Shown here in pieces: positions 1 to 64,000 of a stretch of DNA of 64,000 nucleotides. Numbering within the stretch: the stretch's first letter is position 1; each line of letters starts with the position of its first letter. Origin of the DNA: Agromyces sp. SYSU T00194. GTDB lineage: Bacteria > Actinomycetota > Actinomycetes > Actinomycetales > Microbacteriaceae. The translations under genes were made by a program, and so were the position numbers. The notes under the pieces were generated by a model, which made no database searches, was not told the DNA's origin, and saw only the letters and a program-made list of their open reading frames with translations. The DNA is taken from assembly GCF_040496035.1 (NCBI RefSeq), contig NZ_JBEPJZ010000001.1, positions 62,001 to 126,000 on the forward strand, in the 5' to 3' direction.

Positions 1-82
1 GGGCTTCAGGCTAACCCACGCACGGCACGGGGCGGCCCCGAGGCGCGCCGATTCGGCGTCTCGTCACGAGGTGTTCACAATC

Positions 83-97
83 GCGGGCGCCGCCCGC
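83..97 (-). terminator. Possible short terminator hairpin after the NlpC/P60 gene
   Basis: A six-base stem (GCGGGC/GCCCGC) with a three-base loop lies six bases past the stop codon of the wall hydrolase. There is no U tract, which is common for hairpins in high-GC actinobacteria. Weak evidence because short GC palindromes are frequent here. Confidence 0.3.
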
Positions 98-102
98 CGG
101 CC

Positions 103-945
103 TCAGCCGTTGATGCGGACGATGTAATAGCTGGTGGTCCAGATCGGCTGGATCCGCACGGAGGTGCCCGGGTACGGGGCGTGCAGGATGTTGCCGTTGC
201 CGGCGTAGAAGCCGTCGTGGCCCGACATGATCACCAGGTCGCCGGGCTGCGCCTCGGAGAGCGGGATCCGGGTGCCGGAGGCAGCCTGGCCCGACGAGGA
301 GTGCGGCAGCGAGATGCCGTACTGGGCGAAGACGTACATGACGAAGCCCGAGCAGTCGAAGCCGGCGGGCGTCGCGCCGCCGTACACGTACGGGACGCCG
401 ATGTACTGCGAGGCGGTCGCGAAGACCGCGGCGGGGCTGTAGCTGGTGGTCGGCGCGGCGTAGGTCGTCGATGCGACGGCGGCGGTCTGGCCGTACGAGG
501 TCATCGCCGCATTCGCGGCGGCCCGGGCGGCGGCGGCCTCCTCGGCGGCCCGTCGGGCGGCCTCGGCGGCCTCGCGCTCGGCGCGCTGCCGGTCGATCTC
601 CTCCTTGGTGACGGCCTCGTAGCTGTCGGTGGTGATCTCGGCGGCGACGGCCTCCTCGTCGACGTCGACGCTCTGCGCCTCGGCCTTGGTGAGCAGTGCC
701 GCCTCGCTGGCGCCGAACTGCGGGTCGTTCGAGCCGGGGGCGAAGGCGTAGGCGGGGAGGGCGAGGGTGCCGACGATGCCGGCGGCGACCGACATCACGA
801 TGACGTTCGCGAATGCGCCGCGGCGCAGGCCCCTGGTCGACGCGAAGGGAGCGTCGGGCGTGGCGACCTCGTTGCCCGAGCGGGCGATCCGGGTGGATCC
901 GTTCGTGCGGTCCTTCGTGGAACCGGTGCGAGTCTTCCGAGCCAA
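103..945 (-). CDS. NlpC/P60 (C40) peptidoglycan endopeptidase
   Basis: Exported cell-wall hydrolase, 280 aa, expected to cut within peptidoglycan stem peptides. I chose the TTG start at 943-945 because GGAGG sits six bases upstream; a longer ATG-started reading would add 39 residues that resemble nothing in the family. Residues 44-68 form a hydrophobic signal or anchor after a basic leader. Residues 111-148 are rich in Ala, Glu and Arg and look like a coiled coil. The catalytic domain (about 170-280) shows Cys198 in the FDCSG motif, His243 in SGHDGF and His255 as third residue. It stands alone, divergent from nothing close, with a long upstream region containing two perfect dyads. Substrate specificity cannot be read from sequence. 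Confidence 0.9.
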   Translation of the reverse strand: MARKTRTGSTKDRTNGSTRIARSGNEVATPDAPFASTRGLRRGAFANVIVMSVAAGIVGTLALPAYAFAPGSNDPQFGASEAALLTKAEAQSVDVDEEAVAAEITTDSYEAVTKEEIDRQRAEREAAEAARRAAEEAAAARAAANAAMTSYGQTAAVASTTYAAPTTSYSPAAVFATASQYIGVPYVYGGATPAGFDCSGFVMYVFAQYGISLPHSSSGQAASGTRIPLSEAQPGDLVIMSGHDGFYAGNGNILHAPYPGTSVRIQPIWTTSYYIVRING

Positions 946-1088
946 GTCGTACCTCCGGCGCCCCCGCGGTGCTTGTGGCAACCACCCCGTCCATGTGCGC
1001 TCACGCGTACGTTTCACGAGGCAAGAGACAGACAGGGGGACGTCTTGACTCGTGTGCGCCATCCGGCTTCGTGATGGCGACTGAGAGG

Positions 1089-1134
1089 TGACGCTACGTC
1101 ATTCGCGCGCGTATGTCACATTCCGAGTCGGAAT
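1089..1134 (-). promoter_or_regulatory. Two perfect dyads upstream of the NlpC/P60 gene
   Basis: TGACG-CTA-CGTCA (1089-1101) and ATTCCGA-G-TCGGAAT (1120-1134) are perfect inverted repeats 18 bases apart, in the 280-base gap between the DtxR-type gene and the NlpC/P60 start. The second is AT-richer than its surroundings. They look like operators for dimeric regulators controlling the wall hydrolase; which regulator is unknown. Confidence 0.4.
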
Positions 1135-1188
1135 TTCTCACGATTGGGTAACGAAAACCTGCCCCCAGATCGGGGGGCAGCCCACCCC

Positions 1189-1214
1189 GGGATCCGCGTC
1201 AGTCCGCGGATCCC
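1189..1214 (-). terminator. Hairpin terminator of the DtxR-type gene
   Basis: Perfect nine-base arms GGGATCCGC/GCGGATCCC with an eight-base loop, starting 12 bases past the stop codon of the DtxR-type gene. No U tract. Confidence 0.5.
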
Positions 1215-1225
1215 GCCCACCGAGG

Positions 1226-1918
1226 TCAGGTCGCGATGAAAATGTGGCCCGCGACCTCGATCGGCAGCTCCAGGCCGGGCTCCACGCCCTCGACATCGAC
1301 TGCGACGTACCCGTCACTCATCGAGAAGGTGGCGGATGCCCCGGGCACGACGCCCGCCTGCTTGAGCTGGGCCAGCAGTTCGGGGTCGAACTGCACGGGC
1401 TCGGCCAGGCGGCGGATCATGCCGGACACGGGGTCGGCACCCGCCTGCAGCTCCCGCACGACGTTGACGACCCCGTGCATGAACGGCGCCGCCGGCTCGA
1501 CGCCGAGCTCGGCGAGCCCCGGGATGGGGTTGCCGTAGGGCGACTCCGTCGGGTGCCCGAGGATCTCGATGAGGCGACGCTCGACGTGCTCGCTCATCAC
1601 ATGCTCCCACCGGCATGCCTCGTCGTGGACGTACTCCCAGTCGAGCCCGATCACGTCGGCGAGCAGGCGTTCCGCCAGGCGGTGCTTGCGCATCACGTGG
1701 ACCGCCTTCTCGCGGCCGTCGGCGGTCAGCTCGAGGTGGCGGTCGCCCGAGACGACCACGAGCCCGTCGCGCTCCATGCGGGCGACGGTCTGCGACACGG
1801 TGGGGCCGGAGTGCCCGAGGCGCTCCGAGATGCGCGCGCGCAACGGCACGATGCCCTCCTCCTCGAGGTCGAGGATGGTGCGGAGGTACATCTCCGTCGT
1901 GTCGATGAGATCGGTCAC
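1226..1918 (-). CDS. DtxR/IdeR-family metal-dependent transcriptional repressor
   Basis: Metalloregulator of 230 aa, expected to bind Fe2+ or Mn2+ and repress metal-uptake genes. Starting at GTG 1916-1918 (AGGAGG just upstream), the metal ligands fall at exactly the residue numbers of diphtheria DtxR: Met10, His79, Glu83, His98, Cys102, Glu105 and His106. That match supports the start choice. The N-terminal winged helix occupies about 1-73, the dimerisation domain 74-140, and the C-terminal SH3/FeoA-like domain about 150-230. It is divergent from serC with 75 bases between; TAGGCT on its own strand near 1960 is a possible -10. Whether it is the iron (IdeR) or manganese (MntR-like) sensor is not certain, but Cys102 favours the iron type. 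Confidence 0.93.
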   Translation of the reverse strand: MTDLIDTTEMYLRTILDLEEEGIVPLRARISERLGHSGPTVSQTVARMERDGLVVVSGDRHLELTADGREKAVHVMRKHRLAERLLADVIGLDWEYVHDEACRWEHVMSEHVERRLIEILGHPTESPYGNPIPGLAELGVEPAAPFMHGVVNVVRELQAGADPVSGMIRRLAEPVQFDPELLAQLKQAGVVPGASATFSMSDGYVAVDVEGVEPGLELPIEVAGHIFIAT

Positions 1919-1981
1919 CGGTCCTCCTGCTCCCGCCGCCCAGCGCGCCGTCACACAGCCTACCGTCGCGCACGCGCTGGC

Positions 1982-3109
<1,128 letters not shown>

Positions 3110-3115
3110 GCACCC

Positions 3116-3358
3116 ATGCGGTTCTGGCTGAGCGAGGACGAACGGCGCCCCGACCCGGAGCCGGTGCGCACCGACGCCCGGAAGGCCGTGCTCGTCGGCA
3201 CGTCGGTCTGGGCGCTCGTGCTCGTCGGCGTGCTGGTCTGGCGCGAGCCGATCGCCGCGGCGGGCATGGCGTGGCTGGTGCCGACGGCGATCGTGGGCAT
3301 CGCGCTCGGCGTGGTCGCGCTCGTCGTGGTGCAGGTGCAGCGCAGCCGTCGACGGTGA
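3116..3358 (+). CDS. Small DUF2530-type membrane protein
   Basis: 80-aa protein with a charged, proline-rich N-terminus (about 1-22, including ERRPDPEPVRTD and RKAVLVG), two hydrophobic segments (about 25-43 and 50-72), and a basic tail RSRRR. The layout matches the actinobacterial DUF2530 family, whose function is unknown. It follows serC by six bases and is probably on the same transcript. The basic C-terminus should lie in the cytoplasm. Confidence 0.75.
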   Translation: MRFWLSEDERRPDPEPVRTDARKAVLVGTSVWALVLVGVLVWREPIAAAGMAWLVPTAIVGIALGVVALVVVQVQRSRRR

Positions 3359-3396
3359 GCCCGCCGGGCTAGCGCAGGTCCGGGACCCGGGCGACG

Positions 3397-4297
<901 letters not shown>

Positions 4298-4305
<8 letters not shown>

Positions 4306-4678
4306 CGAGATCGTCGGCGACCTTGCGCAGCACCGCCGCGATCTTGCGCCCCTCGGCACGGTCGGGGTAGCGCCCCTTGCGCAGCTTCCCGCCGGTGATG
4401 TCGAGCCACTTCACGAGGTCCTCGACGATGATCGCCATCTCGTCGGCGGGACGACGCTGCAGCTTCGTCACGCTCGGGCCGGCGTCGAGCACCCGCACCG
4501 ACAGCGCCTGCGCACCGCGCTTGCCCTCGGCGACGCCGTACTCGACGCGGGAACCGGAACGCACCGCGGCGCCCGCGGGCAGCGCGGACGCGGGCAGGTG
4601 CACCTGCTGTCCGTCGTCTCCGGAGATGAAGCCGAAGCCCTTGTCCTCATCGAAGAACTTGACCTTGCCGGTTGGCAT
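4298..4678 (-). CDS. Cold-shock domain protein with C-terminal extension
   Basis: 126 aa. Residues 1-65 form a cold-shock domain: GKVKFFDEDKGFGFI includes the RNP1 motif KGFGFI at 13-18, and the RNP2 position reads QVHLPAS rather than the usual VFVH. Residues 66-126 are an added helical region (VTKLQRRPADEMA, VEDLVKWLDITGGKLR, AAVLRKVADDLDA) seen in longer actinobacterial Csp proteins. It likely binds single-stranded RNA or DNA. It is the first gene of a two-gene unit and overlaps the DUF3027 gene by eight bases. A TAGACT box at 4739-4744 gives a leader of roughly 55 bases, shorter than that of the second cold-shock gene in this window. Confidence 0.92.
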
Positions 4679-4738
4679 TGCTGACCCTCATTCGTATCGT
4701 CGTGCGGGCGCGCGGCAGTGCCGCGGCCCCGACCCCCC

Positions 4739-4744
4739 AGTCTA
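4739..4744 (-). promoter_or_regulatory. -10 box TAGACT of the cold-shock/DUF3027 unit
   Basis: TAGACT on the minus strand, 60 bases upstream of the cold-shock ATG, in the 104-base divergent gap. Confidence 0.45.
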
Positions 4745-4769
4745 GTGCGAGGCCGATCCGGCCCTGCCC

Positions 4770-4775
4770 TATCCT
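4770..4775 (+). promoter_or_regulatory. -10 box TATCCT, leaderless promoter
   Basis: TATCCT ends seven bases before the GTG start at 4783; no Shine-Dalgarno sequence precedes that start. Confidence 0.5.
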
Positions 4776-4782
4776 TGGTCAT

Positions 4783-5058
4783 GTGACGACGAGCACCCCA
4801 CCCAGCGACCATCGCGCCGAGCGCGTCCTGGCCTACATGGTCGCCGGGACGGTCGGCTTCTCCATCCTCGCGTTCTTCGCGGTCATGATCGCCACGCTGG
4901 CGGGGGTCGGCGACGACGACGGCTTCAGCCAGGGCATCTGGCCGTTCATCATCGTGCTCCCGTTGATCGGCCTCCCGATCGGGTTCCTGCTGCTCGTCGC
5001 GCTCCTCATCGTCAACGGCGTTCGACGGGCACGTGAGTCCCGCCGGGGTTCGGCCTGA
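4783..5058 (+). CDS. Small two-TM membrane protein of unknown function
   Basis: 91 aa starting at GTG 4783, chosen because a TATCCT box lies seven bases upstream and the start fits a leaderless transcript. The N-terminus (TSTPPSDHRAER) is polar. Hydrophobic segments run about 17-40 and 54-80, with an acidic loop GVGDDDG between them and a basic tail VRRARESRRGS. I do not recognise the family. It ends nine bases before the XPB-partner gene and may share its transcript. Confidence 0.75.
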   Translation: MTTSTPPSDHRAERVLAYMVAGTVGFSILAFFAVMIATLAGVGDDDGFSQGIWPFIIVLPLIGLPIGFLLLVALLIVNGVRRARESRRGSA

Positions 5059-5067
5059 TCCCGGCCG

Positions 5068-6930
5068 ATGCTCCCACTGGCCACTCGACTGCGCGCGATG
5101 GAGCGCGAGTCGGTCGCGGCCGCGATCCGCTCGCGCGAGATCGACCCCTCGGGCATCGACGACGTCTTCGACCTCGCCGAGGCGCTGCTCGCCGATGACG
5201 CGCTCGACCGTGCGTTCGCGCGGCTCGACCGGCGACTCCTCGCCTTCCTCGCGATCGCCGTGGAGGTCGCACCCGACGACGGCCGCACCGACCTCGAGCA
5301 CATCCTCGACGGCTGGCCGTCGGTGGCGCCGGGCGTGCCCGGCTCCGATGACGCCCGCCGCAGGCTCGACGAGCTCGACGCGCGCCTGCTGCTCCTCCGC
5401 GACGAGCACGGCCTGCTGGTGCAGCGCGAGGTCGGGGCGCGGCTGCGCGCGCGCATCGCCGCCGACCTGCCGAGCGCATCCGAGCTCGCCGCGCCGCCAC
5501 CGCCAGGGCTCGTGCGCGACGACGACCTCGACACGGGGCTCGTGGACCGCCTGGCCGCCGAACGCGCCTTCCGCACCATCGCCGCGTTGGCCGAGGTCGT
5601 CGCCGCCGTCAGCCTCGAGCCGGCGCGCGAGCTGGTGCGCGGCGGCCTCGCCCTGCCCGATGCCAAGCGCCTCTCCGCCGCGGCGGGCATCGAGCTCGAC
5701 GACCTTCCCGCCCTCATGGACCTCGCCGCGCGCAGCGAGTTGGTCACGCGCGACGGGGGGCACTGGCTCGAGACGCCCCGCGGGGAGGACTGGCTCGAGT
5801 CGGACACCGCGGAGCGCTGGCGCCGCCTCGCCGCCGCGTGGCGCGATCGCCTGCCCGACGAGCTGCTCGACCTCATCGCCGGCCGCTCGCGCCTCGGCGG
5901 CCCGGCACCGCTGATCGAGGAGGCGCGCTGGTTCTTCCCGGCCGGCGGCGCGTGGCTCGACGAGCGCGCACGGGTCGTCACCGCGGAGGCGGACGCGCTG
6001 GGCCTCACGGTCGCGGGCGTTCCCGTGCCCGCGGGTCGCTCCGTCGTCGCCGGCGACCTCGACACGGCCGTGGCCGCCACCAGCGCGCTGCTCCCCGGAC
6101 ACGTCGAGCAGGTGTACGTGCAGCACGACCTGTCGATCGTCGCTCCCGGGCCCCTCGCTCCCCCGCTCGACGCGCGGCTGCGGGTGCTGGCCGACGTGGA
6201 GGCGCGCGAGCTCGCGTCGAGCTATCGGGTGTCGGCGGCATCCGTCAATCGCGCACTGGCATCGGGCGAGACCGCCGAGACGCTGCTCGAGTTCCTGCAC
6301 CGCATCTCGCTGACGGGCGTGCCGCAGCCGCTGGAGTACCTGGTGACCGAGACCGCCGCGCGCTACGGCCGCCTGCGCGTGGGCTCGGTGGCCCCCGACG
6401 AGATGCCCGCCCGCAGCTACGTGCGCAGCGACGACGACGCGCTGATCGGCACCGTCGCGGTCGACCAGTCGCTGCAGGCGCTCGGCCTGGTGCGCACCGG
6501 GACGCATCGACTCACCAGCCGGTTCGGCGCCGACGTCGTGTTCTGGGCGCTGAGCGACGCGCGCTACCCGGTCGCGGCCGAGGACGCCACCGGCGAGATC
6601 GTCGTGCTCCGGCGGCATCGCGTCGCGCGCGTGGCCGACACGCGACCGCCGCGCGACCGCATCGCCGAACTGGTCGAGCGCGTGCTCGGCGGCGCCGACG
6701 ACCGCAGCACCGAGCAGGCCTGGCTCTCGCGCCGCCTCGAGACCGCCGCACGCGTGCGCGAGGCGGTCACCGTGAGCGTGCGGATGCCCGGCGGCGACAT
6801 CGTCGACTTCGTGCTCGAGCCGACGAGCGTCGCGAACGGGCGCATGCGGGCCCGCGACCGCGCGACCGACATCGAGCGCACGCTGCCGATCTCCGCCATC
6901 GCGGGGGTCGCCGACGCGCCGTCGGACTGA
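5068..6930 (+). CDS. Helicase-associated protein, partner of XPB helicase
   Basis: 620 aa. It has the layout of the actinobacterial helicase-associated proteins (Helicase_C_3/XPB-Ssl2-like region) normally encoded beside an XPB helicase. The N-terminal half is helical and rich in Leu, Arg and Asp (winged-helix-like repeats). The C-terminal part includes VEQVYVQHDLSIVAPG, a conserved block of this family, and LEYLVTETAARYGRLRVG. There is no Walker A motif, so it is not itself a motor. It is followed 99 bases later by the XPB gene on the same strand. A role in assisting XPB in DNA repair or unwinding is inferred from context only. ATG 5068 is used; Met11 is an alternative start. Confidence 0.85.
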   Translation: MLPLATRLRAMERESVAAAIRSREIDPSGIDDVFDLAEALLADDALDRAFARLDRRLLAFLAIAVEVAPDDGRTDLEHILDGWPSVAPGVPGSDDARRRLDELDARLLLLRDEHGLLVQREVGARLRARIAADLPSASELAAPPPPGLVRDDDLDTGLVDRLAAERAFRTIAALAEVVAAVSLEPARELVRGGLALPDAKRLSAAAGIELDDLPALMDLAARSELVTRDGGHWLETPRGEDWLESDTAERWRRLAAAWRDRLPDELLDLIAGRSRLGGPAPLIEEARWFFPAGGAWLDERARVVTAEADALGLTVAGVPVPAGRSVVAGDLDTAVAATSALLPGHVEQVYVQHDLSIVAPGPLAPPLDARLRVLADVEARELASSYRVSAASVNRALASGETAETLLEFLHRISLTGVPQPLEYLVTETAARYGRLRVGSVAPDEMPARSYVRSDDDALIGTVAVDQSLQALGLVRTGTHRLTSRFGADVVFWALSDARYPVAAEDATGEIVVLRRHRVARVADTRPPRDRIAELVERVLGGADDRSTEQAWLSRRLETAARVREAVTVSVRMPGGDIVDFVLEPTSVANGRMRARDRATDIERTLPISAIAGVADAPSD

Positions 6931-7015
6931 GCGCCGGGGCATCCGCCTCCCCAGCCGCCCGCACGGCCCGCCACCGCGGATGCCCGCCGACCGCCCCCGT
7001 GCGCCGCGAGGCGGG

Positions 7016-7021
7016 TAGACT
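7016..7021 (+). promoter_or_regulatory. -10 box TAGACT, leaderless promoter of the XPB gene
   Basis: TAGACT lies eight bases before the ATG at 7030 and no Shine-Dalgarno sequence is present. Confidence 0.5.
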
Positions 7022-7029
7022 GGACCGCT

Positions 7030-8670
7030 ATGTCCGACGGCCCTCTCATCGTCCAGAGCGATCGCACGGTGCTCCTCGAAGTCGCCAACCCGCTCGCCGA
7101 GGACGCACGCCACGACCTCGCGGTCTTCGCCGAGCTCGAGCGCGCGCCCGAGCACATCCACACGTACCGCATCACGCGGCTCGGGCTGTGGAACGCCCGC
7201 GCGGCGGGCCACGACGCCGATGACATGCTCGGCACGCTGGAGCGCTACTCGAAGTTCCCCGTGCCCACGACGGTGTCCGTCGACATCCGCGAGACCGTCG
7301 GCCGGTACGGCCGCCTCGTGATCGACCGCACCGACGACGGCGACCTGCGCCTGCGCAGCGACGACCTCGCGGTGCTCACCGAGGTCAGCGGGGCCAAGCG
7401 CATCGCACCGCTGCTCGCGGAACGCATCGACGACACCGGCTTCCTCGTCGCGCCGTGGGCGCGCGGGCAGCTCAAGCAGGAGCTCGTGAAGCTCGGCTGG
7501 CCCGCCGAGGACCTCGCGGGCTACACGCCGGGCACGCCGCACGACATCGACCTCGCCGAGGACGGCTGGCACCTGCGCGACTACCAGCGCAAGGCCGTCG
7601 ACAACTTCTTCGACGGCGGCTCGGGCGTGGTCGTGCTGCCCTGCGGCGCGGGCAAGACGCTCGTCGGCGCGGGCGCCATGGCCACCGCCAAGACCACCAC
7701 GCTCATCCTGGTCACCAACACCGTCTCGGCGCGCCAGTGGCGCGACGAGCTGCTGCGCCGCACCTCGCTCACGCCCGAGGAGATCGGCGAGTACTCGGGG
7801 CAGGTGAAGGAGGTCAAGCCGGTCACCATCGCGACCTACCAGATCCTCACCGCGAAGCGGAAGGGCGAGTACGCGCACCTCGCGCTGCTGGACGCGCTCG
7901 ACTGGGGCCTCGTGGTCTACGACGAGGTGCACCTGCTGCCCGCGCCGGTGTTCAAGCTCACCGCCGAGCTGCAGGCCCGGCGCCGCCTCGGCCTCACCGC
8001 GACCCTCGTGCGCGAGGACGGCCGCGAGGGCGACGTGTTCTCGCTGATCGGCCCGAAGCGCTTCGACGCGCCGTGGAAGGAGATCGAGGCCCAGGGCTTC
8101 ATCTCCCCCGCCGCCTGCTACGAGGTGCGCATCGACCTGCCGCAGTCGGAGCGGCTCGCCTACGCCGCATCCGCCGACGACGAGCGGTACCGGCTCGCCG
8201 CGACGGCGCCGGCCAAGCTCGACGTGGTGCGCGAGCTCGTCGCCAAGCACGCGGGCGAGCGGATCCTCGTGATCGGCCAGTACCTCGACCAGATCGAGGA
8301 GCTCGCCGACGCGCTCGGCGCCCCGCAGCTGACCGGCTCGACCCCGGTCGACGAGCGCGAGCGCCTGTTCCAGGAGTTCCGCGAGGGCACCACGCAGGTG
8401 CTGGTCGTGTCGAAGGTCGCCAACTTCTCGGTCGACCTGCCGGAGGCGACCGTGGCGATCCAGGTGTCGGGGTCGTTCGGCTCCCGCCAGGAGGAGGCGC
8501 AACGCCTCGGCCGGCTGCTTCGGCCGAAGGAGTCGGGCCTGTCGGCGAACTTCTACACGCTCGTCTCGCGCGACACGGTCGACCAGGACTTCGCGCAGAA
8601 CCGCCAGCGCTTCCTCGCCGAGCAGGGCTACAGCTACACGATCCTCGACGCGCACGCGTTGGCCGCGTAG
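7030..8670 (+). CDS. XPB/Rad25-type DEAD/DEAH-box DNA helicase
   Basis: 546 aa superfamily 2 helicase. Residues about 1-65 hold the N-terminal XPB region with HIHTYRITRLGLWNARAAG. The Walker A motif is LPCGAGKT (203-210), the DEVH box lies at about 298-301, TAT (motif III) is near 323-325, and the VREDG segment carries the Arg-Glu-Asp element characteristic of XPB. The C-terminal half shows QRLGRLLRPKESG, the arginine-finger motif VI. The expected activity is ATP-dependent 3'-5' DNA unwinding in repair. It follows its helicase-associated partner but also has its own TAGACT promoter. Confidence 0.95.
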   Translation: MSDGPLIVQSDRTVLLEVANPLAEDARHDLAVFAELERAPEHIHTYRITRLGLWNARAAGHDADDMLGTLERYSKFPVPTTVSVDIRETVGRYGRLVIDRTDDGDLRLRSDDLAVLTEVSGAKRIAPLLAERIDDTGFLVAPWARGQLKQELVKLGWPAEDLAGYTPGTPHDIDLAEDGWHLRDYQRKAVDNFFDGGSGVVVLPCGAGKTLVGAGAMATAKTTTLILVTNTVSARQWRDELLRRTSLTPEEIGEYSGQVKEVKPVTIATYQILTAKRKGEYAHLALLDALDWGLVVYDEVHLLPAPVFKLTAELQARRRLGLTATLVREDGREGDVFSLIGPKRFDAPWKEIEAQGFISPAACYEVRIDLPQSERLAYAASADDERYRLAATAPAKLDVVRELVAKHAGERILVIGQYLDQIEELADALGAPQLTGSTPVDERERLFQEFREGTTQVLVVSKVANFSVDLPEATVAIQVSGSFGSRQEEAQRLGRLLRPKESGLSANFYTLVSRDTVDQDFAQNRQRFLAEQGYSYTILDAHALAA

Positions 8671-8687
8671 CGACGACCTCCCCGGTC

Positions 8688-9386
8688 CTACGCGGAGCGG
8701 TAGCGCAGGAACACGAGGTCGCCCGACGGGAGGGCGTGCACGAGGTGCATCCGCCTGGCCCGCTCGGCCGCGTGCACGACGATGCGGCCGGCGTCGCCGC
8801 CCGCGACGACCGGGCCGAGGGTGAGGCACAACTCGTCCACGAGGCCGGCGTCGACCAGTGCCCCGAGCAGGGTCGGGCCGCCCTCGCAGAGCACGCGCCC
8901 GTGTCCGATCCGGCGCAGGGCCGCGACGGCGGCGGGCAGGTCGACCGCGTCCTCGCCGAGCACCAGCACGTCGGCGACCTCGGCGAGCGCGGCGCGTCGG
9001 TCCGCGGGCGATCCGGCGTGGGTGAGCACGACGGGTCGCGCCGGGGCGTCGGCGAAGATCGGGTCGGATGCCTCGAAGGCGAGGCTCGACGACACGATCG
9101 CGAGCCGCGGGTGCGCCGGCTCCCCGACCGAGCGGCGCCACGCCGCGTGCTCGGGACCGAGCCGGAGCGCCCCGTACCCCTCGTGCCGGAGCGTGCCGCC
9201 CGCGACGAGCACGACGTCGGCGACCGCGCGGAGCACGCCCATCAGCTGCTGGTCGTCCTCGCCGCCGAGCCCGCCCGACCGCCCGTCGAGCACGGCCGCG
9301 CCGTCGAGGCTCGAGATCATGTTCGCCCGCAGCGCCCCGCCGTCGGGGTACGCGTAGGCGGTGCGCATGGCGTCGCGGTCGATCAT
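8688..9386 (-). CDS. RibD C-terminal-like (pyrimidine/dihydrofolate) reductase
   Basis: 232 aa. It matches the RibD C-terminal/dihydrofolate-reductase-like fold: RANMISSLDGAAVLDGRSGGLGG near the N-terminus, DVVLVAGGTLRHEGYG, RLAIVSSSL, and the substrate-side block GRVLCEGGPTLLGALVDAGLVDEL. It probably uses NADPH. Starting at ATG 9384-9386 gives an ATGA overlap with the stop of the upstream FolP-like gene, so the two are coupled. Candidate roles are reduction of a riboflavin or folate/pterin precursor; the pairing with a FolP-like protein favours pterin chemistry, but this is inference. No deaminase domain is attached, unlike full-length RibD. Confidence 0.85.
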   Translation of the reverse strand: MIDRDAMRTAYAYPDGGALRANMISSLDGAAVLDGRSGGLGGEDDQQLMGVLRAVADVVLVAGGTLRHEGYGALRLGPEHAAWRRSVGEPAHPRLAIVSSSLAFEASDPIFADAPARPVVLTHAGSPADRRAALAEVADVLVLGEDAVDLPAAVAALRRIGHGRVLCEGGPTLLGALVDAGLVDELCLTLGPVVAGGDAGRIVVHAAERARRMHLVHALPSGDLVFLRYRSA

Positions 9387-10276
9387 CCGGCGTCCTCCTC
9401 GTACTCCTCGGGCAGGTTGTGCCGCAGCGGTCCCGCGGGCTCGCGCCAGCCGAGGATCGCCTCGGTCATGCGCATCGCGTCGACCGACTCGCGCACGTTG
9501 TGCACCCGCACGAGCCGCGCTCCCTGCGTGACGCACCAGACCGCTGCCGCGAGCGACCCCGCCACCCGGTCGCCGCGCTCTCGCGCGAGCGTCTCGCCGA
9601 CGAAGTCCTTGTTCGAGAGGGCGACGAGGGTCGGATGACCCAGGGCGACGATGTCGCCGAGGCGGCGGGTCAGCTCGAGCGAGTCGCGGGTGTGCTTGTT
9701 CAGGTCGTGGCCCGGGTCGACGATGATGCGCTCCGGGGGCACGCCGTGCGCGAGCGCGACGTCGACCCGGCGGCGCAGGAAGTCGGCCACCTCGCCGACG
9801 ACGTCGCCGTACGTGGGCGCCGGGTGGGGAGTGCGCGGTGCGGCGAGGCTGTGCGTGATCACGATGGTCGCGTCGCTGTCGGCCACGACGTCGGCCATGG
9901 CGGGGTCGTGGATGCCGGTCGTGTCGTTGATCACGTGCGCGCCCGCGTCGATCGCCGCCCGCGCCACGTCCGGGTGGAACGTGTCGACCGAGATGCCCCC
10001 CGTGCCGGCGAGCTCGCGCACGACCGGCACGACCCGGTCGATCTCCTCGGCGACCGGTATCGCGGGCCCCGGCGCGAACTTCGCCCCGCCCACGTCGACC
10101 CAGTCGGCGCCGTCGGCGTACGCGGCGAGCGCCGCGCCCACGGCGGCGTCGAGCGCGAAGGTCGCGCCGCGGTCGTAGAACGAGTCGGGCGTGCGGTTCA
10201 CGATCGCCATGACCACGACCCGGCGGGCGAAGTCGATCTCGCGGCCGGCGATGCGGCGCACCTGCGCGGCGCTCAC
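9383..10276 (-). CDS. FolP2-like dihydropteroate synthase family protein
   Basis: 297 aa TIM-barrel protein of the dihydropteroate synthase family. The opening VMAIVNRTPDSFYDRGATF is the family's pterin-site signature. The segment normally reading GGESTRPG is here DVGGAKFAPG, the form I recall from mycobacterial FolP2, which is reported to lack normal DHPS activity. HVINDTTGIHD, IIVDPGHDLNKH and LVALSNKDFVG are present. The GTG at 10274-10276 overlaps the stop of a 35-codon ORF upstream (GTGA), and the gene's own stop overlaps the RibD-like gene (ATGA). So three reading frames are coupled in a row. I call it DHPS family with uncertain catalytic function. Confidence 0.88.
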   Translation of the reverse strand: MSAAQVRRIAGREIDFARRVVVMAIVNRTPDSFYDRGATFALDAAVGAALAAYADGADWVDVGGAKFAPGPAIPVAEEIDRVVPVVRELAGTGGISVDTFHPDVARAAIDAGAHVINDTTGIHDPAMADVVADSDATIVITHSLAAPRTPHPAPTYGDVVGEVADFLRRRVDVALAHGVPPERIIVDPGHDLNKHTRDSLELTRRLGDIVALGHPTLVALSNKDFVGETLARERGDRVAGSLAAAVWCVTQGARLVRVHNVRESVDAMRMTEAILGWREPAGPLRHNLPEEYEEDAG

Positions 10277-10380
10277 GCGGCGAGGTCCTCGCCGGCCGCG
10301 CCGGCCGCCCGGGCTGCCCGGGCCGCCCGGGCCGCCGCGAGTCCGCCGCCTACGATGATCGCCCGCCCGGTGGTTCCCAT
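10273..10380 (-). CDS. 35-codon leader ORF resembling a truncated FAD-binding N-terminus
   Basis: ATG 10378-10380 opens a 35-aa ORF beginning GTTGRAIIVGGGLAAARAA, which looks like the first strand, glycine-rich loop and first helix of an FAD/NAD-binding Rossmann fold such as ferredoxin reductases. It then degenerates into RAARAAGAAGEDLAA and stops. Its TGA overlaps the GTG of the FolP-like gene. An AAGACT box six bases before the ATG fits a leaderless start. I read it as the leftover start of a lost oxidoreductase gene that now acts as a translated leader coupling to the FolP-like gene. It is not a functional enzyme. Confidence 0.6.
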   Translation of the reverse strand: MGTTGRAIIVGGGLAAARAARAARAAGAAGEDLAA

Positions 10381-10386
10381 GTGCCG

Positions 10387-10392
10387 AGTCTT
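10387..10392 (-). promoter_or_regulatory. -10-like box AAGACT before the leader ORF
   Basis: AAGACT (one change from the TAGACT used repeatedly in this window) ends six bases before ATG 10380. Confidence 0.35.
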
Positions 10393-10512
10393 CCACGCGC
10401 TCCTGCCCCGTGCACCGGAACGGGCGCGATGCACCGGCGACGCATGGCTGCGCCACAGCCGCCCATCGACGCGCGTTCGACGGACTCACAGCCAAGTTCC
10501 AGTGAATCCGCA

Positions 10513-10518
10513 GATACT
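10513..10518 (+). promoter_or_regulatory. -10 box GATACT, leaderless promoter of the response regulator
   Basis: GATACT ends six bases before the ATG at 10525; no Shine-Dalgarno sequence is seen. Confidence 0.45.
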
Positions 10519-10524
10519 GGGATC

Positions 10525-11217
10525 ATGAGCGACGGACCACGCATCCTCATCGTCGACGACGAGCCCAACATCCGAGACCTCCTCACCACCAGCCTGCGCT
10601 TCGCGGGCTTCGCGGTGCGCGCGGTCGGCAACGGCGCGCAGACCATCTCCGCGGTGATCGAGGAGGAACCAGACCTCATCATCCTCGACGTCATGCTGCC
10701 CGACATGAACGGCTTCGGCGTCACCAAGCGCCTCCGCTCGGCCGGGTACACCGCGCCGATCCTCTTCCTCACCGCCAAGGACGACACGGAGGACAAGATC
10801 ACCGGCCTCACCGTCGGCGGCGACGACTACGTCACCAAGCCGTTCAGCCTCGACGAGATCGTCGCGCGCATCCGCGCCATCCTGCGCCGCACCATGCACG
10901 CCGACGAGGACGCGGTGATCCGCACCGGCGAGCTCACCATGGACCAGGACACGCACGAGGTGCTCGTCGGCGACGTGCCGATCGAGCTCTCCCCCACCGA
11001 GTTCAAGCTGCTGCGCTACCTCATGCTGAACCCGAACCGCGTGCTGTCGAAGGCGCAGATCCTCGACCACGTCTGGGAGTACGACTTCAACGGCGACGCG
11101 GGCATCGTCGAGAGCTACATCTCGTACCTGCGGCGCAAGCTCGACCAGCACTCGTCCGAGCCGCTCATCCAGACCAAGCGGGGCTTCGGGTACATGCTCA
11201 AGGCCTCCAAGGCCTGA
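10525..11217 (+). CDS. OmpR/PhoB-family response regulator
   Basis: 230 aa. The receiver domain (about 5-120) has the acidic pocket Asp11/Asp12, phospho-acceptor Asp55 in LIILDVMLPD, Thr83 and Lys105 in DDYVTKPFS. The winged-helix DNA-binding domain (about 135-228) includes LSPTEFKLLRYLMLNPNRVLSK and SYISYLRRKLD, ending GFGYML. The sensor kinase gene starts 31 bases downstream on the same strand and is the obvious partner. The family is close to TcrX/MprA-type regulators; the signal is unknown. Confidence 0.93.
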   Translation: MSDGPRILIVDDEPNIRDLLTTSLRFAGFAVRAVGNGAQTISAVIEEEPDLIILDVMLPDMNGFGVTKRLRSAGYTAPILFLTAKDDTEDKITGLTVGGDDYVTKPFSLDEIVARIRAILRRTMHADEDAVIRTGELTMDQDTHEVLVGDVPIELSPTEFKLLRYLMLNPNRVLSKAQILDHVWEYDFNGDAGIVESYISYLRRKLDQHSSEPLIQTKRGFGYMLKASKA

Positions 11218-11233
11218 CTCAGGAACGCGCACG

Positions 11234-11239
11234 TAGACT
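11234..11239 (+). promoter_or_regulatory. -10-like box TAGACT before the sensor kinase
   Basis: TAGACT lies nine bases before the kinase ATG at 11249, between the response regulator stop and the kinase start, and could give the kinase its own near-leaderless transcript. Confidence 0.35.
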
Positions 11240-11248
11240 CACGGCGCC

Positions 11249-13000
11249 ATGCATCAGACACTCACCGACCGTTGGAGCCGCGTCTCGCTGCGCTCCAAGA
11301 TCACGGGTGTCACGGTGCTCATGCTCACGCTGGGCCTGCTCGTGTCGGGCGTCGGCACCATGACGATGCTCGGCGGCTGGGTGGAGGACCAGCAGGACAA
11401 GAAGCTCGAGGCCATCGCGCGCGGCGACCTGGAGAAGTACTTCGTCGGCGGCGACGCGGGCACGACGCTCGAGGGCGAGGACCTGCGCCTCGACACCACC
11501 GACGACGTGTTCATCGCGGTCTACGACGGCGAGGGCGCCTTCGTCGCGCACAACTGGCTGCTGCACGATCGCGACTCCTGGCCCGAGATCCCGTCGGAGC
11601 TGACGCTCACCGACGTGGCACTGCTGAACTCCGGCAGCGGCTACACGGTGCGCACGCTGAACGACGTGAACGGCGACCCGAACTTCCACGCGATCGCGCT
11701 CGTCGCCACCGCCGACCAGCACGGCAACTTCGCGCCGGTGCTCGTCGCGGTGTCGATGACCGAGTCGCGCAACCTGCTCGCCGCGTACCTCACGATCTTC
11801 CTCGGCTTCGGCATCGGCGTCGTGCTGGTCGGGGCCCTCCTGACGCGGATGCTGGTGACCACGACGTTCGCCCCGCTGCGCGAGGTGGAGCACACGGCCG
11901 CCGCGATCGCCGACGGCGACTTCAGCCAGCGCCTCGGCGGCGCCACGCCGAACACCGAGGTCGGGCGACTGAACCGCTCGCTCAACACCATGCTGAACCG
12001 CATCGACCGCGCGTTCCGCGATCGTGCGCGCACCATCGACCAGATGCGCCGCTTCGTCGGCGACGCCTCGCACGAGCTGCGCACCCCGCTCGTCTCGGTG
12101 CGCGGCTACGCCGAGCTGTACCGCATGGGCGCGCTGCAGTCGCCCGACGACGTCGGCCAGGCGATGGACCGCATCGAGAAGGAGGCGATCCGCATGGGCG
12201 GGCTGGTCGAGGACCTGCTCGAGCTGGCGCGCCTCGACGAGACCAAGCCGCTGGCGCTCGCGCGGGTCGACCTGCTGCCGCTCGCGCGCGACGCCGCGCT
12301 CGACGCGATGGCGATCTCGCAGGGCCGAACGGTGTCGGTGCTCGCGCGCGGCATCGACGGCGACGAGACGACGGATGCCACGAGCCTGCCGTCCCGCCAG
12401 CAGGGCGACGCCGCCTCGCGGCCGGCCACCGGCTCCGGGCCGATCGCGTTCGCCGGCGCGACGCTCGCGCGCCTGCGCCGCCGCCCGCGGCGCGGGGTGA
12501 CGCCCGACGCGGCATCCGTCGCCGAGCCGGAGCCGCTGTTCGACCTCGAGGGCGCCGACGCGGACCTGTCGGACGACCTGCCCGAGGCCGTGCCGGCGAT
12601 CGTCATGGCCGAGGAGAACAAGCTCCGCCAGGTCATCACGAACCTCATGGCGAACGCGATGCGCTTCACCCCCGACGACAGCCCGATCGAGATCGTCGTG
12701 TCGACCGACCGCGCGAGCGAGTCGGCGACCATCGAGATCGTCGACCACGGCGAGGGCATCCCGCCGCAGATCCGGGAGAAGATCTTCCAGCGCTTCTGGC
12801 GCGCCGACACGTCGCGCACGCGCGAGACCGGCGGCTCGGGCCTCGGGCTGGCGATCGTCGCGTCGATCGTCGCCGCGCACAACGGCGCGGTCGGCGTGGT
12901 CGAGACGCCCGGCGGCGGTGCGACCTTCCGCGTCACCCTGCCGCTGGCCGACTCGGCGCGCGCGCCCCGGTCGCTCGCCGCGGGCGACACCCCGGCCTGA
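11249..13000 (+). CDS. Sensor histidine kinase with large insertion in the ATPase domain
   Basis: 583 aa membrane kinase, partner of the regulator just upstream. TM1 is about 17-42, an extracytoplasmic sensor region spans about 43-173, TM2 is about 177-200, followed by HAMP (about 201-256). The phospho-acceptor is His275 in DASHELRTPL. The N box (NLMANAMRF, 465-473), the VDHGEGIP block (498-505) and the G2 box GGSGLGLA (528-535) are intact. Between about 370 and 447, inside the ATPase domain, there is a roughly 75-residue low-complexity insertion (Arg-rich then Asp-rich) that most relatives lack. The domain ends near 566 with a short disordered tail. Confidence 0.93.
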   Translation: MHQTLTDRWSRVSLRSKITGVTVLMLTLGLLVSGVGTMTMLGGWVEDQQDKKLEAIARGDLEKYFVGGDAGTTLEGEDLRLDTTDDVFIAVYDGEGAFVAHNWLLHDRDSWPEIPSELTLTDVALLNSGSGYTVRTLNDVNGDPNFHAIALVATADQHGNFAPVLVAVSMTESRNLLAAYLTIFLGFGIGVVLVGALLTRMLVTTTFAPLREVEHTAAAIADGDFSQRLGGATPNTEVGRLNRSLNTMLNRIDRAFRDRARTIDQMRRFVGDASHELRTPLVSVRGYAELYRMGALQSPDDVGQAMDRIEKEAIRMGGLVEDLLELARLDETKPLALARVDLLPLARDAALDAMAISQGRTVSVLARGIDGDETTDATSLPSRQQGDAASRPATGSGPIAFAGATLARLRRRPRRGVTPDAASVAEPEPLFDLEGADADLSDDLPEAVPAIVMAEENKLRQVITNLMANAMRFTPDDSPIEIVVSTDRASESATIEIVDHGEGIPPQIREKIFQRFWRADTSRTRETGGSGLGLAIVASIVAAHNGAVGVVETPGGGATFRVTLPLADSARAPRSLAAGDTPA

Positions 13001-13363
13001 CCCGCGCCGTCGCGCCGCGTCGCCCGGGTGGGTGACGCGTCTCAGGAACCCCGCTCCCCGGGTGCGGGTGTCCCTTTTCAGGAACCCGGCTGCGGCGGGT
13101 ACGGATTCGTGCTCGTCATCGACCGAGGATGCACGGTTCTTGCGTCCCCGCCTCCCGGGCGGCGAGTTTCACCGCGCCGACTGCCAGGGCTCCTGAGAAG
13201 TGACCACCCTGCGGGAGCGATCGCGCACCGGGGCGACGCAGCGGGCGCGCGTGCGTCCTCCACAAGGGGGGACGGGGCGACGTTCGGATGCGACGCCGAG
13301 ACGGGTGCGTCCGCGCAGGCCGGGCGAACCTACGGTCGGATGCACCGAGCGAGAGGATGCCCC
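13001..13363 (+). other. Gene-free region with TCAGGAACC repeats upstream of the WXG100 gene
   Basis: 363 bases without a convincing gene. It contains two direct TCAGGAACC copies at 13042-13050 and 13078-13086, and the core TCAGGAAC recurs (reverse orientation) in the tandem repeat at 15989-16100. TACGGT at 13331-13336 could be the -10 box for the WXG100 gene, giving a leader of about 20 bases. I see no structured RNA. Confidence 0.5.
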
Positions 13364-13654
13364 ATGACCACGTTCCACGTCGACAGCGACCAGGTGCTGA
13401 CCACCGCGTCCGCGGCGCAGGCCACGATCGAGCGGCTGATGGCCGACACCGCCGGGCTGAACGCCCAGCTGACCGGGCTGCAGGGCGCCTGGTCGGGCCA
13501 GGCGTCGCTGGCGTTCCAATCGGCGGTCGCCGAGTGGCGCGCCGTGCAGCAGTCCGTCGAGCAGACGCTCGCGGGCGTGCAGCAGGCGCTCGGCGCCGCA
13601 GGCGCGCGCTACGCCGAGGTCGAGCAGGCGAACGCGGCGCTGTTCGTGCGCTGA
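13364..13654 (+). CDS. WXG100-family (ESAT-6-like) protein
   Basis: 96 aa, helical, with the WxG element AWSGQAS in the middle (residues about 46-52) between two long helices, the classic hairpin of the WXG100 family. The length is typical. Such proteins are substrates of type VII secretion. No EccA/B/C/D/E or MycP gene is present in the window, so it is an orphan here. The C-terminal helix ends YAEVEQANAALFVR; an YxxxE element is present at YAEVE. Function beyond possible secretion is unknown. Confidence 0.88.
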   Translation: MTTFHVDSDQVLTTASAAQATIERLMADTAGLNAQLTGLQGAWSGQASLAFQSAVAEWRAVQQSVEQTLAGVQQALGAAGARYAEVEQANAALFVR

Positions 13655-13668
13655 GCCGAGGGCCGCGG

Positions 13669-15069
13669 TCAGGCGCGCTCGGCGAGCGCCGTGCTCGCCC
13701 GCGCGGCGGCTCCGGCGATGGCAGCGGCATCGGTGGTGACGAGCTCGCCGTCGGCGACGACCGTGCGGCCACCGACCACGAGCCGCGCGAGCGGCGGCAG
13801 CGCCGCGAGGCCGAGCGCCGCGACCGGGTCGGCGATGCCGGCGTGCTCGACGCCGTCGATGCGCCAGAGGGCGAGGTCGGCGAGCTTGCCGGGCTCGATC
13901 GAGCCGAGCTCGTCCTGCCGGCCGAGCACGCGCGCCCCGCCGATCGTGGCGAGGCGCAGCGCCGTGCGCACGTCCATCGCGCCGGCGCCGTCGCGCAGGC
14001 GCGCGAGCAGCACCGCCTGGCGGATCTCGTCGCCCAGCCGGCCCGACTCGTTCGACGCCGCGCCGTCGACGCCGAGCCCGACCGGGGCGCCCGCGTTCAC
14101 GAGCGCGCGCACCGGCGCGATGCCCGCCGCGAGCCGCGCGTTCGACGACGGGCAGTGCGCGACCCCGGTGCCGGTCTCGGCGAAGCGGCGCACGTCGGCG
14201 TCGTCGAGGTGCACGCAGTGCGCCATCCAGACGTCGTCGCCCAGCCAGCCGAGCGACTCGAGGTAGCCGGCGGGCGAGGTGCCGAACCGCTCGCGGCAGA
14301 ACGCCTCCTCCTCGACCGTCTCGGCGCCGTGGGTGTGCAGGCGCACGCCGAGGTCGCGCGCGAGCGCGGCCGACTCCCGCAGCAGGTCGGCGGTCACCGA
14401 GAACGGCGAGCACGGCGCCGCAGCGACGCGCACCATCGAGGAGAATCCCGGGTCGTGGTACGCCTCGACCGCCCCGCGGGTCGCCGCCAGGGCGGCATCC
14501 GTCGTCTCCACCGCGAAGTCGGGCGGCAGTCCGCCGGCGCTCCGTCCGAGGTCCATCGACCCGCGCGTCGCGTGCAGGCGGATGCCCACCTCCGACGCGG
14601 CCTCCACGATCGCGCCGACCAGGTCGCCCGCGCCCGCCGGGAACACGTAGTGGTGGTCGGCGAGCGTCGTGCAGCCCGAGCGGGCGGCCACGGCGAGCGC
14701 GCCCGCGGCCCCCGCGCGCACGAGGTCGGCGTCGATGCGCGACCACATCGGGTACAGCGCGACGAGCCAGTCGAACAGGATGTCGTCCTGCGCGAGCCCG
14801 CGCGTGAGCCACTGGTACAGGTGGTGGTGCGTGTTCACGAGCCCCGGCGTGAGCAGGTGCCCGCGCCCGTCGACGCGCTCATGGGCGGATGCCGCGAGCT
14901 CGCCGGGCACCGGCCCGGCGCCGACCGCGGTGATGCGGTCGCCGTCGACGACGACCCAGCCGTCGGCGTGCTCGGTGCCGGCGGCGTCGACGGTCGCCAC
15001 GTGGCATCCGTCGATCACGACCCGGCGAGCGCCCGCCGCCGGAGCCGCGCCCGGAGCCGCAGCCGCCAT
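13669..15069 (-). CDS. 8-oxoguanine deaminase-type amidohydrolase
   Basis: 466 aa zinc amidohydrolase, expected to deaminate 8-oxoguanine to urate, feeding the uricase encoded just upstream. Metal-site motifs are LVNTHHHLYQW (HxH at 81-83), HTHGAETVEEE, MAHCVHLDD, and GLGVDGAASNES with the catalytic Asp. The body is of the AtzA/TrzN/8-oxoguanine deaminase type. The start ATG shares one base with the uricase stop (TGATG), so it is the last gene of the urate operon. An alternative reading is another aminohydrolase of the same branch, such as guanine or ammelide deaminase; the context makes 8-oxoguanine the best guess. Confidence 0.85.
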   Translation of the reverse strand: MAAAAPGAAPAAGARRVVIDGCHVATVDAAGTEHADGWVVVDGDRITAVGAGPVPGELAASAHERVDGRGHLLTPGLVNTHHHLYQWLTRGLAQDDILFDWLVALYPMWSRIDADLVRAGAAGALAVAARSGCTTLADHHYVFPAGAGDLVGAIVEAASEVGIRLHATRGSMDLGRSAGGLPPDFAVETTDAALAATRGAVEAYHDPGFSSMVRVAAAPCSPFSVTADLLRESAALARDLGVRLHTHGAETVEEEAFCRERFGTSPAGYLESLGWLGDDVWMAHCVHLDDADVRRFAETGTGVAHCPSSNARLAAGIAPVRALVNAGAPVGLGVDGAASNESGRLGDEIRQAVLLARLRDGAGAMDVRTALRLATIGGARVLGRQDELGSIEPGKLADLALWRIDGVEHAGIADPVAALGLAALPPLARLVVGGRTVVADGELVTTDAAAIAGAAARASTALAERA

Positions 15070-15974
15070 CAGACGAGCCCGGTGTAGTGGTCCCAGGCCG
15101 GGCCGGCGTCGGGTGCGTCGTCGCGCGTGACGGTCGCCTGGATCAGGCCGTACGGCCGGTCGTCGGCGTGGAAGACCTCGTTGTCGTTGGCGATGCCGAA
15201 CGGCGCGAGGTCGTAGAGGAAGTGGTGCTTGTTCGGCGCCGACATGCGGATCTCGACGATCTCTGGGTACGCCTCGAGCACGGCGCTGCCCATCGCGTAG
15301 AGGGTCTGCTGCAGGGCGAGCGAGTGCACGTTCGCGAAGCGCTCGATCATCACGGCCTTCACGCCGTCGTACACCGCGTTCCAGTCGACCTCGGTGGTGC
15401 CGAACCGCCAGGTCGCGACCAGCGAGGTCGCCATGATGCGGTCGTTCGTCGGCTGCAGCACCGTGTACTCGTCCTCGAGGAAGCCGTGGAACTCCGAACC
15501 GGTCGACTTCAGGATCACGAGGTCCTTGAAGCCGCCGGTCACCCAGGTCTGCTGCGCGTCGCCCGAGCCCGCGACGGTGACCGACGCGAGGCGCACCTCC
15601 GAGCCGTTGCGCGTCCAGGTGTGGTCGTGCGGGGCGCCGTCGGCGACGACGCGGTCCCACGCGAACTCCTCGATCTCGATGCGGGCGGATGCCACCGGTG
15701 CGACGTCGTCCACGAAGTGCCGCGCGAGCACGAGGCCGTACGCCTCGAGCTCGGCGAGGCCGTGGAGCTTGGCGTACGCGTACGCGGTCTGCTTCTGCGT
15801 GTCGGTGGGCAGCACGTTGCCCTGGTCGCCCTCGAGGTGGGCCGCGGCGAAGTCGCCGCGCAACGCGGTCGACACGTTCACGTCGCGGATCTCGTGGCGC
15901 GGACTGTCGCGCACGATCCGCACGATGCGGTTCTCCGCCTTGCCGTACCGGTCGTCGCCGAGGATGATCGCCAT
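15069..15974 (-). CDS. Urate oxidase (uricase)
   Basis: 301 aa cofactor-free oxidase turning urate into 5-hydroxyisourate. ATG 15972-15974 with GGGAG upstream is used. The expected catalytic residues are present: Lys12 in RYGKAENR, Thr57 in LPTDTQKQT, and the His pair in APNKHHFLYDL. The T-fold repeats are complete, and the length matches bacterial uricases of about 300 aa. Its stop overlaps the 8-oxoguanine deaminase start by one base. An unusual tandem repeat occupies the 130 bases between it and the xanthine dehydrogenase stop. The C-terminus HYTGLV is a shortened form of the peroxisomal-type ending and carries no targeting meaning in bacteria. Confidence 0.96.
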   Translation of the reverse strand: MAIILGDDRYGKAENRIVRIVRDSPRHEIRDVNVSTALRGDFAAAHLEGDQGNVLPTDTQKQTAYAYAKLHGLAELEAYGLVLARHFVDDVAPVASARIEIEEFAWDRVVADGAPHDHTWTRNGSEVRLASVTVAGSGDAQQTWVTGGFKDLVILKSTGSEFHGFLEDEYTVLQPTNDRIMATSLVATWRFGTTEVDWNAVYDGVKAVMIERFANVHSLALQQTLYAMGSAVLEAYPEIVEIRMSAPNKHHFLYDLAPFGIANDNEVFHADDRPYGLIQATVTRDDAPDAGPAWDHYTGLV

Positions 15975-15988
15975 GTCGTGCTCCCTGC

Positions 15989-16100
15989 TTCCTGAATTGC
16001 CTGTCGAGTTCCTGAATTGCGTGGGTCGGTTGCTGATTGCGTGCGTCGGTTCCTGAGTTGCGCGGGTCGCGTTCCCGAGGTGCGCGGCGTGTTGCCGAGG
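15989..16100. repeat. 20-22 bp tandem repeat between xanthine dehydrogenase and uricase genes
   Basis: Five full imperfect copies and one partial copy: 15989-16008, 16009-16029, 16030-16049, 16050-16071, 16072-16091, 16092-16100. The best-conserved part is TTCCTGAATTGCGTGGGTCG on the plus strand. Copies drift from left to right. The array fills nearly the whole gap between two genes of the same operon, so it is probably transcribed. The core TTCCTGA (reverse TCAGGAA) also occurs twice at 13042-13086. Confidence 0.85.
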
Positions 16101-16104
16101 AGGC

Positions 16105-18849
16105 TCACGTGGTCGCTGCGAGCCGCCAGACGCGGTCGCGCGAGAACGGCAGCTCGTGGGGCCTCGCGCCGATCGCCCGGCGGATCGCATTGCCCATCGC
16201 CGCCGCGACCGGGTTGTACGGGCTCTCGCTCATCGACTTCGCGCCGAACGGCCCGAGGTCGTCGCTCGTCGAGGCGAAGTACACCTCGGTGTCGGGCACG
16301 TCGGCCATCTGCGGTACGCGGTAGAGGCGGAAGACCGGCGTGGTGACGCGCCCCTCGTCGAGCATGACCTCCTCGTAGAGCGCCCCGCCGATCGCCTGGG
16401 CGACGCCGCCCTCGACCTGGCCGCGGCACTGCTCGGGGTTCATGACGGTGCCCGCGTCGGCCGCCTGGATCGACTGCAGGATGCGGACGGTGCCGGTGCG
16501 CACGTCGACCGCGACCCGGAACGCGTGCACGTTGTAGGCGAGCGAACGTCGTTCGCCGTACTCGGCGCCGCGCGCGAACGCACCCTCCGGCGAGCGGTGG
16601 TCGGCGGGCACGGCGGCGACGAGCTCGGCGAAGCCGACGCGGCGTCCCCCGGCGAGCGCCCCATCGCGGTCGAGCACGACCGCATCCGGCGCGCACCCCG
16701 CGATGCCCGCCGCCGCGACGGCCAGCACCTCGCGCAGCGCGAGCGCGGCGGCGTGCACCGCCTTGCCGGCCACGGTCGTGCCGGCCGACGCGAACGCGCC
16801 GGTGTCGTGGCTCGTGGCATCCGTGTCGGCCTGGTGGATCGCGATGCGGTCCGTGCCCGTGCCGAGGTCGGTCGCGACGATCTGCGCGTGCACGGTCGTG
16901 GTGCCGTTGCCGAACTCGCTGGTGCCGACGCCGAGGAGGTAGGTGCCGTCGGGGCGGAGCGTGACGGTCGTCTCCGCGATGTGCCCGCGCGGGGCCATGG
17001 TCGCGATCATCGCGGCGGCCATGCCCTCGCCGACGCGCCACTCGGGCCCCTCGGGTGCGGCGACGCCGTTGCCGCGCCGCAGCGCCTGCTCGGCGAGGTC
17101 GAGGCACTGGTCGATGCCGTAGCTGCCGTGCTGCAATTCGGCCTCGGGCTCGTCGTGCCAGGCGAAGGGCGGTTCGCCGTCGCGGATGACGTTGCGGCGG
17201 CGCAGCTCGAACGGGTCGATGCCGAGTTCGAGCGCCAGTTCGTCGAGCGCCGACTCGACGCCGAAGATCACCTGCCCGAGCCCGTATCCGCGGAACGCGC
17301 CCGACGGCGGGTTGTTCGTGTAGACCGCCTCGGCGTCGACGCGCTTGACCGGGCTGCGGTAGAGCGAGATCGACTCGGAGCAGGCGTGGAACAGCACGCC
17401 GCGGGAATGGTTGCCGTAGGCGCCGGTGTCGCTCAGCACGTCGACGTGCATGGCGGTGAGCAGGCCCTCGCGGCTCGCGCCGAGCCGCACCGAAACGCGC
17501 ATGGGGTGCCGCAGCGTCGTGCGCGTGAACTCCTCGGTGCGGGTGAGCTCCCAGCCGACCGGCCGCCCCAGCTCGAGCGCGGCGACCGCGACGAGGTCCT
17601 CGGTGAGCAGCTCCTGCTTGCCGCCGAATCCGCCGCCCACGCGGGCGGCGTGCACGCGCACGCGCTCCGCCGGCAGGTCGAGAATGCGTGCGAGTTCGGC
17701 GCGCACGAGGAACGGCACCTGCGTGCTGGAGCGCACCACGAGCCGGCCGTCGTCGTCGATCCAGGCGATGCTGCCGTGGGTCTCGAGCTGCGCGTGGCTC
17801 TGGCGCTGCGTCCGCCAGGTGCCCGAGACGGTGACCTCGGATGCCGCGAGCGCCGCCTCGACGTCGCCGCCGAAGCCCGCGTGCAGCGCCGCGATCACGT
17901 TGCGGTCGGCCTCGTCGACGCGGTCGTCGGGCGTGCGGCCGGGGTGGATCACCGGCGCGCCCGGTTCGCGTGCCGCATCCGGGTCGAAGACGGCGGGGAG
18001 TTCCTCGTACTCCACCTCGATCGCGCGGCACGCCTCCTCGGCCGCGGCGGCGGTCGTGGCGACGACTGCCGCGACCCGCTGGCCGACGAACCGCACGACG
18101 TCGTCGAGCATGCGGGTGTCGTCGGGGTCGTCGGTGCGGTGCTGGTGGCGTCCGGTCGAGAACCGCGTGCCGGGTACGTCCTCGTGGGTGAGCACGAGCT
18201 CGACGCCCTCGATCGCGCGGGCGGCCGCGGTGTCGATCGAGACGATGCGCGCGTGGGCGTGCGGCGACCCGAGCACGCGCAGGTGCAGCATGCCGGGCAC
18301 CGCGGCGTCGAACGTGAACGGCTCGGTGCCGGTGACCACGCGCCGGGCGGCCGGCGGGTGCGCCGACGTGCCGACCGCACCGGTCGAGCCCAGGTTGCGC
18401 GCACCGCCGCGCGCGCCCGCCGCGACGCCCGCGTGGATCGACTCGCGGATGCTCCGGTACCCCGTGCACCGGCAGAGGCTCCCCTTCATGCGACGGGGCA
18501 GGTCGTCGAGATCGTCCTCCCCGAGCGTCGAGGCGGTGACGATCATGCCGGCCGTGCAGAAGCCGCACTGGAAGCCGAAGTGCTCGACGAACGCCTCCTG
18601 CATGGGGTGCAGCGCGTCGGGCGTCCCGAGCCCGGCGACCGTGGTGACCTCGGCCCCCTCGGCCCGGTGCGCCGGCGTGATGCAGGAGTGCACGGGCACG
18701 CCGTCGACGAGCACCGCGCAGGCGCCGCAGTCGCCCGCGTCGCAGCCCTTCTTCACCTCGACGTGCGCGTGCTCGCGCAGGTAGGTGCGCAGGGACTGCC
18801 CCGCCCGGGGCTCGCCGTCCTCCGGGTGGCCGTTCACGATGGTCCTCAT
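16105..18849 (-). CDS. Xanthine dehydrogenase, fused 2Fe-2S and molybdopterin subunits
   Basis: 914 aa. Residues 1-150 are the iron-sulfur subunit: first cluster Cys36, Cys41, Cys44, Cys56; second cluster Cys95, Cys98, Cys126, Cys128 (GFQCGFC and LCRCTG). After a short linker (about 150-170), the rest is the molybdenum subunit with RVGGGFGGKQ, GAFRGYGLGQ, GVGTSEFGNGT and, near the end, FGAKSMSESPYNPVAAAMGNAIR, where the catalytic Glu is expected. In many bacteria these are two genes (xdhC/A and xdhB types). The ATG overlaps the stop of the FAD-subunit gene (ATGA). It should oxidise hypoxanthine and xanthine to urate, consistent with its position before uricase. Confidence 0.93.
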   Translation of the reverse strand: MRTIVNGHPEDGEPRAGQSLRTYLREHAHVEVKKGCDAGDCGACAVLVDGVPVHSCITPAHRAEGAEVTTVAGLGTPDALHPMQEAFVEHFGFQCGFCTAGMIVTASTLGEDDLDDLPRRMKGSLCRCTGYRSIRESIHAGVAAGARGGARNLGSTGAVGTSAHPPAARRVVTGTEPFTFDAAVPGMLHLRVLGSPHAHARIVSIDTAAARAIEGVELVLTHEDVPGTRFSTGRHQHRTDDPDDTRMLDDVVRFVGQRVAAVVATTAAAAEEACRAIEVEYEELPAVFDPDAAREPGAPVIHPGRTPDDRVDEADRNVIAALHAGFGGDVEAALAASEVTVSGTWRTQRQSHAQLETHGSIAWIDDDGRLVVRSSTQVPFLVRAELARILDLPAERVRVHAARVGGGFGGKQELLTEDLVAVAALELGRPVGWELTRTEEFTRTTLRHPMRVSVRLGASREGLLTAMHVDVLSDTGAYGNHSRGVLFHACSESISLYRSPVKRVDAEAVYTNNPPSGAFRGYGLGQVIFGVESALDELALELGIDPFELRRRNVIRDGEPPFAWHDEPEAELQHGSYGIDQCLDLAEQALRRGNGVAAPEGPEWRVGEGMAAAMIATMAPRGHIAETTVTLRPDGTYLLGVGTSEFGNGTTTVHAQIVATDLGTGTDRIAIHQADTDATSHDTGAFASAGTTVAGKAVHAAALALREVLAVAAAGIAGCAPDAVVLDRDGALAGGRRVGFAELVAAVPADHRSPEGAFARGAEYGERRSLAYNVHAFRVAVDVRTGTVRILQSIQAADAGTVMNPEQCRGQVEGGVAQAIGGALYEEVMLDEGRVTTPVFRLYRVPQMADVPDTEVYFASTSDDLGPFGAKSMSESPYNPVAAAMGNAIRRAIGARPHELPFSRDRVWRLAATT

Positions 18850-19649
18850 GCGGCCAGCTCCTCGCGCACGTCCTCCAGCAGGGCGACGCTCACGGCGCGA
18901 CGCCAGTCCGCCGTGCCCAGCGGGTCGGTGTAGTACCCGGGTGCGTCCTCGACCGCGCGGCGCAGCGTGGTCGCGTCCGGGATGCGATCGAAGCGCAGCA
19001 CCGTCGGGCGCTCGGTGGCGGCGGTGATCGCGAAGGTCGCACGGCCGTCGTCGTCGACGCGGCCGGTGAGCACGGCGCCCGAGCGTCCCAGCTCGGCGAG
19101 CGCGATCTTGCGGAACGCCGTGCGGGCGGCCAGCGCGTGCGCGGGCAGGTCGATCGCACGCAGCACCTCGCCCGCGCCGAGGTCGTTCGTGCCGTTGCCG
19201 GTCACGAGGTCGGCGACCGGCCGCCGCAGTTCGCCGCCGTCGGGCGCCCAGACCACGGCCTCGCCGTCGAGCGTGACCGCGAGCGACACCATGCCGGCCG
19301 CGGCGAACGACCGGCAGACGTTGCCGCCGACGGTCGCGGCGTTCCAGATCTTGAACGACGCCAGCAGCGCCGACGCGCACTGGAACACGAGCGGATGCGA
19401 CGGGTACGGCGCCCATGCGGGGTGCGCGACGAGCTCGGCGATGGTGCACGTCGCGCCGATCCGCAACCCGCCGTCGACCTCCTCGAGCGGCGCCCAGCCC
19501 ATCGTCGTGAGGTCGACGAGCCCGGTGGTGCCCACCTGCGGCTCGGAGTACAGCCAGGTGCCGCCGGCGACGAACCGCTCACCCGGCGCGAGCGCGAGGT
19601 CGTCGCGGGTGGTGGCGCGGCGGTAGGCGCGCACGGTCTCGAGGTCCAT
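18846..19649 (-). CDS. Xanthine dehydrogenase FAD-binding subunit
   Basis: 267 aa, CoxM/XdhB-type FAD subunit passing electrons from the iron-sulfur clusters to NAD. RFVAGGTWLYSEPQ and the FAD-pocket motif NAATVGGNVCRSF are present, with AFRKIALAELGRSGAVL in the C-terminal domain. Slightly shorter than usual (about 280-290). Start ATG 19647-19649 is 11 bases after the XdhC stop; its stop overlaps the next gene by ATGA. It is the middle gene of the XdhC-FAD-Mo unit. Confidence 0.92.
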   Translation of the reverse strand: MDLETVRAYRRATTRDDLALAPGERFVAGGTWLYSEPQVGTTGLVDLTTMGWAPLEEVDGGLRIGATCTIAELVAHPAWAPYPSHPLVFQCASALLASFKIWNAATVGGNVCRSFAAAGMVSLAVTLDGEAVVWAPDGGELRRPVADLVTGNGTNDLGAGEVLRAIDLPAHALAARTAFRKIALAELGRSGAVLTGRVDDDGRATFAITAATERPTVLRFDRIPDATTLRRAVEDAPGYYTDPLGTADWRRAVSVALLEDVREELAA

Positions 19650-19659
19650 CGGCGCCGCC

Positions 19660-20844
19660 TCAGTGCGCGGGACGGCCGGCGTGCACGACCGTCGAGGGCG
19701 TCGGTGCGGGGGCATCGTCGCCCTCGCGGGTGGTGCAGTGGATCGGGCCGCGCACGTCGCGCAGCGGCAGCCCCGAGGCGCCGGTACGTGCGGCGACGAC
19801 CTCGGCGAGGATCGACACGGCGGTCTCGGCGGGCGTCGCCGCCCCGAGGTCGAGGCCGATCGGCGAGTGCAGGCGGGCGAGCGCGGCGTCGTCGACGCCC
19901 GCCTCGCGCAGCAGCCGCAGCCGCTCGTCGTGGGTGCGGCGCGAGCCGAGCGCACCGACGAACGCGATCGGGAGCCGCAGCGCTGCGGCGAGCACGGGCA
20001 CGTCGGTGCGCGCGTCGTGCCCGAGCACGCACACGACGGTGCGCGGGTCCGTCGCGGTCGCCGCGAGGTGCTCGACGGGCCGCGCGACGACGACCTCGTC
20101 GGCGTGCGGGAACCGCTCGGGCGCGGCGAAGACGGGTCGCGGATCGCAGACGGTCACGCGGTAGCCGAGCGGGCGCGCGGCGGCGGCGAGCGCGTCGCCG
20201 AATGCGACGGCGCCGTAGACGAGCAGTCGGGGCGGGGCGAGGCGGCTCTCGACGAACAGCCGCAGCACGGCCTCGTCGCACTCGACCTCGACGGGCCCGG
20301 TGCGGCCGGTCGCGACCGTCCGGTCGACCTCGGCGCGCAGGCGCTCGGCGCGGAGCGAGCGGATGCCGGCGGCGACCAGGTCCGCATCGGTGATCGCCGC
20401 GGCCGGCACGCCCGCCGGGAGCACGCGGCCGATGAGCGGCGGCGGCCCCGCGACCACGACGGCGACGCCCGCGTCGGAGCCCGCCAGCGCGGCGTGGAAC
20501 GGCCCCGCCGCGGCATCCGCCCCCGAGTGCCGCCCCGGGAACGGCTGCACGAACACGTCGAGCTCGCCGCCGCAGCTGAGGCCGACCGCGAACGCGGTCT
20601 CGTCGTCGATGCCGAAGCGCTCGGTGCGCGCGACGCCGTCCTCGAGGGCGAGGCCGCACAGCTCGAACACGGCGCCCTCGACGCAGCCGCCCGACACGCT
20701 GCCCGCGACCCGGCCGTGCGCGTCGACCAGCATCGACGTGCCCACCGGCAGCGGCGCGGAGCCCGTGATCGCGGTCACCGTCGCGAGCGCGAACGACTCC
20801 CCGCGGCCGAGACGGGCCACGACGTCCTGCGCCAGTTCGAGCAT
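19660..20844 (-). CDS. xdhC: XdhC/CoxI-family molybdenum cofactor insertion protein
   Basis: 394 aa chaperone that binds and delivers sulfurated Mo cofactor to xanthine dehydrogenase. The N-terminal XdhC_CoxI domain shows ATVTAITGSAPLPVGTSM, GSVSGGCVEGAVF and LSCGGELDVFVQPFP. The C-terminal Rossmann domain begins near LLVYGAVAFGDAL and contains VVCVLGHDARTDVPVL and VGALGSRRTHDERLRLLREAG. It is the first gene of the leftward xanthine/urate operon, divergent from allantoinase across a 180-base region. No strong Shine-Dalgarno sequence is visible at ATG 20844. Confidence 0.93.
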   Translation of the reverse strand: MLELAQDVVARLGRGESFALATVTAITGSAPLPVGTSMLVDAHGRVAGSVSGGCVEGAVFELCGLALEDGVARTERFGIDDETAFAVGLSCGGELDVFVQPFPGRHSGADAAAGPFHAALAGSDAGVAVVVAGPPPLIGRVLPAGVPAAAITDADLVAAGIRSLRAERLRAEVDRTVATGRTGPVEVECDEAVLRLFVESRLAPPRLLVYGAVAFGDALAAAARPLGYRVTVCDPRPVFAAPERFPHADEVVVARPVEHLAATATDPRTVVCVLGHDARTDVPVLAAALRLPIAFVGALGSRRTHDERLRLLREAGVDDAALARLHSPIGLDLGAATPAETAVSILAEVVAARTGASGLPLRDVRGPIHCTTREGDDAPAPTPSTVVHAGRPAH

Positions 20845-21024
20845 CGATACCTCACTTCGCAAACGGGTGCGGATCACGTCCGTACGATCGGGTGATCCTA
20901 TGCGCGACGCGTTAACCCGGTGTTTCGATCCTGCCCCCATCCGGCGCCGAGCGCACGGGACCTTCGCCGCATGCACGCAACCGGCGCGAAATGCGACGCT
21001 GTTAACGTCAGCCGTGGAGGAACC
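20845..21024. promoter_or_regulatory. Divergent xdhC/allB control region with two GTTAAC sites
   Basis: The 180-base gap between the xanthine/urate operon and the allantoinase unit holds GTTAAC at 20911-20916 and 21001-21006, exactly 90 bases apart, each preceded by a GCGACGC-like heptamer. Read on the minus strand, 20911-20926 is GAAAC-N6-TTAAC, which resembles part of an actinobacterial GlnR box (half sites gTnAC and GaAAC spaced by six). A GTGGAGG ribosome-binding site serves allB. The GlnR reading is tentative. Confidence 0.4.
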
Positions 21025-22392
21025 ATGCCCGATACCCCGCTCCACGACCTCGTCGTGCGCGCCGATGCCGCGCTCGTCGACGGCCGCCTCGCCCCTGCCG
21101 AGATCGGCGTCGACGACGGCGTGATCACCGCCGTCGCCGCCGCCGGCAGCGGCCTGCGCGGCCGCGAGACCGCACGGGTCGACGGCGGCCGCGTGCTGCT
21201 GCCGGGCGTCGTCGACGCCCACGTGCACGTGAACGAGCCCGGCCGCACCGAGTGGGAGGGCTTCGCGACCGCGACCCGCGCCGCCGCGGCCGGCGGGGTC
21301 ACGACGATCCTCGACATGCCGCTCAACAGCATCCCGCCGACGATCGACCCCGGCGCACTGCGCGTGAAGCGCGAGGCGGCGGGCCGCGCGGCACACGTCG
21401 ACGTCGGGTTCTGGGGCGGCGCGGTGCCCGGCAACCTCGGCGCGGGGGCGCTCCGCGCCCTCCACGACGCCGGCGTCTTCGGCTTCAAGGCGTTCCTGTC
21501 GCCGTCGGGCGTCGACGAGTTCCCGCCGCTCGACGCCGCGGGCCTCGACGCCGCGCTCGACGAGCTCGCCGCGTTCGACGGCCTGCTCATCGTGCACGCG
21601 GAGGACCCGGACGTGCTCGACGCGCACGCGAACGACGGCGGGCCGAGTCCGCGCCGGTTCGCCGAGTCCCGGCCGCCGCAGGCCGAGCTCGACGCGGTGC
21701 GCCGGGTCATCGCGGGCATCCGTCGCACCGGGGGCCGCGCGCACATCCTGCACGTGTCGTCGGCCGCGGTGCTGCCGCTCGTCGCCGAGGCCAAGGCCGA
21801 GGGGCTGCGCCTGACCGCCGAGACCTGCCCGCACTACCTGACGCTCGACCTCGAGCACATCCCCGACGGCGCGACGGCGTTCAAGTGCTGCCCGCCCATC
21901 CGCGACGAGGGCAACCGCGACCTGCTCTGGCAGGGGCTCGTCGACGGCACGCTCGACTGCGTCGTCTCCGACCACTCCCCTGCGACCGCCGACCTGAAGC
22001 TCGGCTTCGACGGCGACTTCGGTCGCGCCTGGGGCGGCATCTCCGGGCTCCAGCTCTCGCTCGCGAACGTCTGGACCGACGCGCGCCGCCGCGGCATCGG
22101 GCTGGAGCTCGTGCTCGACCGGATGTCGCGCGCCACTGCCGACCTGGCCGGCCTGCCGCACAAGGGGCGCATCGCCGTCGGCGCCGACGCCGACCTGGTC
22201 GCCTTCGACCCCGACGCGGCGTTCACCGTCGAGGCGGCCGCGCTGCGGCACCGCAACCCGGTCTCCGCCTACGACGGCAGGACGCTCACGGGCGTGGCCG
22301 ACGCGGTGTGGCTGCGCGGCACGCCGATCCACCCCGACGGTCCGCCCACCGGGCACCTGATCGACCGTCCCGCCGAAGGGAGCACCCGATGA
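21025..22392 (+). CDS. allB: Allantoinase
   Basis: 455 aa binuclear-zinc cyclic amidohydrolase opening allantoin to allantoate. Metal ligands: His66 and His68 in DAHVHVNEPGR, the carboxylated Lys155 in GFKAFLSPSG, and the His residues of HILHVSS and AETCPHYL. The catalytic Asp lies in VVSDHSPA, followed by WGGISGLQLSL, typical for allantoinase rather than dihydroorotase or hydantoinase. Length matches. GTGGAGG lies seven bases before the ATG. The stop overlaps the guanine deaminase start (ATGA). Confidence 0.95.
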   Translation: MPDTPLHDLVVRADAALVDGRLAPAEIGVDDGVITAVAAAGSGLRGRETARVDGGRVLLPGVVDAHVHVNEPGRTEWEGFATATRAAAAGGVTTILDMPLNSIPPTIDPGALRVKREAAGRAAHVDVGFWGGAVPGNLGAGALRALHDAGVFGFKAFLSPSGVDEFPPLDAAGLDAALDELAAFDGLLIVHAEDPDVLDAHANDGGPSPRRFAESRPPQAELDAVRRVIAGIRRTGGRAHILHVSSAAVLPLVAEAKAEGLRLTAETCPHYLTLDLEHIPDGATAFKCCPPIRDEGNRDLLWQGLVDGTLDCVVSDHSPATADLKLGFDGDFGRAWGGISGLQLSLANVWTDARRRGIGLELVLDRMSRATADLAGLPHKGRIAVGADADLVAFDPDAAFTVEAAALRHRNPVSAYDGRTLTGVADAVWLRGTPIHPDGPPTGHLIDRPAEGSTR

Positions 22393-22904
22393 CCCACGAC
22401 GCACCGAGCCCTGCGCCGGCCTCCGCCGAACCAGGCCGCGACGACCGCTACTGGCTCGAGCAGGCCGTCGAGCTGGCCGTCGAGAACGTCGGCGACGGCG
22501 GCGGACCCTTCGGCGCCGTCGTCGTGCGCGACGGCCGGCTCCTCGCCGCGGGCGGCAACCGCGTGACCCGCGACCTGGACCCCACGGCGCACGCCGAGGT
22601 GTGCGTCATCCGCGAGGCGTGCCGCAGCATCGGCGACTTCTCGCTGGCCGGCGCCACGCTCTACTCGTCGTGCGAGCCGTGCCCGCTGTGCCTGGCCGCG
22701 GCGCTCTGGGCCCGTGTCGACCGGGTGGTGTACGCGGCCGACCGCGACGACGCCGCCGACGGCGGGTTCGACGACCGGGAGTTCTACGAGCTCTTCGCGC
22801 GCGACCGCGCCACCTGGGACACGCCCGTCGAGCAGCTCCGCACGGACGGCGCGACGACTCCGTTCGACGCCTGGCACGGCAAGGACGACCGCACCGACTA
22901 CTAG
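22389..22904 (+). CDS. Guanine deaminase-like nucleoside deaminase
   Basis: 171 aa cytidine/deoxycytidylate deaminase-fold zinc enzyme. GGPFGAVVVRDG, the catalytic HAEVCVIREAC and the zinc motif SSCEPCPLCLAA are intact. The C-terminal FDDREFYELFAR region is typical of GuaD-type guanine deaminases. It probably converts guanine to xanthine, the substrate of xanthine dehydrogenase encoded in the divergent operon. It is coupled to allantoinase by ATGA. A role as tRNA adenosine deaminase (TadA) is less likely because of the context and the C-terminal region. Confidence 0.88.
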   Translation: MTHDAPSPAPASAEPGRDDRYWLEQAVELAVENVGDGGGPFGAVVVRDGRLLAAGGNRVTRDLDPTAHAEVCVIREACRSIGDFSLAGATLYSSCEPCPLCLAAALWARVDRVVYAADRDDAADGGFDDREFYELFARDRATWDTPVEQLRTDGATTPFDAWHGKDDRTDY

Positions 22905-22941
22905 CGCCCGTCGCGCCTGGCTGCCTGCTCGCCCACCGCGC

Positions 22942-23280
22942 CTAGCTGCCGCGGTACGTGGAGTACGCGAACGGGCTGAGCAGCAGCGGGATGTGGAAGT
23001 GCTGCGCGGGGTCGTCGAGCAGGAAGTCGATCGCGACCTCGGCGTAGAAGGTCGGCCGGTCGCCGAAGTACGCGGCCGTGTCGAAGACCACGCGGTAGCG
23101 CCCGGCGGGCAGCTGCTCGGGCCCGAGCGTGCCGACCCGCCCGTCGGCGTCGGTGATGCCGGTGCCCACCGTGCGCCAGCCGACGGCATCGGATGCCTCG
23201 AGCCGCACCCCGACCCCGGGCGCCGGGCGCCCGGTGGTGGCGTCGAGCACGTGCGAGGTGACGTGGCTGCGGCCGGTCAT
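22942..23280 (-). CDS. uraH: 5-Hydroxyisourate hydrolase (transthyretin-like)
   Basis: 112 aa, standard length. It carries the family's N-terminal SHVLDATTGRPAPGV and C-terminal YSTYRGS (the YRGS signature). It hydrolyses the uricase product 5-hydroxyisourate to OHCU. The ATG overlaps the stop of uraD (ATGA), so uraD-uraH form a two-gene unit transcribed leftwards. Convergent with the guanine deaminase gene, 37 bases apart. Confidence 0.96.
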   Translation of the reverse strand: MTGRSHVTSHVLDATTGRPAPGVGVRLEASDAVGWRTVGTGITDADGRVGTLGPEQLPAGRYRVVFDTAAYFGDRPTFYAEVAIDFLLDDPAQHFHIPLLLSPFAYSTYRGS

Positions 23281-23789
23281 GCCGCCGCTCCGATCGGTGC
23301 CGACGCGCCGCCGTAGAGCTGCTCGAGCCGCAGCAGCGCGATCTGGGCGAGCTGGTCGGCCACCGTCTCGAGCTCGCTCGCGTCGTCGAGTTCCAGACGT
23401 CGCCGCAGCTCGGACAGGATCTCGGCCCGGCTGCGGCCGGCGGCGCGGATGAGGAAGACGCGGCCGAACCGCTCCTCGTAGGCCCGGTTGCCGTCGGCGA
23501 TGGCGCGGGCCAGGTCCTCGTCCGATGCGTCGGCCGACGCCTGCTCGGCGCGCGAGAACGACTGGGCCGCCCCCTCGCCGGTCGGCCGCTCGCCGATGCG
23601 GGGGTGGCTCGCGAGCGCCTCGTCGACCTCGGCGGCGTCGAGCCGGGCGGCCGATGCGGACGCGGCGGTGCGCAGGGCGTCGAACGAGTCGTACGGGGCG
23701 CCGGCGGCCACGTCGTCGACGAACCGGGCGACGTGCAGGCACGCGGCGAGGTCGGCGCGGAAGGCGTCGGGCGCGGGCGTCTCGGGCAT
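23277..23789 (-). CDS. uraD: OHCU decarboxylase
   Basis: 170 aa. It makes S-allantoin by decarboxylating 2-oxo-4-hydroxy-4-carboxy-5-ureidoimidazoline. Family marks: ARFVDDVAAGAPYDSF, LASHPRIGER with the catalytic His, SRAEQASAD, and NRAYEERFGRVFLIRAAGRSR. I use ATG 23787-23789 instead of an upstream in-frame GTG because TACAGT lies seven bases before that ATG, as in a leaderless transcript, and the GTG falls inside that box. Stop overlaps uraH. Divergent from mocA with only 16 bases between starts. Confidence 0.94.
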   Translation of the reverse strand: MPETPAPDAFRADLAACLHVARFVDDVAAGAPYDSFDALRTAASASAARLDAAEVDEALASHPRIGERPTGEGAAQSFSRAEQASADASDEDLARAIADGNRAYEERFGRVFLIRAAGRSRAEILSELRRRLELDDASELETVADQLAQIALLRLEQLYGGASAPIGAAA

Positions 23790-23796
23790 GTGGTCC

Positions 23797-23802
23797 ACTG
23801 TA
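23797..23802 (-). promoter_or_regulatory. -10 box TACAGT, leaderless promoter of uraD
   Basis: TACAGT on the minus strand ends seven bases before ATG 23789. It sits within the 16 bases separating the divergent uraD and mocA starts. Confidence 0.5.
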
Positions 23803-23805
23803 GTG

Positions 23806-24381
23806 ATGACCGGTCAGGTGCTCGGCGTGGTGCTCGCCGCGGGGGCCGGCGCCCGCATGGGCCGCCCGAAGGCGCTGGTGCGCGAACCCGACGGCACGCC
23901 GTGGGTGGAGCTGGCGGTGCGGATGCTGCGCGAGGCCGGCTGCGCGTCGGTGCTCGTCGTGCTCGGGGCCGAGGCGGATGCCGCGCGCGAACTGGTGCCG
24001 GAGGGCGCCCGGGTCGCGGAGCATCCGGGCTGGCGCGACGGCCTGGGCTCGACCGTGCGCCGTGCGCTCGAGGTCGCGGCCGACGCCCCGGCCGACGCCG
24101 TGCTGCTCACGCTCGTCGACCTGCCGGGCCTGCCCGCGAGCGTCGCGCGGCGGGTGCTCGCCGCCGCGCCGGACGACCTGCGCGCGTCACTGGCCCGTGC
24201 GGTCTTCGGCGGCCGGCCCGGCCATCCGGTGCTCGTCGGACGCGACCACTGGGCGCGGCTCGCCGAGACGCTGCACGGCGACGCGGGCGCGAGCGCCTAC
24301 CTGCGCGCCCACGACGCGCGCGCGGTCGAGTGCGGCGACCTCGCCGGCGGCGAGGACCGCGACCGGCCCGGGCCGGGCTGA
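23806..24381 (+). CDS. mocA: MocA-type molybdenum cofactor nucleotidyltransferase
   Basis: 191 aa, MobA-like NTP transferase. GVVLAAGAGARMGRPKAL is the nucleotide-binding signature, and LLTLVDLPGLPASVARR holds the metal-binding Asp. It probably attaches CMP (MocA) to molybdopterin for molybdoenzyme maturation, which fits the nearby xanthine dehydrogenase and XdhC. A GMP-transferring MobA role is less likely. No Shine-Dalgarno sequence precedes ATG 23806, so translation may be leaderless. Confidence 0.85.
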   Translation: MTGQVLGVVLAAGAGARMGRPKALVREPDGTPWVELAVRMLREAGCASVLVVLGAEADAARELVPEGARVAEHPGWRDGLGSTVRRALEVAADAPADAVLLTLVDLPGLPASVARRVLAAAPDDLRASLARAVFGGRPGHPVLVGRDHWARLAETLHGDAGASAYLRAHDARAVECGDLAGGEDRDRPGPG

Positions 24382-24412
24382 GCGGCGGGCGTGGGCGGAT
24401 GCGCCGCCCGGC

Positions 24413-25267
24413 CTACGGCGCCTCGACCTCGCCGAGACGCGCGTAGGCGTCGTCGATCCGCGCGATGCGCGTGCGGCCCGCGCGCATGTCGCCCGCGAGC
24501 ACCGCGCTCGCGACCAGGCTCGCGAGGCTCATCGCGCTCGCGTAGCTCGAGAACGCGCCCGCGCCGTCGACCGGGCACGCGATGACGGTCCCGGCACCCG
24601 CAGCCGCCTCCGCGCCCGCGGGGTCCACGATCGCGATCGTCTCCGCGCCGGTGGCCGCGGCCGCCGCGACGAGCTCGGCGAACCCCTCGGGGCGCCGCCG
24701 CAGCCCGACCAGCACGGCCGCGTCGCCCGGGCCGAGGTCGGCGAGCTCCTCCCCCACCGACTGGCCCGGCTGCGGCGCGACGCGCACCCCCGGGCGGCAC
24801 TGGGCGAGCTGCTCGCGCAGGTGCAGCGCGACCGGGTAGCCGTTGCGGTACCCGGCGACGAGCACGGTCCCCGCCTCGCGGAGGAGCGTCGCCACGCGCT
24901 CGAGCACGCCGTCGGCGAGCCCGTCGAGCAGGCGCGAGAGGTTCGCCCGCTCGGCCTCGAGCACGGCGGCCATGCCCGCGGGGGCGGTGGCCGGCACGCC
25001 CGCGTGCCCGAGCGGCGTGCCCGAGCTGCGGAGCGCGCGCACGTGGTCGCGCACCTCCGCCGACCCCGAGAAGCCGAGCCGCCGGTAGAGGCGGCTGACC
25101 GTCGCCTTGGACACCCCGGTCATGCGCGCGAGCTCGCTCGAGTTGTAGACGGCGAGCTCGGCCGGGTGGTCGAGCATGAACTCCGCGACCCGTCGCTCCT
25201 GCGGCGTCAGCACGTCGAGCGCGCCGTCGATCCGCTCGGCGATGGTGCGGGGCATCCGCTCGGTCAT
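24413..25267 (-). CDS. RpiR/MurR-family transcriptional regulator
   Basis: 284 aa. The N-terminal helix-turn-helix (about 10-85) includes LTPQERRVAEFMLDHP, SSELARMTGVSKATVSRLYRR and LGFSG. The C-terminal SIS domain (about 120-270) includes VLVAGYRNGYPVALHLREQL and GDAAVLVGLRRRPEGF. It is the last gene of the PucG-AllC-RpiR unit and is coupled to AllC by ATGA, so it likely senses a purine-catabolic intermediate and regulates this island. Ureido compounds are more plausible ligands here than the sugar phosphates usual for SIS domains, but that is inference. Confidence 0.88.
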   Translation of the reverse strand: MTERMPRTIAERIDGALDVLTPQERRVAEFMLDHPAELAVYNSSELARMTGVSKATVSRLYRRLGFSGSAEVRDHVRALRSSGTPLGHAGVPATAPAGMAAVLEAERANLSRLLDGLADGVLERVATLLREAGTVLVAGYRNGYPVALHLREQLAQCRPGVRVAPQPGQSVGEELADLGPGDAAVLVGLRRRPEGFAELVAAAAATGAETIAIVDPAGAEAAAGAGTVIACPVDGAGAFSSYASAMSLASLVASAVLAGDMRAGRTRIARIDDAYARLGEVEAP

Positions 25268-26586
25268 GCGTGGTGCCCGACCCCGTGCGGCTCGGGCGGC
25301 GCGGGCGTGACCAGCCGGTCCGGCTCGGCGCGCACGCGGTCGGCGACCGCGAGCACCGCGGCCTCCATCGCGTCGAGCGCGAGCGCCACGTCGCGCCGGG
25401 CCACGGTCTCGTCGGGGTGGTGGCTGATGCCGCCGCGGCCGCACCGGATGAACAGCATCGCGATGTCGGTGACGGCCTGCACGGCCATGCCGTCGTGGCC
25501 GGCCCGGCTCCAGATGCGCATCGGGTCGTCGTCGCCGGTCGAGCGGATGCCGGCCTCGACCGCGTCCTGCAGCCAGTCGGCGCACGGGGTCGCGTCGGCC
25601 CGGTAGCGCTCGTCGGCGGTGAAGGCGAGGCCGCGGCGCGACGCGATCTCCGCGGCCGTCCGCTCGATCTCGGCGAACGCGGCGTCGCGCGCCTCGTTCG
25701 TCTCGGCGCGCAGGTCGAGGCTGAACTCGGCGCGGCCCGGGATGACGTTCACGCCGCCCGGGAAGGCCTGCATCCGGCCGACGGTGGCGATGGTGCCCGA
25801 CTCGATGCCGATGCGCTCGATGGCGGCCACGAGCTCGCTCGCACCGACCAGCGCGTCGCGGCGGCGCGCGTAGGGCGTGCCGCCGGCGTGCCCGGCGACG
25901 CCGGTCATCGTCAGGGCGAAGCGGCGGGCACCGGCGATGGTCGGCACCACGGCGAGCGCCCGGTCGGCGTCCTCGAGGTAGGGGCCCTGCTCGATGTGCG
26001 CCTCGAGGTAGCCGACGAGCGCCTCGGGCCGACGCGCGGCGGCACCGATGCGACCCGGATCGAGCCCGAAGTCGATGCTCGCGTCGGCGTAGGTGAGCCC
26101 GTCGGCCCCGCGGTACTCCCACCAGTCGTGGGAGAAGTGCCCGGCGAGCGCGCGGCTGCCGGCGAGCGCGCTGCCGAAGCGGGTGCCCTCCTCGTCACTG
26201 AACCCGACGACCTCGAGTGCGAACGGCAGCGGCTCGTCGCGGGCCGCGATGCGCGCGGCCACCTCGATCGCGAGCAGCACGCCGAGCATGCCGTCGTAGC
26301 GGCCGGCGTCGCGCACCGTGTCGAGGTGCGAGCCGAGCAGCAGCGCCGGCAGGCCGTCGACCGCGCCCTCGAGGCGGCCGCACTGGTTGCCCGCGGCGTC
26401 CTGCCAGGCCTCGAGCCCGGCCTCGGCGATCCACCCGGCCGCGAGGTCGTTCGCCTCGCGGTGCTCGGGCGAGAGGTGCACGCGCTCGATCATGCCGGGC
26501 ATCGAGGTGATGGTGCCGAGCCGGTCGCAGCGGTCGAGGATGCGCTCGGCCACTGCCAGGGACCCGGTGCGGAGCCGGTCGCTCAT
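25264..26586 (-). CDS. allC: Allantoate amidohydrolase (M20 family)
   Basis: 440 aa binuclear metal hydrolase of the AllC/HyuC/ureidopropionase group. Metal-site motifs: LLGSHLDTVRDAGRYDGMLGV, GFSDEEGTRFG, LEAHIEQGPYLE, and AGHDGMAVQ; GVAGHAGGTPYARRRDAL lies in the dimer domain. It should release ammonia and CO2 from allantoate to give ureidoglycine. Both ends are coupled (ATGA to the aminotransferase upstream and to the RpiR gene downstream). N-carbamoyl amino acid hydrolase is the alternative, but the neighbours favour allantoate. Confidence 0.92.
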   Translation of the reverse strand: MSDRLRTGSLAVAERILDRCDRLGTITSMPGMIERVHLSPEHREANDLAAGWIAEAGLEAWQDAAGNQCGRLEGAVDGLPALLLGSHLDTVRDAGRYDGMLGVLLAIEVAARIAARDEPLPFALEVVGFSDEEGTRFGSALAGSRALAGHFSHDWWEYRGADGLTYADASIDFGLDPGRIGAAARRPEALVGYLEAHIEQGPYLEDADRALAVVPTIAGARRFALTMTGVAGHAGGTPYARRRDALVGASELVAAIERIGIESGTIATVGRMQAFPGGVNVIPGRAEFSLDLRAETNEARDAAFAEIERTAAEIASRRGLAFTADERYRADATPCADWLQDAVEAGIRSTGDDDPMRIWSRAGHDGMAVQAVTDIAMLFIRCGRGGISHHPDETVARRDVALALDAMEAAVLAVADRVRAEPDRLVTPAPPEPHGVGHHA

Positions 26587-27839
26587 GCGCCCGCCCCGGT
26601 GGCCGCGTCGGCGGCAGCGGCAGCGTCGGCGTAGGAGTCGCGCGCGGCGCCCACGCCCGCGCCCGCGGTCAGCGGGTGCCCCTCGGCCCGCAGCACCTGC
26701 TCCAGGGCGGCGAGGGTCGTGAGCACGGCGTCGCGGCGGGCGTTGTATCCCATGGTGCCGATGCGCCAGATCCTCCCGTGCAGCGGGCCGAAGCTCGTGC
26801 CGATCTCGATCGCGAAGTCGTCGATGAGGGCCCCGCGCACGCGTTCGCCGTCGACGCCGTCGGGGATGTGCACGCCGACCACGTTGTGCATGCGGTGCGC
26901 CTGGTCGCCGAACAGGTCCAGGCCCATCGCCGACAGGCCCGCGGCGAGCGCGGCGCCGTTCACGCGGTGCCGGTCGATCGCGTGCTCCATGCCCTCCTCG
27001 AGCAGCAGGCGCGCGCACTCGCGGGCGCCGTACAGCATCGTGGTGGCCTCGGTGTGGTGGTTGAGGCGCTTCTCGCCCCAGTAGTCGAGGATCATGCCGA
27101 GGTCGAAGTAGTTCGACCGGATGGGGTCGGCGCGCACGGCGTCGCCGGCCGAGCGGATGCCCGCCTCGATGCTCTTGCGCGACTCGATGCGCTCGACCGC
27201 GCGCGGCGAGAGGCTGATCGGCGCGCTGCCCGAGGGGCCGCCGAGGCACTTCTGCAGGCCGGCGGTGGCGGCGTCGAGGCCCCAGGCGTCCATCTCGAAC
27301 GCGTTGCCGCCGAGCGAGGCGGTGACGTCGGTGTAGAACAGCGCGCCGTGCTCGGCGCAGATCGCGGCGAGCTCGTCGAGCGGCTGGGCGACCGTCGTGG
27401 AGGTGTCGCCGTGCACGATCGCGAGCAGGTGGGGGCGCACCTCGCGCATGGCGGCCTCGATGCGCTCGGGGGGAACGACCTCGCCCCACTCGACCTCGAT
27501 CGTGTGCACCTCGGCGCCGCAGCGACCGGCGATCTCCGCGAGGAGGTGGCCGAACCGGCCGAAGATCGGCACGAGCACCCGGTCGCCCGGCTCCAGCAGG
27601 GAGACGAGCGCCGCCTCGATGCCCGCGCGCGAGGTGCCGTCCACGAGCAGCGTCGCCTCGTTCCGGGTGCGGAACACCCCGCGGTAGAGCGCCATGGTCT
27701 CGTTCATGTACGCGGTCATCGACGGGTCGTACTGGCCGACGAGCTGCGCCGACATGGCGCGCAGCACGCGCGGGTCGGCGTTGACGGGGCCGGGTCCCAT
27801 GAGCAGGCGGGTGGGCGGGTTGATCGGTGCGGCGTGGAT
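26583..27839 (-). CDS. pucG: (S)-Ureidoglycine-glyoxylate aminotransferase, probable AUC start
   Basis: PLP enzyme of the alanine-glyoxylate aminotransferase fold, expected to move the amino group of ureidoglycine to glyoxylate, giving oxalurate and glycine. Signature MGPGPVNADPRVLRAMS opens the domain; Lys in AGLQKCLGGPSG is the Schiff-base residue. The first ATG (27800) would drop the family-typical HAAPINPPTRLL. In frame upstream, a perfect AGGAGG (27845-27850) is followed after five bases by ATC at 27837-27839, giving 418 aa. An ATG directly abutting AGGAGG is out of frame. So either AUC is the start, or a point change has altered ATG. The conservative fallback is 26583..27800 (405 aa). 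Stop overlaps allC. Confidence 0.88.
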   Translation of the reverse strand: MHAAPINPPTRLLMGPGPVNADPRVLRAMSAQLVGQYDPSMTAYMNETMALYRGVFRTRNEATLLVDGTSRAGIEAALVSLLEPGDRVLVPIFGRFGHLLAEIAGRCGAEVHTIEVEWGEVVPPERIEAAMREVRPHLLAIVHGDTSTTVAQPLDELAAICAEHGALFYTDVTASLGGNAFEMDAWGLDAATAGLQKCLGGPSGSAPISLSPRAVERIESRKSIEAGIRSAGDAVRADPIRSNYFDLGMILDYWGEKRLNHHTEATTMLYGARECARLLLEEGMEHAIDRHRVNGAALAAGLSAMGLDLFGDQAHRMHNVVGVHIPDGVDGERVRGALIDDFAIEIGTSFGPLHGRIWRIGTMGYNARRDAVLTTLAALEQVLRAEGHPLTAGAGVGAARDSYADAAAAADAATGAGA

Positions 27840-27848
27840 GGCATCCTC

Positions 27849-27904
27849 CTGAATCGTCTGTTTCAGAAGACCATCATACGCAACGCGTGTTTCAGTCGCG
27901 TTGC
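27849..27904. promoter_or_regulatory. Operator/promoter region of the pucG-allC-rpiR unit
   Basis: It contains a perfect 8-bp dyad GCAACGCG-N9-CGCGTTGC (27880-27904), two direct TGTTTCAG copies (27859-27866 and 27888-27895), and CTGAA-N8-TTCAG (27849-27866). TATGAT on the minus strand (27873-27878) is a good -10 box between them. The dyad starts inside the end of the upstream amidase gene. This is the most likely binding place of the RpiR-type regulator encoded at the end of the unit. Confidence 0.55.
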
Positions 27905-29502
27905 ATGATCGCCTCGTGCCAGCGCGCCGCGGCCGAGACCAGCGCGAGGTCGCCGCCGCGCGGCCCGACCACGCACGTGCCGAGCGGCGCGCCGTCGACC
28001 TCCGCGCCCGGGACCGACAGCGCCGGGCGACCCGTCGCCCCGGCGACCGCCGTCATCCGCAGCGTCGCCGTCCGCACCGCCTCGATGTCGGCGCCCTCGG
28101 CGTCGAGCGCCGGCGCGACCGACGCGGCCGACGGCAGCAGGAGCAGCCCGTCGCCGAGCGCCGCGTCGATGTCGCGACGGGCCGCGTCGAGCACCGCGAT
28201 CGCCGCGGCCTCGTCGTCGGCGGTCACCTCGGAGGCCCAGGCGAAGCGCGCGGCCACGTCCGGGGCGAGGGCGTCCGGGTGCGCGGTGATCCACGTCCCG
28301 TGCGCGCGCCACGCCTCAGCGGCCTGCGCCGTGCGGAACGCCGCGAACAGCGCGTCGAGCGCCGCCGCGCCCAGGGCTGGCACGTCGAGCCCGCGCACCT
28401 CGCATCCCGAGGCGCCCAGCGCTCGGACGGCCGCCTCGAACGCCTCCCGCACACCCGGCCCGAGCCCCTCGAGGAGGGCCGGCGCCACGCGCAGCACGGC
28501 GTCGTCGAGGGGGCGCGCCCCACCGGCCGCATCCGCCCCCGCGGCGCGCGGCAGGCTCGCCCGTGCCGCGGCCTCGAGCGTCGCCCGGTCGCGCGCCAGC
28601 CAGCCGACGGTGTCGAATCGCGGCGCGAGCGGCAGCACCCCGGCGCGGTCGACCGCCCCGTGGGTCGTGCGGAGGCCCCACAGGCCCTGGTACGACGCCG
28701 GCACCCGGATCGATCCCGCGGTGTCGGTGCCGAGCCCGAGGTCGGCCTGCCCCAGCGCCACCGCCGACGCCGGCCCGCTGGTCGAGCCGCCCGAGACCGC
28801 GCCCGGCACGGCGGGGTTCGGCGGGGTGCCGTACGCGGGGTTGCGCCCGGCGATGCTGTACGCGAACTGGTCCGTGCGCGCGATGCCGCGGATCGCGGCA
28901 CCGGCGGCCCGCAGCGCGTCGACGGCCGCGGCCGAGCGCGGTTCGACCGGCGCCTCATCGAGGTACGCCGGGATCCCCGCGCCGATCGGATGCCCCGCCA
29001 CGGCGAACACGTCCTTGACCGCCACCGTCCGCCCGTCGAGGGCGCCCGATGCGGTCGGCGGCAGCAGCGGGTCGCCGAGGGTGCGCCAGGTGCGCCGGTC
29101 GAACGCGGGCGCGGGGGCGGTCACGTGCGCCGCCGCGATGCGCCACCGCCCCTGCCCGCGGCGCCAGAGCTGGCTCACCGTGCCGCGTCCGCCGGCGCCC
29201 GGCGCGTGCGCGACCACGACGTGCGCGACGCCGTCCGCCACGGGCAGCACGTGCACCGCAACGACGCGTCGCGCGCCCGCACCACCGCGCCGGCCGCGGA
29301 AGCGCGTGATGGCGTCGTGTCCGACGAGCAGCCCCGAGGCATCCGCCCGCATCGTGTCGTCGCCGGGCTCGAACCAGTCGGCCAGGGCATCGAGGTCGTC
29401 GGCCATGAGCGCGGCCTCGTACCCGAGCACGGCGCCGAGGAGCCCCTCGGGGGCGTCCGCCCCGCCCGCCACCCGAACCCGCGGCCCGCCGGCGTCAGCC
29501 AC
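27892..29502 (-). CDS. Fusion of AtzH/HpxZ-like domain and amidase-signature hydrolase
   Basis: 536 aa. Residues about 12-130 form an AtzH-like (DUF3225, SnoaL-like) domain: YEAALMADDLDALADWFEP, TMRADASGLLVGHDAITRFR, VSQLWRRGQGRWRIAAAHVT. Residues about 140-530 are an amidase-signature enzyme: Lys163 in GRTVAVKDVF, the Ser-rich loop VSGGSTSGPAS (237-246), and nucleophile Ser264 in GTDTAGSIRVP. In Klebsiella oxalurate genes and in the cyanurate pathway, the DUF3225 protein and an AtzE-type amidase are separate. The fused form, next to the oxalurate-producing aminotransferase, suggests hydrolysis of oxalurate or a similar ureido acid. GTG start; eight-base overlap with the FmdA gene. Confidence 0.87.
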   Translation of the reverse strand: MADAGGPRVRVAGGADAPEGLLGAVLGYEAALMADDLDALADWFEPGDDTMRADASGLLVGHDAITRFRGRRGGAGARRVVAVHVLPVADGVAHVVVAHAPGAGGRGTVSQLWRRGQGRWRIAAAHVTAPAPAFDRRTWRTLGDPLLPPTASGALDGRTVAVKDVFAVAGHPIGAGIPAYLDEAPVEPRSAAAVDALRAAGAAIRGIARTDQFAYSIAGRNPAYGTPPNPAVPGAVSGGSTSGPASAVALGQADLGLGTDTAGSIRVPASYQGLWGLRTTHGAVDRAGVLPLAPRFDTVGWLARDRATLEAAARASLPRAAGADAAGGARPLDDAVLRVAPALLEGLGPGVREAFEAAVRALGASGCEVRGLDVPALGAAALDALFAAFRTAQAAEAWRAHGTWITAHPDALAPDVAARFAWASEVTADDEAAAIAVLDAARRDIDAALGDGLLLLPSAASVAPALDAEGADIEAVRTATLRMTAVAGATGRPALSVPGAEVDGAPLGTCVVGPRGGDLALVSAAARWHEAIMQRD

Positions 29503-30598
29503 GCCGCACCGCCCCGAAGTCGGAGGTGCGGATGCGGGCGTGCACGCCCTTCACCAGGTCGACCACCTGGGAGATGTCGAAGTCGGTCGCCGCGCTGAGG
29601 TACGCGTAGGCGAGGTGCGGCGCCATGCCGTACCGCGCGCCGAGCAGCGCGATGGCGTGCCGCACGCAGTCCTGCATCGCGAGGTCGAGGTCGGGGTCCA
29701 TGCCGGTGGGCACGAGGTAGTCGCCCGTCTCGGCGAGCGGGGTCGCCACGTCGCCGAACGCGCGCACCGCGTCCTCCCGGGCGACCACGTCGAAGCGCAG
29801 CGTGCCGCGCAGCGACGCCTCCAGCGCCGTGAGCGCGACCTCCCCGTCGCCCTGGGCGAAGTGCGGGTCGCCGACGTACGCGAGCGCACCGGGCACCTGC
29901 ACCGGCAGGTACAGCGACGCGCCCTCGGTGAGCAGGTTGATGTCGATGTTGCCGCCGTGCGGCCCGGGCGGCACCGAGTGCGGACGCTCGTCGGCATCGA
30001 CGGCGACGCCCATGATGCCGAAGAAGGGTGCCAGCGGGAACCGCACGACCCGCTCGCCGCCGTCGACGAGCGGGAGGCCGCCCGACCACTCTCCCGCGTC
30101 GTCCTGCGCGATCGGGGCGAAGACGCTCACGTTCCCCGGCGCCTGCGGGTACTCGCCGGGCAGCGCGCCCCGCCCGTGCCGGTTCGAGATGACGCCGTAC
30201 GGCACCCGCGGCGTGGTGTCGAGCACCGTGATCTTCAGCAGGTCGCCGGGCTCGGCACCGCGCACCCGGATCGGGCCGGTCACGACGTGGGGCCCGTCGG
30301 TCGCCGGGTCGCGCGAGCGGTCGGATGCCGCGAGCGCGACCGCCTCCGCGAGCACCGCCTCCCGATCGACGCCCTCGGCCCCGAAGAACGCGAGCGGGTC
30401 GCGCCCCTGGTCCTCGAGGAGGCCCTCGTGGCTGACGGTGTCGATGACGACCACGGCGCCCGGATCGACGGTCAGCACGGGTGCGTCCGCGCGCGATGGC
30501 AGGCGCCCCCAGTGCAGGGCCCCGGGCTCGGCGGGCAGGTAGGCCGTGCCGCCGTCGATCCCCGCGCCCGCCTGGAGCACTCCTCGATATCCGCCCAT
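29495..30598 (-). CDS. FmdA/AmdA-type acetamidase/formamidase
   Basis: 367 aa, metal-dependent formamidase/acetamidase family. Marks: VVVIDTVSHEGLLEDQG, GPIRVRGAEPGDLLKI, RFPLAPFFGIMGVA, PHGGNIDINLL, VGDPHFAQGDGEV, and DFDISQVVDLVKGVHARI near the end. It hydrolyses small amides to acid and ammonia; the natural substrate here could be formamide or an amide from oxalurate breakdown such as oxamate. It overlaps the AtzH-amidase gene by eight bases (GTGGCTGA), so the two are coupled. Confidence 0.9.
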   Translation of the reverse strand: MGGYRGVLQAGAGIDGGTAYLPAEPGALHWGRLPSRADAPVLTVDPGAVVVIDTVSHEGLLEDQGRDPLAFFGAEGVDREAVLAEAVALAASDRSRDPATDGPHVVTGPIRVRGAEPGDLLKITVLDTTPRVPYGVISNRHGRGALPGEYPQAPGNVSVFAPIAQDDAGEWSGGLPLVDGGERVVRFPLAPFFGIMGVAVDADERPHSVPPGPHGGNIDINLLTEGASLYLPVQVPGALAYVGDPHFAQGDGEVALTALEASLRGTLRFDVVAREDAVRAFGDVATPLAETGDYLVPTGMDPDLDLAMQDCVRHAIALLGARYGMAPHLAYAYLSAATDFDISQVVDLVKGVHARIRTSDFGAVRRG

Positions 30599-30657
30599 GC
30601 ACGCACTCCGTCCCGATCCGCGTCGCCTGTCGGTCGAGCGTACCGACCGCGCCGCGG

Positions 30658-32037
30658 TCAGGCGTACTCGGCGTGCAGCGCCGCGATGCGCGCGCGCCCG
30701 GGGCCCATCGCCTGGCGCATCCGCGCCACGGCCGCGACCACGGCCGGGTCGTCGGCCCGGTCCGGCAGGATGCGGCCGGGGTTCAGGGCGGTGGTGTCGG
30801 CCCATGCCCGTACGTCCCGCGCGGCGCCCAGCGCGCGCGAGGACTCGGAGCCCGCCACCTGCATCGCGAGCCAGTCGACGGGCGTGTTCGCGTACGGGGT
30901 GGGGATGCAGATCGCGTTCTTCCCGGCGTCGTCCTGCCGGGTCGCCTCGACGTAGCCGCAGATCGCCCCGCCGAGGCACGGGAACCCGATGCGGGGCGAC
31001 TGGGGGCGGATCGCGTCGGGCTGCCAGATGGGGACGGGCGCGTACGCCCGAGGCAGGCCCGGCGCGGCGCAGTGCACCACGAGCGCGTCGTCGTCGATGC
31101 GCAGGTCGCCGTCGGCGAAGCGCAGGCGGCCGGGCGCGACCGCGCGCAGGTGCCCGCGGCGCACCACGTCGGTGATCGTGCACAGCAGGTCGACCTCCCA
31201 CCGCGCGATCGTCGGGGTCTTCGCCATCGTCGGGACGACGTCACGGTCGATCCGCACCATGACCCCGCGCTCCTCGAGCCGCAGGAAGACGTCGTCGGGC
31301 GAGGTCGCCTCGGCCGCAGCCTCCATCGTGTCGGCCGCCATGCCGAGGAAGATCGCCGGGTCGGGCTGGATGACCGCACGGTCGAGCATCCACGCGTCGC
31401 GCGGTCGCACCCAGGTGATCGCCCCGGGGTCGACGCCCTGCTGCAGCAGCCACACGCAGGCGTCCATGGCGGTCTTCCCGGCCCCGGCGACGACGAAGCG
31501 GCGCGGCGCGTGCGTGAGCCGGGCGAGCTCGCCGACCGGCACGACCCGTGCGCCCGGCTCGACGAGGAACGGCGGGGGCGACTCCGACGGGATGCTGCCC
31601 GCGAACGTCGTCGCGTCGACGAGCCGCGCCCCGGCGGCCGTGGTCGACCGGCCGCTCACGAGGGAGCGGAACGTCGTGCCGCCCGTGTACTCGCAGCCCG
31701 GGAAGAAGCGCACCCGCCCGCTCGCCTCGTGCCGGTCGAGCACCCGTCGGTAGTACGCCTGGATCTCCGGCGCCGTCGCGCGCTCCTGCAGGCCGGCCTC
31801 CGGGCCGCGCTCCTGCAGCCGGCCCTCGCCCAGCAGGGTGGACGCGACCCCGTACAGGGCCGACGCCTGGTGCAGCCGCACGAACGGGTAGGCCCCCAGC
31901 CAGTGCCCGCCGGGCGCGTGCCGGCGATCGACGAGGGCGACCGACGCCTCGGAGTGGTCGACCAGGGCGTCGACGAACGCCATCCCCATGGCGCCGGCGC
32001 CGACGACGAGGTAGTCCGCGTCGACCGCGTCCGGCAT
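30658..32037 (-). CDS. FAD/NAD(P)-binding oxidoreductase of unknown substrate
   Basis: 459 aa. The N-terminal FAD-binding Rossmann motif is VVGAGAMGMAF (11-21), followed by VALVDRRHAPGGHW; a second nucleotide-binding motif VVAGAGKTAMDA lies at about 182-193. The layout recalls flavin monooxygenases and related NAD(P)/FAD proteins, but a clear Baeyer-Villiger fingerprint is not seen. An internal near-duplication gives LQERGPEAGLQERA at 74-87. It sits 59 bases upstream of the FmdA gene on the same strand and so could head that unit, though no functional link is evident. I cannot name the substrate. Confidence 0.8.
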   Translation of the reverse strand: MPDAVDADYLVVGAGAMGMAFVDALVDHSEASVALVDRRHAPGGHWLGAYPFVRLHQASALYGVASTLLGEGRLQERGPEAGLQERATAPEIQAYYRRVLDRHEASGRVRFFPGCEYTGGTTFRSLVSGRSTTAAGARLVDATTFAGSIPSESPPPFLVEPGARVVPVGELARLTHAPRRFVVAGAGKTAMDACVWLLQQGVDPGAITWVRPRDAWMLDRAVIQPDPAIFLGMAADTMEAAAEATSPDDVFLRLEERGVMVRIDRDVVPTMAKTPTIARWEVDLLCTITDVVRRGHLRAVAPGRLRFADGDLRIDDDALVVHCAAPGLPRAYAPVPIWQPDAIRPQSPRIGFPCLGGAICGYVEATRQDDAGKNAICIPTPYANTPVDWLAMQVAGSESSRALGAARDVRAWADTTALNPGRILPDRADDPAVVAAVARMRQAMGPGRARIAALHAEYA

Positions 32038-32091
32038 GGACTCACGACAGCACGCGCGGCGGCCGGCGTCAAGTGCGGGCGCCGCCGGACG

Positions 32092-32130
32092 CGCGAAGGG
32101 CGCCTCCCCAGCGGGGAGACGCCCTTCGCG
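32092..32130 (-). terminator. Strong hairpin terminator after groEL
   Basis: 18-base arms with one mismatch (32092-32109 and 32113-32130) around a three-base loop, 28 bases past the groEL stop. No U tract. A smaller hairpin GCCGGCG-TG-CGCCGGC lies between it and the stop. Confidence 0.75.
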
Positions 32131-32157
32131 GATGCCGGCGTGCGCCGGCGGGTGGGA

Positions 32158-33975
<1,818 letters not shown>

Positions 33976-34179
33976 TCAGGCCGGGCGGACCGACTCCGCC
34001 TGGGGGCCCTTGGCTCCGGTGCCCACCTCGAAGACGACCTGCTGGCCCTCCTCGAGCACCTTGTACCCGGCCATGTCGATCGCGGAGTAGTGGACGAACA
34101 CGTCCTGCCCCCCGCCGTCGACGGTGATGAACCCGTAACCCTTTTCAGCGTTGAACCACTTGACGGTTCCGTTCGCCAT
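33976..34179 (-). CDS. cspA: CspA-family cold-shock protein
   Basis: 67 aa single cold-shock domain, the standard length. [18 protein letters not shown] holds the RNP1 motif KGYGFI and DVFVHYSAI holds RNP2. It binds single-stranded nucleic acids as an RNA chaperone. GGAGCAAGGC precedes the ATG. A long leader of about 120 bases, starting from a TAGTAT box, is typical of cold-regulated csp mRNAs. It closes with a perfect 14-bp terminator hairpin. Confidence 0.97.
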
Positions 34180-34304
34180 GCCTTGCTCCTGATTGCCGTG
34201 GTCGTGCAGCACGTGCCTCTCGCCTGTACCGGGCCGAACGATCGTGCTGGACGAGCCCCCCGCGTCACCCCGGGAGCCTCGCACGGAAGGTGCGACCAAG
34301 CCAG

Positions 34305-34310
34305 ATACTA
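34305..34310 (-). promoter_or_regulatory. -10 box TAGTAT of the cspA gene, long cold-shock leader
   Basis: TAGTAT on the minus strand at 34305-34310 implies a 5' leader of about 115-120 bases before ATG 34179. Long csp leaders often control mRNA stability and translation at low temperature. Confidence 0.5.
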
Positions 34311-34382
34311 GCCAGCGGGATGGGTGCCGAACCGGTTCCCACAGGCCCGCAGGTCGCAGAACGGCAACAATTTACGTGATGG

Positions 34383-34928
34383 TTACGGGGCGGCGGTCTC
34401 GGCGTGGTCCGCACCGAGCACGGCGACCAGGTCGGCACCCGTCTGCGCGAACTCCTCGGAGAGGCGCACCTCGCTCGTGCCGATGGCCTGGGCGACCCCG
34501 CGGGCGGCGCCCTCGAGCTCCGCGCTCGCGTAGTAGACGACCGTGGTCTGGATGTCGTTCTCGCTGGCGTTGGCGGTCGTGCCCACCGTGAAGCCCGCCT
34601 CCGCGATGATCCCCGCCGCCGACGCCGCGAGCCCGGCCTCGGAAGTGCCGTTGAGCACGGTCACCGGCACGCTCGGGTCGACGGTCGGCTCCGCCGTCGC
34701 GACCGCCTCGGTCGACTCGACCGGCAGGGGGACGTCCTCCGGGAACAGCCGGTCGTCGAGCGCCATGACCGCGGCGATGCCGAAGCCCGCGAGCACCACG
34801 GTGGCGAACGCCGCCCACGCGAACCCCGCCCACGCGGAGCGACGGCGGACCGGCGCGCGGTGCGCGCCCACGCGGTGCAGCGCGTCGGGGATCTCGTCGA
34901 ACCGGTCTCGGGGGTACTTCTCTGCCAT
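34383..34928 (-). CDS. LytR_C-domain membrane-anchored protein
   Basis: 181 aa. A basic cytoplasmic N-terminus (1-33), one TM segment (about 34-57), a Pro/Glu/Thr-rich linker, then a LytR_C domain (about 85-165) beginning VPVTVLNGTSEAGLAASAAGIIAEAGF and containing TTVVYYASAELEGAARGVAQAI. Such domains accompany LytR-CpsA-Psr wall-polymer ligases, but here the catalytic domain is absent, so the protein may be an accessory factor for wall glycopolymer work. It follows the DUF3263 gene by 22 bases. Confidence 0.85.
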   Translation of the reverse strand: MAEKYPRDRFDEIPDALHRVGAHRAPVRRRSAWAGFAWAAFATVVLAGFGIAAVMALDDRLFPEDVPLPVESTEAVATAEPTVDPSVPVTVLNGTSEAGLAASAAGIIAEAGFTVGTTANASENDIQTTVVYYASAELEGAARGVAQAIGTSEVRLSEEFAQTGADLVAVLGADHAETAAP

Positions 34929-34950
34929 CGGGGTCCAGTCGGGTCAGCGG

Positions 34951-35235
34951 TCAGTCGCCGGTGCGGCCGTACGACAGCGCACGGCGCGACCTGGCCCGCG
35001 CGCGCGCGTCCCGCAGGCGCTGCAGCCGCTTCACCAGCATCGGGTCGTGGCGCAGCGCGTCGGGCGAGTCGATGAGTGCACCGAGCACCTGATAGTACCG
35101 GGCCGGACCGAAGCCGAACGCGTCGCGGATCGCCTCCTCCTTCGCGCCGGCGTGCGACCACCACTCGCGCTCGAACTCGAGCACGCGCACCTCGCGCTCC
35201 GAGAGCCCGCCCGAGTGGTCGGCGGCGTCCGGCAT
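34951..35235 (-). CDS. DUF3263-family protein
   Basis: 94 aa, helical. LSEREVRVLEFEREWWSHAGAKEEAIRD followed by FGFGPARYYQVLGALIDSP and a basic tail matches DUF3263, a small actinobacterial family with a winged-helix-like look, probably DNA-binding; function unknown. GGAGGGAG lies close before ATG 35235, and TAGGAT further upstream may be the -10 box. Adjacent to the LytR_C gene, the usual pairing in related genomes as I recall it. Confidence 0.85.
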   Translation of the reverse strand: MPDAADHSGGLSEREVRVLEFEREWWSHAGAKEEAIRDAFGFGPARYYQVLGALIDSPDALRHDPMLVKRLQRLRDARARARSRRALSYGRTGD

Positions 35236-35392
35236 CCGCACTCCCTCCACCCGATCGTCCGGCGCAATCCTAGGCGCGCGAGACCGCACCGCCGCGGGAA
35301 CATGCCGACGCCGCAGGATGTTGCGTTCGAAGACGTCACGCGACGGCGCCGGGCCGGCGCCCGCGTAGGATGACGCCGATGAAGGGAGCACG

Positions 35393-35806
35393 ATGAGCTA
35401 CGAGGTCCGCAAGTCCGACGACGAGTGGCGCGAGGAGCTCGGCAGCGAGCGGTACTCGGTGCTGCGCGAGGCGGGCACGGAGCGACCGTGGACCGGTGAG
35501 CACCTCGACGAGGAGCGCGCGGGTGTCTACACGTGCGGCGCGTGCAACGCGGAGCTGTTCCGCAGCGGCACGAAGTTCGACTCCGGCTGCGGCTGGCCGA
35601 GCTTCTACGAGTCCGTGCGCCCCGACGCGGTCGAGCTGCTCGAGGACCGCTCGCTCGGCATGGAGCGCACCGAGGTGCGCTGCGCGGGGTGCGGCTCGCA
35701 CCTCGGCCACGTCTTCCCCGACGGCTTCGGCACGCCGACCGGCGACCGCTACTGCATGAACTCGATCGCGCTCGACTTCACCCCGGAGGACGGCCCGGCG
35801 GCGTAG
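35393..35806 (+). CDS. msrB: Peptide-methionine (R)-S-oxide reductase
   Basis: 137 aa cytosolic repair enzyme reducing methionine-R-sulfoxide. The structural zinc site is YTCGACN with its partner VRCAGCGSHLGHVFPDG; the catalytic Cys lies in RYCMNSIAL near the end, and FDSGCGWPSF is the family signature. Length is normal. AAGGGAG precedes the ATG, and TAGGAT 20 bases earlier may be the promoter. No msrA is adjacent. Confidence 0.97.
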   Translation: MSYEVRKSDDEWREELGSERYSVLREAGTERPWTGEHLDEERAGVYTCGACNAELFRSGTKFDSGCGWPSFYESVRPDAVELLEDRSLGMERTEVRCAGCGSHLGHVFPDGFGTPTGDRYCMNSIALDFTPEDGPAA

Positions 35807-35862
35807 CCCGCGGGCCCGGGGCATCCGCCGGCCGATCGCCGCGTCAGGGGCTCGCACCACGG

Positions 35863-35935
35863 AGCCGACTGCGGGACTCGAACCCGCAACCTACGCTTTA
35901 CAAGAGCGTTGCGCTACCGATTGCGCCAAGTCGGC
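35863..35935 (-). tRNA. tRNA-Thr (anticodon UGU)
   Basis: 73 nt cloverleaf: acceptor GCCGACT/AGTCGGC, D stem GCGC/GCGC, anticodon stem ACGCT/AGCGT with loop CTTGTAA, T arm GCGGG-TTCGAGT-CCCGC, discriminator U. The anticodon UGU reads ACA/ACG threonine codons. No encoded CCA end. TATCAT at 35961-35966 on the same strand may be its -10 box. Confidence 0.95.
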
Positions 35936-35966
35936 CTGGGCCCTCGCGGAACCCACGGTCATGATA

Positions 35967-36000
35967 CGGCAGGGGCCCGGCTCGCGCCGGGCCCCTGCCG
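35967..36000 (-). terminator. Hairpin terminator after the DsbA-like gene
   Basis: Perfect 15-base arms (35967-35981 and 35986-36000) with a four-base loop, 16 bases past the stop of the thiol-oxidoreductase gene and before the tRNA-Thr. Confidence 0.8.
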
Positions 36001-36015
36001 TTCACCCGGACGAGC

Positions 36016-36927
36016 TCACCCGTCCTCGGGCTCGGGCGTCGGCGTGGCCGTCGCCTCGGTGTACGTGTCGGCCGTGGCCTGCAGCACGAAGGAGGCGAAC
36101 TCCGCCGGGTCGGTCAGCGACCCAGAGTACTGCTTGCCGTTGACGACGACGGTCGGCGTGCCGCGCTGCTGGGTGTCGATGTCGGAGTTCGGGATCGGCT
36201 CGGAGAGGAAGCGGTTCGTGGCGTCCTGCACCCAGCTCTTGAACTCGGTGTCGTCGATGCACTGCTCGACGGTGGAGATCGAGCTCACGCCGGCCTCGGC
36301 CGCGAACGCCTTGAGCTCGTCGTTGCTGAGGCCCGTCGAGCCCTCCTCGGGCTGGTTCGCGAACAGCAGCGCATTGAAGTCGTAGAAGGCCTCCGGCGAG
36401 GTGTCGGCGACGCAGCCGGCGGCGTTGGCCGCGCGCAGGGAGTACTGCGTGCCGGCCGACCGGTTCGTCAGGATCGCCACCGGGTGGATCTCGATGGTCG
36501 CCGCGCCCGACTCGACCATGGTGCGGATCTGGTCGCCGTTGGTGGTCTCGAACTGGCCGCAGAACGGGCACAGGTAGTCGACGTACGTCACGATGTTCGC
36601 GATGGTGCCGCTCTCGTCCTGCGTGGTCGCGGTCGGCTCCTCCTCGGGCTGGAGCGCGACGGTCTCGACCGGCTCCATGCCGACGTCGAAGAGGATGCCG
36701 TCGCTGGCCATGTTGCGCGGCCCCGGGCCCTCGGGCTGGATGTTCTGCCAGATGAGCGTGCCGATGAGGGCGGCGATCGCGATGACCGCGACGATGACGC
36801 CGCCCTGGATCAGGAACTTGTTGCGCCGCTCGCGCTTGCGCTGCTCCTCGCGCAGCAGGCGGGCCTTCTCACGCGCCGCCTCGCGCCGTTCGTTCTTGGT
36901 GGGTCGGTCCGATCCGCCGTAGGTCAT
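36016..36927 (-). CDS. DsbA/DsbG-like membrane-anchored thiol oxidoreductase
   Basis: 303 aa. A highly basic cytoplasmic N-terminus (EAAREKARLLREEQRKRERR), one TM anchor (about 39-60), then an extracytoplasmic thioredoxin-fold domain with insertion of the DsbA helical part. The redox motif is CPFC (Cys120-Cys123) in VDYLCPFCGQFE, and the cis-proline loop reads RGTPTVVVNGK. Probably catalyses disulfide formation or isomerisation in exported proteins. Related actinobacterial proteins are annotated as thioredoxin-domain or DsbA-family. Divergent from the ABC ATPase gene; closes with a strong hairpin. Confidence 0.92.
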   Translation of the reverse strand: MTYGGSDRPTKNERREAAREKARLLREEQRKRERRNKFLIQGGVIVAVIAIAALIGTLIWQNIQPEGPGPRNMASDGILFDVGMEPVETVALQPEEEPTATTQDESGTIANIVTYVDYLCPFCGQFETTNGDQIRTMVESGAATIEIHPVAILTNRSAGTQYSLRAANAAGCVADTSPEAFYDFNALLFANQPEEGSTGLSNDELKAFAAEAGVSSISTVEQCIDDTEFKSWVQDATNRFLSEPIPNSDIDTQQRGTPTVVVNGKQYSGSLTDPAEFASFVLQATADTYTEATATPTPEPEDG

Positions 36928-37177
36928 CGATGAGTCTCCGTCTGCTGTGGGCGCGCAGGAATGCTGCGAACGCAAGAGACGATCGTAGGGCCGCACGCTG
37001 GGAATCGTCCAAATGCCCACGGCATGGGGACAACACGAGCATTCCTCGACGGTGATGTGCGCATCGCACCCGCGGCATGGCATACTGGGGCGCGTGTCGA
37101 TGCCACGGCGGCGTCGACGCATTCCATTCACAACGGATCGTCCGGCACGTACCTGCCGGTGAAGGAGCAGTAGAACA

Positions 37178-38278
<1,101 letters not shown>

Positions 38279-38299
38279 CCGGTCCCGCACCGTACCGAC

Positions 38300-38335
38300 G
38301 ACGCCGGTCGGGACCCTCGGGTCCCGGCCGGCGTC
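38300..38335 (+). terminator. Hairpin terminator after the ABC ATPase gene
   Basis: 17-base arms with a single G-U pair (38300-38316 and 38319-38335), starting 21 bases past the stop. No U tract. Confidence 0.75.
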
Positions 38336-38350
38336 GCCGTTCGGGTCCAG

Positions 38351-38356
38351 TACGGT
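38351..38356 (+). promoter_or_regulatory. -10 box TACGGT, leaderless promoter of the DUF4032 gene
   Basis: TACGGT ends seven bases before ATG 38364; no Shine-Dalgarno sequence. Confidence 0.5.
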
Positions 38357-38363
38357 TGCAGCA

Positions 38364-39680
38364 ATGAGCGCCTCACTCTCCATCACCTCCGCCACGGTCG
38401 ACCCGGCCCTGCTCGACCTGCCGTGGGACCTGCCCCTCGACGCCTGGCCGAGCGAGACCATCGCGGCGTTGCCCAAGGGCATCTCGCGACACCTGGTGCG
38501 CTTCGCCCACTTCGGCGGCTACGTCGTCGCGGTCAAGGAGACCACCGCGGAAATGGCGCGCGGCGAGTACGAGATGCTCCGCACCCTCCAGCGCCTCATG
38601 GTGCCGTGCGTCGAGCCGGTCGCCGTCATCTCGAACCGCGTCGACGCCGACGGCGAGCCGCTGCGCCCCGTGCTGGTGACGCGTCACCTGCGGTTCTCGC
38701 TCCCCTATCGCGCCCTGTTCTCGCAGACGCTGCGCCCGGACACCGCGACGCGCCTGGTCGACGCCCTGGCGGTGCTGCTCGTGCGGCTGCACATCATCGG
38801 GTTCTTCTGGGGCGACGTGTCGCTGTCGAACACGCTCTTCCGGCGCGACGCCGGCGCGTTCGCCGCCTACCTGGTCGACGCCGAGACCGGCAAGCTCTAC
38901 GAGGGCGGGCTCTCCAACGGCCAGCGCGAGAACGACCTCGAGATCGCGCGCGTGAACATCGCCGGGGAACTGCTCGACCTCGAGGCGGGCGGTCGCGTCG
39001 CCGACGAACTCGACCCGGTGCGCATCTCCGACGGCATCGTGGACGCCTACCGGAGCCTCTGGAGCGAGCTGACCGGCACCGAGTCGTTCTCGAGCGCCGA
39101 GCGCTGGCGCATCAACGAACGGGTGAACCGCCTGAACGCGCTCGGCTTCGACATCGAGGAGCTCGCGATCCGCACCGACGACTCGGGCACGACCGTGCGC
39201 ATCCGACCCAAGGTGGTCGACGCCGGCCACCACCATCGCCGGCTGCTGCGCCTCACGGGCCTCGACGCACAGGAGAACCAGGCGCGCCGGCTGCTCAACG
39301 ACCTCGACAGCTACCGCGCCGTCTACGGCCGGCCCGACACCGATGAGGAGATGATCGCCCACGAGTGGCTCGTGCGGGTGTTCGAGCCCGTGATCCGCTC
39401 GATCCCCTCCGACCTCAAGGGCAAGCTCGAGCCGGCGGAGATGTTCCACCAGCTGCTCGAGCACCGCTGGTTCATGGCACAGGAGGCGGGCCACGACATC
39501 CCGCTGGCCGAGGCGATGTCGTCGTACGTCAACACGGTGCTGCGCCACCGGCGCGACGAGGCGACCGTGATCGCACCGCCGACCGAGGCGATCACCATGC
39601 CCACGACCATGATCGGCCAGGCGACCGGGCCGATCTCGACGCTCGGCGACGAGGACGGCGACTGGCGCTCGCGGGTCTAG
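38364..39680 (+). CDS. DUF4032 protein with kinase-like motifs
   Basis: 438 aa actinobacterial protein of the DUF4032 type. The N-terminal 190 residues show a kinase-like order: Lys58 in YVVAVKE, an acidic helix (Glu68/Glu70), LHIIGFFWGDVSLSNTLF with Asp151 and Asn156, and LVDAETGKLYEG with Asp172, resembling the VAIK lysine, catalytic Asp/Asn and metal-binding Asp of lipopolysaccharide-kinase-like folds. The C-terminal part (about 210-400) is the conserved DUF4032 region, followed by a Thr/Met-rich tail. Substrate unknown. It lies four bases from convergent rlmB. Confidence 0.85.
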   Translation: MSASLSITSATVDPALLDLPWDLPLDAWPSETIAALPKGISRHLVRFAHFGGYVVAVKETTAEMARGEYEMLRTLQRLMVPCVEPVAVISNRVDADGEPLRPVLVTRHLRFSLPYRALFSQTLRPDTATRLVDALAVLLVRLHIIGFFWGDVSLSNTLFRRDAGAFAAYLVDAETGKLYEGGLSNGQRENDLEIARVNIAGELLDLEAGGRVADELDPVRISDGIVDAYRSLWSELTGTESFSSAERWRINERVNRLNALGFDIEELAIRTDDSGTTVRIRPKVVDAGHHHRRLLRLTGLDAQENQARRLLNDLDSYRAVYGRPDTDEEMIAHEWLVRVFEPVIRSIPSDLKGKLEPAEMFHQLLEHRWFMAQEAGHDIPLAEAMSSYVNTVLRHRRDEATVIAPPTEAITMPTTMIGQATGPISTLGDEDGDWRSRV

Positions 39681-39684
39681 CCGG

Positions 39685-40692
39685 CTAGTCCTGGGCGCGC
39701 AGCTTGGCCACCTCGTAGAGCGTGACCGACGCCGCGATGCCGGCGTTCAGCGACTCGGTGGACGCGTGGATCGGGATCGACACGATCGCGTCGCAGGTCT
39801 CGGTGACCAGGCGCGACAGGCCCTTGCCCTCACTGCCGACGACGACCACGATCGGGCGGTCGGCGAACGACAGGCCGGGCAGGCTCACGTCGCCGCCGCC
39901 GTCGAGTCCGAGCACGAAGACGCCGCGCTCCTTCAGTGCCTTGAGCGTCTGGGTGAGGTTCGACGCCATCGCGACCGGCACCCGCGCGGCGGCGCCGGCC
40001 GAGGTCTTCCACGCCGAGGCGGTGACGCCGACGGAGCGGCGCTGCGGCACGATGACGCCCTGGCCGCCGAACGCGGCGGTGGAGCGGATGATGGCGCCGA
40101 GGTTGCGCGGATCGGTGATGCCGTCGAGCGCCACGAACAGCGGCAGCTCGTCGCGGTCCAGCACCTCGTCGAGCAGTTCGACCGGGTGCGCGTACTCGTA
40201 CGGCGGCACCTTGAGCGCGAGTCCCTGGTGCACCCCGCCCTCGCCGGCGAGCCGGTCGAGCTCGGGCCGCATGACCTCCATGATCGGGATGCCGCGGTTC
40301 GTGGCGACCTTCAGCGCCTCGCGCACGCGATCGTCCATCTCGACCCGCGCCGCGACGTAGAGCGTCGAGGCGGGGATGCGGGCGCGCAGCGCCTCGACCA
40401 CGGCGTTGCGCCCGGTCACGATCTCCGACTCGTCGCCGGACTTCGACCTGCGCGAGGCGCCCGAGGCGCCGCGGGGGGCGCCCTGAGGGCCACCGCGACC
40501 ACCCTGCTTGGCGGCACGACGCTCGGCGGCGGCCTTGCGCTTGTGCGCGGCGTGGTACTCGCGGTCCTCGGCCTTGGGGGTCGGGCCCTTGCCCTCGAGC
40601 GCCTTCCGCCCGTGCCCGCCGGTGCCGGCCTGGGGGTTCTTGCCCTTCTTGCGCACGGCTCCCGCGCGCGGCTTTCCGCTGCTGCCCTTCAT
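39685..40692 (-). CDS. rlmB: 23S rRNA 2'-O-ribose methyltransferase RlmB (SpoU family)
   Basis: 335 aa. The first 88 residues are a basic, low-complexity extension (Lys/Gly/Ala/Arg). The L30e-like substrate-binding part starts with EIVTGRNAVVEALRARIP, and the SPOUT catalytic domain has ALDGITDPRNLGAIIRSTAAFG, VVVGSEGKGLSRLV and IPIHASTESLNAGIAASVTLYE. It methylates G2251 (E. coli numbering) with SAM. The ATG overlaps the cysS stop (ATGA), part of the cysS-rlmB unit. The long basic extension probably helps bind rRNA. Confidence 0.96.
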   Translation of the reverse strand: MKGSSGKPRAGAVRKKGKNPQAGTGGHGRKALEGKGPTPKAEDREYHAAHKRKAAAERRAAKQGGRGGPQGAPRGASGASRRSKSGDESEIVTGRNAVVEALRARIPASTLYVAARVEMDDRVREALKVATNRGIPIMEVMRPELDRLAGEGGVHQGLALKVPPYEYAHPVELLDEVLDRDELPLFVALDGITDPRNLGAIIRSTAAFGGQGVIVPQRRSVGVTASAWKTSAGAAARVPVAMASNLTQTLKALKERGVFVLGLDGGGDVSLPGLSFADRPIVVVVGSEGKGLSRLVTETCDAIVSIPIHASTESLNAGIAASVTLYEVAKLRAQD

Positions 40693-42110
40693 GTGCCGAG
40701 ACTCCAATGCGTTCCGTGGGCGGTGTCCTCGAGCATGATGCCCGCACCGGTCAGTTCGGCGCGGATGCGGTCGGCCTCGCCGTAGTCCTTGGCCTCGCGC
40801 GCCGCGTGGCGATCGTCGAGCAGGCGCGAGACGAGCGCGTCGAGCGCCGAGGCCGCCGCCGACTCGTCGTGGCCGCCGGCGTGCACCGCCTCGCGCGGGT
40901 CGATGCCGAGCACCTCGGTCATCGCGCGCACCTCGGCGTGGGCCTGCGCCGCCGCGGGCAGGTCGGCCGCGTCGAGGGCCTGGTTGCCGGCGCGCACGGC
41001 GTCGTGGAGCACGGCGAGTGCCTGCGGCACTCCCAGGTCGTCGTCCATCGCGAGGCCGAAGGCCTCGGGCACGACCTCCGCGCCGGTGCCGACGAAGCGG
41101 GTGCCGGTGAGGCGCCGCTCGGCGCGCTCGAGGAACCCCGTGATGCGCTCGAGCGCGGCCTCCGCCTCGCCGATCGAGGCCGGGCTGTAGTCGAGGGTGG
41201 AGCGGTAGTGCGCCTGGCCGAGCAGGTAGCGCACGACGAGCGGGCGGGCGAGCCCGAGCAGGTCGGCGGCGTAGACCGAGTTGCCGAGCGACTTCGACAT
41301 CTTCTGGCCGGAGACGTTCACCAGCCCGTTGTGCACCCAGTAGGCGGCGAACGCGTCCCCGGCGGCGGTCGACTGCGCGAGCTCGTTCTCGTGGTGCGGG
41401 AAGCGGAGGTCGAGCCCGCCGCCGTGGATGTCGAAGTGCGCACCGAGGTACCGCTTCGACATGGCGGAGCACTCGATGTGCCAGCCGGGACGGCCGCGGC
41501 CCCACGGCGACTCCCACGCGGCATCCGCGGGTTCCTCGGGCTTGTGGCCCTTCCACAGGGCGAAGTCGCGCTCGTCGCGCTTGCCGCGCGGGTCGGCGTC
41601 GGCGGCGGCCTCCATGTGGTCGCGGCTCTGCCGGGTGAGCGCGCCGTAGTCGGGCCACGACGACGTGTCGAAGTACACGTCGCCCGAGTCGTCGGGTGCC
41701 GGGTACGCGTGCCCGCGCGCGATGAGCTCGGCGATGATGTCCTGCATCTGGGTGACGCTCGCGGTCGCCCGGGGCTCGTAGGTCGGTGCGAGGATGCCGA
41801 GGCGCTGGTAGGCGGCCGTGAACTCGAGCTCGTACCGGTACGCCAGCGCCCACCAGCGCTCGCCCGACTCCGAGGCGTTGACGAGGATCTTGTCGTCGAT
41901 GTCGGTGACGTTGCGCACGAAGGTCACGTCGTACCCGCGGTAGGTGAGCCAGCGGCGCAGGATGTCGTACACGAGCGCGCTGCGCAGGTGCCCGATGTGC
42001 GGGCTCGACTGCACGGTCGGGCCGCAGACGTACATGCCGACGTGCCCCTCGCGGAGGGGCGCGAAGTCACGCAGCGACTGTGCCTTCGAGTCGTAGATGC
42101 GCAGTGTCAC
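40689..42110 (-). CDS. cysS: Cysteinyl-tRNA synthetase
   Basis: 473 aa class I synthetase. The HIGH motif is at 38-41 ([12 protein letters not shown]), a zinc site Cys lies in [19 protein letters not shown] and [16 protein letters not shown] are family blocks, and KMSKS is in [13 protein letters not shown] 42108-42110 is used because TAGGCT lies seven bases upstream, a leaderless layout. It is followed by rlmB with an ATGA overlap. Confidence 0.97.
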
Positions 42111-42117
42111 GCGAGCA

Positions 42118-42123
42118 AGCCTA
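42118..42123 (-). promoter_or_regulatory. -10 box TAGGCT, leaderless promoter of cysS
   Basis: TAGGCT on the minus strand ends seven bases before GTG 42110; no Shine-Dalgarno sequence. Confidence 0.5.
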
Positions 42124-42140
42124 CCGGCGCGCCCGCCGCG

Positions 42141-43310
42141 TCACTGTGGCGTGACGAGCGCCGTCGCGATCGCGGCCACGCCCTCGCCGCGGCCGGTGAA
42201 CCCGAGCCCGTCGGTGGTGGTCGCCGACACGCTCACCGGGGCGCCGACGATCGCCGAGAGGACGCGCTCGGCCTCCGCGCGACGCGGCGCGAGCTTCGGC
42301 CGGTTGCCGACGACCTGCACGGCCACGTTGCCGACCCGCCAGCCCGCCGCATCGAGGCGTCGCACCGTCTCGGCCAGGAAGATCTCGCCGTGCGCGCCGG
42401 CCAGCCGCGGGTCGTCGGTGCCGAACATGCCGCCGATGTCGCCGAGGCCCGCGGCCGACAGCAGGGCGTCGCAGACGGCGTGCGCGACCGCGTCGCCGTC
42501 GCTGTGGCCCGACAGCCCGCGCTCGCCGGGCCAGTGCAGCCCCGCGAGCCGGAGCTCGGCGGCGGGGTCGTCGTCGAACGCGTGCACGTCGACGCCCTGG
42601 CCGACGCGGGTCGCGGGCGCGGTCGGGGCCGCGAGCTGTTCCGCCCGGCGCAGGTCGGCCGGCACGGTGATCTTGAAGGAGCGCGCGTCGCCGGGGACGA
42701 CCTCGACCTCGAGGCCGGCGGATGCGACGAGTGCGGCGTCGTCGGTGTGCTCGGCCCCCGCGGCGGCGTACGCCCGTGCGAGTTCGTCCCGCGGGAAGCC
42801 CTGCGGCGTCTGGACCGCCGCGAGCTGCGAGCGGTCGACGGTCTCGAGCACGCGTCGCCCGTCGACCCGCTTGATCGTGTCGATGACGTCGAGCACCGGG
42901 ATCACGCCGCAGCCGCGCGCGCGCACGGCCGCGACCACCTCGTCGAACACGGCGGCCGGCGTGAAGGGGCGCGCGGCATCGTGGACGAGGACCGTGTCGA
43001 CGGGATCGGGCAGCGCCGCGATGCCCGCGGCGACGGACGCCTGGCGGGACGCGCCGCCCGCGACCACGCGCGCCGGCGTCGCGTCGCCCAGCACGCCCGC
43101 GCAGATGTCGCGGGCGCGCTCGACGTGGTCGGCGGGAGCCACCACGACGACGGCGGCGGACTCGGCCATGCCGGCCACGGCATGCAGCGCGCGTCCGAGG
43201 ATCGTGCCCGCGCCGAGCGGCACGAATGCCTTCGGCACGTCGGCGCCCAGGCGCGTGCCGCTGCCGGCGGCGACGACGATGACTCCCACGGTGGCGGTGC
43301 GCTCGATCAC
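42141..43310 (-). CDS. ispDF: Bifunctional IspD-IspF (MEP isoprenoid pathway)
   Basis: 389 aa fusion. Residues 1-230 are Isp[51 protein letters not shown]. Residues 231-389 are Isp[12 protein letters not shown] with the zinc ligands Asp and His, [27 protein letters not shown], and [13 protein letters not shown]. It makes CDP-ME and later MEcPP in the MEP pathway; the IspE step is encoded elsewhere. GTG 43308-43310 is the start; the upstream carD stop is 46 bases away. Mycobacteria keep ispD and ispF separate at the same location, as I recall. Confidence 0.96.
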
Positions 43311-43356
43311 GTGTCGAGCGTATCGCTGCCGACGGGGAGCCCGGCGTGCGGTGCGA

Positions 43357-43839
43357 CTAGGAGGCGAGGACCTCGTCGAGGACGGTCGACGCCTGCTCCT
43401 CGTCGGTCTTCTCCGCGAGCGCGAGCTCCGAGATGAGGATCTGGCGGGCCTTGGCGAGCATGCGCTTCTCACCCGCCGAGAGGCCGCGGTCCTGGTCGCG
43501 GCGCCAGAGGTCGCGCACGACCTCCGAGACCTTGATCACGTCGCCCGACGCGAGCTTCTCCAGGTTCGCCTTGTAACGGCGCGACCAGTTGGTGGGCTCC
43601 TCGGTGAACGGGGCGCGCAGCACCTCGAAGACCTTGTCGAGGCCCTCCTTGCCGATCACGTCGCGGACGCCGACCAGGTCGACGTTCTCGGCGGGGACCT
43701 CGATGACCAGGTCGCCCTGCGTGACGTTCAGCTTGAGGTAGAGCTTCTCTTCACCTTTGATGATCCTCTTCTTCACCTCGGTGATGGTTGCGGCTCCGTG
43801 GTGGGGATAGACGACAGTCTCGCCGACCTCAAAAAGCAT
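43357..43839 (-). CDS. carD: CarD-family RNA polymerase-binding regulator
   Basis: 160 aa. [19 protein letters not shown] opens the RNA polymerase beta-binding (RID/Tudor-like) domain (about 1-60); the C-terminal helical DNA-binding domain (about 70-160) includes the conserved Trp in [18 protein letters not shown]. CarD stabilises open promoter complexes, notably at rRNA genes. ATG 43837-43839 is the start, with AAAGGA nine bases upstream and TATCCT further up as -10 box. Leads the leftward carD-ispDF-cysS-rlmB series. Confidence 0.97.
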
Positions 43840-43865
43840 GAATATATGTCCTTTCGGCAACGTTC

Positions 43866-43871
43866 AGGATA
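43866..43871 (-). promoter_or_regulatory. -10 box TATCCT of carD
   Basis: TATCCT on the minus strand gives a leader of about 20 bases containing the AAAGGA ribosome site. Confidence 0.5.
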
Positions 43872-43958
43872 CCACAGCACCTCCGTGCTAGGGTTCGCTC
43901 CCCCACCTCCGGCGGACCCGGGCGGCACCGCCGGCGGGGTCGCACGGGCACCATCGGC

Positions 43959-43964
43959 TAGACT
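43959..43964 (+). promoter_or_regulatory. -10 box TAGACT of the LpqE-like gene
   Basis: TAGACT starts 64 bases before GTG 44023. A perfect 11+1+11 base dyad (43980-44002) sits between it and the GGAGG ribosome site. Confidence 0.5.
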
Positions 43965-43979
43965 CTGATGCGTTCTCGC

Positions 43980-44002
43980 GCGCGCGCACGTCGTGCGCGC
44001 GC
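43980..44002 (+). promoter_or_regulatory. Perfect 23-bp dyad in the LpqE-like gene leader
   Basis: GCGCGCGCACG-T-CGTGCGCGCGC, complementary over 11 bases on each side. It would form a stable hairpin in the mRNA leader or serve as an operator. The following CTTGGAGG ribosome site is only about 10 bases away. Confidence 0.5.
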
Positions 44003-44022
44003 ACCCCGGACTTGGAGGTTCA

Positions 44023-44508
44023 GTGAAGGCGCGTCACGCGGCATCCGTCGCCCTTGCCCTCGGCATCGCACTCGCGGGCACGGGATGCTCGATGATCACC
44101 TACCAGGCGACCACCGAGCCCTACGACGCCAGCGACGGCGTGAGCGCCGACGTCGGCGAGCTCGACATCCGCAACGCGCTGGTCGTCTCGGAGGACGGCC
44201 AGGACGGCAACCTCCTCATGACCGTCGTCAACAACGGCGACGACGACGTCGACCTGTCCGTGCAGTACGGTTCGGGTTCCTCGCGGTCCACCGAGATCGT
44301 CGCGATCGACGGCGGCGCGACCGTGGTCTTCGGCACGGGCGACTTCGAGGTCGAGGACGTGACGGAGCCGACGCTGCTGAGCGGCATCGACACGCCGCCC
44401 GGCGACCTGCTCGAGGTCTACTTCCAGTACGGCGGCGAGCCGGGCGTCGACGCGCTCGTGCCGGTGCTCGACGGCGGCCTGCCGGAGTACGCCCCCTACG
44501 TGCCGTAG
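44023..44508 (+). CDS. lpqE: LpqE-like lipoprotein
   Basis: 161 aa from GTG 44023 (GGAGG upstream). Signal peptide VKARHAASVALALGIALAGTGC ends in a lipobox-like LAGTGC, so Cys24 region would be lipidated; -3 Gly is not ideal. The mature part begins MITYQATTEPYDASDGVSADVGELDIRNALVV and is a beta-rich domain. The position divergent from carD matches lpqE beside carD in mycobacteria, which I use for the name. Role unknown, perhaps envelope-associated copper or wall function. Followed by a hairpin-repeat array. Confidence 0.8.
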   Translation: MKARHAASVALALGIALAGTGCSMITYQATTEPYDASDGVSADVGELDIRNALVVSEDGQDGNLLMTVVNNGDDDVDLSVQYGSGSSRSTEIVAIDGGATVVFGTGDFEVEDVTEPTLLSGIDTPPGDLLEVYFQYGGEPGVDALVPVLDGGLPEYAPYVP

Positions 44509-44512
44509 CCGG

Positions 44513-44615
44513 GCACGCCCGTAGCCGTGCGCACGCCCGAAGCCGGGCGCACGCCCGAAGCCGGGCACGCCCGAAGCCGGGCACGCCCGAAGCCGGGCGC
44601 GGCCGGAAGCCGGGC
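44513..44615. repeat. Hairpin-forming tandem repeat array between convergent genes
   Basis: Six copies of 16-18 bp based on GCACGCCCGAAGCCGGGC: 44513-44530, 44531-44548, 44549-44564, 44565-44580, 44581-44598, 44599-44615. Most copies contain GCCCG-AAGC-CGGGC, so each can fold into a small hairpin on either strand. The array lies between the convergent lpqE-like and regX3 genes and may act as a bidirectional terminator. Confidence 0.85.
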
Positions 44616-44628
44616 GCCGTTGGCCCGG

Positions 44629-45309
44629 TCAGCCCTCGAACCGGTATCCGAGCCCCCGCACCGTCACCAGCATCACCGGCTCCGACGGCGTGAGCTCGAT
44701 CTTCGAGCGGATGCGCTTGATGTGCACGTCGAGCGTCTTGGTGTCGCCGAAGTAGTCCGACCCCCACACCCGGTCGATCAGCTGGCCGCGCGTCAGCACG
44801 CGGCCGGCGTTGCGCATGAGCAGCTCGAGCAGCTCGAATTCCTTCAGGGGCATGGAGATCTCGTCGCCGTCGACTGCGACGGTGTGCCGCTCGACGTCCA
44901 TGCGCACCCGGCCCGCCTCGAGGATGCGCTCGTCGAGGTCGTCCTCGTCGACCCGCCTGCGGAGCACGGCGCGGATGCGCGCCAGGAGCTCGCGCGTCGA
45001 GTAGGGCTTGGTGACGTAGTCGTCGGCGCCGAGTTCCAGGCCGACCACGATGTCCACCTCGGAGTCCTTGGCGGTGAGCATGATGATCGGCACCGACGAC
45101 CGCGTCCGCAGCTCGCGGCAGACCTCCGTGCCCGACAGCCCGGGGAGCATGAGGTCGAGCAGCACGAGGTCGGCGCCCGCGCGATCGAAGGCGGCCACGG
45201 CGTCGGCGCCGTCGTCGGCGACCTCCACCTCGTAGCCCTCGCGCTCGAGCAGGTAGCTGAGCGGTTCGCTCAGCGCGACCTCGTCCTCGACGAGCAGGAT
45301 GCGTGTCAC
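44629..45309 (-). CDS. regX3: Phosphate-responsive response regulator RegX3/PhoP type
   Basis: 226 aa OmpR-family regulator. Receiver: acidic pocket at residues 8-9, phospho-acceptor Asp52 in LVLLDLMLPG, Thr79, Lys101 in DDYVTKPYS. The winged-helix domain (about 125-226) has MPLKEFELLELLMRNAGRVLTRGQLID, TLDVHIKRIRSKIE and GLGYRFEG. GTG 45307-45309 overlaps the kinase stop (GTGA). With senX3 upstream and phoU divergent, it is the phosphate-starvation regulator, expected to bind the PHO boxes near 46576 and 56347. Confidence 0.95.
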   Translation of the reverse strand: MTRILLVEDEVALSEPLSYLLEREGYEVEVADDGADAVAAFDRAGADLVLLDLMLPGLSGTEVCRELRTRSSVPIIMLTAKDSEVDIVVGLELGADDYVTKPYSTRELLARIRAVLRRRVDEDDLDERILEAGRVRMDVERHTVAVDGDEISMPLKEFELLELLMRNAGRVLTRGQLIDRVWGSDYFGDTKTLDVHIKRIRSKIELTPSEPVMLVTVRGLGYRFEG

Positions 45310-46505
45310 GTGCGTGTCTCCTCGGGTACGCGCGGAGCGGCCTCCGCGGGCGTGGACGGACCCGGCTCGGGCGCCGGGTCCTCGGCCGCCTCGGGGAGGC
45401 GGATGGTGAACGTGGAGCCGCGGCCCGGCTGCGACCAGACGCGCACCTCCCCGCCGTGGTTCTGCACCGTGTGCTTGACGATGGCGAGCCCGAGGCCGGA
45501 CCCTCCGGTGTCGCGCGCACGTGCCTGGTCGACGCGGTAGAACCGCTCGAACACCCGGTCGAGGTCGGCCTCGGCGATGCCGATGCCCTGGTCGGTGACG
45601 ACGACCTCGACGACGCCGTCGCCGGCACGCAGGACCGCGACGCCGACCCGCGATCCCTCGTTCGAGTAGGTGAGCGCGTTCGCGACGAGGTTGTGCACGG
45701 CCACGCGCAGCAGCGCCTCGTCGCCGTAGACCGATGCCTTCGACTTCGCCTTGACCACGATGTCGACGCGCTTCGAGGCGGCGATGACGCGGTTCTGGTC
45801 GACGGCCTGCCGTACGAGGGCGTCGAGGTCGACGCGCGACGCGGACTCCACGGCCTCGTGCGCCTGGAGCCGCGAGAGCTCGATGATCTCGCTGGTGATG
45901 CGGGCCAGTCGGGCCGACTCCACGCCGAGGCGGTGCGCGAAGCGCCGCACCTGGTCGGGATCGCCCGCGGCGTGGTCGAGCGCCTCCGCGAGCAGGCTCA
46001 CCGACGCGATCGGCGTCTTCAGCTCGTGGCTGATGTTCGCCACGAAGTCCCGGCGCACCTGGTCGAGGCGGTTCGCCTCGGTGCGGTCCTCGGCGAGGAG
46101 CATGACGTATCGCGTGCCGAGCCGTGCCACCCGCACCCGCAGCTGCAGCGTGGTGTCGCCGATCGGGCCGCGCGTCACCGTCACCTCGTCGCCCATCGCG
46201 TCGCCGGTGCGGCGCACCGCGTCGACGAGGGCGACGAGTTCGCCGTGCACGAGGGCGCGGTCCCAGACGAGGCCCATGGCGAGCGCGCCGGGCGAGGCCT
46301 TCAGCACGTTGTTCGACGGGTCGAGCACGACGCCGGCGGTCTCGAGCGCGTCGAGCATCTGGTCGATGCCGTCGGGGATGGTGGGATTGACCACCTGCGC
46401 GGCCGACGACCCACGACGCTCGGCGATCAGGAAGAGGACCACGAACGCCGCCCCGATGAGGGTGCCCAGCGCGAGTGCCGCCAGCACCAGCCAGGTGGAG
46501 TCCAT
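45306..46505 (-). CDS. senX3: Sensor histidine kinase SenX3/PhoR type
   Basis: 399 aa. One TM near the N-terminus (about 5-29), a PAS-like domain (about 45-140), dimerisation helix with His160 in NISHELKTPI, then the ATPase domain with NLVANALTYS, VTDQGIGI and GGSGLGLAIV, and a Pro/Glu-rich tail. ATG 46503-46505 is preferred over an upstream ATG because TACGCT lies six bases before it (leaderless). Partner of regX3 (GTGA overlap). Signalling is expected to be inhibited by the Pst system and PhoU when phosphate is plentiful. Confidence 0.95.
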   Translation of the reverse strand: MDSTWLVLAALALGTLIGAAFVVLFLIAERRGSSAAQVVNPTIPDGIDQMLDALETAGVVLDPSNNVLKASPGALAMGLVWDRALVHGELVALVDAVRRTGDAMGDEVTVTRGPIGDTTLQLRVRVARLGTRYVMLLAEDRTEANRLDQVRRDFVANISHELKTPIASVSLLAEALDHAAGDPDQVRRFAHRLGVESARLARITSEIIELSRLQAHEAVESASRVDLDALVRQAVDQNRVIAASKRVDIVVKAKSKASVYGDEALLRVAVHNLVANALTYSNEGSRVGVAVLRAGDGVVEVVVTDQGIGIAEADLDRVFERFYRVDQARARDTGGSGLGLAIVKHTVQNHGGEVRVWSQPGRGSTFTIRLPEAAEDPAPEPGPSTPAEAAPRVPEETRT

Positions 46506-46511
46506 GTGCTC

Positions 46512-46517
46512 AGCGTA
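46512..46517 (-). promoter_or_regulatory. -10 box TACGCT, leaderless promoter of senX3
   Basis: TACGCT on the minus strand ends six bases before ATG 46505; no ribosome-binding site. Confidence 0.5.
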
Positions 46518-46575
46518 ACGACCGCGCACCCCGCCCATCGCTCGGCGGACGCCGGACGCCGCTACTTTAGAGTGT

Positions 46576-46608
46576 GTTCAGGGTCCCGGCACCTGCTGTT
46601 CACCTCCG
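46576..46608 (+). promoter_or_regulatory. PHO-box-like direct repeats between senX3 and phoU
   Basis: Three successive 11-bp units: GTTCAGGGTCC, CGGCACCTGCT, GTTCACCTCCG (46576-46586, 46587-46597, 46598-46608). The outer units fit the actinobacterial PHO-box consensus GTTCACC-N4; the middle is weaker. The site lies in the divergent senX3/phoU gap, where PhoP-type regulators commonly bind. Confidence 0.55.
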
Positions 46609-46683
46609 ACCGACAGCATGTCGGAGGCGGGCGAGGTTCGCCGTGCCCGAGTATCGAACCCGAGAAGTGAGGGATGACGCAGC

Positions 46684-47346
46684 ATGCGCGAGGTCTTCCA
46701 GCAGGAGATGCGTGACGTCCAGGAGCGCCTGGTCGAGATCGCCGAGCGCGTCGTGGAGTCGATCGAGAAGGCGACGCGCGCGTTCAACGAGTCGAACGTC
46801 GCGCTCGCCGAGGAGGTCATCGCCAACGACCCGATCATCGACGAGGCCGCGCACGAGCTCGACGAGCACGCGATCACGATCCTCGCCCGGCAGCAGCCGG
46901 TCGCCCGCGACCTGCGCATCACCGTGAGCGCGCTGCGCATCAGCGCGTCGCTCGAGCGCATGGGCGACATCGCCCGGCACATCGCCCAGCTCGCCCGCTA
47001 CCGGTTCCCGGACAAGGTCGTGCCGAAGTCGCTCCGGCCGACGTTCGCCGAGATGGGCCGCATCGACGTCGAGCTCGCTCGCAAGCTCGTCGAGATGCTG
47101 CGCACGCAGGACGTCGAGATCGCCGAGGCGATCCGCGCCCAGGACGACGAGCTCGACGAACTGCACCTCAGCGTCTTCGACAAGGTGCTGAGCGACACGT
47201 GGAGCGGCGAGACGGCCTCGACCGTCGACTCGACGCTCGCGAGCCGCTACCACGAGCGATTCGGCGACCACGCCGTGTCGATCGCCAAGAAGGTGCAGTA
47301 CCTCGCGACCGGCGACTGGGACGTCGATCGCATCAGCGAGGCCTAG
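46684..47346 (+). CDS. phoU: Phosphate signalling protein PhoU
   Basis: 220 aa, two PhoU helical-bundle repeats (about 5-100 and 110-210). MREVFQQEMRDVQERLVEIA and a second repeat with MGRIDVELARKLVEML show the E/DxxxD-type metal-binding helices. It links the Pst transporter to the SenX3 kinase and dampens phosphate uptake. Divergent from senX3, with PHO-box-like repeats upstream. GAGGGATG lies 10 bases before the ATG. It ends before a bidirectional hairpin. Confidence 0.97.
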   Translation: MREVFQQEMRDVQERLVEIAERVVESIEKATRAFNESNVALAEEVIANDPIIDEAAHELDEHAITILARQQPVARDLRITVSALRISASLERMGDIARHIAQLARYRFPDKVVPKSLRPTFAEMGRIDVELARKLVEMLRTQDVEIAEAIRAQDDELDELHLSVFDKVLSDTWSGETASTVDSTLASRYHERFGDHAVSIAKKVQYLATGDWDVDRISEA

Positions 47347-47383
47347 GCCGTCCGGCCGGCCCGGAGGGATTCCAGGGGGAAGG

Positions 47384-47418
47384 CGAAGGGCGACGGATGC
47401 ATCATCCGTCGCCCTTCG
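47384..47418. terminator. Bidirectional hairpin terminator between phoU and gpmA
   Basis: Perfect 16-base arms (47384-47399 and 47403-47418) with loop CAT, centred between the convergent phoU and gpmA stops. Confidence 0.85.
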
Positions 47419-47434
47419 TCGTGTGTGCGTCGCG

Positions 47435-48187
47435 CTACTTCTTGCCCTGCGCGGCCACGGCGGCGGCACCCGCGGCGGCGGCCTCGGGGTCGAGGTACTC
47501 GGCCGGCTTCAGCGGCATGAGGTCCTCCCCCAGCGTGTACACCAGCGGGATGCCGGTGGGGATGTTGAGCCCGGCGATGTCGTCGTCGGAGATGCCGTCG
47601 AGGTGCTTGACGAGGGCGCGGAGCGAGTTGCCGTGCGCGGCGACGAGCACGGTCTTCCCGGCGCGGAGGTCCTCGGCGAGCGGGCCCTCCCAGTACGGCA
47701 TCATGCGGGCGATGACGTCCTTCAGGCACTCGGTGCGCGGCAGTTCGTCGTCGGCGAGGCCGGCGTAGCGCGGGTCGCCGACCTGCGACCACTGGTCGTC
47801 GTCGTCGATCGGGGGCGGCGGCACGTCGAACGAGCGACGCCACTGCATGAACTGCTCCTCGCCGTACTTCTCGAGGGTCTCGGCCTTGTCGAGGCCCTGC
47901 AGTGCGCCGTAGTGGCGCTCGTTGAGGCGCCAGGAGCGCTTCACGTCGATCCAGAGCCGGTCGGCGCGCTCGAGCGCGATGTTCGCGGTGACGATGGCGC
48001 GCTTCAGCACCGACGTGTGCACCACGTCGGGCAGGACGCCCTGCTCGGCGAGCAGCTCGCCCGCGCGCTCGGACTCGCCCTTGCCGATGTCGGTCAGCCC
48101 GACGTCGACCCACCCCGTGAAGAGGTTCTTCTGGTTCCATTCGCTGTTGCCGTGCCGCAGCAGCACGAGCGTGTAGGGAGCTGGCAT
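47435..48187 (-). CDS. gpmA: 2,3-Bisphosphoglycerate-dependent phosphoglycerate mutase
   Basis: 250 aa glycolytic enzyme. [20 protein letters not shown] holds the catalytic [18 protein letters not shown], and [20 protein letters not shown] holds the second His. C-terminal Ala-rich tail [18 protein letters not shown] 48185-48187 has TAGTCT six bases upstream (leaderless). In mycobacteria gpm1 also neighbours senX3-regX3, so the order is conserved as I recall it. Confidence 0.97.
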
Positions 48188-48193
48188 GCCCCC

Positions 48194-48199
48194 AGACTA
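48194..48199 (-). promoter_or_regulatory. -10 box TAGTCT, leaderless promoter of gpmA
   Basis: TAGTCT on the minus strand ends six bases before ATG 48187. On the other strand, CAGACT (48229-48234) stands six bases before the divergent methyltransferase ATG. Confidence 0.5.
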
Positions 48200-48240
48200 G
48201 CGCCGCCCGGGCGCGGCGCCCGCGCTGGCAGACTGGGCCC

Positions 48241-49050
48241 ATGCCGGTGGGCTCCATCACGCGCGGGACGACCAACGCGAACCGGCTGCGCCGGTTCGAT
48301 CGCTGGATCGCCGCGCAGCCGGCGATCCGTCGCGCCGCCGATCCGCTGGTCGTCGACCTGGGCTACGGCGCGAGCGCGGTGACCCCGCTCGAACTGCATC
48401 ACCGGCTGGCGGCGGTGCGACCCGACGTCGAGGTGCTCGGCCTCGAGATCGACCCGGCCCGGGTGCGGCGCGCGCGAGCGCAGCTGGCCGAGGTGCGGGC
48501 CGGCGCGACGGCGTTCGACCCGGAGGCATCCGTCTCGTTCGCCCTGGGCGGGTTCGAGGTGCCGGTGCCCGGCGGGCGGGCGCCCGCCGTGATCCGCGCC
48601 TGCAACGTGCTGCGCCAGTACGACGAGTCCGAGGTCGCCGAGGCGTGGGGCATGCTCGTCGGGCGGCTGGCGCCGGGCGGTGTGCTCGTGGAGGGCACCT
48701 GCGACGAGCTCGGGCGCATCGCCTCGTGGGTCGGCCTCGACGCCGACGGGCCCCGCACGTTCACGGTCGCGCTGCGCCTGGCCGGACTGGAGGCGCCGTC
48801 GGTCGTGGCGGAGCGACTGCCCAAGGCGCTGATCCATCGCAACGTGCCGGGCGAGCCCGTGCACCGGTTCCTCCGCGCGCTCGACCGCGCATGGACGGTG
48901 CATGCGCCGCTGTCGGTCTACGGCCCCTCGCAGCGCTGGATCCGCTCGGTGCGGACGCTCCGCGAGGAGGGCTGGCCGATCGAGGGCGGCGTGCGGCGCT
49001 GGCGGCTCGGCGAGGTCACGGTGGCCTGGTCGGCGGTCGCGCCGGCCTGA
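48241..49050 (+). CDS. Class I SAM-dependent methyltransferase, substrate unknown
   Basis: 269 aa. The SAM-binding motif I reads PLVVDLGYGASAVTPLELHHRL, and the acidic residue at the end of strand 2 is in VLGLEIDPARVRRAR. The C-terminal half has many Trp, Arg and Val residues (WTVHAPLSVYGPSQRWIRS). CAGACT six bases before the ATG and absence of a ribosome site suggest a leaderless message. Divergent from gpmA. The substrate class (rRNA, lipid or small molecule) cannot be read from the sequence. Confidence 0.8.
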   Translation: MPVGSITRGTTNANRLRRFDRWIAAQPAIRRAADPLVVDLGYGASAVTPLELHHRLAAVRPDVEVLGLEIDPARVRRARAQLAEVRAGATAFDPEASVSFALGGFEVPVPGGRAPAVIRACNVLRQYDESEVAEAWGMLVGRLAPGGVLVEGTCDELGRIASWVGLDADGPRTFTVALRLAGLEAPSVVAERLPKALIHRNVPGEPVHRFLRALDRAWTVHAPLSVYGPSQRWIRSVRTLREEGWPIEGGVRRWRLGEVTVAWSAVAPA

Positions 49051-49104
49051 GCGGATGCCCCGGGCCGTGCCGGATGCGCGGGCGGCGTGCGACCCGCCGG
49101 TCGT

Positions 49105-50178
49105 TCAGAGCGGCGCGAGCGCGTCGCGGGCCGCCGCGATGTCGAGCCCCGTCGCCACGAGCACGTCGACCAGGTACGGCCGCAGGGCGTGCACGACGTT
49201 GCGCTCCGCGACGGCGCCGGAGTCCGGCACGATGCGCTCGGGGTCGAGGTGCTTGGCGATCTCGATGGCCGACTGTCGCGCGACGACGACATGCTCGACG
49301 TCGCCCATCGCGTCGGCGAGGATGCCCACCGCGGCCGCGGTGCGCGCGAAGAGCTCCGCGAGTCCGGGTCGGCGGGCACCGTCGCGTTCGGCGAACGCCG
49401 TGCGCCGGGCGACGACCCGCAGGTTCCGCGTGGCGAGTTCGAGCCCCGTGAGCATGGTGCGCTGCCGGTCGAGGTCGTAGCGGCTGCGCCGGCCGAACGG
49501 AGAGATGCGCGCGATCGCGACGCCCGAGTCGACGGCGGCGGTCCAGGCGTCGACCACGGGCTGCGTCGAGCGCGCCCGGGAGAGGGCCAGCTCCGCGGCA
49601 TCGGCGTCGCCGTGCCGCAACGCGTCGGCGAACGCGCCGAGCACGGCGACGTGCTCGTGCACGAGCCGGCGGCCCTCGCGCGCGGCCGTGCGCCGCGGGT
49701 CGCGCGGGATGATCGCGGTCGCCACGAGCGCGAAGGCGCCGGCGACGAGCCCGTCGACGGTGCGCGTGAACGGCCCGCCCTCGGGCAGCGGCATCAGCAT
49801 GACGAGCGTGCACTGCAGCGCCGCCGCCACGGCGAACGCCGCCGACGGCGAGACGAGCCGCGCGACCAGCAGCGTCACGGCGAGCGCGAGCGCGTACTGG
49901 GGGATGCCCTGCCCGGCGACGATGAGCAGCACCTCGGCGAGCGCGATGCCGAGCGTCATGCCGACGACCGTCTCGAGCACGCGGATCGGGCGCGCGTCGC
50001 GTACGAAGCCGAGGGACGAGATGACCACGAGCGCGGCGATCAGCGGGCGCTCGTGTCCGAGCACGAACGAGGCGAACGCATAGGACGCGACGGCGGTGAC
50101 GGTCACCTGCAGGATCGCGGGGGCGGCGTCGACCATGCGCCGCACGTCGACGGTGCGGGCGATGCCGCGCAGGTTCAC
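49105..50178 (-). CDS. FUSC-family (aromatic acid exporter-like) membrane protein
   Basis: 357 aa from GTG 50176-50178. Residues about 20-150 hold four to six hydrophobic segments with LGHERPLIAALVVISSLG, VVGMTLGIALAEVLLIVAGQG and LALAVTLLVARLVSPSAAFAVAAALQCTLVMLM. The rest is a helical cytoplasmic domain rich in Ala, Arg and Asp. This is the FUSC/ArAE half-size layout, linked to efflux of aromatic acids in other bacteria. The start overlaps the folate-binding protein stop (GTGA). Substrate unknown. Confidence 0.82.
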   Translation of the reverse strand: MNLRGIARTVDVRRMVDAAPAILQVTVTAVASYAFASFVLGHERPLIAALVVISSLGFVRDARPIRVLETVVGMTLGIALAEVLLIVAGQGIPQYALALAVTLLVARLVSPSAAFAVAAALQCTLVMLMPLPEGGPFTRTVDGLVAGAFALVATAIIPRDPRRTAAREGRRLVHEHVAVLGAFADALRHGDADAAELALSRARSTQPVVDAWTAAVDSGVAIARISPFGRRSRYDLDRQRTMLTGLELATRNLRVVARRTAFAERDGARRPGLAELFARTAAAVGILADAMGDVEHVVVARQSAIEIAKHLDPERIVPDSGAVAERNVVHALRPYLVDVLVATGLDIAAARDALAPL

Positions 50179-51329
50179 CGGTGGATGCCGAGCCTCGGCA
50201 GGCGCGGGACCTCGACGGCGGCACCGGCCCCGGACGGGACGACCGCGACCTGCGATGCGGCGACGTCGATGCCGTGCGACTCGACGATCACGGGCACGTC
50301 GTCGGGCACCGCGCGCTTGACGATCGCCAGTGCGATCGGACCGAGCTCGTGGTGGAGGGCGCTCGCGGTGATGGTGCCGACCGCGCGCCGCTCGGGCTCG
50401 CCCTCGGGCAGCTGCTTCATCGCGACGACCACCTCCCCGTGCTCGGGCAGCACCGTGTCGGAGCCGTCGAGGTGCAGCATCACCAGGCGTCGCGGCGGAC
50501 GGCCGAGGTTGTGCACCTTCGCGACGGTCTCCTGCCCGCGGTAGCAGCCCTTCGACAGGTGCACCGCGGTGCGCAGCCAGTCGAGCTCGTGCGGGAGCGA
50601 GCGCTCGTCGACCTCGGTCGCGAACCGCGGCCGCCAGGCGGCGATGCGCAGCGCCTCGGCTGCGAGGGCACCGGCCATGCGCACGCGACCCGCGGTCGCG
50701 GCCGCGGCGAGCGCCGGAAGGGCCTCGCGCTCGACCAGCATCTCGCTCCAGGTCCACTCGGCGGCCGGATGCTGCGGGTCGGTCGCGTACTGGAACCCGC
50801 CCGCGACCACGTGCGACCAGGGGTCGCGCCACACCAGCGGCACGCCGGCGGGCGCGGCGACGGCCACGCCCTCGGGCAGCAGCGACGCCGGGTCGCCCGA
50901 CGCGGCGGCGAGCACCGCGAGCTCGTCGGTCCGCACGGACACCTCGACCCGGAGCATGAAGCGCATGCGGTCGAGCCACGAGCCGAGCGCGTCGGCGTCG
51001 CCGCCCTCGGCGACGAGCCACGTCGACGTGCCGTCGTCGAGCACGTGCACGGCGTGCTCGACGTGGCCGGCGGCGTCGAGGAAGAGCGCCTCGGCGGCCT
51101 CGCCCGGCACGAGTCGGGCGAGCGACTGGCTGGCCATCGAGTCGAGCCAGCTCAGCCGGTCGGGCCCCTCGACCCGGACCACCCCGCGCACCGAGCAGTC
51201 GACGAGCGCGTCACCGCGCTCGAGGTCGCGCTGCTCGACGATGGGGTTGCCGTAGTGGGCGGCGACGCCCGCGTCGACGCCCTCGGCGGGCACGGCGCCC
51301 GGGACGGACAGGAGCGGCGAGTCGACCAT
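50175..51329 (-). CDS. YgfZ/GcvT-type folate-binding protein
   Basis: 384 aa, GcvT-fold protein. The signature SKGCYRGQETVAKVHNLGRPPRRLV is the YgfZ motif (KGCYxGQE), supporting a tetrahydrofolate-linked role in iron-sulfur cluster repair rather than glycine cleavage. VEGPDRLSWLDSMASQSL near residue 55 is the folate-domain start. ATG 51327-51329 overlaps the preceding stop by one base (TGATG), and its own stop overlaps the FUSC-like gene, so three genes are coupled. Confidence 0.92.
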   Translation of the reverse strand: MVDSPLLSVPGAVPAEGVDAGVAAHYGNPIVEQRDLERGDALVDCSVRGVVRVEGPDRLSWLDSMASQSLARLVPGEAAEALFLDAAGHVEHAVHVLDDGTSTWLVAEGGDADALGSWLDRMRFMLRVEVSVRTDELAVLAAASGDPASLLPEGVAVAAPAGVPLVWRDPWSHVVAGGFQYATDPQHPAAEWTWSEMLVEREALPALAAAATAGRVRMAGALAAEALRIAAWRPRFATEVDERSLPHELDWLRTAVHLSKGCYRGQETVAKVHNLGRPPRRLVMLHLDGSDTVLPEHGEVVVAMKQLPEGEPERRAVGTITASALHHELGPIALAIVKRAVPDDVPVIVESHGIDVAASQVAVVPSGAGAAVEVPRLPRLGIHR

Positions 51330-51934
51330 CAGCCCACCTTCGCCAGTCGAGCCGACGCGTGGGTGCGCAGGTCCTGGCCGAGTGCCGCGACATCCCACGC
51401 CCAGAGCAGGTGGCCCTCGACGAGGCCGTAGAGCCGGGTGGCGGCGGCGTAGGGCTTCGCGCCCTCGGCCCGCACGACCGCGTCGGTCGCGAGGTCGATG
51501 CGCGGCCCCGCCACCTGACCGAGGTAGAGCTCGCCGACGCCGTCGGGATGCACGAGCTGCACCTGCAGGTCGAAGCCGTCGGCGTCGTTGCGGAGCGACT
51601 CCACGGCCTCGGCGTCGCCGTAGGCGGTCGCGCCGGCGGCCGGCAGCATGCCGGGCCCCGGGTCGCCGTCGCCGAGGGGCCGGGCGAGCCGCCAGTAGCC
51701 GACCTCCGAGGGCAGTTCGCGCGCGGTGCCGTCGGGCGCGTCGAGGAGCCAGGCGACCGAGGAGTACTGGAGCACGGCTCCGCCGTCGTGGGCGAACTGC
51801 ACGCGCTGGCCGAACTCGTGCGTGACCGAGTCCTCGCCGATGCGGTAGTCGATGACCCCGGTGCCCTCCCAGGTGCCGATCAGCCAGGAGAGCGGGACGA
51901 GTTCCGCCGGGAGGTCGACGGGGATCTCGAGCAT
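51329..51934 (-). CDS. Nitrobindin-like FABP-family heme-binding beta-barrel
   Basis: 201 aa. [18 protein letters not shown] carries the family motif GTWxGxG, followed by alternating strands and a C-terminal [26 protein letters not shown]. Nitrobindins bind heme b and scavenge NO or peroxynitrite; the distal axial His cannot be assigned with certainty. Located four bases after a tiny membrane protein gene and coupled to the YgfZ-type gene. Confidence 0.88.
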
Positions 51935-51938
51935 CGTG

Positions 51939-52058
51939 CTAGCGCTGGCCCTTGAAGAGCTTGTAGACGACCACGCCGCTGATCCACGCGATCGTGACGC
52001 TCGCGAGTCCGAGCAGGCCGAGGTAGACGAGTTCGAGGGCGACGAGGGAGGACTCCAT
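51939..52058 (-). CDS. 39-aa single-span membrane micropeptide
   Basis: [20 protein letters not shown] begins a 39-residue peptide with one continuous hydrophobic helix (about 5-30) and a basic tail (YKLFKGQR). A TAGACT box six bases before its ATG gives a leaderless start, and the stop is four bases before the nitrobindin-like gene, so it heads that unit. It is too short for most gene finders. Function unknown. Confidence 0.7.
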
Positions 52059-52064
52059 GGCCCG

Positions 52065-52070
52065 AGTCTA
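52065..52070 (-). promoter_or_regulatory. -10 box TAGACT, leaderless promoter overlapping an upstream stop codon
   Basis: TAGACT on the minus strand ends six bases before ATG 52058. Its first three bases are the TAG stop codon of the preceding gene. Confidence 0.55.
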
Positions 52071-52352
52071 GCCGTTCAGCGCCTGCGCGAGGACCTGCGC
52101 GACGGCGGCGACGCCGATGATCACGACCGCCCCGCCGAGGCTGTCCCGCACCCGTGCGAGGTAGCCGGCCGGCGTGCGCGTCGCCAGCTGCAGCGCGAAC
52201 GCCAGCACGATGCATCCGCCGAGACTCACCGACAGCCAGGCCACCGGGCGGTCGGGTGCGACCAGCACCACGAGGGCGGATGCCGCCAGCGCGGCCGCCC
52301 AGACCGGCACGACGCTCGCCCACCACAGCCGGTTCCCGGCGCGCTCGTCCAT
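52068..52352 (-). CDS. Small three-TM membrane protein of unknown function
   Basis: 94 aa. Hydrophobic segments at about 8-30, 38-58 and 72-92, linked by short loops (APDRP and [14 protein letters not shown]). Divergent from glnR across 78 bases. No ribosome site is obvious. The TAG stop is embedded in the promoter of the next gene. I do not recognise the family. Confidence 0.75.
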
Positions 52353-52396
52353 GCTTCCCCTCCCGGCCGGCGTCCGTCGGCCCCTCCCGGGCACGA

Positions 52397-52402
52397 TAGT
52401 AT
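52397..52402 (+). promoter_or_regulatory. -10 box TAGTAT of glnR
   Basis: TAGTAT followed by a leader of about 20 bases with AGGAGGG six bases before GTG 52431. Confidence 0.6.
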
Positions 52403-52430
52403 GGCCAGACCTTACTCCAGGAGGGTCTGC

Positions 52431-53120
52431 GTGGCGCAGCTGTTGATCTTGACGTCGGCCGCCGACAACGACGTGCTCCCCGCCCTCGCCCTCCTCACGC
52501 ACCGCACCCGGGTCATCCCGGCGTCGCCGGACCAGCTCGTGCGGGCGCCGGACTCGGACCTCGTCTTCGTCGACGCGCGGTCGAACCTCGCCGGGGCGAA
52601 GGCGCTCTGCCAGATCCTGCGCACCACCGGTCTCTCGGTGCCGCTCATCCTGGTCGTCACCGAGGGCGGCCTGACGGCGGTGAGCCCGGAGTGGGGCGTC
52701 GACGACGTGATCCTCGAGTCGGCGGGCCCGGCGGAGGTCGATGCCCGCATCCGCCTGACCATCGGCCGCACCGCGGCGGCGCCGGCCTCCGAGCGCATCC
52801 AGACGTCGGGCGTGATCATCGACGAGGCCAGCTACTCGGCGAAGGTCCACGGCAAGCCGCTCGACCTCACGTACAAGGAGTTCGAGCTGCTGCGCTTCCT
52901 CGCCGCGCACCCGTCGCGCGTGTTCACCCGCGAGCAGCTGCTCAGCGAGGTGTGGGGCTACGACTACTTCGGCGGCACCCGCACGGTCGACGTGCACGTG
53001 CGGCGCCTGCGCGCGAAGCTCGGCGACCTCGAGGGCCTGATCGGCACGGTGCGCAACGTGGGCTACCGATTCAACGTCCACGAGGACGACGAGCGCGACA
53101 TGGCCGTCGGCAGCCGCTGA
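52431..53120 (+). CDS. glnR: Orphan response regulator GlnR (nitrogen regulation)
   Basis: 229 aa starting [22 protein letters not shown]. The receiver-like domain (1-100) retains Asp48 in LVFVDAR but lacks other pocket residues, as in Gln[24 protein letters not shown] and [25 protein letters not shown] are strong GlnR marks. The winged-helix domain (about 125-220) has [28 protein letters not shown] and [14 protein letters not shown]. No kinase is adjacent. It is the global nitrogen regulator of many actinobacteria and could control the purine-degradation genes in this window. Confidence 0.94.
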
Positions 53121-53208
53121 CCGCGCTTCCGGTCGCGATCCGCGAGCCGTAACCGCGCGTTCACGCGGGGCATGTCGATCCCCTCCGCCCCGGTGGCATG
53201 ATGAGGGG

Positions 53209-55392
53209 ATGAACGCCGACTCCACCCTCACCGAGAGCGAAGAGCGGACCAGCAGCGACTTCGACGACGACTTCGAGCCGCTCGACGTCGCGGGAGCGCC
53301 GGAACTGCCGGCCGAACGGTACCTGGACCGCGAGCTCAGCTGGCTGGCGTTCAACCAGCGCGTGCTGGAGCTCGCCGAGGACCCCGCGGTCCCGGTGCTG
53401 GAACGCGCGAACTTCCTCGCGATCTTCGCGTCGAACCTGGACGAGTTCTTCATGGTGCGCGTCGCGGGGCTGAAGCGCCGCATCAACACCGGACTGGCCG
53501 TGCCGACCAACGTCGGACGGGCCCCGGCCGACGTGCTGAGCGACATCTCGAAGGCGGCGCACGAACTGCAGGAGCGCCACGCCCGCGCCTACCAGGACCT
53601 CGTGCGGCCGGCCCTCGCAGAGGCCGGCGTGCGGATCGTCGCCTGGGAGGACCTCGACGCGCCCGAGCAGGACCGCCTGCACGAGTACTTCGGCGCGCAG
53701 ATCTTCCCGGTGCTCATGCCGCTCGCGGTCGACCCGGCGCATCCGTTCCCCTACATCTCGGGGCTCTCGCTGAACCTGTCGGTGCGGGTGCGCAACAGCC
53801 GCACCGGCAAGCAGGAGTTCGCGCGCGTGAAGGTGCCGCAGATGCTCCCCCGGTTCATCCGGGTCAGCGACGCCGAGAACGTCGAGGACGCGCGGTACGT
53901 CACCCTCGAGTCGCTCATCGCGAACCACCTCTCCGACCTGTTCCCGGGCATGGACGTGCTCGACCACCACGTCTTCCGCGTCACCCGCAACGAGGACGTG
54001 GAGATCGAGGAGGACGAGACCGAGAACCTCATCAAGGCACTCGAGAAGGAGCTCCTCCGCCGCCGGTTCGGGCCGCCCATCCGGCTCGAGATCACCGACG
54101 ACATGGACGACGTCACGCTCGGCCTCCTCGTGCGCGAGCTCGACGTGACCGAGCAGGAGGTGTACCGCCTGCCCGCGCCGCTCGACCTCGGCGGGCTCTT
54201 CGACATCGCGAGGATCGACCGGCCCGACCTGCACTACCCGCCGCACGTGCCGACCACGGCGCTGCAGCTGCGCCCGTCGGAGACGAACTTGCAGGCGGAC
54301 GTGTTCGCCGCCATCGACCGCCGGGACGTGCTCGTGCACCACCCGTACGAGTCGTTCGCGACGAGCGTGCAGGCGTTCCTCGAGCAGGCGGCGCACGACC
54401 CCGACGTGCTGGCCATCAAGCAGACGCTGTACCGCACCTCCGGCGACAGCCCCATCATCGAGGCGCTGATCGACGCCGCCGAGGCGGGCAAGCAGGTGCT
54501 CGCGCTCGTCGAGATCAAGGCCCGCTTCGACGAGGCCGCGAACATCACCTGGGCGCGCAAGCTCGAGAAGGCCGGCGTGCACGTCGTGTACGGGCTCGTC
54601 GGACTGAAGACCCACTGCAAGCTCGCGCTCGTGATCCGCCAGGAGAAGGGCGAGCTGCGCCACTACAGCCACATCGGCACGGGCAACTACAACCCGAAGA
54701 CCAGCCGCCTGTACGAGGACATGGGCCTGTTCACGGCCGACGGCCAGGTCGGCAAGGACCTGACCCGCCTGTTCAACGAGCTGTCGGGCTACGCGATCGA
54801 GAAGAAGTTCAAGCGGCTGCTGGTCGCCCCGCTGCACCTGCGGAAGGGCCTGCTGAAGCGCATCTCGCAGGAGGCGCGCAACGCCGAGGCCGGCAAGCCC
54901 AGCGGCATCCGGATCAAGGTGAACTCGATGGTCGACGAGGCCATCATCGATGCGCTCTACCGCGCGTCGAACGCGGGCGTGCCGGTGGAGGTGTGGGTGC
55001 GGGGCATCTGCAGCCTGAAGCCGGGCGTGCCGGGCATGAGCGAGCACATCAGGGTGCGGTCGATCCTCGGCCGCTACCTGGAGCACTCGCGCATCTTCGC
55101 CTTCCACAACGACGGCGAGCCCGAGGTCTACATCGGCAGCGCCGACATGATGCACCGCAACCTCGACCGCCGCGTCGAGGCGCTCGTGCGCCTCACCGAC
55201 CGCGGGCACATCGCCGAGGTCGGCGCGAACTTCGACCGGGCCATGCACGACGGCACCTCCTCCTGGTGGCTCGGCGGCGACGGGGTCTGGACGCGGCACG
55301 CGACCGACGAGGACGGCCGCCCGCTCGACGACCTGCAGAACGCGCTCATGCAGCAGATCGGACAGCGCACGCGCACGGGAACGCGCCGGTGA
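53209..55392 (+). CDS. ppk: Polyphosphate kinase
   Basis: 727 aa PPK1. An acidic N-terminal stretch (1-24) precedes [20 protein letters not shown]. The N, H, C1 and C2 domains are recognisable: [31 protein letters not shown] region, [20 protein letters not shown] with the phospho-acceptor His, and [17 protein letters not shown] in C2. It makes polyphosphate from ATP. The stop overlaps the Nudix gene (GTGA). A GTTCACG repeat at 53159, 50 bases upstream, may be a weak PHO box. Confidence 0.97.
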
Positions 55393-56330
55393 GCGCGGCC
55401 GCCGTCTACGCGGCCGGCGCCGTCTGCTGGCGATGGATCGACGGGAGGCTGCACGTCCTCGTCATCCACCGCACGCAGTACGGCGACGTCACCATCCCGA
55501 AGGGGAAGGTCGACCCCGGCGAGAGCCTGCCCGAGACCGCCGTGCGCGAGATCAAGGAGGAGACGGGCCTGTCGATCGCACTCGGCGTGCCGCTGGGCGA
55601 GAACCGGTACGCGATGCCGAACGGACGCGACAAGGTCGTGCACTACTGGGCGGCGGAGGTCTCCGACGAGGCCGTGCGCACCTCGACCTTCGTGCCCAAC
55701 GGCGAGGTCGCCGCGCTCGAGTGGGTCACGCTGAAGCGCGCACGCGGCTACCTGAGCTACCAGCCCGACGTCGACCTCCTCGACCGCTTCGCCGCGCTGG
55801 TCGAGGACGGCGTGACGAGCACGGTGCCGCTGATCGTGCTGCGGCACGCCAAGGCGCGATCGCGCAACGGCTGGGGGAAGAAGCCCGACGCCAAGCGCCC
55901 GCTCGTGGAGCGCGGCGTGCAGCAGGCCGCCGCGCTGGTCGGCACGCTCGAGGCGTGGGGACCGAAGCGGATCGTGTCGAGCCCGGCGACCCGCTGCGTG
56001 ACGACGGTGGCCCCGCTCGCGGCGGCGGCCGGCATCGACATCAAGCGCACGGACGACCTCAGCCAGGACGCCTGGGAGTCGGGCACGGCCGACGTGCGCC
56101 GGATCATCGGCAAGCGCGTGCGGGCGCGCAAGCCCGCGGTCATCTGCAGCCACCGCCCGGTGCTGCCGCAGATCATGCGGGAGATCGCACTCGCCACCGG
56201 CACGCCGATCGGCACCTACGCCGACGATGCGGCCGAGATGGATGCGGGCGGGTTCAGCGTCGTGCACCTGTCGGCGGCGAACCCGGCGTCGGGCATCGTG
56301 GCGGTGGAGACGCACCCCGCCCGGCGCTGA
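55389..56330 (+). CDS. Nudix hydrolase fused to histidine phosphatase (MutT1 type)
   Basis: 313 aa. The N-terminal Nudix domain (about 1-140) has the box [23 protein letters not shown] in the order GX5EX7REUXEEXGU. The C-terminal histidine phosphatase (about 150-310) begins [16 protein letters not shown] and has [12 protein letters not shown]. This is the MutT1 layout: it can hydrolyse 8-oxo-dGTP or diadenosine/nucleotide polyphosphates. GTG start overlaps the ppk stop. The pair ppk-mutT1 and the downstream pst genes form a phosphate-centred cluster. Confidence 0.93.
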
Positions 56331-56346
56331 GCGGGCCACCCCGTCT

Positions 56347-56379
56347 GGTTCCCGGTCGTTCACCTCCCGTTCACCGACG
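56347..56379 (+). promoter_or_regulatory. PHO box upstream of pstS
   Basis: Direct repeats GTTCACCTCCC (56358-56368) and GTTCACCGACG (56369-56379) in register, preceded by a weaker GGTTCCCGGTC unit. TACCGT at 56406-56411 is a suitable -10 box, placing the PHO box just upstream of the -35 position. A strong candidate target of RegX3. Confidence 0.75.
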
Positions 56380-56473
56380 GGGAGGCGACGCGTCACTCGT
56401 GCTGCGTACCGTCGCTCGCGGGTCGGGGATCTCCGGCCCGCAACCTGCATCCGAACCCGGAAGGGAATCACCC

Positions 56474-57562
56474 GTGAATCTCAAGCGTTTCGGCGCCCCC
56501 GCCGCAATCGCCGCCGCAGCAGTGCTCGCGCTCAGCTCGTGCGCAGCCAACGAGGGATCGGCCTCCACCGACTCCGACTCCGGCCTCTCCGGCACCCTCG
56601 TGGGCGCCGGCGCCTCCTCCCAGGGTTCGGCCCAGGAGGCATGGATCGCCGCCTTCCAGACCGCCAACCCCGAGGTCACGGTCAACTACGACCCGTCGGG
56701 CTCCGGCGCCGGACGCGAGACCTTCCAGGAGGGCGCCAGCGACTTCGCCGGCTCCGACCGCGCGTTCAACGACGAGGAGGTCGCGGAGGGCAACTTCCAG
56801 GCCTGCGCGCCCGACACCGGCATCGTCGAGCTGCCGCTGTACATCTCCCCGATCGCCGTGATCTTCAACCTCGAGGGCGTGGACTCGCTGAACCTCGACG
56901 CCGACACCGTCGCGGGCATCTTCGCGGGCGAGATCACCAACTGGAACGACGACGCGATCGCCTCGCAGAACGACGGCGTCGAGCTGCCCGACCAGGCGAT
57001 CACCGCCGTGCACCGTTCGGACGACTCGGGCACCACCGAGAACTTCACCGACTACCTCGGCGTGGCTGCGCCCGACGTGTGGACCTACGAGGCCGACGGC
57101 GTGTGGCCGTTCGAGGGCGGCGAGGCCGCCCAGGGCACCTCGGGCGTCGTCGACGCGGTGACCAACGGCACCGGCACCATCGGCTACGCGGACGCCTCGC
57201 GCGCCGGCGACCTCGGCACCGTCGCGGTCAAGGTCGGCGACGAGTACGTGCCGTACTCGCCCGAGGCCGCTGCGGCCGTCGTGGACGCCTCGCCGCTCGT
57301 CGAGGGCCGTGGCGAGCACGACCTCGCGATCGAGCTGCAGCGCGACACCGCCGCGTCGGGCGCCTACCCGATCGTGCTCGTCAGCTACCTGGTGGCCTGC
57401 GAGCAGTACGCCGACTCGGCCAACGTCGAGCTCGTGAAGGCGTACCTGGGCTACATCGCCAGCCCCGAGGGCCAGGACGAGGCGGCGGCGAGCGCCGGTT
57501 CCGCCCCGATCTCGGAGACCCTGCGCGAGCAGGTCGTGGCTGCGATCGACTCCATCCAGTAA
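56474..57562 (+). CDS. pstS: Phosphate-binding lipoprotein PstS
   Basis: 362 aa from GTG 56474. The signal peptide ends with lipobox LALSSC, so the mature protein is a lipid-anchored receptor. GTLVGAGASSQGSAQEAWIAAFQ, DPSGSGAGRETF, FAGSDRAFNDEE and RSDDSGTTENFTDYL are phosphate-contact segments. High-affinity phosphate capture for PstCAB. GGAAGGG lies seven bases before the start. A large hairpin follows the stop inside the operon. Confidence 0.97.
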   Translation: MNLKRFGAPAAIAAAAVLALSSCAANEGSASTDSDSGLSGTLVGAGASSQGSAQEAWIAAFQTANPEVTVNYDPSGSGAGRETFQEGASDFAGSDRAFNDEEVAEGNFQACAPDTGIVELPLYISPIAVIFNLEGVDSLNLDADTVAGIFAGEITNWNDDAIASQNDGVELPDQAITAVHRSDDSGTTENFTDYLGVAAPDVWTYEADGVWPFEGGEAAQGTSGVVDAVTNGTGTIGYADASRAGDLGTVAVKVGDEYVPYSPEAAAAVVDASPLVEGRGEHDLAIELQRDTAASGAYPIVLVSYLVACEQYADSANVELVKAYLGYIASPEGQDEAAASAGSAPISETLREQVVAAIDSIQ

Positions 57563-57571
57563 TTAGGCTGA

Positions 57572-57611
57572 TGCCCGACCCCGTGAGAGGCGAATCGCAC
57601 GGGGTCGGGCA
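57572..57611 (+). terminator. Intra-operon hairpin between pstS and pstC
   Basis: Perfect 14-base arms (57572-57585 and 57598-57611) with a 12-base loop, 10 bases past the pstS stop. It may be a partial terminator or a 3' stabiliser, giving more pstS than pstCAB mRNA. Confidence 0.7.
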
Positions 57612-57662
57612 CCGCCGTTCCGGCGCGTCCCCCGTACCATCGACCACGAGGATCCCCACCAG

Positions 57663-58601
57663 ATGACCACCCAGGCCCCGCCCATCAGGGCCAAGCAACG
57701 AGCCGGCGACCGCGTCTTCTCGGGATCTGCCGTCTTCGCCGGTGCGATGATCCTGGTCACGCTCGGCGCCGTCGCGATCTTCCTGATCGTCCAGTCCGTG
57801 CCGGCGCTGTTCGCCACCTCCGACGACGCGTCGATCCTCACCACCAACTTCTGGGACTACGTCTGGCCGCTGCTGTTCGGCACGGTCTGGGCGGCGGCCC
57901 TCGCGCTGCTGCTGGCGATGCCGCTGTCGATCGGCATCGCGCTGTTCATCTCGCACTACGCGCCCCGCCGCCTCGCGTCGGCGCTCGGCTACATCGTCGA
58001 CCTGCTCGCCGCGGTGCCCTCGGTCGTCTTCGGCCTCTGGGGCATCGGCGTCCTCGCGCCGGCCGTGCAGCCGCTCTACACCTGGCTCGTGGACAACATG
58101 GGCTGGTTCCCGCTCTTCAACGGGCCCGTCTCGGGCACCGGCCGCACGATCCTCACGGCCGCCGTGGTGCTCGCGGTCATGGTGCTGCCGATCATGACCG
58201 CGATCAACCGCGAGGTCTTCCTGCAGACGCCGAAGCTGCACGAGGAGGCCGCGCTCGCGCTCGGCGCGACGCGCTGGGAGATGATCCGCACCGCGGTCCT
58301 CCCCTTCGGCGCCCCGGGCATGCTGTCGGCGGGCGTCCTCGGCCTCGGCCGCGCGCTCGGCGAGACCATGGCCGTCGCCATGGTGCTCTCCGCCACCGGC
58401 GCGATCACCTTCCAGCTGCTCACCTCGGTGAACCCGTCGACCATCGCGGCCAACATCGCGCTGAGCTTCCCCGAGGCGTACGGCATCAACATCAACGTGC
58501 TGATCGCGACGGGCCTGATCCTGTTCATCGTCACCTTCGGCGTCAACGCCTTCGCCCGCTGGATGGTCAGCCGGCGCAAGGAATTCTCGGGAGCGAACTG
58601 A
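57663..58601 (+). CDS. pstC: Phosphate ABC transporter permease PstC
   Basis: 312 aa, six TM segments with the long periplasmic part typical of Pst[32 protein letters not shown], the [10 protein letters not shown] loop, and the EAA-type coupling loop [33 protein letters not shown] are present. It pairs with PstA. Stop shares one base with the pstA start (TGATG). Confidence 0.97.
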
Positions 58602-59695
58602 TGGCCACCACGACCACCCGTCCCGACCGGGCGAGGACCTCCGTCGCCAACTCGCTCGCCGCGGCGAAGCTGCCGACCTACGCGCTCTGGATCGTCTTCG
58701 GCGTCGCCTTCGCGGTCGTCGGGGCCGTGCTCGGGCTCATCGCCATCGCGTCGGAGACCGAGTTCAACTACGCGGCCTGGCTCATCGTCGGCGGCGTCCT
58801 CTACGCCCTGAGCGTGTGGCTGTTCTCCTCGCTGGTCGAGGGTCGCCGCCGCGGCATGGACCGCTTCGTCACCGCGCTCGTGATCGGCGCGTTCGTGATC
58901 GCGATGATCCCGCTGATCTCCGTCACGGTCACGGTGGTGACCCTCGGCGCCAACCGCTTCGACATCGAGTTCTTCTCGTACTCCATGCGCAACATCACGG
59001 GCGAGGGCGGCGGCGCGCTGCACGCGATCGTCGGCACGCTCGAGATGACCGGCATGGCCGCGCTCATCTCGATCCCGATCGGCCTGATGACCTCGATCTA
59101 CCTGGTCGAGTACGGTCGCGGCGCCGTCGCGCGGGGCATCACCTTCCTCGTCGACGTCATGACGGGCATCCCGTCGATCGTCGCCGGCCTGTTCGCCTAC
59201 TCGCTGTTCTCGCTCTTCCTCGGGCCGGGCACGCGCACCGGCTTCGCGGGCGCGATCGCGCTCGCGGTGCTGATGATCCCCGTGGTCGTGCGCTCGAGCG
59301 AGGAGATGCTGCGGCTCGTGCCGAACGAGCTGCGCGAGGCGTCGTACGCCCTCGGCGTCCCGAAGTGGCTCACGATCGTGAAGGTCGTGCTCCCCACCTC
59401 GATCGCCGGCATCACGACGGGCATCATGCTCTCGATCGCCCGCGTCATCGGCGAGACCGCGCCGCTGCTCATCGCCGCCGGCTTCACCGCCAGCATGAAC
59501 TACAACCTCTTCGAGGGCCGCATGAGCTCGCTGCCCGTGTTCGTCTACACGCAGTACGCGAACCAGGGCAACCCGCCCGAGGCGTACCTCGACCGCGCCT
59601 GGGCGGGCGCGCTCACGCTCATCATCATCGTGATGGCCCTCAACCTCGTCGCCCGCCTCGTCGCCCGCTACTTCGCCCCGAAGACCGGCCGCTGA
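58601..59695 (+). CDS. pstA: Phosphate ABC transporter permease PstA
   Basis: 364 aa, longer than usual because of two extra N-terminal TM segments (about 18-60) before the core permease. [47 protein letters not shown], and the coupling loop [32 protein letters not shown] are family marks. Coupled to pstC (TGATG). Confidence 0.97.
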
Positions 59696-59715
59696 GCCGC
59701 CAGCAAAGGAAACAC

Positions 59716-60495
59716 GTGTCCAAGCGCATCGAAGTCAACGACCTCAACGTCTACTACGGCAAGTTCCTCGCCGTGGAGGGCGTGAGCCTCGAGATCGAGC
59801 CCCGTACCGTCACCGCGTTCATCGGCCCGTCGGGCTGCGGCAAGACCACCTTCCTCCGCACGCTCAACCGCATGCACGAGGTCACCCCCGGCGCATCCGT
59901 CTCGGGCGAGGTGCTCATCGACGGCAACAACCTGTACGGCACGGGCGTCGACCCGGTGCTCGTGCGCCGCCAGGTGGGCATGGTCTTCCAGCGACCGAAC
60001 CCGTTCCCCACGATGTCGATCAAGGAGAACGTGCTGGCGGGCGTGAAGCTCAACAACCGCCGCATCTCCAAGTCGGACTCGGACGACCTCGTCGAGACGT
60101 CGCTGCGCGGCGCGAACCTCTGGAACGAGGTCAAGGACCGCCTCGACCGCCCGGGCTCCGGCCTGTCGGGCGGTCAGCAGCAGCGCCTCTGCATCGCGCG
60201 CACGATCGCCGTGTCGCCCGAGGTCATCCTCATGGACGAGCCGTGCTCGGCCCTCGACCCGATCTCGACGCTCGCGATCGAGGACCTCATCGAGGAGCTG
60301 AAGCAGGAGTACACGATCGTGATCGTGACCCACAACATGCAGCAGGCCTCGCGGGTGTCCGACCGCACCGCGTTCTTCAACATCGCCGGCACCGGCAAGC
60401 CCGGCAAGCTCATCGAGTACGACGACACCACGACCATCTTCTCCAACCCGTCGCAGAAGTCCACCGAGGACTACGTGTCGGGCCGCTTCGGGTAG
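59716..60495 (+). CDS. pstB: Phosphate ABC transporter ATPase PstB
   Basis: 259 aa from GTG 59716 (AAAGGA six bases upstream). Walker [19 protein letters not shown]-loop [13 protein letters not shown], signature [15 protein letters not shown], Walker [18 protein letters not shown]-loop [15 protein letters not shown]. Energises phosphate uptake. Last gene of the pst operon, followed by a hairpin. Confidence 0.97.
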
Positions 60496-60511
60496 GGCGC
60501 ACCTGCACGAT

Positions 60512-60547
60512 CGGATGTCCCGGGGGCGCGTTCCCCCGGGGCATCCG
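60512..60547 (+). terminator. Hairpin terminator of the pst operon
   Basis: 15-base arms with one mismatch, containing CCCGGGGG/CCCCCGGGG, around a six-base loop, 17 bases past the pstB stop. Confidence 0.75.
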
Positions 60548-60857
60548 TCGTCTGGCGCCGTGGCCGCATCCCGCCCCGGTGCAGAAAAGCATGCACATTT
60601 CTCCGCCTCGGTCCCTGTGCGGCGGCCGCCCCCGCTGCTAGCGTGGGGCGCACCACGGTGCAGGATCACCCGTTCGGCACCGCCCCGCGATCGCACACCA
60701 GCGGTGCGCACCCTGGACGCGCGGCGCACTCGCGCCGCCCCACGACGGCCGCCCGCACGGCGAGACGACTCCCTGCGGCTCCCGCCCTCACCCGCACCCG
60801 CACCCCGGGCGACGGCATCCGACGCTGCCGCGCGCCCGCGACCCGAAGGAGTCGACG
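60548..60857 (+). other. Gene-free leader region of the malic enzyme gene
   Basis: 310 bases without a convincing gene. TAGCGT at 60639-60644 could be the -10 box, giving a leader of about 205 bases rich in Arg-coding GC sequence. A small GCACC-AC-GGTGC hairpin starts near 60650. CGAAGGAGTCGACG before ATG 60858 is a good ribosome site. I cannot assign a riboswitch. Confidence 0.4.
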
Positions 60858-62078
60858 ATGACCACGGAGCCCCTCCCCCCCGGCACCCCCACCCGCACCC
60901 CGATCACGCTCACCGATGCGGAGATCTTCGCCGCGCACGACGGCGGCAAGCTCGAGATCGCCCTCGCATCTCCCCTGGAGACCAAACGCGACCTCTCGAT
61001 CGCCTACACGCCGGGCGTCGCGCAGGTGAGCCGCACCATCCGCGACGCCCCCGATGCAGCCCGCCAGTACACCTGGGCGAGCCGGCTCGTCGCCGTCGTG
61101 AGCGACGGCACGGCCGTGCTCGGCCTCGGCGACATCGGCGCCTCGGCGTCGCTGCCGGTGATGGAGGGCAAGTCGGCGCTGTTCCGTCGGTTCGGCGGGC
61201 TGAACTCCATTCCGCTCGTGCTCGAGACCACCGACGTCGACGAGATCGTCGAGACGCTCGTGCGGCTGCGCTCGAGCTTCGGCGCGGTGAACCTCGAGGA
61301 CGTCGCGGCGCCGCGCTGCTTCGAGCTCGAGGCGAAGCTGATCGAGGCGCTCGAGATGCCGGTCATGCACGACGACCAGCACGGCACGGCGGTCGTCGCG
61401 CTGGCGGCACTGCTGAACGCCGCCCGCGTCGTCGACCGCGACCTGCGCTCGCTGCGGGTGGTGATCTCGGGCGCGGGCGCCGCGGGCATCGCGGTGGCGG
61501 AGATCCTGCTGCGGTCGGGCGTCGACGACGTGGTGCTGCTCGACTCGCGCGGCATCCTGTCGGGTGCACGGGAGGACCTGGGCGGCGTCAAGGCCGAGTA
61601 CGCGGCGCGCACCAACCCGCGCGGCGTCTCCGGCGGCATCGACGAGGCGCTCGAGGGCGCGGACGTGTTCATCGGCGTCTCTTCGGGCACCGTGCCCGAG
61701 GAGACGATCGCCCGCATGTCCCGTGACGCGATCGTGTTCGCCCTGTCGAACCCCGACCCCGAGGTGCACCCCGACGTGGCCGCACGGCACGCCCGCGTGG
61801 TCGCGACGGGACGCAGCGACTTCCCGAACCAGATCAACAACGTGCTGGCCTTCCCGGGCATCTTCCGCGGCGCGCTCGATGCGGGTGCGCGCCGCATCAC
61901 GACGGAGATGAAGCTCGCCGCCGCGCGCGCGATCGCGGGCATCGTGGGCGACGACCTGGCCGCCGACCGCATCGTGCCGAGTCCGCTGGACGACCGGGTC
62001 GCACCCGCCGTCGCCGAGGCCGTGATGGCCGCAGTCGAGCTGGAGCGCGCGACGGCGGAGCTCAGTCCCGAGGACTGA
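60858..62078 (+). CDS. NAD(P)-dependent malic enzyme
   Basis: 406 aa short bacterial malic enzyme. SIAYTPGVAQVSRTI holds the catalytic Tyr, GDIGASASLPVMEGKSALFRRF the substrate loop with the active-site Lys, NLEDVAAPRCFELE and PVMHDDQHGTAVV the metal ligands, and VVISGAGAAGIAVAEIL the NAD(P) fold. It decarboxylates malate to pyruvate. Length is normal. Its 3' end overlaps the convergent class IV gene by 17 bases. Confidence 0.96.
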   Translation: MTTEPLPPGTPTRTPITLTDAEIFAAHDGGKLEIALASPLETKRDLSIAYTPGVAQVSRTIRDAPDAARQYTWASRLVAVVSDGTAVLGLGDIGASASLPVMEGKSALFRRFGGLNSIPLVLETTDVDEIVETLVRLRSSFGAVNLEDVAAPRCFELEAKLIEALEMPVMHDDQHGTAVVALAALLNAARVVDRDLRSLRVVISGAGAAGIAVAEILLRSGVDDVVLLDSRGILSGAREDLGGVKAEYAARTNPRGVSGGIDEALEGADVFIGVSSGTVPEETIARMSRDAIVFALSNPDPEVHPDVAARHARVVATGRSDFPNQINNVLAFPGIFRGALDAGARRITTEMKLAAARAIAGIVGDDLAADRIVPSPLDDRVAPAVAEAVMAAVELERATAELSPED

Positions 62079-62952
62079 GCAGGTAGGCGTTGAACGCCGC
62101 CGTGCGCGGGTCGACGGGCAGCTCGCGCCCGTCGATCGCGCGCACGGGCGCGGCCATGCGCACGCTGGAGACCAGCCACGCGGCATCCGCCGTCTCGAGC
62201 TCGGCGACGGGGATGTCGCGCACCTCGGTGGTCTCGCCGGTGGCCGCGAGGTGCTCGAACAGCGAGACCTGGGTCGTGCCGCGCAGGATCGCGCCGCTCG
62301 GCGCCGGCGTCGAGAACACGTCGCCGTGCCGCAGGATGACCGACGAGGTCGGACCCTCCATCACGTACCCGTCGCTCGTGACGAACAGCGCGTCGTCGGC
62401 GCCGCGTCGGTGCGCCTCGCGGATGGCCGCCATGTTCACCGCGTACGAGAGCGTCTTGGCGCCGAGCAGCAGCCACGGGGCGCGGTCGGGCGTGCCGAGG
62501 TCGAAGCCGCGGTCGAGCGTGACGACCCGCAGCCCCTCGGTGCGGGCGCGGGTCTGGTCGGCGGCGGGGAAGGCGTGCAGCCACGCGGTGGGCGCGGGGC
62601 CGTGCTCGACGCCGCGGCTCAGCACGAGCTTCAGCGCGTACTCCCCCGTCGACGGCAGTGCGGCCACCGCGCGGGCGGCGGCGGCCTCCCACTGGCCCAC
62701 GTGCGGTTCGGGCAGGTCGCAGATGCGCGCCGAGTTGCGGAGCCTCGCGAGGTGCGGATGCAGCTCCTGCGCGTGCCCGTCGACGACGGCGAGGGTCTCG
62801 AAGATGCCGTCGCCGCGCTGCGTGCTGAGCTCGCCGACGCGCAGCGCTGGCTCGGCCTGGTCGACCTCGACGAAGGTCGCCCGGAGCGTCTCGTCGTCGA
62901 CCACCGCGTCGTGCGGCAGCGGGGTGATCAGCAGCGTGAAGGTCTCGGGCAC
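62062..62952 (-). CDS. pabC: Aminodeoxychorismate lyase / class IV aminotransferase
   Basis: 296 aa PLP fold-type IV protein. RGDGIFETLAVVDGHAQELHPHLARL is the N-terminal family block, Lys in LLGAKTLSYAVNMAA is the cofactor lysine, and GYVMEGPTSSVIL the substrate loop. 4-Aminobenzoate (folate) synthesis is the likely role, but branched-chain aminotransferase activity cannot be excluded by sequence. GTG 62950-62952 is used, with TAGCAT six bases upstream (leaderless). Confidence 0.88.
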   Translation of the reverse strand: MPETFTLLITPLPHDAVVDDETLRATFVEVDQAEPALRVGELSTQRGDGIFETLAVVDGHAQELHPHLARLRNSARICDLPEPHVGQWEAAAARAVAALPSTGEYALKLVLSRGVEHGPAPTAWLHAFPAADQTRARTEGLRVVTLDRGFDLGTPDRAPWLLLGAKTLSYAVNMAAIREAHRRGADDALFVTSDGYVMEGPTSSVILRHGDVFSTPAPSGAILRGTTQVSLFEHLAATGETTEVRDIPVAELETADAAWLVSSVRMAAPVRAIDGRELPVDPRTAAFNAYLLSPRD

Positions 62953-62958
62953 AGCTCG

Positions 62959-62964
62959 ATGCTA
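62959..62964 (-). promoter_or_regulatory. -10 box TAGCAT, leaderless promoter
   Basis: TAGCAT on the minus strand ends six bases before GTG 62952. Confidence 0.45.
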
Positions 62965-63216
62965 GACCGTGCCCGGACATGCTGGCGGCCGGCCGCAGAA
63001 CGCCTCTCGGCGCGAGGCCGCTCGTAGCGGCGAGAATTGGAGCCCGGGGTTACTGCGACCGGCCACGACCAGTGTAAACAGACGGAGCGGGTCGTTTCAT
63101 TCCCGTTCGCCGGGCGCGATATCGTCGCCGCCCGGGCGCGTCCGCGAGTCCCGCTCAACTCCGCGGCCGGTCGCGGCGGCGGGGGCATGGGCGGGGCGAG
63201 GCAGGGGCAGGGGCGG
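62965..63216. other. Gene-free stretch with a local AT-richer island
   Basis: About 250 bases with no convincing gene on either strand. Bases 63070-63110 are clearly less GC-rich than the rest and contain CAGTGTAAACAGACG. I see no terminator with long perfect arms and no known RNA. Confidence 0.35.
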
Positions 63217-63849
63217 TCAGTCCAGCCGCTCGCGCCGCCACAGGCGTGCGCACGCCGACAGCTCGGCCGCGAGCTGGCTGAGCCGCAGTGCGCGCGTGGT
63301 GAGCGCGCCGCCCCGCTCGGAGTCGGCGAGGTCGGCGGTGTCGGCGAGGCCCGCGGCGCCGAGCGCCGTGATGCGGCAGAACGACGCCGCGCGCTCGAGC
63401 GCGATCGCGAAGTCGCCGGTGAACGCCCCGCGCAGGATCTGGTCGGCGAGCGCGAGCACCTCGTCGGGGCCGGTCGGCGAGGCCGCGCCGGCGACGACGC
63501 GGTCGCCGGTCGTGGCGAGTTGCGCCCCCTGCTCGTAGACGACGCCCATGCCCACCGGGTCCTGCCGGATCAGGGCGCGCAGCAGGTAGATGCGCCAGAG
63601 CGCGCCCGGCAGGCTGCGGGCGCCGGCGCGCGACCAGAGCTCGGCGACGGTGTCGATGCCGTGCTCGTCGGTGAACGACACGAGGCGCTCGACGACCTCG
63701 GGGTCGGGGTCCTCGCGCACCCGCGCGAGCAGCGCCGTCGCACTGTCGTGGGCGGCGCGGTTCAGCTGCGCCGGGTCGGCGGCGCCCTCGTATCCCTCGA
63801 ACGCCCCGGAGGGCATCCGCACCGGTCGATGGAAGTCGGCTGCGCTCAT
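63217..63849 (-). CDS. Conserved actinobacterial protein of unknown function
   Basis: 210 aa, soluble and mostly helical. It starts with FHRPVRMPSGAFEGYEGAADPAQLNRAAHD and includes DEHGIDTVAELWSRAGARSLPGALWRIYLLRALIRQDP and ALRLSQLAAELSACARLWRRERLD. I recall relatives in Microbacteriaceae carrying a misleading RNA polymerase beta-subunit label; nothing here resembles RpoB. TATCGT nine bases before the ATG fits a leaderless start. Divergent from tRNA-Lys. Confidence 0.8.
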   Translation of the reverse strand: MSAADFHRPVRMPSGAFEGYEGAADPAQLNRAAHDSATALLARVREDPDPEVVERLVSFTDEHGIDTVAELWSRAGARSLPGALWRIYLLRALIRQDPVGMGVVYEQGAQLATTGDRVVAGAASPTGPDEVLALADQILRGAFTGDFAIALERAASFCRITALGAAGLADTADLADSERGGALTTRALRLSQLAAELSACARLWRRERLD

Positions 63850-63858
63850 ACCCCGGCC

Positions 63859-63864
63859 ACGATA
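63859..63864 (-). promoter_or_regulatory. -10-like box TATCGT of the conserved unknown gene
   Basis: TATCGT on the minus strand ends nine bases before ATG 63849, in a 35-base gap shared with the tRNA-Lys promoter. Confidence 0.4.
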
Positions 63865-63870
63865 CCCCGG

Positions 63871-63876
63871 TAGATT
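63871..63876 (+). promoter_or_regulatory. -10 box TAGATT of tRNA-Lys
   Basis: TAGATT ends eight bases before the mature 5' end of the tRNA. Confidence 0.55.
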
Positions 63877-63884
63877 GGGTGCCC

Positions 63885-63957
63885 GGGCCTGTAGCTCAGT
63901 TGGCAGAGCAGTGGACTTTTAATCCATGGGTCGTGGGTTCGAGCCCCACCGGGCCCA
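63885..63957 (+). tRNA. tRNA-Lys (anticodon UUU)
   Basis: 73 nt cloverleaf: acceptor GGGCCTG/CGGGCCC with one G-U pair, D arm GCTC/GAGC, anticodon stem GTGGA/TCCAT with loop CTTTTAA, T arm GTGGG-TTCGAGC-CCCAC, discriminator A. Anticodon UUU. CCA is not encoded. Confidence 0.96.
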
Positions 63958-63960
63958 CCG

Positions 63961-64000
63961 TCACCCGGCCGAGGCCGCCTCCAGCCGCACGAGCACCGAC
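63961..64000 (-). CDS. 3' end of a gene cut by the window edge
   Basis: On the minus strand the last codons read SVLVRLEAASAG followed by TGA at 63961-63963, three bases beyond tRNA-Lys. Too short to identify; the codon choice (third positions G/C) fits a real gene. Confidence 0.4.
   Translation of the reverse strand, partial: SVLVRLEAASAG

Follow-up and report, generated by a model that had tools for sequence, protein, structure and literature searches.

The hpxWXYZ genes of Klebsiella are among the closest described parallels to the locus analysed here. HpxX is a small GatC-like protein, HpxY is of the AtzE type and HpxZ is a separate protein. HpxW is described as a gamma-glutamyltranspeptidase-like oxamate amidohydrolase (PMC3560190, PMC5270733), and the gene order atzG-atzE-atzH has been found beside ggt (PMC6219798). 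According to the same account, AtzH is proposed to act downstream of an amidase giving an N-carboxylated product, and mutation of its Tyr22 or Arg46 abolishes or weakens its effect (PMC6219798). The gene contexts of AtzH homologues considered there, in Proteobacteria, gave little evidence on function (PMC6219798).

We have analysed a stretch of 64,000 nucleotides of Agromyces sp. SYSU T00194 (C1:62001-126000, hereafter the window), in which an AtzH-like domain is fused to an amidase beside pucG. Homologues of the fusion are named in databases by domain or by remote similarity, as 'AtzH-like domain-containing protein', 'DUF3225 domain-containing protein', 'amidase', 'Asp-tRNA(Asn)/Glu-tRNA(Gln) amidotransferase A subunit family amidase' and, once, 'atzE'. 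Among the matches listed for oxalurate, AtzH/DUF3225, HpxW/oxamate and pucG in the literature, with subscription journals mostly outside the coverage, nothing concerned an AtzH-amidase fusion.

The fusion and its neighbours in the window

The fusion, a putative oxalurate amidohydrolase and N-carboxyoxamate decarboxylase, is encoded on the reverse strand at 27892..29502 from a GTG start. The original prediction described a 536-aa protein joining an AtzH-like (DUF3225) domain to an amidase-signature enzyme, and both Pfam matches were confirmed. Residues 25-128 (29119..29430) match the AtzH-like family PF11533 with 54.7 bits against a cut-off of 27, and residues 152-521 (27940..29049) match the amidase family PF01425 with 174.9 bits. 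Lys163 and Ser264, predicted to be intact, are both present, and together with cis-Ser240 make up the Lys-Ser-Ser triad. Of 139 loci examined, in which some genomes occur twice, 135 have an amidase match, and each of the three residues has its counterpart in 134 of these.

Both domains are found in all 120 proteins among the matches listed (120 of 3009, one of them the window's own), and lie in a single reading frame at 78 of the 80 named loci. The fusion is therefore no artefact. No stop codons between the domains were reported in the 62 fused loci checked.

The amidase half had been likened to the AtzE type, and this likeness did not hold. Its nearest profile is NF006169 (PRK08310), at 350 bits and below the cut-off of 391, while the AtzE models, whose cut-offs are 426 and 461, give only 120-122 bits. 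The profile scores thus make the amidase half PRK08310-like and place it outside the AtzE/HpxY equivalog. The fusion scores 42 bits with the HpxZ model (cut-off 135), its DUF3225 domain being fused and not a separate protein. No AtzE over the TIGR02715 cut-off was found in 24 PucG genomes; one control genome was over it.

An FmdA/AmdA-family amidase of 367 aa, a putative oxamate amidohydrolase, is encoded upstream on the same strand (29495..30598). The coupling to the fusion that had been predicted is seen as an 8-nt overlap of the 3′ end of this open reading frame with the fusion start. The protein matches FmdA_AmdA (PF03069) with 112.5 bits.

On its other side the fusion is followed directly by pucG (26583..27839, reverse strand), the ureidoglycine aminotransferase gene, as had been predicted; the locus is part of a urate/allantoin cluster. 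The ORF caller placed the pucG start at the ATG at 27800 (27800-26583). The true start is probably an ATC at 27839-27837, behind AGGAGG (27850-27845); nothing relevant on AUC start codons was found among the literature matches listed. The product scores 590.7 bits with the K. pneumoniae ureidoglycine-glyoxylate aminotransferase (3nnk) and 441.3 bits with B. subtilis PucG (3isl), the next-best match giving 287.9. By similarity it is closer to the characterised PucG/HpxJ enzymes than to other class V aminotransferases, with oxalurate as the putative product.

The cluster continues on the reverse strand with an M20-family allantoate amidohydrolase (25264..26586), which is over the NCBIfam NF006775 cut-off and shares an ATGA overlap with pucG, and an RpiR-family regulator (24413..25267) overlapping the amidohydrolase gene in the same manner. 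Another ATGA overlap, also on the reverse strand, joins uraD, for OHCU decarboxylase (23277..23798), to the hydroxyisourate hydrolase gene (22942..23280). The allantoinase gene allB lies on the forward strand (20920..22392, start uncertain). Three reverse-strand genes with estimated starts encode an XdhC/CoxI-family protein (19660..20844), a xanthine dehydrogenase-like protein whose Fe-S and molybdenum parts form a single chain (16105..18849) and urate oxidase (15069..15974).

Association with PucG across genomes

We surveyed 199 genomes of the family, 296 of the class and 80 named loci. FmdA was counted in the family sample and the named loci, and its absence was judged at E 1e-60. Weak PucG matches were dropped from two of 59 family genomes (211-219 bits) and seven of 27 class genomes (208-235 bits); an amidase match is absent from all nine. 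The co-occurrence with pucG proposed for survey is clear in the remainder, the amidase being present in 57/57 strong-PucG genomes of the family, at ≤10 kb in 49, and in 20/20 of the class, both counts uncorrected for shared ancestry.

Occurrence of the fusion mostly without pucG had been named as evidence that would count against the prediction. This was seen neither in the family, where 57 of the 60 genomes with the amidase also have strong PucG, nor among the named loci, with PucG in the flank of 63/80. In the class only 20/41 amidase-positive genomes have it; among the remaining 21 are both fusions and plain amidases, in different surroundings.

FmdA is encoded in 54 of the 57 strong-PucG family genomes and lies in the flank of 67/80 named loci, in 63/80 immediately upstream of the fusion on the same strand. 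It is not in the flank of eight of the 63 named PucG loci. PucG and the amidase occur in genomes G040, G109 and G123 with FmdA absent at E 1e-60. In G007, G090 and G153 FmdA adjoins PucG, and the sole amidase match is a remoter fusion that lies at a distance or on a different contig. The neighbours of FmdA-less or amidase-less clusters (ten scanned) are permeases and genes without evident link. A search for plasmid carriage gave no match at E 1e-60.

Rearrangement of the genes from lineage to lineage, across many genera, has left the PucG-fusion linkage in place. Locus L083 has the order of the window, FmdA-fusion-PucG-M20; L148 has FmdA-fusion-UraD-HIUase-uricase-AllB-PucG, and L203 has AllB-FmdA-fusion-PucG. 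Two Bifidobacterium loci (L245, L256) read PucG-M20-AllB-FmdA-fusion, and among the genes sought they contain only these and RpiR. The survey supports the conclusion that the fusion belongs to the PucG/allantoin pathway.

The pair of amidase and AtzH, in many cases accompanied by FmdA, is also found in a second gene cluster that lacks purine genes. The pair or its amidase occurs without PucG at L162, L168, L151, L165 and eight named loci, with creatininase-like, isochorismatase-like, luciferase-type monooxygenase and cupin genes as neighbours. Such loci would be expected if the pair acted on some other amide derived from purines or pyrimidines, such as a ureide from a second heterocycle pathway, its proximity to pucG reflecting co-regulation in nitrogen scavenging. 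We consider this improbable: the PucG linkage spans many genera despite the changing gene order, and the restricted gene set of the Bifidobacterium loci also argues against it.

A proposed route from oxalurate to oxalate

From the observed gene content, linkage, domain make-up and catalytic-residue conservation we infer a substrate, an order of steps, their products and a benefit of tethering. The reading we prefer, with a probability of roughly 0.6, is that the ureidoglycine-transaminase branch of actinobacterial purine catabolism ends with the fusion and FmdA. In the purine clusters of many soil bacteria they probably perform the last steps, which release the remaining nitrogen of oxalurate. 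PucG would generate oxalurate, from which the amidase half (Ser264/Ser240/Lys163) would remove the terminal ammonia, leaving the unstable carbamate N-carboxyoxamate. The tethered AtzH half (Tyr28/Arg52) would decarboxylate this to oxamate, and FmdA would convert oxamate into oxalate and ammonia. An amidase with an N-carboxylated product ahead of AtzH, as proposed for the Pseudomonas proteins (PMC6219798), fits attack at the ureido carbonyl.

The residues of the AtzH half are consistent with this role. Tyr28, Arg52, Arg69, Arg72, Arg78 and Gln111 of the fusion correspond to AtzH Tyr22, Arg46, Arg63, Arg66, Arg73 and Gln108, the invariant Arg78 being aligned to Arg73 by MAFFT. The counterpart of Tyr28 is present in 78/78 named fusions and that of Arg52 in 77/78; counting against the role, the AtzH pocket residues Phe94 and Arg96 show no conservation in the fusions.

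The AtzH domain has nevertheless been lost repeatedly from the fusion, while the amidase stays. Seven PucG genomes (G194, G036, G193, G034, G053, G070, G243) have the amidase and no AtzH domain genome-wide; the domain is accordingly dispensable, and decarboxylation cannot be an essential step. Supply of AtzH by a separate gene was ruled out in nine of 11 tested genomes; in the remaining two, G228 retains half an AtzH domain and G123 carries AtzH on a second copy. Loss from an otherwise kept cluster amounts to a natural test of whether an enzyme is needed for an intermediate that decays.

These losses would also suit another division of labour within the same pathway, in which FmdA would act on oxalurate, opening it, and the amidase on oxamate, or in which oxalurate would be split directly into oxamate and carbamate by the amidase, with AtzH only clearing carbamates or serving in oligomerisation. 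FmdA or the clustered amidase can each be missing from PucG clusters, so neither assignment is forced by gene content. The near-strict conservation of the AtzH Tyr/Arg pair, however, argues for catalysis over a purely structural role, and AtzH is known to partner an amidase-signature enzyme that deaminates its substrate (PMC6219798). We regard such a division as unlikely, though less so than action on another amide.

Cleavage of oxalurate at the oxalyl carbonyl, giving urea and oxalate and leaving FmdA for an unrelated amide, is chemically possible for an amidase-signature enzyme, and urease is present in the window's own genome and in five of 29 other PucG genomes tested. Its alpha subunit was not found in the other 24 of the 30, which speaks against this cleavage in most of them, and the AtzH domain and tight FmdA linkage would be left without a reason. 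We have set this reading aside as very improbable.

A gamma-glutamyltranspeptidase resembling HpxW was sought as a substitute in FmdA-less clusters. Such proteins are widespread (11/15 genomes), and in the window's genome the sole PF01019 match lies at C1:1434448, a long way from the window. With the G084 protein as the only tblastn query, by which distant members could be missed, none was found in the window and L083 alone matched among the 80 loci; this lone purine-cluster match itself has FmdA.

The compact actinobacterial route for oxalurate or oxamate originally predicted is partly supported: membership of the PucG/allantoin pathway stands, with corrections for the dispensable AtzH domain, the occasional absence of FmdA and the purine-free occurrence of the pair. 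A more specific version, a distinct end of purine catabolism in Actinobacteria, falls somewhat short of even odds in our estimation: that one polypeptide first deaminates oxalurate and then decarboxylates the unstable N-carboxyoxamate, that FmdA hydrolyses oxamate and has no relation to HpxW, and that amidase-AtzH plus FmdA form a portable module for clearing ureido acids, which also serves another heterocycle pathway alongside creatininase-like, isochorismatase-like and luciferase-type enzymes. The actinobacterial clusters suggest a concrete and testable role for the AtzH fusion, for an FmdA subfamily and for the fate of the PucG product, one that would concern soil, plant and some animal-associated bacteria.

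Comparison with known systems

Like the oxamic transcarbamylase AllFGH of E. coli with the carbamate kinase AllK, the proposed route would remove oxalurate as the final stage of allantoin breakdown. AllFGH is described as using three other subunits and yielding carbamoyl phosphate and oxamate (PMC11326118). A search of 24 actinobacterial genomes with PucG gave no AllG, while the E. coli control matched. Together with the AtzE result above, this lack of the known alternatives for oxalurate in the genomes searched favours the proposed route. The FmdA of the window shares a Pfam family with the formamidases and acetamidases, but at 81.4 bits it lies far under the equivalog cut-off of 500 of the curated formamidase model NF045496.

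The Klebsiella hpxWXYZ genes and the present cluster are both linked to ureidoglycine aminotransferase and allantoate amidohydrolase, and both include amidase-signature and DUF3225 (AtzH-like) proteins. Here, however, FmdA stands beside the fusion in the place of HpxW, and AtzH is fused ahead of a PRK08310-like amidase. An AtzG/GatC-like partner (PF13318) was found in 0/24 genomes, a weak negative since no control genome matched either.

In the cyanuric acid pathway of Pseudomonas sp. ADP, AtzG, AtzE and AtzH are three separate proteins, AtzE requires AtzG, and the substrate is 1-carboxybiuret (PMC6219798). What the two systems would share is an amidase-signature deaminase followed by AtzH, and the counterparts of Tyr22 and Arg46 are kept in the fusion.

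The fusion gene in its purine cluster

The AtzH-like and amidase-signature domains (residues 25-128 and 152-521) lie in one ORF (window 29502-27892, minus strand), and its GTG start is overlapped over 8 nt by the end of an FmdA_AmdA-family ORF (30598-29495, minus strand). Downstream on the same strand lies pucG, whose product has as its top PDB matches the ureidoglycine-glyoxylate aminotransferase of K. pneumoniae (3nnk, 590.7 bits) and B. subtilis PucG (3isl, 441.3 bits). Beyond it on that strand are genes for an allantoate amidohydrolase (502 against an NCBIfam cut-off of 479) and then an RpiR regulator, and these three genes are joined by ATGA overlaps. UraD (OHCU decarboxylase), hydroxyisourate hydrolase, allantoinase, XdhC-family, xanthine dehydrogenase-like and urate oxidase genes follow, down to ~15 kb. 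The fusion and FmdA thus stand at one end of a cluster that leads from xanthine to ureidoglycine.

The xanthine dehydrogenase-like protein (window 16105-18849) combines Fe-S and molybdenum parts in a single 914-aa chain, and there is no FAD-binding part among its Pfam matches. Upstream of FmdA, window 30658-32037 encodes a protein resembling FAD/NAD(P)-binding oxidoreductases. Its Pfam matches are all weak, NCBIfam gave none, and no relative turned up at E 1e-15 among the compared wider-region and named loci.

The conserved PucG N-terminus (INPP.RLL) is encoded upstream of the ATG at 27800, and no in-frame ATG, GTG or TTG was found within the 40 codons checked upstream of it. An ATC occurs 13 codons upstream of 27800, with AGGAGG 5 nt before it (window 27837-27850, minus strand); this is the place where, in the other loci, the nearest in-frame start is most often an ATG. 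Translation of the window pucG thus seems to start at ATC. A standard start at that place is missing in 10 of 126 distinct pucG loci: six (window included) have ATC behind a GGAG-type site, one has ATT, and the start is ambiguous in three (L034, L041, L199). This observation on pucG starts concerns the window and L044, L058, L059, L098, L224 and L267.

Co-occurrence and linkage with PucG

The fusion is common. Searching proteins with it, by scoring the 7996 candidates with most shared words, gave 3009 matches. All 120 listed, the window's own included, have both domains, and their genera include Agromyces, Demequina, Frigoribacterium and Rathayibacter. The names under which the sources list them say little: most are called an amidase of some kind, 'DUF3225 domain-containing protein' or 'AtzH-like domain-containing protein', and one is called 'atzE'.

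The survey for co-occurrence with pucG called for in the original prediction gave an association. Among the 199 genomes of the family sample the amidase was found in 60 (E <= 1e-60), FmdA in 57 and a PucG match (E 1e-60) in 59. We kept 57 of the last, each scoring at least 578 bits, and set aside G003 and G064 (211-219 bits) as other aminotransferases. The amidase is present in all 57 PucG genomes and FmdA in 54 (Fisher p = 9e-47 and 4e-41, shared ancestry being ignored). FmdA is missing from PucG genomes G040, G109 and G123; the amidase occurs without PucG in G039, G066 and G139, and FmdA without PucG in G044, G056 and G101. Amidase and PucG lie less than 10 kb apart in 49 of the 57, and in the others more than 20 kb apart or on separate contigs. 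The 296 genomes of the class sample contain the amidase in 41 and a PucG match in 27. We retained 20 of these matches as strong (>= 593 bits) and disregarded the other seven, which score only 208-235 bits. Every one of the 20 strong-PucG genomes has the amidase, G329 weakly (212 bits) and G401 on a separate contig from PucG; strong PucG is absent from 21 of the 41 amidase genomes. FmdA counts refer to the family sample and the fetched loci.

The linkage survives REARRANGEMENT: gene order differs between loci. Of 30 family loci with ~1.5 kb flanks, 28 have FmdA next to the fusion and 21 have PucG there. Wider regions have the order FmdA-fusion-PucG-M20-RpiR (M20 being allantoate amidohydrolase; L083 and others), FmdA-fusion-UraD-HIUase-uricase-AllB-PucG-M20-RpiR-XDH (L148, L150, L156; HIUase, hydroxyisourate hydrolase; AllB, allantoinase; XDH, xanthine dehydrogenase-like) or AllB-FmdA-fusion-PucG-M20 (L100, L153), and in L098 FmdA-fusion is divergent from PucG. 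In the named set (the best 80 of at least 584 named candidates, biased to near relatives and partly overlapping the genome samples) the fetched flank contains PucG in 63 and FmdA in 67. On the same strand, FmdA is directly upstream of the fusion in 63/80 and PucG downstream in 58/80. Eight of the 63 PucG loci have no FmdA in the flank, and nine of the 80 loci, some of them on short contigs, have neither PucG nor the second context described below. In Bifidobacterium amazonense and B. subtile (L245, L256) PucG-M20-AllB-FmdA-fusion adjoins an RpiR gene. Urate oxidase was not seen in the flanks, that of L245 being short on one side; these genes make up a near-minimal predicted allantoin-to-oxalate set. 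In G007, G090 and G153 FmdA adjoins PucG with no amidase match between; their only amidase match is a more distant fusion that lies elsewhere in the genome or on a separate contig (beside recR in G007). The only FmdA of G034 is a distant one, ~410 kb off.

A gamma-glutamyltranspeptidase-family gene lies within the purine cluster of L083 (13059-14798), in a genome that also has FmdA; tblastn with its protein did not find it in the other 79 loci. The cluster of L210, on a contig titled Planococcus sp. APC 4015, resembles Microbacterium loci. Planococcus is a Firmicute name, and L210 is likely to be mislabelled or contaminated.

Loss of the AtzH domain and a purine-free context

Of the 89 amidase domains placed in a tree, 62 carry AtzH in frame, six have it adjacent in another frame and the other 21 lack it. 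On this tree the fusion status has to change 16 times, and well-supported branches force 12 of the changes (bootstrap not fully settled). Several rows lacking AtzH are interspersed with fused ones from PucG genomes; one of them, L078, is sister of the window's protein. In L061, L062, L064, L078 and L173 the gap between the FmdA match and the amidase domain is just 14-58 bp. PF11533 was not found genome-wide in G194, G036, G193, G034, G053, G070, G066, G039 or G243; G123 has it on another copy. G228 (L163) retains half an AtzH domain before the amidase (model positions 61-122, below cut-off), which is apparently being lost. Repeated loss therefore makes the amidase the core of the proposed pathway and AtzH an optional accelerator. 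Cyanurate pathway intermediates are reported to decay spontaneously (PMC6219798); by analogy, AtzH loss would fit a carbamate intermediate whose decay can also proceed without an enzyme.

At PucG-free loci (L168, L162, L151, L165) the amidase with AtzH lies beside several of creatininase-like, isochorismatase-like, luciferase-type monooxygenase, cupin and metallo-beta-lactamase proteins. Eight named loci share this context (L217, L243, L246, L254, L257, L259, L260, L264), six with FmdA. The amidase/AtzH module is therefore not purine-specific. At L168:9371-10816 Pfam places the AtzH-like domain at the C-terminus of the metallo-beta-lactamase protein and not on the amidase. AtzH lies near a similar protein, in another frame than the amidase, in L171, L174, L175, L185 and L186, suggesting the same fusion there.

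Catalytic residues and a proposed division of labor

PMC6219798 proposes AtzH as a decarboxylase of the N-carboxylated product from an amidase-signature enzyme, with Tyr22 and Arg46 mattering most and Arg63, Arg66, Arg73, Phe94, Arg96, Gln106 and Gln108 lining the pocket. A phmmer alignment to 6bjt, with positions hand-counted, equates Tyr22, Arg46, Arg63, Arg66 and Gln108 with Tyr28, Arg52, Arg69, Arg72 and Gln111 of the fusion, and MAFFT alignments give invariant Arg78 as the counterpart of Arg73. Tyr28, Arg52, Arg69 and Gln111 are present in all 108 loci with an AtzH match (from 139 examined, some genomes twice), and Arg72 in 106. Among 78 named fusions Tyr28, Arg69, Arg78 and Gln111 are invariant, with Arg52 in 77 and Arg72 in 75. 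Phe94 and Arg96 are not conserved, and Gln106 is partly so. Each of the amidase triad Lys163/Ser240/Ser264 is found in 134/135 loci.

The profile that matches the amidase half best is PRK08310 (350 bits, below its cut-off of 391). The AtzE models score much lower (120-122 bits), so we rejected its assignment as AtzE. In 24 PucG genomes we found no AtzE over cut-off (one control genome exceeded it), no AtzG-like protein (a search without positive control) and no AllG of the E. coli route (E. coli control positive). Urease is present in 6/30 PucG genomes, the window's among them.

Judging by its family, PucG would produce oxalurate. The amidase would attack the ureido carbonyl of oxalurate, with loss of ammonia, to give N-carboxyoxamate; the AtzH half would decarboxylate this to oxamate, from which FmdA would free the last ammonia. 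We put the probability that the fusion and FmdA belong to the PucG pathway at about 90%. The exact division of labor, with the amidase deaminating, AtzH decarboxylating and FmdA performing the oxamate step, is favored more modestly. Related ureide clusters in nitrifiers, with a GatA-like amidohydrolase called uncharacterised, are proposed in a 2025 study (PMC12625717), in the available portion of which no description of an AtzH-amidase fusion was found. In Klebsiella the oxamate step is reported to be carried out by HpxW (PMC5270733); here we propose FmdA for this role.
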